A DNA stretch of 35,984 nt from a bacterium (GTDB lineage: Bacteria; Electryoneota; AABM5-125-24; Hatepunaeales; Hatepunaeaceae): NCBI GenBank assembly GCA_013202285.1, contig JABMRV010000171.1, forward strand, positions 1 to 35,984, read 5' to 3'. Positions 1 through 35,984 of this stretch are shown here, one piece after another (position 1 is the stretch's first letter; each line of letters starts with the position of its first letter). The notes under the pieces are model-generated. The model did no database searches. It worked only from the letters and a program-made list of their open reading frames with translations, and had not been told where the DNA came from. The translations under genes were made by a program, and so were the position numbers.

Positions 1-84
1 CTTGTCTGGATTCCCGCCTGCGCGGGAATGACAAAGTAGCGCGGGAATGACAAAATGAATACTTTTTCAACAGGCACTAATTAA
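1..84. repeat. Dispersed palindromic repeat, copy 1, upstream of atpE
   Basis: Positions 11-28 form an inverted repeat, TTCCCGC-ctgc-GCGGGAA. The following segment 39-84 begins GCGCGGGAATGACA and matches 24197-24242 at about 35 of 46 positions with no gaps, including a shared GCACTAA near the end. It is an intergenic repeat with no coding content. The upstream neighbour, presumably atpB or another membrane subunit gene, lies outside the window. I see no convincing promoter for atpE in 85-148. Confidence 0.7.
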
Positions 85-164
85 AAAGGATTACGACTTC
101 TTTGTCAGGAAACATAATTCTAAAATAAATTTCAAAATACTACTACATCGGAGGTACTAAACCA

Positions 165-416
165 ATGCTTGCTTTTCTCGCTCAACTTAGCGACATAGGT
201 CTCGCATTTCTTTCCGCCGGCATTGGAGCCGGATTAACTACAATAGGCGCCGGACTCGGCATCGGACGCATCGCTGCCAGCGCCATGGACGGCATTGCCC
301 GTCAGCCTGAAGCCGCAGATAAGATTCAGACTGCCATGATCATATCCGCAGCGTTGATTGAAGGTGTCGCGCTGCTGTGTGCAGTTATCTGCCTGCTGCT
401 GAACCTGAAGGCGTAA
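165..416 (+). CDS. atpE: F-type ATP synthase subunit c
   Basis: This is the ring-forming proteolipid of the membrane Fo sector, 83 aa as two transmembrane hairpin helices. Helix 1 carries the glycine-rich GAGLTTIGAGLGIG segment (residues 21-34). The polar loop is ARQPEA (45-50). The ion-carrying carboxylate in helix 2 is Glu66 in AALIEGVAL. Sodium-type rings normally have a Gln in helix 1 and Ser/Thr directly after the Glu; here Gly follows Glu66 and no such Gln is seen, so proton coupling is inferred. A GGAGGT ribosome binding site lies at 150-155. It is the first complete gene of the atp operon and is followed by a strong stem-loop. Confidence 0.97.
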   Translation: MLAFLAQLSDIGLAFLSAGIGAGLTTIGAGLGIGRIAASAMDGIARQPEAADKIQTAMIISAALIEGVALLCAVICLLLNLKA

Positions 417-433
417 TTATTCGACTCTTTCCC

Positions 434-488
434 GGGAGGGCTGACTTCAGTCAACCGTAATTAATCGATGACTGAAGTCGTCTCTCCC
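434..488 (+). promoter_or_regulatory. Long stem-loop between atpE and atpF
   Basis: The arms are 434-453 and 469-488, 20 positions each, around a 15-nt loop. The inner 11 bp (GACTTCAGTCA / TGACTGAAGTC) are perfect; the outer part has two G-U pairs and one mismatch. No T-run follows, so it does not look like a simple terminator. It lies 17 nt after the atpE stop and ends 20 nt before the atpF start. An mRNA-stabilising or processing role that raises subunit c over the other subunits is inference. Confidence 0.65.
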
Positions 489-508
489 CTATTCGGAGGA
501 ATGACATA

Positions 509-991
509 ATGCTGGATCTACATCCAGGTCTGATGATCTGGACGATCATCTCGTTTGTAATATTACTGTTCATTCTCAAGAAGTTTGCCTGGACTCCCAT
601 CCTCGCAGCGCTCGAAGAGCGCGAGAAGAACATCAAGGAGGGAATCGAGGCGGCTAAGAAGGCGCGCGAAGACGCCGACAGATCTGTTGAGGAATACCGC
701 AAGAAGATGGCTGAAGCCCATGCTGAGGCTCAATCGGTCATTGCCAAGTCGCGGCAGGATGCAGAACTCATCGGCGACCAACTTAAAGCCAAGTACAAGA
801 CAGAAGCGGAAGCGCTGCTTGATAAGGCTCGCAAACAGATCGACCTCGAACGTCAGGCAGCCATCAACGAAATCCGTAATGAAGTGGCGAATCTAGCTAT
901 CAGCGCCGCTGAGAAAGTTATCGGCAAAGCGTTAGATTCAGAGGATCATCGCCGCCTCGTTATCGAGGGTCTCGAGGAGAATCGCAATTGA
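509..991 (+). CDS. atpF: F-type ATP synthase subunit b
   Basis: This is the peripheral-stalk subunit that links the membrane sector to F1 through the delta subunit. The 160-aa protein has one N-terminal transmembrane helix (about residues 8-30, including [16 protein letters not shown]). A long charged Ala/Glu/Lys-rich coiled coil follows, as expected for this family. A GGAGGA ribosome binding site at 495-500 supports the ATG start. Its stop codon overlaps the TTG start of atpH, so the two stalk subunits are probably translationally coupled. Length and order are normal for a bacterial single-b operon. Confidence 0.96.
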
Positions 992-1524
992 GAGGCGGTG
1001 TACTTGCACGGCGCTATGTGCAGCCACTCTTTGAAGTAGCCAGCGAGAAGGATGAACTTGAGCGCATCTTTGGCGATCTGAAATCGCTTGATCAGGCGCT
1101 CTCAGATTCACCGGATCTGAAAGGTTACCTCTCGGATCCCTCTATCGAGAAGCACGACAAAAAATCCGTTCTTGAGAAGATTTTCGCAGACGCTTCAATA
1201 TACACACTGAACTTCATGCGAGTGTTAATCGATAAAAACCGCCCTGAGGTGTTGTGGGTGGCGTACCCTCTTTTCCGGGATATGCTTAACGAACATCGGG
1301 GGATTTCAACCGGTGTGGTTGAATCGGCAGTAACGCTTGACGATGCGGATTTTGGCGAGATTAAGAGTGCGCTTGAGAACCGTTTTGCGAGCAAACTTGA
1401 TCTCGAACGCCAAGTAAATCCGGATCTGTTAGCCGGATTGCGTGTTCGTATCGGGAATATTGTACTTGACGGTAGTGTCAGGAACCGCCTGACCAGGCTG
1501 AAGAAGATCCTGATCGGTGAATAA
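988..1524 (+). CDS. atpH: F-type ATP synthase subunit delta
   Basis: This is the 178-aa delta (OSCP-type) subunit, which holds the b stalk to the top of the alpha/beta hexamer. The N-terminal helical domain starts [13 protein letters not shown], typical of the family. The C-terminal part contains [20 protein letters not shown], which closely matches the conserved delta signature. The start is TTG at 988, overlapping the atpF stop by 4 nt; the next in-frame candidates would remove the conserved first helix. It is fully co-directional with its atp neighbours. Confidence 0.95.
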
Positions 1525-1561
1525 CCGGCTGGATCAGCATACCGAGCTTCGGAGATAATTA

Positions 1562-3085
1562 ATGCAGATAAAACCAGAAGAAATAACCAGAATTATAAAA
1601 CAGCAGATCGAGGGCTATGAAGTTAGCTCCGATATGGCTGAAGTAGGGGAAGTCATTATGGTCGGCGATGGCATCGCTCGAGTCTATGGTCTCGAAAAAT
1701 GTCTCGCCAGTGAACTGGTCGAGTTCCCTAACCAGATTTTCGGAATGGCTCTTAACCTCGAAGAAGATAACGTCGGGGTGGTGTTATTCGGGGATGACAG
1801 TCAGATTAAAGAGGGTGACCAGGTCAAGCGAACCGGTCGAGTCGTGCAGATACCGGTCGGAGATGAACTGCTGGGCAGGGTTATAACTCCGCTCGGAGTC
1901 CCCCTCGATGGCAAGGGTCCCATCGAAACCAAGCAGTTTAATCTGGTTGAGAATAAGGCTCCCGGCGTGATTTTTCGCCAGCCGGTGAAAGAACCGTTGA
2001 TGACCGGTATTAAGGCAATCGACTCGATGATTCCCATCGGGCGGGGACAGCGTGAGCTTATCCTCGGTGATCGCCAGACCGGCAAAACCGCCATCGGGGT
2101 CGATGCGATCATCAACCAGAAGGGACAGGATGTAGCCTGCATCTATGTCGCCATCGGTCAAAAGGGTTCGACCATTGCCAGGGTCATCAAGACACTCGAA
2201 GACCACGGCGCTCTCGATCATACAATCATCGTATCCTCAACGGCGGATGAACCGGCGCCCATCCAGTTTCTCGCTCCCTATTCCGGCGCTGCGATAGGTG
2301 AATACTTCCGTGATTCAGGACGACATGCTCTGGTCGTCTATGACGACCTGACCAAGCATGCCTGGGCGTACCGGCAGTTATCATTGCTGTTGCGACGACC
2401 ACCGGGGCGTGAGGCTTATCCGGGAGATGTATTCAACCTCCATTCGCGGCTGCTTGAGCGCGCTGCGAAGATGTCGGAGGACAAAGGCGGCGGCTCGTTG
2501 ACCGCTCTGCCGATTATCGAGACCCAGATGGGCGACGTGTCAGCCTATATCCCGACAAATGTCATCTCTATCACGGACGGTCAGATTTACCTTGAACCGG
2601 AGCTATTCTACAGCGGCGTTCGTCCTGCCATCAACGTGGGTATCTCGGTCTCCAGGGTCGGAGGTAACGCTCAGTTCAGAGCTATGCGCCAGGTGGCTGG
2701 TTCGCTGCGGCTCGACCTGTCCCAGTATCGCGAACTGCAGGCATTCGCCCAGTTCGGTTCAGACCTTGACAAGGCGACCCGGGCGCAGTTAACGCGCGGT
2801 GAGAGGCTGACGGAGGTGCTCAAGCAGGGACAGTATATGCCGTATCCGTTCGAGGAGCAGGTAGCGGTATTATTCCTTGCGGGCGAAGGTTTTATCGATC
2901 CGGTCGAATTAGTGGACATCAAACGCTGTGAGGATGAGTATCTGCGGACATTGCGTGATGTTCACACCGATATATTAAAAGATATTGCCGATCATAAAAA
3001 GATAGATGCCGATCTCAAAGAGAGGCTGACCAAGGCTTGCGAACAGTTCATGCACGGATTTTCAGGAACTGTTACAGATGAGTAG
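1562..3085 (+). CDS. atpA: F-type ATP synthase subunit alpha
   Basis: This is the 507-aa non-catalytic nucleotide-binding subunit of F1. The Walker A motif GDRQTGKT is at residues 169-176, the same numbering as in E. coli. The N-terminal beta-barrel begins near [13 protein letters not shown], and the central domain has the conserved run around [20 protein letters not shown]. The C-terminal helical domain ends [12 protein letters not shown]. An ATG start with an upstream GGAG fits. Nothing is missing or truncated. It pairs with atpD for the catalytic hexamer, although a lipoprotein gene separates atpG from atpD. Confidence 0.98.
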
Positions 3086-3131
3086 CAGGTTACTGACTCG
3101 ACCGGTAAATGACAAACATACGACACTGTAA

Positions 3132-3992
3132 ATGGCATCCTTAAAACTGATCCGCCGCCGTATCATCGGCGTCAGGAACACCGCACAGATAACGCGCGCT
3201 ATGAAGATGGTTGCGGCAGCGCGTTTGAGAAGAGCACAGGAGAACATGGAGAAGGCTCGCCCTTATGCATGGAAACTCCGCGAGGTGATAGCTTCTCTTG
3301 CTTATCGAACCGCTCACGAGCAGCATCCATTGTTAGATGTGCGTGAACCTCAACGCATCGGAATAGTCACAGTTACCTCAGATCGAGGTCTCTGCGGAAG
3401 CTTCAATATCAATATCTGCCGCAGCACACAGAAAGTGATAACCGAGTTTCCGGACCGGGATGTAGAACTTTTTACCATCGGTAAAAAGGGACAGGACTTT
3501 TTCAGCAAGCGGGGAGCCAAGATATTCCATTACTATCCCGGAGTGTTCCAGGAGCTTGAATTCTCACAAGCGGCAGCAGTAGGAAGTGAGATCGTTGAAA
3601 AGTACGACAGCGGCGGGTTCGACCGTATCTATCTCGTTTATAACGAGTTTAAGAATGTAGTTCAACAGAGGATCATAACCGAGCAGTTGCTCCCGATTGA
3701 GCCTCAATCCGTGATGACTGCTGGTTCATCGAATATCGACTACATTTATGAACCAGATCCGCGGGGAGTGTTGGACAAGCTGCTGCCAATGCATGTCAAT
3801 ATGCAGTTATGGCGGGTAATGCTCGAATCCTATGCCGCCGAACAGGCTGCCCGAATGACGGCGATGGATAGTGCGACCGAGAATGCCGAAGAACTGGTAG
3901 CCGAATTAACACTGCAGTTTAACAAGGCTCGTCAAGCTGCCATTACCACTGAGATCGGTGAGATTGTCGGCGGCGCCGAAGCCCTGAAATAG
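3132..3992 (+). CDS. atpG: F-type ATP synthase subunit gamma
   Basis: This is the 286-aa central rotor shaft of F1. The N-terminal helix contains IRRRIIGVRNTAQITRAMKM, the well-conserved gamma signature that sits inside the alpha/beta ring. The C-terminal helix contains RMTAMDSATENAEELV and NKARQAAITTEIGEIVGGA, also highly conserved. The ATG start has only a weak ribosome binding site. In most bacteria atpD follows directly; here 105 bp with two inverted repeats and then a lipoprotein gene come first. Confidence 0.97.
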   Translation: MASLKLIRRRIIGVRNTAQITRAMKMVAAARLRRAQENMEKARPYAWKLREVIASLAYRTAHEQHPLLDVREPQRIGIVTVTSDRGLCGSFNINICRSTQKVITEFPDRDVELFTIGKKGQDFFSKRGAKIFHYYPGVFQELEFSQAAAVGSEIVEKYDSGGFDRIYLVYNEFKNVVQQRIITEQLLPIEPQSVMTAGSSNIDYIYEPDPRGVLDKLLPMHVNMQLWRVMLESYAAEQAARMTAMDSATENAEELVAELTLQFNKARQAAITTEIGEIVGGAEALK

Positions 3993-4007
3993 TGGATACT
4001 GCAACAG

Positions 4008-4081
4008 GTTTAGCTAAACTGGATTTCAGGCGGGTAATTATTATATTAGAACCACTAATCCGATTATTATAGAGTCGGATT
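4008..4081. repeat. Two inverted repeats between atpG and the lipoprotein gene
   Basis: Positions 4008-4019 are a perfect 12-bp palindrome, GTTTAGCTAAAC. Positions 4057-4063 and 4075-4081 form AATCCGA / TCGGATT around an 11-nt loop, ending just before the GAGGAGGT ribosome binding site of the lipoprotein gene. No T-run follows either one. They could be RNA hairpins that set expression levels or scars of an insertion; the sequence does not decide. Confidence 0.5.
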
Positions 4082-4097
4082 GAACGAGGAGGTTAAA

Positions 4098-4619
4098 ATG
4101 AGATACATCTGGATCGGTTTAACTGCATTGTTATTACTGTCCGGATGCAGTAGTTGGGGTGATTACGTTCATAAGAGCAGCAATTTTGATATGAAAGTGA
4201 TCTTTCCGGAAAAGTGGAAGGTCAGGGATCGTTCAGACAGCAAATTCGACCGACTTGAAGCCACCATTCCGTATGACGTTCCAACAGCCAGGATTTCGGT
4301 TAATGCAAAACCGATGGCGCCGGACATCCATGTGAACGAAATCTACCCGATATTCATGGAAGGTGGAGGCGATGCCAGCTACCTGTTTGAATTTGAAATA
4401 ATAGATAGGGGTATGATCTCCTCAAAAAAGTGTGAGGGACGGTTTATAATTTATACCTATCTTCCACCTGAAGGTGAGAGGATTCAGGGGATGCGTGTTC
4501 TCCTCCTCGGTTTCAGGATTCAGGTGAATGTCAAGATGGAAATGCCAAAGGACAGCTTTAACGAATATGAGAGAGAGTTCCGCGAAATGATAAGAAATAT
4601 CGAGGTGAAACAGTTGTGA
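4098..4619 (+). CDS. Lipoprotein, PsbP/DcrB-like fold suspected, inserted in the atp operon
   Basis: The protein is 173 aa from ATG 4098, which has a strong GAGGAGGT site; an upstream TTG at 4080 is less likely. The N-terminus MRYIWIGLTALLLLSGC is a type II signal peptide with lipidated Cys17. The mature domain opens with a strand pattern like F-x-V-x-FPEKWKV and ends F-x-EYEREFREMIRNIEV. This resembles the Mog1/PsbP/DcrB-type small alpha/beta domains often found in lipoproteins, but that match is by pattern only. It is not an ATP synthase subunit I recognise. Inverted repeats lie on both sides, suggesting later insertion between atpG and atpD. A role in ATP synthase assembly is possible but unsupported. 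Confidence 0.8.
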   Translation: MRYIWIGLTALLLLSGCSSWGDYVHKSSNFDMKVIFPEKWKVRDRSDSKFDRLEATIPYDVPTARISVNAKPMAPDIHVNEIYPIFMEGGGDASYLFEFEIIDRGMISSKKCEGRFIIYTYLPPEGERIQGMRVLLLGFRIQVNVKMEMPKDSFNEYEREFREMIRNIEVKQL

Positions 4620-4738
4620 GTTATCCGTTGGGTAAGGGCACCCGATGGCACGACTTTTTCGATCACGCCGGGCTTCATGTCCGCCAGCTGGCGGATTCGG
4701 CGAAGAACCAATATTCGAATCTCAAAAAGTTCATTTAA
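4616..4738 (+). CDS. Possible 40-aa peptide overlapping the lipoprotein stop
   Basis: A GTG at 4616 overlaps the lipoprotein stop codon in the GTGA arrangement common in this window and opens a frame ending in TAATAA at 4736-4741. The peptide begins VSYPLGKGTRWHDFFDHAG and includes VRQLAD, encoded by the 16-bp palindrome at 4680-4695. There is no recognisable domain or signal. The frame may simply be an open stretch created by a dispersed repeat; I regard expression as unproven. Confidence 0.2.
   Translation: MSYPLGKGTRWHDFFDHAGLHVRQLADSAKNQYSNLKKFI
4680..4695. repeat. Perfect 16-bp palindrome TCCGCCAGCTGGCGGA, copy 1
   Basis: The sequence TCCGCCAGCTGGCGGA equals its own reverse complement. 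An identical copy occurs at 33179-33194 inside the radical-SAM gene, and a related 16-mer, TCCCGCAGCTGCGGGA, is at 10036-10051. This copy lies in the lipoprotein-atpD gap, within a short open frame. Confidence 0.8.
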
Positions 4739-4741
4739 TAA

Positions 4742-6650
<1,909 letters not shown>

Positions 6651-6678
6651 TATCTTTCCTTCTAAGCTGCTTCAGAGC

Positions 6679-6707
6679 TTGACATTTCAACTGGAAAAGT
6701 GTATAAT
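6679..6707 (+). promoter_or_regulatory. Consensus sigma-70 promoter for the envelope-machine operon
   Basis: The -35 box TTGACA (6679-6684) and -10 box TATAAT (6702-6707) are both perfect and separated by exactly 17 nt. Transcription would start near 6714, giving a leader of about 290 nt before the ATG at 7000. An inverted repeat AAGCT-N7-AGCTT (6664-6680) overlaps the -35 box. Confidence 0.88.
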
Positions 6708-6727
6708 ACCTTATTAACCGGCATCTT

Positions 6728-6743
6728 TGTGATAATTATTACA
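6728..6743. promoter_or_regulatory. Possible Crp/Fnr-type operator
   Basis: TGTGATAATTATTACA fits the TGTGA-N6-TCACA pattern of Crp/Fnr-family sites with one change in the second half. It lies about +15 to +30 from the predicted start of the 6679 promoter, where a bound protein would more likely repress than activate. AT-rich palindromes arise by chance, so this is tentative. Confidence 0.35.
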
Positions 6744-6807
6744 CCCGGCTTAGTTTCGATAGATTTTTTGATCAAAATCATTTAATTCTTCGTAAATGCG
6801 TTTATTC

Positions 6808-6887
6808 CTGGGTTGAATTGAATTTAACCCAGACTGAATCATCCTGAAGCGCTACAGCTCTCGATGTCAGGCGTTTTCGTCTGACAT
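6808..6887 (+). promoter_or_regulatory. Two hairpins in the 5' leader of the envelope operon
   Basis: Hairpin 1 is the near-palindrome 6808-6832 (CTGGGTT ... AACCCAG). Hairpin 2 is 6864-6887, ATGTCAGGCG-tttt-CGTCTGACAT, a 10-bp stem with one G-U pair and a TTTT loop. An A/T-rich but broken T tract follows hairpin 2, so attenuation is possible. No known riboswitch is recognised. The rest of 6888-6999 shows no gene. Confidence 0.5.
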
Positions 6888-6999
6888 TTAATTATCAATT
6901 TTCGCACAACCTGAAGTGGTTTATCGGGCGAGGAGAGCATAAACAGGATGAATTTCTGATGTCGAACTGGTATTTTGCAATATAACCTGGAACAGTTGT

Positions 7000-9957
7000 A
7001 TGTCAAATCGTTGCTTGTTGACATTTTTTCTTTCACTGGTCGTGCTGATCTTATACTGTCCTCGACAGGTATCGGCGCAGACTACAGAAAAAGAAGAGTC
7101 CAAGCAGGACGCACAATACCAGGCTCAGACCAGCCTTTACCTCTTCCAACGCAGCCTGGATTTCGAGGCTGAAACCTATCTGAACGAACTCTTCCTGACA
7201 TGGCTTTACGAAGGAATAACCTCTGAAGCCCAAAAGCGTCGTAACGAGAATTTTACTGATACATACGATGCTCTAAGTCTCCTTGATCTCACCACATTTG
7301 AAGACTCCGTTTACGCACTTCCCGACAGGATCGAAGGCGCTTTACTTGACAGCGTCCCTCCCCGGATCAGGTATATCCTCTGGGAAAACCTCCAGCGTGA
7401 AAAGTACAAGAATAAATGTGTTCAGGCTCGACGAATCAAGAACAGGTTGATTAGCACCGGCAATGAACTGCAACTGCAGCGAATGTTCAACGTTGATCTT
7501 GAGTCGGCGATTACCACATACGATAATGGACTCTATCGCCAGGCTGTCATGAGATTCAATGAGATTATCGAACGTTACGATTTTGTGAACCTGGCGGATA
7601 TTATCTACTACCGCGCTGAATGCTACCTCAAGCTCTCGATGTATGAACAGGCTCGTGATGATTATCAGGATGTTTTCAGGACATCTGATGAAGCTCCACT
7701 TCGACGAAGAGCACTGGAGAGATTGATAGCCATCTCCGGCGAAAAAAGCAGCGTCAGAAATCTCAACTATTTCTGGGATAAATATCAGCAGGAAACGTCT
7801 GATGCCCGGGATGAGGACTACTGGCAGACGCTCGAATTAACCGCCAGGTATTTAATGGCATCGGGAGAATGGGCAGGAGCGCGGCAACTGTTCGATATGA
7901 TTTTACCCAAATCAGAGAACTTCATCAGTTCAAAGTTGCTGGCAGCTGACTGCGCTTTGGCTGAATATGTTGAACAACTGTCCATATCGTTTTTCCATGA
8001 TTCCAGCCTTATCGCACTTAACGAAGCCCGGTACCGATATGACGAACTTGCTGAGAAGAAGATTAAGGGTAAGGGGCTCACAAAGGAGATAAGACAGGAA
8101 GCATTGCTGAAGCTGAGCTATCTGGATTATTTGAATGCGGATTATTACGCAGCTTCTGAAAAGGCAAGCCGTATCAAGGCGAAGGGCGAGATCGCTGAGA
8201 AGGCAGTATTGGTCTTAGCCTGGTCACGTTTCAGGGTACACGATTTCGGGGAAGTTATATACCTCTGCAATAAATACTTCAATGATTACCCAGAATCACA
8301 GTATTTCTACGAGGTCTTCTGTCTTCTTGGTTACAGCAAGGAATTGTTGGGCAGGGAAGCGGAAGCAAAGGGTGAGTATGAAACAGTAATGACTGCAATC
8401 GATGACCGGCGTGAGTTTCATGATATAAATTATGAGAAGAAGAACGTCGCCCGCGCTATCGGTGATCTTAGACGGCTTGAACCGAAACTGTTTCTCGAAG
8501 GCAGGCGAGAGCTGTTCGACAAGTACAAGCAGTTGAACTCACAGCTAAAATCAATCTTTGAAAGACTCAAGCTGACCGAAGGAATAAAATCTTCGCCGGT
8601 GATTCGTGAATTGCTTGAGGAACAGAAAGAGCTGTACAGGATTTTTGATGGATTAACATCGATTGAGCAAGAACTTTTTGAAGCCGACGACCGTGGGCTT
8701 ACCAGTAAATATGATAAGATGTATGCCAAGCTGCTCGATTTGGCAACCGAACTTAAATCCGGCATACAATATCACATGACTCAGAAGTCGTTAATACAGA
8801 GGGAAGAGGAGCAGCGTTTTCAGGATCGGTTCGGCGATTCATTGAGGGTACACTTCAAACATGAGTGGAAATCAACCGAGACTTCTCTTCAGCGTGTGCG
8901 AAAGCTGATAGAGGAAGCGGAGGTGATCGGCGATGCCGAGCTTCTCCTCGAACTGGGCGAAATTGAACTCGGTCTCTTAAGCGTTCAGGACAGACTTTTT
9001 GGTGTAAGCACGAGTCTGAGTCGCATCGAATCGCCTGAAATAAACAGTAATCTCGATCACTGGAGCTGGTTTGCTTATCAGCGACATTCCACAGCCGGTC
9101 TGGCTTTCGATTATTTATATATGCGGGAGAACCGGTTGAAGGAACTCGACAATTACGTAGGGAGAATAAACCAGATTATCGCTGAACGCTCTGAGGTCGA
9201 GGAGCAGCCGATAGAACTGGCGGTAAACCTTGTTCCCGCCAGCGAACCCGGAGCTGAACCCTATCGAGCGCCGAGCATTGAATTGTGGGAGCCTCCCGAA
9301 GCAGAGGGTGAACCCGCATTAGATACATCAGGAACCGGTGAAATTCCGCCGGAAGAGATTGGAGAGGAGATAGAACCGGAAGGTATCGAACCGGGAATCG
9401 ATGAAGAAGAAGAGTTACAGGAAGATTTGATCGATCAACCTGAGCCGGGAATAGAAGAACCCGCTGAACAACCACCGGCAGATGTAGAGGTGGTTGAACC
9501 TGATGAGCAGCCTGAAGAGGAAGCGGCAGAAGAGCAGTTAGAGATTGAAGGCGAGCCTGCGGAACAGCCTTCACCGGATGCAGAGATTCAGGAGCCCCCT
9601 TCCGATCAACCTGAGCCGGGAATAGAAGAACCCGCTGAACAACCGCCGGCAGATGAAGAGATGGATGAATCTGGTGAGCAACCTGAAGAGGAAGCGGGAG
9701 AAGAGCAGTTAGAGGTTGAAGGCGAGCCTGCGGAACAACCTTCACCGGATGCAGAGGTTCAGGCACCTCCTTCCGATCAACCTGAGCCGGGAATAGAAGA
9801 ATCCGCTGAACAACCGTCAGCAGATGAAGATGTGGATGAATCTGGTGAGCAGCCTGAAGAGGAAGAGGAAGCGCCAATAGAACCGGAAGAAGACGAAGGA
9901 AGTAAAGCTGGCGATGGAGAGATTTTAGGGGATGCGGGATGGGGGCAGGATAATTGA
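7000..9957 (+). CDS. Secreted TPR protein with acidic repeat tail
   Basis: This 985-aa protein begins with a Sec signal peptide of about 26 residues (hydrophobic LLTFFLSLVVLILY, likely cleavage after VSA). Residues from about 165 to 450 contain degenerate TPR helices, for example YRQAVMRFNEIIERY and IIYYRAECYLKLSMYEQA. Residues 480-690 are charged and probably coiled coil. From about 734 the chain becomes extremely Glu/Pro-rich with three 57-aa repeats, and it ends AGWGQDN. There is no catalytic motif. It is the first gene of the operon that ends with ExbB, two ExbDs and a TonB-like gene, so a periplasmic scaffold role is inferred. The long extended acidic tail could span or bind envelope layers. 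The ribosome binding site is weak. Confidence 0.85.
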   Translation: MSNRCLLTFFLSLVVLILYCPRQVSAQTTEKEESKQDAQYQAQTSLYLFQRSLDFEAETYLNELFLTWLYEGITSEAQKRRNENFTDTYDALSLLDLTTFEDSVYALPDRIEGALLDSVPPRIRYILWENLQREKYKNKCVQARRIKNRLISTGNELQLQRMFNVDLESAITTYDNGLYRQAVMRFNEIIERYDFVNLADIIYYRAECYLKLSMYEQARDDYQDVFRTSDEAPLRRRALERLIAISGEKSSVRNLNYFWDKYQQETSDARDEDYWQTLELTARYLMASGEWAGARQLFDMILPKSENFISSKLLAADCALAEYVEQLSISFFHDSSLIALNEARYRYDELAEKKIKGKGLTKEIRQEALLKLSYLDYLNADYYAASEKASRIKAKGEIAEKAVLVLAWSRFRVHDFGEVIYLCNKYFNDYPESQYFYEVFCLLGYSKELLGREAEAKGEYETVMTAIDDRREFHDINYEKKNVARAIGDLRRLEPKLFLEGRRELFDKYKQLNSQLKSIFERLKLTEGIKSSPVIRELLEEQKELYRIFDGLTSIEQELFEADDRGLTSKYDKMYAKLLDLATELKSGIQYHMTQKSLIQREEEQRFQDRFGDSLRVHFKHEWKSTETSLQRVRKLIEEAEVIGDAELLLELGEIELGLLSVQDRLFGVSTSLSRIESPEINSNLDHWSWFAYQRHSTAGLAFDYLYMRENRLKELDNYVGRINQIIAERSEVEEQPIELAVNLVPASEPGAEPYRAPSIELWEPPEAEGEPALDTSGTGEIPPEEIGEEIEPEGIEPGIDEEEELQEDLIDQPEPGIEEPAEQPPADVEVVEPDEQPEEEAAEEQLEIEGEPAEQPSPDAEIQEPPSDQPEPGIEEPAEQPPADEEMDESGEQPEEEAGEEQLEVEGEPAEQPSPDAEVQAPPSDQPEPGIEESAEQPSADEDVDESGEQPEEEEEAPIEPEEDEGSKAGDGEILGDAGWGQDN
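9433..9870 (+). repeat. 171-bp (57-aa) tandem repeats in the acidic tail
   Basis: Copies start at 9433, 9604 and 9775, each with a gatcaacctgagccgggaat core. The period is exactly 171 bp, so the frame is kept. Each unit reads DQPEPGIEE...AEQP...EQPEEE. The third copy is incomplete and runs into a Glu-rich end. Near-identity of the DNA points to recent duplication. Confidence 0.85.
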
Positions 9958-9959
9958 GC

Positions 9960-12900
9960 ATGAGTTATTTGTCACAAAATAAATATAGACTACGCATAGG
10001 AAAGCGCCGACATTCCTGTCGGCAAAGGCGGATAATCCCGCAGCTGCGGGACGCTCTTCCCCTTCTCCTGTTGGTGATAATTTTACTGACAGTTCCGCAG
10101 GGATCGCATGCAATCGACCTGTTCGGGTTAGACGATAAGCAGAACAAGGGTCTGGAGCTATTACCGGATGACTTGCGGGAGCGTTGGCTTAGTATTATAT
10201 CCCATGCTGATTCGGCAGATGTTGATGCATACCTCGCTGAAGGCAGAAAAGTCATTGACCAATTAGAGAAACTTATCGAAGTCATCGGTGGGGAAATTCC
10301 TCAGCCGGGTGCTGCCAGCTATCCCGTTTATGTGAGTACGATGACTGACCTGGTTAAACTGCTTGATCGTATCGAAATGGCAGCAGTTTTAACCATGGCA
10401 GATGATGAACACCTGAATGAGCTTAGAAGAAAATACCGTGCAGAGCGAGAGGAACTTCAGGTCGAAATACGCACTGATCGGCAGAATCTGATTCAGAAGG
10501 GAAGCGAAAGACTGCGTGTTCACACTCGCGATGCCGATTACCGCAAACATATACATAAAAGAGCTGTGGTCGCTGATCTATATTTCAGGATGGCTGAGCT
10601 GATGTATCAGGAGGCTGAAGCCAGATTCGGTGATGAACTTGAGACATATACTAACAGATTCAACGAACTTGTCGAGACCGATCCAGCTGCAGCAGTCAGA
10701 CTACCACGTCCTCAGAAGGATTTCAGTCAGGTACTGACTATGTACCGACGTATCTTCGATGAGTTTAATGAGACACAGTACGGCATCGATGCGCTGTATA
10801 ACCTCGCTTTCATCTTTTCAGAGTCGGAGGATCCCAACGACCGGGAGACGGCGAACTCATATTTTGAAACACTGATTGAACTTCATCCGGGTAATAGATA
10901 TACTCTTAACGCCTTGCGCAAGATCAGTGATTTCTATTTTGCTCCTGTCGAAGGCGATCTTGAGCTTGCCACTGAACACACCCGAAAAGCAATTGAAGCA
11001 TTCAACAGGATAGTCAATGATTTCCCTGATTCGGATTACTACATCTTTGCCATGTACATGCTCGGCTGGTCCTATTATAAACTGAGCGATTTTCCCAATT
11101 CTGTGGAGAGTTTCGCCAAGACGCTCGACATGGATTACCTGTTTGACGGAACGCTGCGGGACAAGGGAGATGAGAATGACTTCACAGATGATGCGACACG
11201 TTATCTGGGGATATGTTTCTCAGTTAAAACAGACGAATGGGAGGGCGCCGGTGTGGATGGGCTGGTGAGATGGCTGGAGGAGCATCCCGAACGTCTGCGG
11301 GACTACGGTGCGACGGTTCTTGACACACTGGCTGACATTTTCACAATCAATCGCGGGCAGTATTTCGAGGGCGTGTATGCCTATTCCAAGTTCGTGGAGA
11401 TGTTTCCCCTTCATCCCAAAGCCTGGGAAGCCCAGAGGAGTATAACCGAGATCTTTCTTGAGGAAAAGATAAGCGACCCCGAGAGAGCTTTCGAAGAGGT
11501 AATCAAGTTATTTGATACATATAATCCGGACAGCGAGTGGTGGGCTGCAAACCCTGATCAGATTATAAGAAACCCGGTTGTGCCGGTTCTGGAGGATTAT
11601 CTCAATAAAATCATCGACGAGTATCTGAACACCGGATGGGAATCGAATGACGTCGAGAAATTGGAGAAGTTCGAGCATTATGCGCGTCAGTACCTCCGGT
11701 TTTGGCCCGCTGGACCGCATGCCTATGATATCCATTCTAACCTGGCGATTGTTCTCTTTGAGAAACTGAACCGCCCTGCTGAGTCGATACGTGAACATTG
11801 GCAGGTTGCCACTGCCTATGAGAACAGGGAACAGATGGAGATCTCCTGCAATACTGTTGTTAAGATTGCAATTCTGTTTGCCAAGCAGGAGTTGAATGGC
11901 GAGATCTACATTTCCGATGAAGGTGATATCCTGTCGCCGGAGATGGCGCCTCCCAAAGAAGAAGTCATAGCTGTTGAAGATACTGTAAAGCGGGATCCAC
12001 TCAGTCTTGAGCCGGATATTCATCGTACCGACCTTTTGAATTCCGAGCGGCTTGAGCTGGCTGCATTCGATCTCTACATGGATAATTTCCCTGACGGCAA
12101 TCTGATCGAAATTATCCTCTATCGAGCCGGCGAGTTCCTTTATAAGCGTGATTGGATTGAGGAATCGAGGTATTATCTCGAAAGATATATAAGGGAGTTT
12201 CCCGAAGGCAAAAACTTCGAATCAGCATATACTTCCCTGTTTGACGGTTATTTCAGGGGTATCGATCTCGGCGGAGTAGAGGAAGTCGCGGAACGTATAA
12301 TGCAGTCGCCGGACCTGTCGCGGGAGTTGAAGCAGACAGTACAAACGAATAAAGCGATAGCAATGTTCAGAAACGCGAAGGGACTGGAACAAGTGGATGC
12401 ACCGGTACTGGCTGCCGATGAGTATCTCCGCGTAGCAATGCAATGTCCGAATTGGGAACGTGCCGATGCCGCTCTGTATCTGGCGGGTATGCAATATACG
12501 AAGGGCAGTGAGTTTGAGAAATCTAACGAAGCCTATTTCAAACTCATCGAGAATTATCCCCGATCAGACCTTGCTCCCACAAGTCTTTACAATGCGGCAA
12601 TCAACCAGCAGAATTCCCTGATGCTCTTTTCAGAGGCTGCCCAGACATTTGAGAGGCTAAGCAGGGAATATCCGGATGCGGAGGTGATTAAAGATGCACT
12701 CTCCTTTGCTTCGGTTAACTTTGAGAAAGCAGGAAAAGCTCGCGATGTAATCCGCATCAATGAGAAATTCCTTTCACTCTACCCCGACCATCCCGACGCT
12801 GACCTCTACCTGTTTGAAATGGCAAAGCACTACCTGTCGCTCGACGATTTCGAAAGTGCCAACAACATATATCTCAGATTTGCAGAGAAGTATCCGAACG

Positions 12901-15900
12901 ATCCACGTACAATCCAGGCATATTTTGAACGCGCAACCTATTATCTGGGCAAGGGCAACCAGAGGAAAGCGGCAGCGGAGTACAGGCAGACGGTTGAAGC
13001 TCACGATCTACAGGTGGCAGAGGAATTGCCGGGTAATAAGAATTATGCTTCCAGATCGCTGGCGAAACTTCTCGCATGGGAGCACGTGGAATACGACAAA
13101 CTGAGATTCAAACTTCCGCTCGGCAACCTTAGAGCATCCACGCATCGAAAAGAGGAATGGAAAAACTCACTTACAGCCAAATATGAAAAACTAATAGGGT
13201 TGAGGCAGAATGAAGCCTGGCAGGGATTCTATGCCATTGCACGGTTATGGGACGATCAGGCGCGGGCAATTTATGACCAGGAGATACCCAGGATTTCAAA
13301 GCAGGACAGCCTGAATACGTATATCGATGTAGTCGTTGTTGACAGCGCTATTATCACCAATAACTACACTATCGATTATTATAAATATGCTTATCAGCAG
13401 CTCGATACCGCCCGGATTCAGTTGGCAGAAGCGAAGAATGCGTTTCAAGCTGAGCATGATCACCTAATTACCTACCAGCGGGAATATGAAGAATGGAAAC
13501 TGACAAACAGTGTGGCGGTCGAGGATACTGCTTTGGCTGCAGTAATCGACAGCGCTAATACCGATGTTCTTGCCGATTCATCCGCAAAGCTGAAAGCTCT
13601 AATCGATCTACTTGCCGAGACCGACACCTCTATTACGGAAGCGGAGAAGTGGGCTGTTGTCTGCCGCAGGCGGATTCCAGAACTTGCAGTGCTCAACGGT
13701 GATTACCTCGTGCGTTCCTTCATGTTAAGGTTTGGGAAATATGAACCGATTCTCCGTGAGAAGGATGAGGAAGTCAAGCTGGAGGGGCGTGAGTTAGTTA
13801 TAAAAGATCAGTTACTGCCATTCGTTCCGGAGGTGTGCGGTTACTATTTACAGGCAATCGATCCCATTGTTGAAACCGGTGTTGATGTTGATCAGTGGAT
13901 ATCTCGTCTGGACAGCAGTTTCTCCTTTGTGGTCGATACATTGTTCAGTCAGTGGGATGAACAGTTTGAAACCACACGCAAGCGGATCGACGAATACGCG
14001 AGAGAATATGATGTAATTCTGCCCAAGTGGGAATTCGCTACCTCCAGGGAAGGCTTCCTGAAGGAGATGATGGGTGATCGAATTCTCTACTGGATTGATA
14101 AGCTGCATCGGTTTAACATGGAAAAACTCTCGGCTTACGAAGAAGTACTTGATACTGTCTCTCATTATAACCGTCCGGTGGGATTTGCCGAGGAATCGCT
14201 GCTAAGACCTCTTGAATATGTTCTGGTGCAGTATGATGAATATGAGGAACGCTTTGTCGAAGCTGTTCTGAAACAGGATGAATATGCCAGGACATATGAA
14301 GAGAATCCCACATGGTTCGACAGGGAGTTCGAGGAGGAAATTGACGCATACTGGTGGGATGACGCAATAATCGCTTATGAGGAGATTGAGCATTCCTATG
14401 AAGATTATGGGATAGGAATTCTCGAGAGAGGGCTGGATATAAAGGAGAAGTTCAACCTCATCGGTCTGACTGGTATAGCCATTCTGCGCAAGCTCGTCGA
14501 GCTAAGACCGGATGAATATGCGGCGAAAGTAGGAATAGAACCCCAGTACTTTGTGATAGTCAGCTCTCCGGAGTGGCTGATCTGGCCCATTGAGGAGGAC
14601 TTTTTTACCGATGTTGATTTCGATGATTCCTCGTGGGAACATGCACATCCATCTGCATTTCCAGCAGGTTCGAATTTCACCAAGCTCGACAGCCTCAGCG
14701 CTACCCCCATCTGGTATCAAATGTTCGCTCCTCCGGCGATTCCCGAGTGGTCGGAGTATCCGATGGATGAAGTTATTGGCATAGAGGGTGAACTCATCGA
14801 ATTCACTGTTGTCGGTATAGCACCTGAACGAGGTGAAGAGGACGAATGGGGTGAAGATGAATGGGAAGAGGACCTGGTCTGGGATGAGATACCGGAAGAT
14901 GTGATAACTGTGACCGAGGGTGAACCGATTGAATTCTCTGTCAGCGGCAGCGATTCCTGGGAGAGTGAGCTGACTCTCAGTCTCTTCTCCGAAAATCTGC
15001 CTGATGTGACGGAGTTCACAGATAATGGGGATAATTCGGGTAGTTTCAGCTGGCAGACTAAAGAAGGAGATGCCGGTAGTTACACAATGACGCTTGAACT
15101 GACGAGCGATGAAGATTTCATCGAACGGGAGGTTACTCTTGAAGTACTCCCACTCAAGGAAGCTCAGCCTGATACACTACTTGCTGAACCGGATGTAGTT
15201 GAGGAAATTCCTGAGCCTGAAGAGGAGAAACCACTGGCTCCACCTGCCGAGCTAAGTATAGTCTATTCATCCGAGAATATACCTTCTGAGGAGTCGGTCT
15301 TCATCGACGAGGGAGATGGCAGGGGTACGTTTATGTGGACTCCTTCATTTGTTGCCGCAGGGGAGTACACTGCAACATTCACACTGTACAATTTCAACAT
15401 CCCTGCAGAGATGACCGTGTTCATTACTGTTGAGAATACAGATCGTGGCTTTGCCTGGACAGCGTTTCCCGATTCGCTCGATGTTGAAGAGGGCATGGTT
15501 GTAGAATTCAAGGTTGCCGGTGAAGATCCCGACGGCGATGAATTGTTCATTGATTACAGCTCTGAAGACATCCCCTATGAAGCGGAATTCATCGATAACG
15601 GTGACGGAACAGGGTTATTCAGATGGGAGACAACATGGGAGGATTCGGGCTCCTACACTGCTGCATTTACACTGACGGACGGTGAGAACGTTCTGGACGA
15701 CAATGTTGCAATTCATATCACGAACGCAGTCCGGATGCCTCGCTTGATCGATGTTCCCGACTCAATCGAGGAATATGAGGGTTCAGTCATCGATTTAATT
15801 TTCAGTGGCTCTTCACCTGATGAAGAGATGCCAGTGATCACATCCCGAAACGTCGGGATGCCCGAAGAGGCGGTTTTCGTAGATCAGGGAGATGGAACTG

Positions 15901-18107
15901 CTACGTTTGTCTGGGAGACGACTTACGAGGATTCCGGGCATTACAGCCTGCACCTTGAAATATCCAATGTAGATACAACCGTCATTTATGATATTCCGAT
16001 ATGGATTAAGAACGCCACGCGTTCACCCCGCTGGGTGGATCTGCCCGATGGAGATGTAACCGCTGAAGAAGGCTCACTGATTGAGTTTTTTGTTAAAGGA
16101 GAGCATCCCGACAACCTGGAATTATCCATTATATACTTCTCAGGCGATCTTCCCGAAGTGGCAGGATTTACTGACAACGGCGACGGGACGGGATCGTTCA
16201 ACTGGCAGACTGCAATTGGCGATTTGAATACCTATATTGCTTCTTTTGCTCTTTCCGATGTAGAGACTACCGTTGTAGCCGATGTTCAGATTGTAATCAG
16301 AGGAGCTACTCCACCTCCGGAATGGATTGAGATACCGGAGGAAGTCCAGGTGGAAATTGAGTCGATAGTTGAATTCGCCGTTAAGGGGAGCGATCCTTCC
16401 GGGCTGGAAGTTACAATTGAATACAGCAGTGAAACCCTACCTGATGTGGTTCAGTTTGCGGATTTAGGTGATGGCACAGGCTCATTATCATGGCTGACGA
16501 CTGCTGAGGATGAAGGCAGATACAGTGCAGTTTTTGTAATCTCAAATGGGAAGACTTCCGCCACAGCAGAAACGGTTATCATTGTCGGTTTACCCACACC
16601 ACCGCCAGAATGGACGGATGTCCCCACGGATGTTGCCGGTGATGCAGGTTCACTGATTGAGTTCACAGTTGTCAGTATCGATCCATCAGGGAACGCCGTA
16701 TCTATTGAGTACACGGGTGACCTGCCGGATATAGCGCAGTTCACTGACAACGGCGATGGGACGGGATCGTTCAACTGGCAGACTTCGTCTGAGGATGAGG
16801 GCAGTTATGTAGCATCGTTTGTTCTGTCGAACGGTGAGCTGACCGCATCGGCGGAGGTGATTATTGTAATAGGCGCTGCCGCACAGCCTCCGGAATGGAC
16901 GGAACTTCCCACAGATGTATCCGGTGAAGCCGGCACGATAATCGAGTTCACGGTATCCGGAACGGATCCTGCAGAACAGCCGTTGACCATCGAATACAGT
17001 CCTGGCGATCTTCCCGAAGCGGCACTATTCACTGACAACGGCGATGGGACGGGATCGTTCAACTGGCAGACTTCGTCTGAGGATGAGGGCAGTTATGTAG
17101 CATCGTTTGTTCTGTCGAACGGCGAGTTGACCGCATCGGCTGAGGTGATTATTGTAGTAGGCGCTGCTGCACAGCCTCCGGAGTGGACGGAACTTCCCAC
17201 AGATGTATCCGGTGAAGCCGGATCAATAATTGAGTTCACCATCGCCGGAACAGATCCAGCGGGACAGCCGTTGACCATCGAATACAGTCCTGGCGATCTT
17301 CCCGAAGCGGCACTATTCACTGACAACGGCGACGGAACGGGATCGTTCAGTTGGCAAACCTCGTCTGAGGATGAGGGCAGTTATGTCGCTTCCTTTGTTC
17401 TATCCAACGGTATGCTCACCGCATCGGCTGAGGTGGTGAGCGTTATAACCGAAAAGCCCGATCAAGCTCCGGTATGGGTGGACATTCTTGAGTTTACGGA
17501 AGTTAATGAGAATGAGACGTTAGAGTTTACCATAGTCGGAACGGATCCGGATGATGATGCGGTAATCATCGAATTCAGCTCGGATGATATACCGGAGGCG
17601 GCACAGTTCAGTGACAATGGCGACGGATCGGGGACATTCATCTGGCAGCCGACATACATGGATGCAGAGAGCTACAGCGCCGGATTTATCCTCAGAAGTG
17701 GTGAATTGTCATCTGAAGCGAAAACGGTCACGATTCAGGTTAACAATGTAGATCAACCGCCTGAGTGGATATTGATTGAAGAGACCGTCACAGGCGACGA
17801 AGGCTCATTAATCGAGTTCGAAGTACTGGGGCTCGATGCCGATGGTGATGAAATTACGATCTCTTTCAGTTCCGACAATTTGCCTGAGACCGCCGTGTTT
17901 ACCGATCTTGGAGAAGGCAGCGGTACATTCTCCTGGCAGACAACATTCGATGATGCCGGTGGATATTCACTTACATTGGTATTGCACAGCAATGATATTT
18001 CGACAGAAGCGGTTATAAGTATTACTATCAATGATGTTGAACAAGCACCTGAGGAACTGCAACCGGAGCCGGAAGGTGAGGATCAGGTTAATCCGGAGGG
18101 TGAATAG
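9960..18107 (+). CDS. Giant secreted TPR plus Ig-like repeat protein
   Basis: This 2715-aa protein starts at ATG 9960, with AGGA 9 nt upstream; an in-frame TTG at 9954 is the alternative. Residues 1-49 form a long signal peptide with a basic n-region, the core LPLLLLVIILLTV and likely cleavage after GSHA. About 260-1020 hold many TPR units of the YbgF/BamD style, such as AMYMLGWSYYKLSDFPNSVE. About 1020-1525 are helical and charged. About 1525-1590 look like the start of a jelly-roll (DFDDSSWEHA, then ATPIWYQMF). From 1592 to 2695 there are about 11 full repeats of roughly 96 aa, each with P-EW, IEF, DNGDGTGSF-W and SY-ASF-LS; this is an Ig/cadherin-like (He_PIG-style) pattern. A short Glu/Pro tail ends the protein. 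A periplasmic or surface structural partner of the downstream ExbBD-type motor is inferred. Confidence 0.88.
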   Translation: MSYLSQNKYRLRIGKRRHSCRQRRIIPQLRDALPLLLLVIILLTVPQGSHAIDLFGLDDKQNKGLELLPDDLRERWLSIISHADSADVDAYLAEGRKVIDQLEKLIEVIGGEIPQPGAASYPVYVSTMTDLVKLLDRIEMAAVLTMADDEHLNELRRKYRAEREELQVEIRTDRQNLIQKGSERLRVHTRDADYRKHIHKRAVVADLYFRMAELMYQEAEARFGDELETYTNRFNELVETDPAAAVRLPRPQKDFSQVLTMYRRIFDEFNETQYGIDALYNLAFIFSESEDPNDRETANSYFETLIELHPGNRYTLNALRKISDFYFAPVEGDLELATEHTRKAIEAFNRIVNDFPDSDYYIFAMYMLGWSYYKLSDFPNSVESFAKTLDMDYLFDGTLRDKGDENDFTDDATRYLGICFSVKTDEWEGAGVDGLVRWLEEHPERLRDYGATVLDTLADIFTINRGQYFEGVYAYSKFVEMFPLHPKAWEAQRSITEIFLEEKISDPERAFEEVIKLFDTYNPDSEWWAANPDQIIRNPVVPVLEDYLNKIIDEYLNTGWESNDVEKLEKFEHYARQYLRFWPAGPHAYDIHSNLAIVLFEKLNRPAESIREHWQVATAYENREQMEISCNTVVKIAILFAKQELNGEIYISDEGDILSPEMAPPKEEVIAVEDTVKRDPLSLEPDIHRTDLLNSERLELAAFDLYMDNFPDGNLIEIILYRAGEFLYKRDWIEESRYYLERYIREFPEGKNFESAYTSLFDGYFRGIDLGGVEEVAERIMQSPDLSRELKQTVQTNKAIAMFRNAKGLEQVDAPVLAADEYLRVAMQCPNWERADAALYLAGMQYTKGSEFEKSNEAYFKLIENYPRSDLAPTSLYNAAINQQNSLMLFSEAAQTFERLSREYPDAEVIKDALSFASVNFEKAGKARDVIRINEKFLSLYPDHPDADLYLFEMAKHYLSLDDFESANNIYLRFAEKYPNDPRTIQAYFERATYYLGKGNQRKAAAEYRQTVEAHDLQVAEELPGNKNYASRSLAKLLAWEHVEYDKLRFKLPLGNLRASTHRKEEWKNSLTAKYEKLIGLRQNEAWQGFYAIARLWDDQARAIYDQEIPRISKQDSLNTYIDVVVVDSAIITNNYTIDYYKYAYQQLDTARIQLAEAKNAFQAEHDHLITYQREYEEWKLTNSVAVEDTALAAVIDSANTDVLADSSAKLKALIDLLAETDTSITEAEKWAVVCRRRIPELAVLNGDYLVRSFMLRFGKYEPILREKDEEVKLEGRELVIKDQLLPFVPEVCGYYLQAIDPIVETGVDVDQWISRLDSSFSFVVDTLFSQWDEQFETTRKRIDEYAREYDVILPKWEFATSREGFLKEMMGDRILYWIDKLHRFNMEKLSAYEEVLDTVSHYNRPVGFAEESLLRPLEYVLVQYDEYEERFVEAVLKQDEYARTYEENPTWFDREFEEEIDAYWWDDAIIAYEEIEHSYEDYGIGILERGLDIKEKFNLIGLTGIAILRKLVELRPDEYAAKVGIEPQYFVIVSSPEWLIWPIEEDFFTDVDFDDSSWEHAHPSAFPAGSNFTKLDSLSATPIWYQMFAPPAIPEWSEYPMDEVIGIEGELIEFTVVGIAPERGEEDEWGEDEWEEDLVWDEIPEDVITVTEGEPIEFSVSGSDSWESELTLSLFSENLPDVTEFTDNGDNSGSFSWQTKEGDAGSYTMTLELTSDEDFIEREVTLEVLPLKEAQPDTLLAEPDVVEEIPEPEEEKPLAPPAELSIVYSSENIPSEESVFIDEGDGRGTFMWTPSFVAAGEYTATFTLYNFNIPAEMTVFITVENTDRGFAWTAFPDSLDVEEGMVVEFKVAGEDPDGDELFIDYSSEDIPYEAEFIDNGDGTGLFRWETTWEDSGSYTAAFTLTDGENVLDDNVAIHITNAVRMPRLIDVPDSIEEYEGSVIDLIFSGSSPDEEMPVITSRNVGMPEEAVFVDQGDGTATFVWETTYEDSGHYSLHLEISNVDTTVIYDIPIWIKNATRSPRWVDLPDGDVTAEEGSLIEFFVKGEHPDNLELSIIYFSGDLPEVAGFTDNGDGTGSFNWQTAIGDLNTYIASFALSDVETTVVADVQIVIRGATPPPEWIEIPEEVQVEIESIVEFAVKGSDPSGLEVTIEYSSETLPDVVQFADLGDGTGSLSWLTTAEDEGRYSAVFVISNGKTSATAETVIIVGLPTPPPEWTDVPTDVAGDAGSLIEFTVVSIDPSGNAVSIEYTGDLPDIAQFTDNGDGTGSFNWQTSSEDEGSYVASFVLSNGELTASAEVIIVIGAAAQPPEWTELPTDVSGEAGTIIEFTVSGTDPAEQPLTIEYSPGDLPEAALFTDNGDGTGSFNWQTSSEDEGSYVASFVLSNGELTASAEVIIVVGAAAQPPEWTELPTDVSGEAGSIIEFTIAGTDPAGQPLTIEYSPGDLPEAALFTDNGDGTGSFSWQTSSEDEGSYVASFVLSNGMLTASAEVVSVITEKPDQAPVWVDILEFTEVNENETLEFTIVGTDPDDDAVIIEFSSDDIPEAAQFSDNGDGSGTFIWQPTYMDAESYSAGFILRSGELSSEAKTVTIQVNNVDQPPEWILIEETVTGDEGSLIEFEVLGLDADGDEITISFSSDNLPETAVFTDLGEGSGTFSWQTTFDDAGGYSLTLVLHSNDISTEAVISITINDVEQAPEELQPEPEGEDQVNPEGE
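10006..10051. repeat. Paired palindromes inside the giant gene's signal-peptide region
   Basis: GCCGACA-ttcc-TGTCGGC (10006-10023) is followed by the perfect 16-bp palindrome TCCCGCAGCTGCGGGA (10036-10051). Together they encode most of the basic n-region before the hydrophobic core of the signal peptide. The second palindrome resembles the 16-mer at 4680 and 33179. Confidence 0.75.
14733..18042 (+). repeat. Array of about 11 Ig-like repeat units
   Basis: Each unit encodes about 96 residues with a shared DNGDGTGSF-WQT core. Copies beginning at 16881 and 17169 are spaced 288 bp apart and nearly identical in DNA, and the unit at 16596 shares long identical stretches with them. Outer units are more diverged, so the array seems to have grown from the middle. 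The unit around 15725-16010 is atypical because a palindrome at 15841 replaces the usual Y-S-S strand. Confidence 0.85.
15841..15860. repeat. Hairpin CATCCCGA-aacg-TCGGGATG inside an Ig-like unit
   Basis: An 8-bp perfect stem with a 4-nt loop lies inside the giant gene. It encodes SRNVGM at the place where sister units have a strand such as YSSEDIP or YSPGDLP. It belongs to a TCCCGA/TCGGGA hairpin type also seen at 22178 and 25961. Confidence 0.6.
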
Positions 18108-18817
18108 TGGTTTTTGATACGATAAACCATAGTATGCCAAGCGGTTTTCATCTCAACGGGATGAGACTTGTAATCTGCTGGCTGACTGCATTGCTGATAG
18201 CTGTCAACTCTCCACTGCCGGCGCAACCGGTCGATGAGCCGGAAGCGTCTGTGGAGGAAGATATGATTTCCGAAGAGGAAGCCATTTCCAGTGAAGATTT
18301 GGCTCTGCGCATAGCTGAGGAAGCCGATTCTCTATGGAACGTCTGGATGTCGACTGAATGGGGCAAGAGAACTTATTACTTCAGACGATCGTTCGAAATT
18401 CAGTATGAGCCTGCTGGTGGTAAGATCATGTTGACAGCCGATGATAATTGGAGTCTATATATCAACGGGAACGCCATTCAGTATGATACTGAAGATGAAC
18501 TCGACTGGTCGGAAGTAACTGAAATCGACATCAGTAAATACCTCGTTGTTGGAAAAAACACGGTAACCATCCAGGTTGATGATATTGACAACACGCAGCA
18601 TGGACTTATAGTCGGAATTGAATACTCCACCATTCCGGACCTTGAGAGCAAGCTCATTGTCATGGAGCAGGAGGCTCTTGCAGAGCAAAGAAAATATCAA
18701 GAGGTTAGCATCCAACGGCAGGAAGCCGAACGTGCTCTGCAGGAGAGCCAGCAGTCACCTTTGACCGAAGCGGAGATGCATGAAATACGTTCAATTGAGA
18801 AAAACAAATTGGATTAA
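18107..18817 (+). CDS. Secreted jelly-roll (sugar-binding-like) protein with coiled-coil tail
   Basis: The protein is 236 aa. The GTG start shares its first base with the stop of the giant gene and has a CGGAGGG site upstream; an ATG at 18161 would also give a signal peptide (MRLVICWLTALLIAVN, cleavage near PAQ). The domain at about 75-180 has the order YYFRRSFE, LTADDNWSLYINGNA, then IDISKYLVVGKNTVTIQV. This is the pattern of galactose-binding-like beta-sandwich domains such as those in GH2 and rhamnosidase proteins. The end (about 185-225) is a Glu/Gln/Ala-rich coiled coil. There are no catalytic residues. Stop-start overlap with the giant protein suggests they work together; the ligand is unknown. 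Confidence 0.75.
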   Translation: MVFDTINHSMPSGFHLNGMRLVICWLTALLIAVNSPLPAQPVDEPEASVEEDMISEEEAISSEDLALRIAEEADSLWNVWMSTEWGKRTYYFRRSFEIQYEPAGGKIMLTADDNWSLYINGNAIQYDTEDELDWSEVTEIDISKYLVVGKNTVTIQVDDIDNTQHGLIVGIEYSTIPDLESKLIVMEQEALAEQRKYQEVSIQRQEAERALQESQQSPLTEAEMHEIRSIEKNKLD

Positions 18818-18826
18818 GTGAGAATC

Positions 18827-19132
18827 ATGAGAACTTCAGCATTATTCCTGATCGTTTCTGGACTTTTGCTCTTCGTATCTTTCAGTGTTACGGAGGCACA
18901 GGAAGGGGTTGATCTTGGCGTAACCCTTGAGATCGTACTTGAACCCGAGAAACCCACGGTAGTCGTTACCATCACTCGCCAGGATCCCGATATTACAATC
19001 GGCGAATTAAGACGTCCGAAGGGCTCTTCTTTGTTCAGTAAACCATCATCAGTAAAACCGCATTTAGCAGATATTGAGATAGATAAAATTAAGAAACCTA
19101 AAAAAATGCTTGCGAAAGTGCGGGAGCACTGA
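18827..19132 (+). CDS. Small secreted protein of unknown function
   Basis: This protein is 101 aa from ATG 18827; an in-frame GTG at 18818, directly after the previous stop, is possible too. The N-terminus RTSALFLIVSGLLLFVSFSV is a signal peptide with likely cleavage after TEA. The mature part has a short beta-rich stretch (LEIVLEPEKPTVVVTITR) and a basic C-terminus rich in Lys and Pro (IKKPKKMLAKVREH). I do not recognise the family. It sits between the jelly-roll gene and the ExbB-type gene, so it is probably a periplasmic accessory of the same machine. Positions 19133-19251 hold no gene; a TTGACT at 19197 lacks a matching -10. Confidence 0.6.
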   Translation: MRTSALFLIVSGLLLFVSFSVTEAQEGVDLGVTLEIVLEPEKPTVVVTITRQDPDITIGELRRPKGSSLFSKPSSVKPHLADIEIDKIKKPKKMLAKVREH

Positions 19133-19251
19133 TTATATTCCAATGGTTTTGGTAAACTCATCTGTGGAGCTTTTCAAGAAAATCCTTAACCATCTATTGA
19201 CTTTTCGCTTTTTTTAACCTTTCGGAAATAAACAAACAAACGGAGGCGAAG

Positions 19252-19902
19252 TTGAATATCCTCGATCAATTCTTTGAGATGTTTAAACCATCCCCCACCG
19301 GAGGTCATTACTTCATGTGGGTAATTCTCTTGTTCTTTATTGCTGCAGTAGCGATAATGATCGAAAGGTGGGTTTACCTTTGGGTAAGATCCAACATCAG
19401 TGCTGAGCGTTTCATGGCAGAGATAAGGAAGCTGGTCTCAGCCGGTGATTTCAAGAAGGCGATGGCTCTCTGCAAATCTGCTGGGAAGAAGGCGCTTCCG
19501 CAGGTCATATTTAAGGCTCTTGAAGTTGCCGAGCGCAGCGACATGGTTGACTACCGTGCCGTTCAGAACGCGATGGACGAGGCATCGCTTGAGATCATCC
19601 CCCGGCTGAACAAACGTATTAGCTGGCTTTCACAGCTTGCTAATATCGGAACCCTGACGGGACTGTTAGGAACGATCTTTGGGTTAATCCAGTCATTTGC
19701 TGCTGCGGATGCTGCCGGCGGTGGTTCAACTTCACTTGCGGCTGGTATTTCCGTAGCGATGTTCACCACCATGTGGGGACTTACAGTTGCTATTCCCGCA
19801 ACAATCGCTTACCAGTTCACTTCCAATAAGTCGCAGGAGATAATCGACGATATCGACGAGCATTCTGTTAAACTTATTCACTTATTAACCGGAGCGAGAT
19901 AA
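19252..19902 (+). CDS. MotA/TolQ/ExbB family proton channel
   Basis: This is the stator channel subunit of proton-motive-force-driven envelope motors, 216 aa with three transmembrane helices (about 21-43, 126-150 and 165-190). The family motif LTGLLGTIFGLIQSF and the MWGLTVAIPATIAYQF segment are present. Thr141 and Thr173 match the two conserved channel threonines of E. coli ExbB (148 and 181) by local alignment. The start is TTG 19252, with CGGAGG upstream. It is followed without a gap by two ExbD-type genes, so the complex should be complete. The ExbB, TolQ or AglR subfamily cannot be told apart from this sequence alone. Confidence 0.93.
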   Translation: MNILDQFFEMFKPSPTGGHYFMWVILLFFIAAVAIMIERWVYLWVRSNISAERFMAEIRKLVSAGDFKKAMALCKSAGKKALPQVIFKALEVAERSDMVDYRAVQNAMDEASLEIIPRLNKRISWLSQLANIGTLTGLLGTIFGLIQSFAAADAAGGGSTSLAAGISVAMFTTMWGLTVAIPATIAYQFTSNKSQEIIDDIDEHSVKLIHLLTGAR

Positions 19903-20532
19903 GTGCCTGCAGAAAAGCCATCAAGCCGACGGAAACAGGAGGAGACAGGGGGCGATCTGAATCTCACTCCCATCATGAATCTGATGGTGGTGTTGATCCC
20001 GATGCTTATTCAGGTTGCAGCCTTTACCGAGTTGGCTCTTCTTCAGTACATGCCACCTGCAGAAGCTGATGATAGTGGTGATAGTGGTGATCAGGACGAT
20101 GAGGATAAGACTCCGGATGAAGAAGAGATCAGTAATTTAGACCTCATTGTTAACCTGGTTGCCAACAACGTCATCCAGGTCAGCATGTTCAATACGACGG
20201 AACTTGGAGACAAGTTCTACGAGATTCCCGAATCGGCTGGATTTTATAACATGAAAGCCCTGCAGGACAGCCTGTATAGTATAAAGAAGAATATCGTCGG
20301 TGAATCGACTGGAATGGATTCGACCTGGGCGGATGAGATGGATTCCACCAAAGGGTGGATACCGTTCAAGACTTACAAATACAAAGACGGTCGTGATGTG
20401 AAGCTCACGGCAATCGGCATCACACCGTTCCAGACCATCATCAAGACCATGGATGCTTTGCTGTTCATCGAGCAGAGTAACGGGGAAAAGCACGAGTTGT
20501 TTCCCCAGATTGTTCTGACAAAGCTGGGCTGA
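19903..20532 (+). CDS. ExbD/TolR-like protein lacking the channel Asp
   Basis: This 209-aa protein starts at GTG 19903, immediately after the ExbB-type stop, with GGAG upstream. It has one N-terminal transmembrane helix (about 22-48) preceded by LNLTPIMNLMVVLIP. In ExbD/TolR the matching motif has Asp, which carries the proton; here it is Asn26. A very acidic linker follows (DDSGDSGDQDDEDKTPDEEE), then a periplasmic domain with FQTIIKTMDALLFIE, typical of ExbD. The loss of Asp suggests it is a structural or regulatory partner of the second ExbD. The family call is secure from layout and motif; the subfamily is not. Confidence 0.85.
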   Translation: MPAEKPSSRRKQEETGGDLNLTPIMNLMVVLIPMLIQVAAFTELALLQYMPPAEADDSGDSGDQDDEDKTPDEEEISNLDLIVNLVANNVIQVSMFNTTELGDKFYEIPESAGFYNMKALQDSLYSIKKNIVGESTGMDSTWADEMDSTKGWIPFKTYKYKDGRDVKLTAIGITPFQTIIKTMDALLFIEQSNGEKHELFPQIVLTKLG

Positions 20533-20576
20533 TTGTGGAATACGTTTCAATCGCCGATTCATAGGAGGGATTTAGA

Positions 20577-21110
20577 ATGGTAATGGTGCCTTCCAAGGCA
20601 GCAGGCGCTTCCAAGGCGAGCGGCAAGCGAAGGAAACCGAAGTGTGGACTGCAACTGAACGCGATGATGGATATGATGACGGTTATCCTGTTGTTTCTTA
20701 TCAAGTCGTATTCTGCTTCCGGTGCGCTAATTCAAGCTTCCGACTTCATTGATCTTCCGACAGCACAGCGAGATATGGAGCCCAAGAAAGCTCTTGCTCT
20801 TATTGTAGCAAACGGCAATTCCGATCCGAGTGTGGAACAGCAGTTCGGAGTATTTGAGGATATGCCTAAGAATATACGGCAGATCTGCGACAGAACAGAG
20901 ATGAGTACCGATTATGTCGTGTTGCCCGGGTTGTCAGCCTACCTGCAGGAACAGACTGATTTCAGGGAGAAAACCGGCGCCATGTTCACTGGTGAAGTTA
21001 CAATACAATGCGCCGATAATGTTCCATACGACTGGCTGCTGAAGGTGATAAACACCTGCGGACAGCAGGAGTATGCAACGATTGATTTCGTAATTATTAA
21101 AACCAAATAA
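20577..21110 (+). CDS. ExbD/TolR-like protein with intact channel Asp
   Basis: This is the second ExbD-type subunit, 177 aa from ATG 20577 with AGGAGG upstream. After a basic N-terminus (SGKRRKPK) the single membrane helix begins LQLNAMMDMMTVILLFLIKS, with Asp32 at the proton-carrying position. The usual Pro before it (as in LTP) is replaced by Ala. The periplasmic part contains VTIQCADNVPYDWLLKVINT, matching the ExbD pattern. Together with the Asn-bearing paralogue upstream it probably forms a heterodimer inside the ExbB-type pentamer. Myxococcus AglQ/AglS is a known case of two such proteins with one channel. Confidence 0.85.
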   Translation: MVMVPSKAAGASKASGKRRKPKCGLQLNAMMDMMTVILLFLIKSYSASGALIQASDFIDLPTAQRDMEPKKALALIVANGNSDPSVEQQFGVFEDMPKNIRQICDRTEMSTDYVVLPGLSAYLQEQTDFREKTGAMFTGEVTIQCADNVPYDWLLKVINTCGQQEYATIDFVIIKTK

Positions 21111-21124
21111 TCTGGGAGGTCAAC

Positions 21125-22153
21125 ATGGCTCAGGCGATGACTTTCCCGAAAGAGCTTGAGAAAAACTTTTTCCGCGATATGGATCGTTTCTTTGCGGGAG
21201 TTTCTGTCATAACATTTCTCGTCTGTGTTTCCTTTACCGGGTATATGCAGTCTCTTCCGGTAAGACCGCTTACTGCAGAAGATGTGCTGGCATTCAATCA
21301 AGCGATTTACCGGACACAGATCAAGCAAGAGACTGCTCCTGTTGCCCCGGTCAGCGATGCCGGAAGTCAGGCTACAAGTGCTGAAGATACACCTGTTGAA
21401 GAAGCCGAGGAAGAGGCTCCGGCAAGAGAGATAACCCAGGCGGAGAGGGATGCTGCCAGGGCGCAAGCGAGAGCAGTTCGACAGGCTCGGGCACAAGCCA
21501 AGATTGCAGCAATTGCAGCCCGGTTGAAGACCCTGACCGGACCGACTGCTCGAGGTAGAGGAAGCCGGCGCGGAGCTACTGCCCGCAGAGCGGTGAAACT
21601 GACCAGCGGCGGTGGCGGCAGCGGAGATATCAAGGATGCTCTGGCGCTTGTCGGAGACGCCAGCGGCGTCGCCAGAGTGAAACAACTGCGCGGTGGAGGT
21701 GCAATCTCCGAAGACATCGGGGACTTTGACATTTCGGACCTTAGGGGTTTCCTGTCGGATCCAAGTAATCTCGATGCGATGCTCAATGAAGCCAAGATCA
21801 AACTGTCCAAGAAGAGCATCACAGCAAAAGGTGGTTTAGGCACGAAGCGTAAACAGCGAAGTCCTGGTGTTGTCAGCCAGATAATTCAACAGAACAAGAA
21901 CCAGGTGGTTTACTGTTACTGGACATACAAGAGACGCGATTCGAGCCTGAAGGGGCAGGTGATGATTGAGTTCACGGTTGCACCTGATGGCAATGTAATA
22001 GCGGTCAATTTCAGGAAGAGTAAGTGGGGAGGTAATCCGCTGCGAAAGGATGTTGAAAAGTGCATCAAGAATGTTATTATGCAATGGCGGTTTGCACCCA
22101 TCGACAAGAAGGATGGTAATGTGAAATTCACCACCACGTTCATGCTTCAATAG
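21125..22153 (+). CDS. TonB-like / AgmX-type envelope transmitter
   Basis: This 342-aa protein starts at ATG 21125 with GGGAGGT upstream. A short cytoplasmic N-terminus and one membrane helix (about 24-44) come first. An acidic stretch (EEAEEEAP) and an Ala/Arg-rich, probably helical or extended region (about 105-160) follow. Then comes a Gly-rich linker with TSGGGGSG. The last 95 residues form a TonB-C-like domain: QNKNQVVYCYWTYKRR, LKGQVMIEFTVAPDGNVIAV, CIKNVIMQWRFAP. This fits the AgmX/PglI C-terminal domain described in myxobacteria. It would carry force from the ExbB/D motor to outer-envelope partners encoded upstream. It is the last gene before the terminator. Confidence 0.85.
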   Translation: MAQAMTFPKELEKNFFRDMDRFFAGVSVITFLVCVSFTGYMQSLPVRPLTAEDVLAFNQAIYRTQIKQETAPVAPVSDAGSQATSAEDTPVEEAEEEAPAREITQAERDAARAQARAVRQARAQAKIAAIAARLKTLTGPTARGRGSRRGATARRAVKLTSGGGGSGDIKDALALVGDASGVARVKQLRGGGAISEDIGDFDISDLRGFLSDPSNLDAMLNEAKIKLSKKSITAKGGLGTKRKQRSPGVVSQIIQQNKNQVVYCYWTYKRRDSSLKGQVMIEFTVAPDGNVIAVNFRKSKWGGNPLRKDVEKCIKNVIMQWRFAPIDKKDGNVKFTTTFMLQ

Positions 22154-22177
22154 GACTGCTTTGATGCCTTAACACCG

Positions 22178-22194
22178 TCCCGACTTATTCGGGA
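22178..22194. repeat. Intergenic TCCCGA-cttat-TCGGGA hairpin
   Basis: A 6-bp perfect stem with a 5-nt loop lies between the AgmX-like gene and its terminator. The same stem type occurs inside coding sequence at 15841 and 25961. Confidence 0.55.
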
Positions 22195-22204
22195 TCGATC
22201 ATAC

Positions 22205-22230
22205 GGGGCTGTCGTCAGGCAGCCCCTTTT
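22205..22230 (+). terminator. Intrinsic terminator of the envelope operon
   Basis: GGGGCTG (22205-22211) pairs with CAGCCCC (22220-22226) around an 8-nt loop and is followed by TTTT. Flanking ATAC (22201-22204) can also pair with GTAT just after the T-run. It lies 51 nt after the AgmX-like stop and before aspS. Confidence 0.85.
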
Positions 22231-22274
22231 CGTATGGGTTGAAAATCTTCAACCTTACAACATGGAGGAGACTA

Positions 22275-24035
22275 TTGTCATACAGAACACATACATGCGG
22301 TGAGCTTAGCGGTAGAAACGCGGGTGAGAAGGTAAGGCTTGCGGGCTGGGTGGCTCGAATCAGGGATCTCGGTGGATTGATATTCATCGCTTTGCGAGAC
22401 AGGTATGGCAAGACACAGGTAGTATTTGATTACTCTGAAGAGATTGCACAGCGAGCCCGCGATCTGCACCCGGAAGATGTAATACAGATTGAAGGCATTG
22501 TCAGACTCCGTCCTGAAGACATGATAAACAGGAACATGACGACCGGTGAGATCGAAGTCACGGCTGAATCGGTAAATATCCTCAGTAGCGCTGCTTCGCT
22601 ACCGGTTGGTGTTGAAGATGAGGAGGATCCCGGCAGGGAATTAAGATTGCGTTACCGTTATCTCTATCTCAGACGTCCCCGGATGCTTGGAAATCTTAAA
22701 CTTAGACATGAGGCGCTCCAGTCAGTGAGACGCTTTCACGACGAGGAGGGTTTCCTCGAAGTGGAGACACCCTTCTTAATTCGCAGTACTCCCGAAGGCG
22801 CCAGGGATTATATCGTACCGAGCCGGATTCACAGGGGATCGGCATATTCTCTGCCGCAATCTCCACAGCTCTATAAGCAGGCACTGATGATCGGCGGTGT
22901 TGATAAATACTTTCAACTCGCCCGTTGTTTTCGTGATGAGGATTTGAGGAGTGATCGCCAGCCGGAATTCACCCAGATCGATGTTGAGATGTCGTTCGTT
23001 GAAGAGGAAGACGTTCTCAAGCATACCGAAGCCATGATGAAACGACTTGTCAAGGATACTCGCGATTCCGATATCAGCTTACCGTTTCAGCGTATTGACT
23101 ATGCGGAGGCAATCGCTGATTATGGCAGCGATGCACCGGATATGCGGTATGAACTGTTCATAAAGAGATGTGATGAATACTTTAGCGGATCCGGTTTTAA
23201 GGCATTTGAGACGGTTCTTTCGAAAAAAGGGGCTGTTTTCGGAATTTCTGCCGCTTCAAAGGGTGGTTTATCCCGTAAAGAACGAGATAATCTTGAGGTG
23301 ATGGCTCGTGAGGAGGGATTGGCAGGACTGCTGTCTGTACCGGTCAGAGAAGAGGGTCTAACAGGTATCCTCGGCAAGCTGTTTAATCCCGACATGCAGA
23401 CGGAGATATGTGAATACATGAAAGCGGAGAGCGGCGATCTGCTGCTGTTTGCAGCGGGAGATTGCGCTGCGACGCTTGACTCGCTCGGTAGGCTAAGAAG
23501 ACATCTAAGTGAACTTTGGAATCTTGCAGATGACAGTGAACTGAAGTTCTGCTGGGTTGTCAATCCACCTCTTTTTGAACCTGACGAAGATGGTGACGGA
23601 CTGACTGCAGTGCATCATCCATTCACTGCGCCGACGGCGGACGATCTGCATCTGTTGGAGTCAGATCCCGCCAGTGTTTACAGTCAGGCATACGATCTTG
23701 TTCTGAACGGTGTTGAGATTGCGACCGGCAGTGTAAGAATCCACGATCCACAGGTGCAGAAACAAGTATTCCGGGCAATAGGGATCGATGATGTTGAAGC
23801 GGAGAAACGGTTCGGATTTTTGCTCGAAGCGCTGAGTTATGGGGCGCCGCCTCATGCCGGTATAGCGCTTGGATTCGATCGGCTGGTGATGCTGTTGGCG
23901 GGTGAATCGTCCATCAGGGAGGTGATAGCATTCCCCAAAACCAACGTTGCATCGTCACTTATGGATGGCGCGCCGTCGGAGATGGACCCTGATATCCTGA
24001 AGGAACTCGGTTTGAAACCGGTTAAATCATCCTGA
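22275..24035 (+). CDS. aspS: Aspartyl-tRNA synthetase (bacterial type)
   Basis: This enzyme charges tRNA-Asp with aspartate. I set the start at TTG 22275, with GGAGGA 5 nt upstream, giving 586 aa; the longer frame from 22239 has no ribosome binding site. The N-terminal anticodon-binding domain has VRLAGWVARIRDLGGLIFI. Class II motif 2 is FRDEDLRSDRQPEFTQIDVE and motif 3 is GIALGFDRLVMLLAG. A GAD domain (about residues 280-410) shows that it is the bacterial rather than the archaeal form. Leu after the first RD matches discriminating enzymes such as that of E. coli, so Asp-only charging is likely but not proven. It stands alone between two intergenic repeat zones; no promoter is clear. Confidence 0.96.
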   Translation: MSYRTHTCGELSGRNAGEKVRLAGWVARIRDLGGLIFIALRDRYGKTQVVFDYSEEIAQRARDLHPEDVIQIEGIVRLRPEDMINRNMTTGEIEVTAESVNILSSAASLPVGVEDEEDPGRELRLRYRYLYLRRPRMLGNLKLRHEALQSVRRFHDEEGFLEVETPFLIRSTPEGARDYIVPSRIHRGSAYSLPQSPQLYKQALMIGGVDKYFQLARCFRDEDLRSDRQPEFTQIDVEMSFVEEEDVLKHTEAMMKRLVKDTRDSDISLPFQRIDYAEAIADYGSDAPDMRYELFIKRCDEYFSGSGFKAFETVLSKKGAVFGISAASKGGLSRKERDNLEVMAREEGLAGLLSVPVREEGLTGILGKLFNPDMQTEICEYMKAESGDLLLFAAGDCAATLDSLGRLRRHLSELWNLADDSELKFCWVVNPPLFEPDEDGDGLTAVHHPFTAPTADDLHLLESDPASVYSQAYDLVLNGVEIATGSVRIHDPQVQKQVFRAIGIDDVEAEKRFGFLLEALSYGAPPHAGIALGFDRLVMLLAGESSIREVIAFPKTNVASSLMDGAPSEMDPDILKELGLKPVKSS

Positions 24036-24103
24036 GACGGCGAGATAATAGAAGTCGTTCAGGATTTTGTCTTTCCAGTTTGTCCGGGAATGGATTCTAC
24101 CCG

Positions 24104-24242
24104 CCGTGAGACACCCTCGTCTGACGGAAAAACAATAACTTAACTGGCAGACGGGGCGTCTACCAGCGGGAATTTGGTATTTTCAGACACACTGTTGCGC
24201 GGGAATGACACAGAAGGAACTTTATCAATAAGCACTAAATAA
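24104..24242. repeat. Intergenic repeat zone after aspS
   Basis: The 365-bp gap 24036-24400 holds no gene. Three repeat elements are seen. Hairpin 24104-24127 is CCGTGAGAC / GTCTGACGG with one mismatch. Hairpin 24144-24166 is CTGGCAGACG-ggg-CGTCTACCAG with one mismatch. Segment 24197-24242 is copy 2 of the repeat at 39-84, starting GCGCGGGAATGACA. No hairpin is followed by a T-run, so none is a clear aspS terminator. Confidence 0.6.
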
Positions 24243-24325
24243 CTGAATGTTTAACTGATTATTGTCAAAAAAGCAGTTAAACGGCATGTTGTAAGGGAAA
24301 TTATTTCCGATTTTTGTAAAAAAGC

Positions 24326-24354
24326 TTGACAATTTGTTAGGTATTGATTAAGTT
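24326..24354 (+). promoter_or_regulatory. Probable promoter for the lipoprotein-LysM pair
   Basis: A perfect -35 TTGACA is at 24326-24331 in the same AGCTTGAC context as the promoters at 6679 and 35521. At 17 nt spacing the -10 would be TAAGTT (24349-24354), which is weak. Transcription would start about 40 nt before the ATG at 24401. Confidence 0.45.
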
Positions 24355-24400
24355 TGAAATAATAGAAAATGTATTTTGTCCAATTAAAAGGGGAGATTTC

Positions 24401-24718
24401 ATGGTTAAACCGCGGAGGGTGACCACCGTGGTACTTACTCTGGTGTTCACCGCGAGTCTGTTGACTTCCGTTGGCTGCACCAAGTATGCCAGCCAGGAAG
24501 ATCTGCAGCAGTTGGAAGCGGCGAGAAAAGCAGCCATTTCTGCTGAGAAGGAACTGGAGAAGACCAAAGATGAGCGGAAGATGGTCGAGCAGGAGCTTGC
24601 CGAGAAGGAAGCTGAGCTGAAGACTGTCCAGGATGAACTCGCATACGTTCAGGCTCATGTAGATACCACTGCCTGGGAGGAAGCTGGGGAAGAAGCTGAG
24701 GAGGAGACGAATGAATAA
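24401..24718 (+). CDS. Small coiled-coil lipoprotein
   Basis: This 105-aa protein starts at ATG 24401 with GGGGAG upstream; a longer frame from 24344 is unlikely. The signal peptide TVVLTLVFTASLLTSVGC has a lipobox with Cys26. The mature chain is nearly all heptad-patterned Glu/Lys/Ala (for example SAEKELEKTKDERKMVEQEL) and ends in an acidic tail. It recalls Lpp-like or other envelope-spanning coiled-coil lipoproteins, but no named family is certain. Its stop overlaps the start of the LysM gene by 8 nt, and both carry coiled coils, so the two may act together at the cell wall. Confidence 0.8.
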   Translation: MVKPRRVTTVVLTLVFTASLLTSVGCTKYASQEDLQQLEAARKAAISAEKELEKTKDERKMVEQELAEKEAELKTVQDELAYVQAHVDTTAWEEAGEEAEEETNE

Positions 24719-25553
24719 ATCGAGATACCTCAGTTTGGCTGTCCTGTTTGTTCTGACGGTTGTCCTGGTAATTCCCTCTGAGGCAGCGGATAAGATGACG
24801 TTTGAGGACTACCAGATTCAGCTGCAGGAGTATCAGGATCGCGAGGCGAAGGCGAACGAAGCGATTGCCGCTGAGAAGGAAGCTATCGAGGAACTCCGTT
24901 CCCGAATAGCCGATATAGAAGCCGAGATTGAGGCGACATGGGCTGAAATTTATCGCCTGTTGAGAACCACGGAAGATGAACTGTTAGCATTCCTGGAGAA
25001 GATCGCTGAACAGGAGGCTATGGTAGATGAACTGGCGCGACTGGCACCTGAACGGTTACTCGACAGGGCTTCCGAATTAGACGAACGCGATGCGGATGTT
25101 GATCTACTGTTGGCTGACCGTTTAGCCCTGCTGAGTGAACCACGCAATCGGTTGAATCGTCTGAAGACCAGAATATCGGCTCTTCGCGCCTCACTACCCA
25201 AACCGAAACATGACATGTACCATGTTATCCGCGGTGATTATCTTTGGAAGATATCCGGGAAACAAGATATATTTAACGATCCGTGGAAGTGGATGAGGAT
25301 TTACAGCTCTAACCGAGAGGAAATCAAAGACCCGGATTTGATTTATCCGGATCAAGTTTTTCGCATCCCCCGCCAGATCGGACGTGATGAACATCTGGTG
25401 AGCAAGGGAGAGTATTTGCGTAAGATTGCCGGATATGCTGAAGTTTACGGTGACCCGTTCCAGTGGACGAAGATCTACCAAGCGAACAAGAGTTTAATTC
25501 AAGACCCGAATCTGATCTATCCGGAGTTAATTCTTGCTATCCCGCGCCACTGA
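24711..25553 (+). CDS. Secreted coiled-coil protein with two LysM-like domains
   Basis: This is a 280-aa exported protein. Its signal peptide is SLAVLFVLTVVLVIPSEA. Residues 30-160 are a long Glu-rich coiled coil. Two LysM-like modules follow, near 167-220 (HVIRGDYLWKISG to LIYPDQVFRIPR) and 226-280 (HLVSKGEYLRKIAG to LIYPELILAIPRH). LysM binds the glycan backbone of peptidoglycan, so the protein is probably anchored to the wall in the periplasm. The modules are longer than the classic 44 residues, with DPWKW/DPFQW inserts, a form I associate with FCB-type genomes. There is no hydrolase domain. It is coupled to the upstream lipoprotein. Confidence 0.88.
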   Translation: MNKSRYLSLAVLFVLTVVLVIPSEAADKMTFEDYQIQLQEYQDREAKANEAIAAEKEAIEELRSRIADIEAEIEATWAEIYRLLRTTEDELLAFLEKIAEQEAMVDELARLAPERLLDRASELDERDADVDLLLADRLALLSEPRNRLNRLKTRISALRASLPKPKHDMYHVIRGDYLWKISGKQDIFNDPWKWMRIYSSNREEIKDPDLIYPDQVFRIPRQIGRDEHLVSKGEYLRKIAGYAEVYGDPFQWTKIYQANKSLIQDPNLIYPELILAIPRH

Positions 25554-25624
25554 ACGGCTGCGGGTTGGATGAAAGTGATAGATGGGGGGGGGAATCGTCG
25601 GGTTTGATGGTGAAGTCCGATTTA

Positions 25625-25669
25625 TGCCCTTACCGTGCGTTTTTTCGTACAGGTAGGGGCATTCTTTTT
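25625..25669 (+). terminator. Intrinsic terminator between the LysM gene and phoH
   Basis: TGCCCTTACC (25625-25634) pairs with GGTAGGGGCA (25652-25661), and the inner bases GTGCG/CGTAC extend the stem. TTCTTTTT follows at 25662-25669. It sits only 14 nt before the proposed phoH start, so it could also limit read-through into phoH. A run of nine G lies upstream at 25584-25592. Confidence 0.8.
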
Positions 25670-25683
25670 GATGAGGGAATATA

Positions 25684-26667
25684 CTGGAAAACAATAACCG
25701 TCTGGAAATTACCATAGATGATGAGATTTTCCCGCGCCTGCTTGGCGTGAGAGATGAAAACCTGCGTCTGATAGCTGAACATTTCAAGTCAAAGCTGACC
25801 GCTCGTGACGGACAGATATCGGTTCAGGGACCGACTTCGGAAGCAGAGAGTGTTCGTCGTGTTTTTGTTGATCTCGAAGCTCTTTTTCGATCAAAACCGG
25901 AAGTGTCGATAGCAGACATCAGGACAATTCTGAGATTGTCCGGCGCTGTCGATGAGTCCGATCCCGAAGTTTCGGGATTGGAGCAGCATACGAGTATTAG
26001 TGTTATTGAAACGGCGCGTGGTTCGATAAAAACCCGCGGACAGATGCAAGAAAAATATGTCCGGATGATAGAAAAGACGTCCATAGTGTTCTCAATCGGT
26101 CCCGCCGGAACCGGGAAAACCTACCTCGCGGTGGCAATGGCGGTATCTCGTTTTCAACAGAGGATGATTGACAAAATCATTCTCGTCAGACCTGTGGTAG
26201 AAACAGGCGAGACGCTTGGATTTCTGCCCGGTGACATCCTGGAGAAGGTAGATCCCTATTTCCGCCCGCTTTATGACGCCCTCGACGAGATGCTCTCACG
26301 TGATCGCGTCAGACGTTTTATTGATAAAGGATTGATCGAAATCGCACCACTCGCCTACATGCGGGGACGAACATTGAGCAACGCTTTCGTTATTCTGGAT
26401 GAAGCTCAGAATACAACCTCCGGTCAGATGAAGATGTTTCTGACCCGTCTTGGCGTGGGTTCGACGGCAGTACTGACAGGCGATCTGACGCAGGTAGATC
26501 TTGCCGATCCGAAGTCATCCGGACTTCTCGAAGCCTGGGAACTGTTACAGGGAATTAAGGGAATCGGCTTTGTGGAATTCAGCGAGAAGGATGTAGTGCG
26601 CCACAGACTGGTGGCTGATATCATACGTGCTTATCAAGGTGAAAATGGCAACGGAACCGACAACTGA
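25684..26667 (+). CDS. phoH: PhoH-like ATPase
   Basis: This is a P-loop ATPase of the PhoH/PhoL family, usually linked to RNA metabolism and ribosome maturation with YbeY. Walker A is GPAGTGKTYLAVAMA and Walker B is FVILDEAQNT. The N-terminal small domain reads LEITIDDEIFPRLLGVRDEN. The first standard start (GTG 25747) has no ribosome binding site and would cut off this domain. The CTG at 25684 has GAGGGA 5 nt upstream and restores it, giving 327 aa, so I propose a CTG start. A palindrome at 25961 lies in the linker before the ATPase domain. phoH, pgpH-like and ybeY genes side by side are a known conserved cluster. Confidence 0.92.
   Translation: MENNNRLEITIDDEIFPRLLGVRDENLRLIAEHFKSKLTARDGQISVQGPTSEAESVRRVFVDLEALFRSKPEVSIADIRTILRLSGAVDESDPEVSGLEQHTSISVIETARGSIKTRGQMQEKYVRMIEKTSIVFSIGPAGTGKTYLAVAMAVSRFQQRMIDKIILVRPVVETGETLGFLPGDILEKVDPYFRPLYDALDEMLSRDRVRRFIDKGLIEIAPLAYMRGRTLSNAFVILDEAQNTTSGQMKMFLTRLGVGSTAVLTGDLTQVDLADPKSSGLLEAWELLQGIKGIGFVEFSEKDVVRHRLVADIIRAYQGENGNGTDN
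25961..25978. repeat. Hairpin ATCCCGAA-gt-TTCGGGAT inside phoH
   Basis: An 8-bp perfect inverted repeat with a 2-nt centre encodes PEVSG in the linker between the N-terminal domain and the ATPase domain of PhoH. It is of the same type as the hairpins at 15841 and 22178. Confidence 0.6.
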
Positions 26668-29029
26668 ATCACTGACATTCTCAGTAGAGGGCGGTAGAGA
26701 TCCCAAGGTGCCCGTTCGCTGGTGGCATTGGCTGATGGGTGTGGGTTTAGTATTTCTGCTGACTTTCCTTGCCCCGCGCGGTAAATCACCCGAATTCGCA
26801 TATCTGACCGATGGAAGCATCTCCCGTGAAAAGATCATCGCTCCCTTCGATTTTGAGGTTCTCAAGTCGGCAAATGAAATGAAAAAGGAGCGCCGCGAGG
26901 CTGCGGATAAGGTCTTACCGGTGATGACAACCGTTGATTCGGTAAAGGAGGTCTTCAGTCGAAGGCTGCTCAGTTTTGGTGGTGAGTCCGAAGCATTTCT
27001 GTCGAAGTTACCGTCATCGGTTTTTCAAACGATCGTGAAGGGCGCTGAAGAGTTATCCCCGGGTGATTCGCTTTTGCTGATCGCTGGAAATGATAAGCTG
27101 TTCAACCGCTTCGGGTTCAGGTTGTCAATCGTTTCCTGGAAGTTCCTGATTCGACTTTATTACCTGGATATGCGCGGTAAATCCGGGACTTACCAGCGGT
27201 TTTTTGAGCGATCGCTGGGGGGAATTCTGCTCAACATCTATAACCAGGGCGTGATTAACGTTCCGCGCGACCAATTGTCTCATCCTGCAGGTTCCGTTGT
27301 AATCCGTCAGCCGACCGAGGAGATCCCCACAAATATTAAGGAATTGCTCACTATTAACGATGCGATGGGTCAGATCTCGTCGATGCTGAGGGTTTGGTTG
27401 AATGAGAAAGCCCTGCCGAAGGGCGCTTTAAGTGCGGCTTATGAAATACTGCAGCAGTTTGTGGCTGCAAATCTGATTTTCGATGAGAAGGAAACCGTGA
27501 GGCGCAGTGAAGCGGCGATTTCCAAGGTACCCCTTGCCAAAGGTGTAGTGAAAAAGGATGAACTGATAATCGACGCCAACATCAAGGTAACCCAGGATCA
27601 TCTTGACAAGTTGAACTCACTGGCGATTAAACGTATTGAACTTGAGAGGGAACGCGGCAGCGTCAGGGCGCTGATGCAGATTGGCGGTCAGTTCCTGTTG
27701 TCAGCGCTTGTTATACTGATGTTATGGACGTTTATGGCGGTTGTCAGAACGAAAATCTGGCTGCAGTGGAAGTTGGTGCTGCTCGTGGCGCTGGTTTTGA
27801 CGCTCATGCATTTATTCCAGGCGTTTGTACCGGTGAAATATGCCCTACCGCGTTTTATATTCCCTGCTGCTATCGGAGCGATGCTCTTAGCGATCCTGGT
27901 TGACCGCAGTGTAGCGATGGCTGGAGTTGTGGCAATGGCGCTGTTAGCGGGTTTTTTACGCGGTAATGACTTCCCAGTCGCTCTTTGTACGGTCCTGGTG
28001 GGCGCCACAGCGCTGTTCGCAGTCAAGCGTGTGCAGACGCGCGGTCATGTCATGCGTACCGCTCTTTATCTTCTGGCGGTTTACATCGCTATAGTGGCGG
28101 TGTTTCATGCTGTTAGATTCACAACCGGAGCCCCGCTGCTGACCGATATTTGGGTTGCATCAGCCAATGCTATCATCTCGCCCTCTCTCGTACTGGGTTT
28201 GATTATAATCTGCGAAAGTGTCTTCGGCATTACTACCGATCTGTCCTTACTTGAACTCGTCGATCTGAACCGTCCCCTGCTGCGTGAGTTGGCAATCAAA
28301 TCGCCAGGGACATATCATCACAGCATTATGGTTGGGAGTCTGGCTGAAGCCGCAGCACGTGAGATAAACGCCAATTCTCTTCTTACCAGAGCGGGCGCTT
28401 ATTACCACGACATCGGCAAGATGCTCAATAAGGACTATTTTATTGAGAACCAGGAGATGGGCAGCAGGAATATACACGACCGATTGCCGCCCGAGAAATC
28501 GGCTGAAGTTGTTATCGGTCATGTCTGGCGGGGATTGGAACTGGCGGAGAAATATCGATTGCCGATACAGGTGAAGAACTTCATCAGCGAGCATCATGGT
28601 CAATCGAAGCTGGCATTTTTCCTTGATAAAGCCATCAAAGAGAGCGGCGAGGATGTCGATGAGGCAAAATACCATTATCCCGGTCCGAAGCCACAGTCAA
28701 AGGAGACCGGCGTTGTTATGCTTGCCGATACGGTCGAGGCTGCCACGAGATCGATGGATGACCAGACGCCTGAGATGCTGCACGACACCGTCGGCGACCT
28801 TATCCGTCTCCGTCTGTCCGAAGGCGATCTTGACGAATGTCCCCTGACTCTGCGTGAGATAGGAATGATAAGGAAGGCTTTCATACAGGTACTTACCGGA
28901 ATATATCACCAGCGCATCCCATATCCCGATCAGAAGAATGAAGAGGAGGGAGCCGACGCGAGCATCGGAGAGGTCAAAGAGAAACCAGGAATGATTGCGG
29001 AACATGGCGATGGATCTGACGCGGGATGA
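26645..29029 (+). CDS. 7TM-HD family phosphodiesterase (PgpH/YqfF-like)
   Basis: This is a membrane HD-domain enzyme; characterised PgpH proteins hydrolyse cyclic di-AMP. The start ATG 26645 lies inside the end of phoH (23-nt overlap) and gives 794 aa. Order: one membrane helix (about 20-40, LMGVGLVFLLTFLAP), a large extracytoplasmic 7TMR-HDED domain (to about 340), seven membrane helices (about 345-530), then the cytoplasmic HD domain. Metal-binding residues are visible in TYHHSIMVGSLAEA and YYHDIGKM (His588-Asp589), with further His at GHVW and SEHHG. Whether this organism makes c-di-AMP cannot be seen here. Its position between phoH and ybeY is the standard arrangement. Confidence 0.93.
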   Translation: MATEPTTESLTFSVEGGRDPKVPVRWWHWLMGVGLVFLLTFLAPRGKSPEFAYLTDGSISREKIIAPFDFEVLKSANEMKKERREAADKVLPVMTTVDSVKEVFSRRLLSFGGESEAFLSKLPSSVFQTIVKGAEELSPGDSLLLIAGNDKLFNRFGFRLSIVSWKFLIRLYYLDMRGKSGTYQRFFERSLGGILLNIYNQGVINVPRDQLSHPAGSVVIRQPTEEIPTNIKELLTINDAMGQISSMLRVWLNEKALPKGALSAAYEILQQFVAANLIFDEKETVRRSEAAISKVPLAKGVVKKDELIIDANIKVTQDHLDKLNSLAIKRIELERERGSVRALMQIGGQFLLSALVILMLWTFMAVVRTKIWLQWKLVLLVALVLTLMHLFQAFVPVKYALPRFIFPAAIGAMLLAILVDRSVAMAGVVAMALLAGFLRGNDFPVALCTVLVGATALFAVKRVQTRGHVMRTALYLLAVYIAIVAVFHAVRFTTGAPLLTDIWVASANAIISPSLVLGLIIICESVFGITTDLSLLELVDLNRPLLRELAIKSPGTYHHSIMVGSLAEAAAREINANSLLTRAGAYYHDIGKMLNKDYFIENQEMGSRNIHDRLPPEKSAEVVIGHVWRGLELAEKYRLPIQVKNFISEHHGQSKLAFFLDKAIKESGEDVDEAKYHYPGPKPQSKETGVVMLADTVEAATRSMDDQTPEMLHDTVGDLIRLRLSEGDLDECPLTLREIGMIRKAFIQVLTGIYHQRIPYPDQKNEEEGADASIGEVKEKPGMIAEHGDGSDAG

Positions 29030-29522
29030 GATAACGATAAGCTGTGAGTTTGAGGAAGATGATACCTTGCCAATTGACAGTATATTCGAGGTTATCAAAG
29101 ATACTGCAAGGGGTGAGGAACGCAAAATAGCAGGATTGTCCGTGATACTGGGAGACGATGACCTGCTTCGTCGATTAAACCGGCAATGGCTAAGGATTGA
29201 TGAACCAACGGATGTTCTTTCATTCGATTTGACGGATGAATTGCAGGTGGAAACGACTGCGAATCACGAGTCACGAGTCACGAATCACAAATCACGAAAG
29301 TCGGCGATAGATGGTGAGATCTACGTCAGTCTCGACCGTGTGCGGGCACAAGCCGTCGAGCATGGTGATAAGCCGGAACGTGAGTTGTTAAGGCTTGTTG
29401 TACACGGGATGCTGCATTTGTGCGGCATCGATCATGACGATGATGTCTCGTTGCGTGAGATGATCGAACGCGGGGAGAATTATGTTCAGAAGGTTTATAA
29501 GAGGTACATAATTGGACGTTGA
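29004..29522 (+). CDS. ybeY: Endoribonuclease YbeY (rRNA maturation factor)
   Basis: This metal-dependent RNase acts in 16S rRNA 3'-end maturation and ribosome quality control. The zinc motif H-x3-H-x5-H is intact in HGMLHLCGIDHDDD. LNRQWLRIDEPTDVLSFDL and GEIYVSLDRV are family hallmarks. The start is uncertain: TTG 28995, ATG 29004 or ATG 29010, all inside the end of the PgpH-like gene. Between SFDLTD and GEIYVS there is an extra run, TTANHESRVTNHKSRKSAID, encoded by a 7-nt tandem repeat. The 3' end overlaps the next gene by 11 nt. Confidence 0.93.
   Translation: MAMDLTRDEITISCEFEEDDTLPIDSIFEVIKDTARGEERKIAGLSVILGDDDLLRRLNRQWLRIDEPTDVLSFDLTDELQVETTANHESRVTNHKSRKSAIDGEIYVSLDRVRAQAVEHGDKPERELLRLVVHGMLHLCGIDHDDDVSLREMIERGENYVQKVYKRYIIGR
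29261..29295 (+). repeat. Five tandem heptamers (GARTCAC type) inside ybeY
   Basis: The units are GAATCAC, GAGTCAC, GAGTCAC, GAATCAC and AAATCAC. They encode part of an insertion in a surface loop of YbeY. A 7-nt unit is not a multiple of three, so gain or loss of one copy would shift the frame. Confidence 0.75.
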
Positions 29523-30801
29523 TCTATGGATCAAGCTGTCGATAGTCGTTGTATTACTGGCGCTGTCGGCATTCTTTTCCAGCTCGGAGAGCGCACTCTT
29601 TTCCTTGAGCCGGGCTGTTCTTGAGCGGCTCGGTGAGTCGGCTGACCCTCGTGCGAAGAGGGTTGCGAGGTTATTGGCGCATCCGAGACGATTGTTAGCG
29701 TCGATTCTGACAGGGAATACGATCGTTAATACCGCCGCTGCTGTAATAACCGCACTGGTAGCCTATGAACTTGCCGAAACCATGGGCTTCAACAAAAACC
29801 TTGCGGTTTTGATAGAGATCGTTATCGTAACGATAGTCATTCTTTTCCTGTCCGAGTTGGCGCCCAAGCTGTTTGCTCTGCGCAATTCGGAGAAATGGGC
29901 GATCAAGAGTTCATTTGCGGTACAGTTGTCCATCTGGATACTCGCACCTATTGCCCTGCCGCTGGCGAGTCTGACCGCATTTCTGTCTCAAGCGTTCGGA
30001 ATCGAGAAGCACAGTATGCTTGCGATGTCCGAGGAGGAGATTCATGCCCTTGTGCAGGTTGGGCATGAACACGGTGTATTAGAGGCGGAAGAGCGCAAGA
30101 TGATCCACTCAATCTTCGAATTCGGAGAGACGATAGTCAGAGAAGTGATGATTCCCCGTATTGATATGATCACCATTGATAAGGACACGACATTTGAGGA
30201 ACTCACTCAGATAGTTATCGACTGCGGACATTCCCGTATCCCGGTGTATGACGAGAAAGTTGACAATATTATCGGGATTGTCTATGCCAAAGACCTTCTC
30301 GCTGCGGCTCACAATCCCTCCGAGTACGATCTTGAAAAACATATCCGATCGGCATATTTCGTTCCCGAGGAGAAGAAAATCGACGATCTGTTAAACGAGT
30401 TCCAGACAGAGAAGATTCACATCGCCATCGTGGTCGATGAGTATGGCGGCACCGCTGGTCTGGTAACGATGGAGGATATCATCGAAGAGATTGTCGGTGA
30501 GATTCAGGATGAATACGACAAGGAACAACCATTGTTACAGCAGGTTGACGAACGAACGATAGTTGCAGACGGCAGGATAAGCATCTCCGACCTGAATGAG
30601 AAGATCGGTTTGGAACTCCTGCCGGAGAGCGAAGCTTACGACACACTGGCGGGTTTCGTGTTCAGCCAGTTGGGTGAGGTGCCTGAGAAGGATCGTGAGT
30701 TCGACTATGAGGGATATAAATTCATCGTGGAGGAGGTGTCGAGTAAACGCATTACACGGGTGCGAGTACAGAAAGAGGGTGGGGTTTTCGAGAGTGTTTA
30801 A
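29512..30801 (+). CDS. CNNM/CorC-family membrane protein with CBS domains
   Basis: This 429-aa protein is of the hemolysin-C/CorB type, linked to magnesium or cobalt handling. The N-terminal DUF21/CNNM transmembrane domain (about 1-160) includes SAFFSSSESALFSLSR and LTGNTIVNTAAAVITA. Two CBS domains follow (about 205-330), with REVMIPRIDMITID and VDEYGGTAGLVTMEDIIEEI. The C-terminal CorC_HlyC domain is about 345-425 (ADGRISISDLNEKIGLEL). The start is TTG 29512, inside the end of ybeY, with GAGGT upstream. A CorC-like gene after ybeY is common in bacteria. The transport substrate is not shown by sequence. Confidence 0.92.
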   Translation: MDVDLWIKLSIVVVLLALSAFFSSSESALFSLSRAVLERLGESADPRAKRVARLLAHPRRLLASILTGNTIVNTAAAVITALVAYELAETMGFNKNLAVLIEIVIVTIVILFLSELAPKLFALRNSEKWAIKSSFAVQLSIWILAPIALPLASLTAFLSQAFGIEKHSMLAMSEEEIHALVQVGHEHGVLEAEERKMIHSIFEFGETIVREVMIPRIDMITIDKDTTFEELTQIVIDCGHSRIPVYDEKVDNIIGIVYAKDLLAAAHNPSEYDLEKHIRSAYFVPEEKKIDDLLNEFQTEKIHIAIVVDEYGGTAGLVTMEDIIEEIVGEIQDEYDKEQPLLQQVDERTIVADGRISISDLNEKIGLELLPESEAYDTLAGFVFSQLGEVPEKDREFDYEGYKFIVEEVSSKRITRVRVQKEGGVFESV

Positions 30802-31339
30802 CCGCTTGCTGGAAAATATACGCAGGCATTTTGTAAGCTGGGCGATGCAGCTCTCTGCAAGGCGCAGCAAGATCAACGAATTTTCGCTGAAGGACTGCTG
30901 GTCTGAAGTTAATAACTGTCTAATCTGCTGGCCCAGCGAGGGTATGGATATAACGGCGGCTGATATTGTTCTCAGTCGTCTGCAGGAACGTTTCCCTGAT
31001 GCAGCGCTTACAGTTCTGGCGCTGCCTGGTGTAGGCGCATCGATGCCGTCCGGAATCAATGCGAAGATCATTCAGATGAACAAGAAATCTCTCAGCGTTT
31101 TGGGTCTACCGACGAAGAGGATGAGGGATGAAGTAGTTGATATCAGGGCGGATGTGGCTGTAGATATTTCAGCGGAGTACAATCCGCTTTCTGCCTACCT
31201 GTGTCAGATTTCCAGAGCACGGGTATCAGTTGCATTTGCTGATTCGCGTGGTGATCTGGCATATAACTTCCAGGTTGCGCCCCGTCCGGAGAGACAGGGA
31301 CTGGATCGCTATCGTGCGCTGGCGAGGTACATTGGATGA
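30794..31339 (+). CDS. Short heptosyltransferase-like (GT9 N-domain-like) protein
   Basis: This 181-aa protein starts at GTG 30794, overlapping the CNNM stop by 8 nt; the open frame extends further upstream but only as a shadow of that gene. The region from CLICWPSEGMDITAADIVL to RVSVAFADSRGDLAYNF follows the N-terminal Rossmann half of GT9/heptosyltransferases, with VAVDISAEYNPLSAYLCQIS in the place of the usual D-x-DL segment. The C-terminal sugar-nucleotide-binding half of GT9 is absent, so it may be a non-catalytic relative. Its stop overlaps the radical-SAM start as ATGA. The function is uncertain. Confidence 0.6.
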   Translation: MFNRLLENIRRHFVSWAMQLSARRSKINEFSLKDCWSEVNNCLICWPSEGMDITAADIVLSRLQERFPDAALTVLALPGVGASMPSGINAKIIQMNKKSLSVLGLPTKRMRDEVVDIRADVAVDISAEYNPLSAYLCQISRARVSVAFADSRGDLAYNFQVAPRPERQGLDRYRALARYIG

Positions 31340-33942
31340 CCATCAAAGATCAGCGCTCCGGATTGAGAGACAGTCTCACATCTGTAGAGCGTCCCGGTCG
31401 TTATATCGGTGGAGAATATAACTCCTTAAGATCAGATCCGGACGTCGATTTCGGAATCTGCCTGCTTTTTCCGGACATATATGACATCGGTATCGCCTAT
31501 CACGGCTATCACATTCTCTATCACATTCTGAACGGTATGGAGGGTGTTTCCTGCGAGAGATCATATCTTCCGTGGTCTGATATGCAGGATTTGATGAGCA
31601 GGAAGGGAGTACCGCTCTTCAGCGTGGAAAGCGGTATGTCATTATCTGAGTTCGATGCCGTTGGGATTACCCTGCAAACCGAGCTTCACTATCCCGGAGT
31701 GGTGAAATCGTTAGACCTTGCAGGGATTCCGCTTCGTGCCACCGACCGTAGCGAGAAAGATCCGCTGGTGATAGGCGGAGGTCCATGCGCCTTTCATCCG
31801 GAACCGGTGGCGCCGTTCTTTGATGTCTTTCTGTTAGGGGACGCAGAGGAAGCGCTGCCTGAGATGATCGAACTGATGCGTCGTTCTGAATTCAAACGGG
31901 CTTCACGACGCGAAAAATGGATGAGCCTTGCCGGAGTGAAGGGAGTATATGTGCCCGGTTTATACTCTCCAGCGAGTGATGGTTCGAGCAGGTTGGAACC
32001 GATTGAGGGGATCGCCCGAAGGATCGGCGCAAGGACGGTAACGACCCTGAAATCCGAGTATTATCCGACCAACCCGACAGTCCCTTTCGTCAAGGGATCA
32101 CACGACCGTCTGACGGTCGAAATAATGCGGGGCTGCACTGCGGGTTGCCGTTTCTGCCAGGCAGGGATGCTGCACAGACCTTTGAGGGAGCGACCGGTTG
32201 CAGACATTGTCAACCAGGTTCTAACGGGAATTGAAAGCACCGGCTGGAACGAGGTCGGATTACTCTCCCTCTCCACGTCTGATTACAGCCAATTGGAACC
32301 TCTTCTGTCTGAACTGACCGACAATCTCGCAGGTTTGCATACGTCGATTGCTTTTCCCTCGCTGCGCCCATCCTCGTTCAGTGAGAAGATGGCAAGTATT
32401 GAGACGGGCGGCAGGAAATCCGGGCTCACGTTCGCCATCGAAGCGGGCAGTCAGCGACTGCGGGATGTAATAAACAAGGGGCTTGCCGAAGAGGAGCTTA
32501 TCGAGGCGGTTGTGCGAGCCTATCAGCATGGCTGGCGGGTGGTGAAGCTCTATTTCATGGTCGGACTTCCCACAGAGCGGATGGATGACATAGACGAGGG
32601 AGCCAGGTTGATCAGCAGACTGCAGAAACTTATTCCTCGTTCCAAAGAGCTTCATCTGTCCGTAGCTCCGTTCATTCCCAAGCCTCACAGCGTCTTTGCA
32701 CGGGAGGAGTTTCTTGAAGTCGGTGAGCTTCAAAGCCGTATCCGACGGTTATACAGCCGGGTATCCCGACGCAAGGTGAAGAAATCTTGGCATGATCCGA
32801 AGATGAGCATGATCGAAACGCTATTGGCGAGAGGCGACCGACGAATGGCTCATACCGTAGAAGTCGTTGCAAACAGTGGTTACGGCATTGAAGCATGGGG
32901 TGGAATACATAATTCCGACCGCTGGCTGGCGTCGATGGAGGATCACTTTCCTTCATGGAAACAGTTGTTAGAACCTCTCAATGAGAGATCATACACAGCC
33001 TGGGATCATCTGAGCCGAGGCATCTCGAAACGTTTCCTCCGTCAGGATCGGAGGGCTGCGTTGAGCGGAGAGATACTGAAGGATTGCCGTAACGACGAAT
33101 GTTACAACTGCGGCTTGATGAAGCTGTGTGACAGTGTTGAGGAGGAAAAGGTTGCTGTTGACCCTCTGCGGTCGACAGTCCGCCAGCTGGCGGATCACCC
33201 GCAGAGGGGTGACGGCGAACAACTGCACGCAATCGACGCACAGGTCACGTCTCGTTGGACGGGTACGGAACCCCGACCTCCTGACTCCTCCGAACCGGCA
33301 GCGGAGGAAACCCGTGATCGTTACCGGCTAACCTTCAGCAAGCTGAGAGGAGCCCGGTATCTGGGTCATCATGATCTGATGGGCGCTGTTCTGAAGGCGC
33401 TGCGACGAAGCGGAACACCGTTACACTATCGGCAGGGATTTAATCCGCGACCCAAGGTCAGCTATGGGCCAGCCCTGCCACTCGGTCACGGTTCAGACGG
33501 ATTATGGATGGAGTTCGTGGCAGCCAGGGAACTTGACGCTGATGAATGGCTGCCTCGCTGGAGGAAGCTGTTTCCATCTGGCATACGACCTCTCAAGCTT
33601 GAGAGGGTGTCGAAGTTGAAAGAGACGGCATCCTCAACTGAGATCAGAACATACAGGCTGCGTTTCAATCGACCGGTCTCACTCACGAGCGATCATGCGA
33701 TTTGTCATGAATGTTCTGAACAGGGTGTCGGTAACTGGAGTCTGGATCGGTCGGGGAGGACTTTACGATTGCAGGTGGATCGGCGAAACGGCAGCACAAT
33801 CAACCCCGTTCAGATCGGTCTGAGACTTGTCGGTGATGAAGGGGATGTTCATCCGAGTGATTTAGAGATACTCAGTGTGACGCAGATTAATACAACACTG
33901 ACGGCGAATGCTCCGGCTCCGCAGTCGGTAAAAACATTTTAA
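31336..33942 (+). CDS. Radical-SAM protein fused to a radical-SAM-linked domain (TIGR03960 + TIGR03936 type)
   Basis: This 868-aa protein has an N-terminal cobalamin-binding-like region (about 1-200, with FGICLLFPDIYDIGIAYHGY). The radical-SAM core holds the 4Fe-4S motif at Cys267, Cys271 and Cys274 (RGCTAGCRFCQAGML). A zinc-like cluster CRNDECYNCGLMKLC lies near 585. A low-complexity linker follows (about 605-660), then the radical-SAM-linked domain (DUF2344-like, about 663-868: RYRLTFSKLRGARYLGHHDL). The two families are often adjacent or fused, and neighbours of RNase E/G and L21. The reaction is unknown; RNA or ribosome-linked modification is inferred from context only. A large inverted repeat sits in the linker. 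Confidence 0.88.
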   Translation: MTIKDQRSGLRDSLTSVERPGRYIGGEYNSLRSDPDVDFGICLLFPDIYDIGIAYHGYHILYHILNGMEGVSCERSYLPWSDMQDLMSRKGVPLFSVESGMSLSEFDAVGITLQTELHYPGVVKSLDLAGIPLRATDRSEKDPLVIGGGPCAFHPEPVAPFFDVFLLGDAEEALPEMIELMRRSEFKRASRREKWMSLAGVKGVYVPGLYSPASDGSSRLEPIEGIARRIGARTVTTLKSEYYPTNPTVPFVKGSHDRLTVEIMRGCTAGCRFCQAGMLHRPLRERPVADIVNQVLTGIESTGWNEVGLLSLSTSDYSQLEPLLSELTDNLAGLHTSIAFPSLRPSSFSEKMASIETGGRKSGLTFAIEAGSQRLRDVINKGLAEEELIEAVVRAYQHGWRVVKLYFMVGLPTERMDDIDEGARLISRLQKLIPRSKELHLSVAPFIPKPHSVFAREEFLEVGELQSRIRRLYSRVSRRKVKKSWHDPKMSMIETLLARGDRRMAHTVEVVANSGYGIEAWGGIHNSDRWLASMEDHFPSWKQLLEPLNERSYTAWDHLSRGISKRFLRQDRRAALSGEILKDCRNDECYNCGLMKLCDSVEEEKVAVDPLRSTVRQLADHPQRGDGEQLHAIDAQVTSRWTGTEPRPPDSSEPAAEETRDRYRLTFSKLRGARYLGHHDLMGAVLKALRRSGTPLHYRQGFNPRPKVSYGPALPLGHGSDGLWMEFVAARELDADEWLPRWRKLFPSGIRPLKLERVSKLKETASSTEIRTYRLRFNRPVSLTSDHAICHECSEQGVGNWSLDRSGRTLRLQVDRRNGSTINPVQIGLRLVGDEGDVHPSDLEILSVTQINTTLTANAPAPQSVKTF
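33162..33208. repeat. Nested inverted repeat with TCCGCCAGCTGGCGGA core in the radical-SAM linker
   Basis: Outer arms CCCTCTGCGG (33162-33171) and CCGCAGAGGG (33199-33208) surround the perfect palindrome 33179-33194. The core is identical to 4680-4695 and is read in the same frame as there, as VRQLAD. It lies between two structured domains, where an insertion is easily tolerated. Confidence 0.8.
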
Positions 33943-33948
33943 GGTGAC

Positions 33949-35505
33949 ATGAAACAAGACATAATAATAAACTCAACAACCAGTGAGGCAAGGATAGCCC
34001 TGCTGGAAGATGATCTTCTGGTTGAACTATATGTTGAGCGACCGGATGCCGAGAGGATGATTGGAAGTATTTACAAGGGTGTTGTTAAGAAGGTGATGAG
34101 CGGAATATCGGCGGCTTTCATTGATATTGGAATCTCACAGGATGGTTTTCTCCATTTTTCCGATTTTAGCGGGAGGAGCGAGCTGAGACGACGAGTCGTC
34201 GATGAAAAGGATGAGACTGAAGTGAACGGCGGTACCGGAAGACGGCGTCACAGGGACCCGAGTGATCTGAAGACGGGTCAAGAGATAATGGTTCAGGTGG
34301 TCAAGGAACCCATCGGCAGGAAAGGACCGCGTGTCAGCACTCATGTATCGATTCCCGGCAGGTTTCTGGTTCTCGTACCTCACGACGACTTCATCGGCGT
34401 TTCGCGCAAGATAACGAAGTTCAAGGAGAAAAAGCGGTTGCGGGCTATCGTTTCCAGCTTGAAACCGAAGGGGTTCGGCGTAATCATCCGTACTCTCTCT
34501 GAGAACAGATCTGAAGATTCGCTGAAGGCTGATATGAAACGCGTCATAAAAGGCTGGGAGAAGACGGAGCGCGCAGTCAGAGACCTTCAAGGAGCGGGGT
34601 TGATATATAGAGATATGTCGATGGCAGCGACAATAATCCGAGATCTATTCACACCCGAAGTCAACAGCCTGGTGGTTGATTCACAAAAGCTCTACCGGGA
34701 GATAATGGATTATATCGGAAATGTAGCCTCAAGCCTGACGGATAAGATTCATCTGCACAGTGAAAGAGTTCCGATCTTCGATAAGTACAATATCGAGACA
34801 GAGATAGAGAAGTGCCTGTCGCGCAAGATCTGGCTCAACGGGGGAGGTTACATCTACTTCGATCCGACAGAAGCGCTGGTGGCTATCGACGTCAACAGCG
34901 GTCGTTTTTCGGGGAAAAGGGATCACGAGGATACATCACTCAAGGTCAACATTGCCGCAGCGCGTGAAATCAGCCGTCAGCTCAGACTGCGGGACGTCGG
35001 AGGGATAATTGTCATCGACTTCATCGATCTTATGGAGGAGCACAACCGCAAGAAGGTGTTTGATGAGATGTGCCACCACATGCGCATGGACAGGGCAAAG
35101 TGGGACATCGCTCCCATCGGACCTTTCGGATTGATGGAGATGACCCGTCAGCGGATCAGGCAGTCATTGCTCTATACATTCAGAGAACCCTGTACGAACT
35201 GTGACGGAACCGGTCTGGTTGCTTCCATGGAGACTGTAATCACAACGCTTGAACGATGGATAAAACGGTTTGCCTCAAAGACGCGGGAGCGAAGGTTAAC
35301 GCTGACGGTAAATCCTGAAGTGAAATCATTTCTGACCGGTGGAGTGTACAGCAGGCTGGGTCGAATAATGTGGAGTAACAAGCTCTATATCTCGCTGACA
35401 TCCGACAAGAAATTAAAGTTGGATGAGTTTCGTGCCTATTCGGATAAACAGCGAAAGGATGTAACAAACGAATTCATGGTGGGCACTGCTCCGAGGAAGG
35501 GGTAA
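33949..35505 (+). CDS. rng: Ribonuclease E/G family protein
   Basis: This is a 518-aa endoribonuclease for rRNA and mRNA processing, close in size to RNase G and without the long RNase E C-terminal scaffold. The S1 domain is at about 35-125 (GSIYKGVVKKVMSGISAAFI), with a small charged insertion around DEKDETEVNGG. The catalytic metal ligands are Asp314 (VAIDVNSG) and Asp357 (VIDFIDLM). The zinc link is Cys415 and Cys418 (CTNCDG). The spacings of 43 and 58 equal those of E. coli RNase E (303, 346, 404). The ATG start has AAGGTG upstream, 6 nt after the radical-SAM stop. rng followed by rplU-rpmA is a widespread order. Confidence 0.95.
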   Translation: MKQDIIINSTTSEARIALLEDDLLVELYVERPDAERMIGSIYKGVVKKVMSGISAAFIDIGISQDGFLHFSDFSGRSELRRRVVDEKDETEVNGGTGRRRHRDPSDLKTGQEIMVQVVKEPIGRKGPRVSTHVSIPGRFLVLVPHDDFIGVSRKITKFKEKKRLRAIVSSLKPKGFGVIIRTLSENRSEDSLKADMKRVIKGWEKTERAVRDLQGAGLIYRDMSMAATIIRDLFTPEVNSLVVDSQKLYREIMDYIGNVASSLTDKIHLHSERVPIFDKYNIETEIEKCLSRKIWLNGGGYIYFDPTEALVAIDVNSGRFSGKRDHEDTSLKVNIAAAREISRQLRLRDVGGIIVIDFIDLMEEHNRKKVFDEMCHHMRMDRAKWDIAPIGPFGLMEMTRQRIRQSLLYTFREPCTNCDGTGLVASMETVITTLERWIKRFASKTRERRLTLTVNPEVKSFLTGGVYSRLGRIMWSNKLYISLTSDKKLKLDEFRAYSDKQRKDVTNEFMVGTAPRKG

Positions 35506-35520
35506 GAAGCTGTGAAGAGC

Positions 35521-35550
35521 TTGACTTATACCGATTAAATATGCTATATT
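35521..35550 (+). promoter_or_regulatory. Promoter of rplU-rpmA
   Basis: -35 TTGACT (35521-35526) and -10 TATATT (35545-35550) are separated by 18 nt. The -35 sits in AGAGCTTGAC, preceded by AAGCT 6 nt earlier, an arrangement much like that at 6664-6684. Transcription should start near 35557, about 30 nt before rplU. Confidence 0.75.
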
Positions 35551-35585
35551 ATCTAACTTTATCAAAATGACAGGAAACAGGTAGA

Positions 35586-35900
35586 ATGCACGCAATTATT
35601 AAGCTTTCTGGAAGGCAGTATTGTGTCTCTCCGGATGAAACTATAAAGGTCGGCAAGCTCAGTGCTGAACCCGGTGAAGACGTTGTTATCACAGATGTTA
35701 TCATGATAGCTGACGGCGATAACACGGAGATCGGAACACCGCTCGTCGATTACAAGGTGCGGCTCGAAGTGATTGAACATGGTCGTGACCGCAAGTTGAT
35801 AACCAGTCGGTTTGTGCGTCGGGGAGGGGTGCGCAAGAAGCGTGGACACCGGCAGCATTATTCGATGGTTAAGGTTAAATCTATAAAGCAGGGAGCATAG
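35586..35900 (+). CDS. rplU: 50S ribosomal protein L21
   Basis: This is a 104-aa structural protein of the large ribosomal subunit. The start MHAIIKLSGRQYCVSPDETIKV matches the L21 N-terminus, although Cys replaces the usual Lys in QYKV. The C-terminal signature FVRRGGVRKKRGHRQHYSMV is clear. The ATG at 35586 follows an AGGAAACAGG stretch that can act as a ribosome binding site. It lies just before rpmA, as in most bacteria. Confidence 0.96.
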   Translation: MHAIIKLSGRQYCVSPDETIKVGKLSAEPGEDVVITDVIMIADGDNTEIGTPLVDYKVRLEVIEHGRDRKLITSRFVRRGGVRKKRGHRQHYSMVKVKSIKQGA

Positions 35901-35903
35901 AAA

Positions 35904-35984
35904 ATGGCGCATAAGAAAGGCGGCGGCAGTTCCCGCAACGGACGCGATTCCAATCCGAAGATGCTTGGCGTTAAACGGTACGGC
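35904..35984 (+). CDS. rpmA: 50S ribosomal protein L27 (partial, cut by window end)
   Basis: Only the first 27 codons are present. MAHKKGGGSSRNGRDSNPKM is the universal L27 N-terminus, which reaches toward the peptidyl transferase centre. There is no cleavable N-terminal extension of the Firmicutes type. It starts 3 nt after the rplU stop, with GGGAG upstream. Confidence 0.97.
   Translation, partial: MAHKKGGGSSRNGRDSNPKMLGVKRYG

Follow-up and report, generated by a model that had tools for sequence, protein, structure and literature searches.

The question raised by this locus is what kind of machine results when genes for an ExbB/ExbD-type motor and a TonB-like protein are combined in one gene run with very large secreted proteins, and whether such a set of partners belongs to a known system. 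The window, i.e. the whole stretch of 35,984 nucleotides that was analyzed, contains eight open reading frames that extend from position 7000 to position 22153, all on the plus strand (as are all features of the cluster described below unless noted), with successive gaps of -4, -1, 0, 119, 0, 44, and 14 bases. They are preceded by a sigma-70-type promoter-like site (6679–6707; TTGACA-17-TATAAT, 12/12 consensus), which ranks best among the 32 promoter-like matches in the region (22.5 are expected by shuffling). They are followed by an intrinsic terminator-like hairpin with a T-rich tail (22205–22226; nine pairs, seven of which are G-C), the strongest of 11 such hairpins; with 13.7 expected, their number does not exceed chance. 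The single promoter, eight co-directional genes, and single terminator described in an earlier note on this DNA were thus confirmed by ORF, promoter, and hairpin scans, and the spacing and conserved order of the genes indicate that all eight would be expressed as one transcript. An Rfam scan of the leader gave no match, and an 11/12 promoter-like site is located on the minus strand at 6979–7006, overlapping the start of the first gene. The cluster is flanked by atpD/atpC upstream and aspS downstream (window 4763–24035). Downstream of aspS, a small lipoprotein-like gene (24344–24718) lies beside a gene for a secreted coiled-coil protein with a LysM domain (24711–25553), and this region is followed by phoH, 7TM-HD, ybeY, CNNM/CorC, radical SAM, and RNase E/G genes.

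The first four genes of the cluster encode predicted exported proteins. D1 (7000–9957; 985 amino acids) is a secreted TPR protein, as indicated by TPR matches and a signal peptide recognized by eye, and is a candidate for the GltC type. Because the window D1 sequence itself does not match the GltC model, it was tied to GltC via its homologs: GltC is matched by 6 of 17 aligned homologs from other loci (best E-value 1e-30), and the D1-type protein of KSB1 locus L064, found by the Electryoneota D1 profile at 1e-74, matches GltC at 9e-12. G2 (9954–18107; 2717 amino acids) is a GltD-type secreted protein that comprises a TPR part (residues ∼1–1600) and 11 Ig-like repeats (TPR_6 1.7e-18, Big_9 9.5e-16, He_PIG 1.2e-12). 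Its assignment is based on gene position and our own HMM (E-value 5e-21 for Bdellovibrionaceae locus L132, stronger for others); TPR matches alone are weak evidence, and no GltD model in the library matched. G2 homologs adjoin motor genes in other phyla, and no relative of this giant protein was found in viral contigs. The TPR part of G2 is constant, and the number of Ig-like repeats varies, from 11 in the window to 0–6 in relatives, with none in most of them. The Ig array appears to be a local elaboration. Given this range of 0 to 11 repeats, the Ig-bearing giant can be ruled out as the defining partner, and the role of special moving partner that had been proposed for it was not borne out. 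J3 (18107–18817; 236 amino acids) is a secreted β-sandwich protein of the GH2-N/rhamnosidase type according to domain matches (predicted model with pLDDT of 69) and is possibly sugar-binding. It is encoded by a separate gene in the window and near relatives, and in KSB1, Latescibacterota, and others the domain is fused C-terminally to the GltD-type protein. An enzymatic function of J3 was ruled out, as it resembles only the N-terminal β-sandwich of GH2 enzymes and rhamnosidases. The fourth protein, S4 (18818–19132; 104 amino acids), was identified by ORF call as a secreted protein, and a small secreted gene directly before AglR is common across loci (about 90–150 amino acids in many of them).

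The next three genes encode the motor subunits. The AglR/TolQ-type channel subunit (19252–19902; 216 amino acids) matches MotA_ExbB at 1.3e-25. Its pore residues Thr141 and Thr173 are conserved across all triplets examined, and in a profile alignment with solved TolQ, the position of a TolQ Glu is occupied by Val168 (codon 19753–19755). ExbDa (19903–20532; 209 amino acids) is an axle subunit of the AglQ type in which the proton-binding Asp is missing. It matches ExbD at 8e-4, which is below Pfam's cut-off, and 31 of its 34 homologs match ExbD. The predicted model of ExbDa (pLDDT of 85; all AlphaFold models are of monomers) contains one transmembrane (TM) helix and an ExbD-like domain, with TolR (5by4) as the best, weak fold match (E-value 0.02). 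ExbDb (20577–21110; 177 amino acids; ExbD 5.8e-9) is an AglS-type axle subunit, in which Asp32 (codon 20670–20672), invariant in alignment A2, is the predicted single proton site. The last gene encodes a GltG/AgmX-type transducer (21125–22153; 342 amino acids) with a TM helix at residues ∼21–41 and an AgmX/PglI C-terminal domain at residues 248–341. It scores 66.5 bits with NF033768 (cut-off 40), matches GltG at 2.5e-11 over the C-terminus, and reaches 42.8 bits with the full-length GltG equivalog (cut-off 650 bits). According to a TM scan, it does not contain the N-terminal cytoplasmic part with the FHA domain, and its TM helix DRFFAGVSVITFLVCVSFTGYMQS does not have the SHLS His of TonB. The GltG model search in Myxococcota found no genome above the cut-off. 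Matches to the AgmX/PglI C-terminal domain are abundant in individual genomes (31 in Plesiocystis genome G061, 18 in G062, and 15 in G067), so there may be many more machines with such a transducer.

This set of proteins leads to the identification of the operon as one that is predicted to encode the 'Group B core complex' of the Myxococcus Agl-Glt/Nfs machines. The core complex comprises GltC, GltD, GltE, GltG, AglR, AglQ, and AglS, which are clustered in non-gliding bacteria, where their function is unknown (Luciano et al. 2011, PMC3169522). The earlier note had recognized the partner set in no named system, but it corresponds to this published complex (PMC3169522): the TPR neighbors of the motor in other phyla match GltC and GltE models, and the TonB-like protein matches GltG/AgmX. 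The note missed the Asn that replaces the proton-binding Asp in the first ExbD-type subunit, and its more general proposal of a proton-motor-driven, force-transducing envelope machine is supported by our results. Two unlike ExbD-type genes adjoin aglR in the window, as the core complex requires. The proton-binding Asp, reported for both AglQ and AglS of M. xanthus, is not present in both of them (Asn26 in the AglQ-type and Asp32 in the AglS-type subunit), and because it is missing from the AglQ-type subunit, the cluster was classed as a core-complex variant. A separate GltE TPR lipoprotein is absent from the window; in locus L090 a separate third TPR gene is present and matches GltE at 7e-32. 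None of the Group A gliding genes (GltA, B, F, H, I, J, and K), MglA, or AglZ is seen within the cluster. The 2011 core complex includes an unnamed 'additional gene', to which the S4-type gene may correspond.

The distribution of the cluster was analyzed in 174 fetched loci, 92 of which hold all six families, and in 84 of these 92 the genes follow the order GltC-GltD-AglR-AglQ-AglS-GltG on one strand. In these 84 loci both TPR proteins adjoin the motor genes, which is the opposite of what was to be expected if, as the earlier note considered, the giants were never next to the motor in relatives. Relatives were found by a pattern scan based on the ExbB alignment (ExbD alignment A2 was too divergent for one), and a system match at 1e-8 or better was obtained for 93 of 386 sampled genomes, in a sample that is weighted to the relatives of the window, consists mostly of MAGs, and does not include gammaproteobacterial cores by name. 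All nine genomes from the family of the window encode the second ExbD, as do some others in its phylum. The neighborhood in the family has the order atpDC - D1 - G2 - (J3) - S4 - ExbB - ExbDa - ExbDb - TonB - aspS, and the same island, including atp and aspS, is shared by Electryoneota, Calditrichota, and KSB1, a distribution that suggests vertical inheritance of an old locus. In total, the gene after the TonB-like gene is aspS in 37 loci, and the gene before D1 is atpC in 21; some of the loci overlap. Clusters with the same order also occur in Latescibacterota, Myxococcota (including Plesiocystis pacifica), Nitrospinae, Desulfuromonas, and others, and rearranged versions are found in Bdellovibrionota.

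In a profile alignment with solved ExbD and TolR, Asn26 of ExbDa (codon 19978–19980) aligns with D25 of ExbD and D23 of TolR, and it corresponds to D28 of AglQ. The subunit was assigned as AglQ-type because in the gliding-type myxobacterial loci L151–L153 the gene that follows AglR encodes 157–162 amino acids and the Asp of L151 is residue 28, which fits the published AglQ of Myxococcus xanthus (162 amino acids, PMC3169522; D28); this match was made by homolog length and residue number. In the AglS-type protein of L152, the Asp is residue 50. The D28N substitution in AglQ abolishes proton conduction, gliding, and sporulation in M. xanthus (PMC3858216), so ExbDa appears to carry, as its normal state, the residue that paralyzes Myxococcus. 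In the other ExbD proteins of the window's genome (a pair on contig C260 and one on C146), the Asp is kept. Seven residues after Asn26, ExbDa contains Pro33 (codon 19999–20001).

A consistent residue pattern became apparent when 163 AglR-AglQ-AglS sets were scored, 162 of which are scorable at the AglQ position. This position is occupied by Asn in 113 sets, Asp in 35, Ser in eight, Ala in three, and Gly in three, with one gap, so the AglQ Asp is lost in 127 of 162 motors, including that of the window. As these motors come from many genomes, a sequencing or assembly error was ruled out as the cause of the loss. At the AglS position Asp is present in 161 of 163 sets and Gly in two, and there is no scorable motor in which both Asp residues are missing: the two losses in AglS, in L106 (2600–3840) and L109 (10706–11830), combine Gly in AglS with Asp in AglQ. 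The Pro at +7 is present in 125 of 127 Asp-less AglQ proteins versus none of the 35 Asp-type proteins, and AglR has Glu at the TolQ position in 21 of 35 Asp-type motors versus 1 of 127 Asp-less motors. The AglR tree shows seven changes of the Asp state, four of them on well-supported branches, and Pro switches along in all four cases; with only four independent switches, the Asp–Pro link is consistent but too sparsely sampled for significance (sign test, p = 0.125). The link between AglR Glu and AglQ Asp is strong by count, but on the tree it cannot be separated from descent. Two Electryoneota genomes (L037:4473–5075 and L044:15170–15772) have regained the Asp in AglQ and lost the Pro inside an Asn-type clade. 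In a member of Fibrobacterota (Chitinivibrionales; L078:10787–12103), a second ExbB/AglR copy is fused to an Asn-type AglQ in which the Pro is present (438 amino acids), and this fusion adjoins separate genes for ExbB (255 amino acids) and AglS.

We propose, with a probability of about 0.7, that the product of the operon is a stand-alone machine of the core Agl-Glt type, which has a one-proton-site AglQ-AglS axle and passes force via the GltG-type protein to a TPR scaffold. In such a motor, five AglR subunits would surround one AglQ-type and one AglS-type subunit. The pairing of the two within one AglR pentamer is proposed because an AglQ2 axle would be without a proton site in most species and an AglS2 axle would be without one in L106 and L109. 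A different arrangement, which we consider unlikely, would comprise two kinds of axle, with AglR-AglS homodimers doing the proton work and the AglQ-type protein serving as a peptidoglycan anchor or regulator outside the pore. The retention of Asp in 161 of 163 AglS proteins is in agreement with this arrangement, and the ExbD-like periplasmic domain retained by AglQ makes an anchoring role conceivable. However, the TM helix of AglQ is strongly conserved, with position-specific Asn, Ser, Ala, or Gly and the Pro; in L106 and L109 the AglS homodimer would be dead; the L078 fusion implies a mixed AglR ring with the axle tethered to it; and D28 of AglQ is needed in Myxococcus (PMC3858216). In the heterodimeric axle, AglS alone would take up the proton, and AglQ, with its Asn and a Pro in the helix, would be fixed in a neutral, protonated-like state. 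The use of MotB D22N to mimic the protonated state (PMC9389320) is a precedent for such a probable locking of AglQ. The passage of one proton through the AglS site would then turn the axle by 72° instead of 36°, and a single working site would correspond to five protons per turn and not 10.

At the other end of the machine, the GltG-type protein would span the periplasm and transmit force to a TPR scaffold of the GltC/GltD type that lies close to the outer membrane; a contact between AglR and GltG has been shown in Myxococcus (PMC3169522). Through its Ig-like and sugar-binding-like domains, the scaffold could move or tension a surface or envelope polymer. The nature of this load, the weakest step of the proposal, is suggested by the sugar-binding-like J3 and by the analogous Nfs machine, whose load in Myxococcus is spore-coat glycan (PMC3858216). 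Another reading is a true machine for gliding or for motility by surface adhesion, in which the Ig-bearing giant would be an adhesin. It fits the homology with Agl-Glt and would account for the Ig-like and sugar-binding-like domains of the exported parts. It is nevertheless quite improbable, since Luciano 2011 (PMC3169522) argues that gliding is not driven by the core by itself and that Group A genes, none of which is seen in the cluster, were added for it, and since most relatives do not have the Ig array. Gliding itself is not part of the inferred function. The least probable of the readings considered is a housekeeping system of the Tol-Pal or Ton type, for outer membrane tethering or uptake, that has drifted only in its partners. 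The folds of AglR, ExbD, and the TonB-like protein are homologous to TolQ/ExbB, TolR/ExbD, and TonB, there are TPR matches to YbgF/CpoB, and the conserved place beside atp and aspS suggests a basic function. At the same time, the eight cluster genes include no TolB, Pal, or TonB-dependent receptor, the TM helix of the TonB-like protein does not have the SHLS His, the transducer domain is AgmX/PglI and not TolA, and separate ExbB/ExbD sets are located on contigs C146 and C260 of the same genome. Beyond the single locus, the core Agl-Glt-type machine of the window may represent a large class of proton-motive-force-driven motors, with an obligate AglQ-AglS heterodimer as the axle, one proton site, the other side locked in a protonated-like state, and ∼5 protons per turn. 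In several FCB phyla, these motors would serve a core envelope function of ancient origin, and the gliding AglRQS with its two Asp residues would be one branch of the class. For this broader proposal, we see the chances for and against as balanced.

When the window is compared with known systems, the closest counterpart is Agl-Glt/Agl-Nfs of M. xanthus (PMC3169522, PMC3858216), with which it shares AglR, AglQ, AglS, a GltG-type transducer, and TPR proteins of the GltD and putatively the GltC type, clustered as in the non-glider core. However, the AglQ-type subunit of the window does not have the Asp that is essential in Myxococcus, its transducer does not have an FHA domain, there is no separate GltE, and the window adds an Ig array, a β-sandwich protein, and the fixed place between atp and aspS. 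The ExbBD-TonB and TolQR-TolA 5:2 motors have in common with the window the pore Thr residues, ExbD-type subunits, and a TonB-like C-terminus, but in the window the two axle genes differ from each other and have one proton site between them, the SHLS His is missing from the transducer TM helix, and the AglR Glu is replaced by Val. The vWA force transducers encoded beside tolQ and paired tolR-like genes (PMC12204202) are similar in their TPR gene, one tolQ-like gene, and two unlike tolR-like genes, but the window transducer ends in an AgmX/PglI domain and not in a vWA fold. All 5:2 motors are modeled with two proton sites that alternate and with 10 ions per turn, and whether AglQ and AglS form homo- or heterodimers was stated to be unknown (PMC9389320). 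No report of a one-site motor was found in the open-access literature; as far as this literature shows, neither the one-site axle nor the ancient fixed locus of the FCB phyla has been described, and the partner set is already known. A widespread natural one-site motor, in which the change that paralyzes Myxococcus is the normal state, would make both the dimer question and the question of ions per turn testable. The 2011 survey reported the core complex in Proteobacteria and one Fibrobacter (PMC3169522), and the range of phyla observed here is much wider, so the spread of this core of the Myxococcus gliding machine goes far beyond what was reported. Its fixed locus beside the ATP synthase genes in FCB bacteria argues for a basic envelope role that predates gliding.
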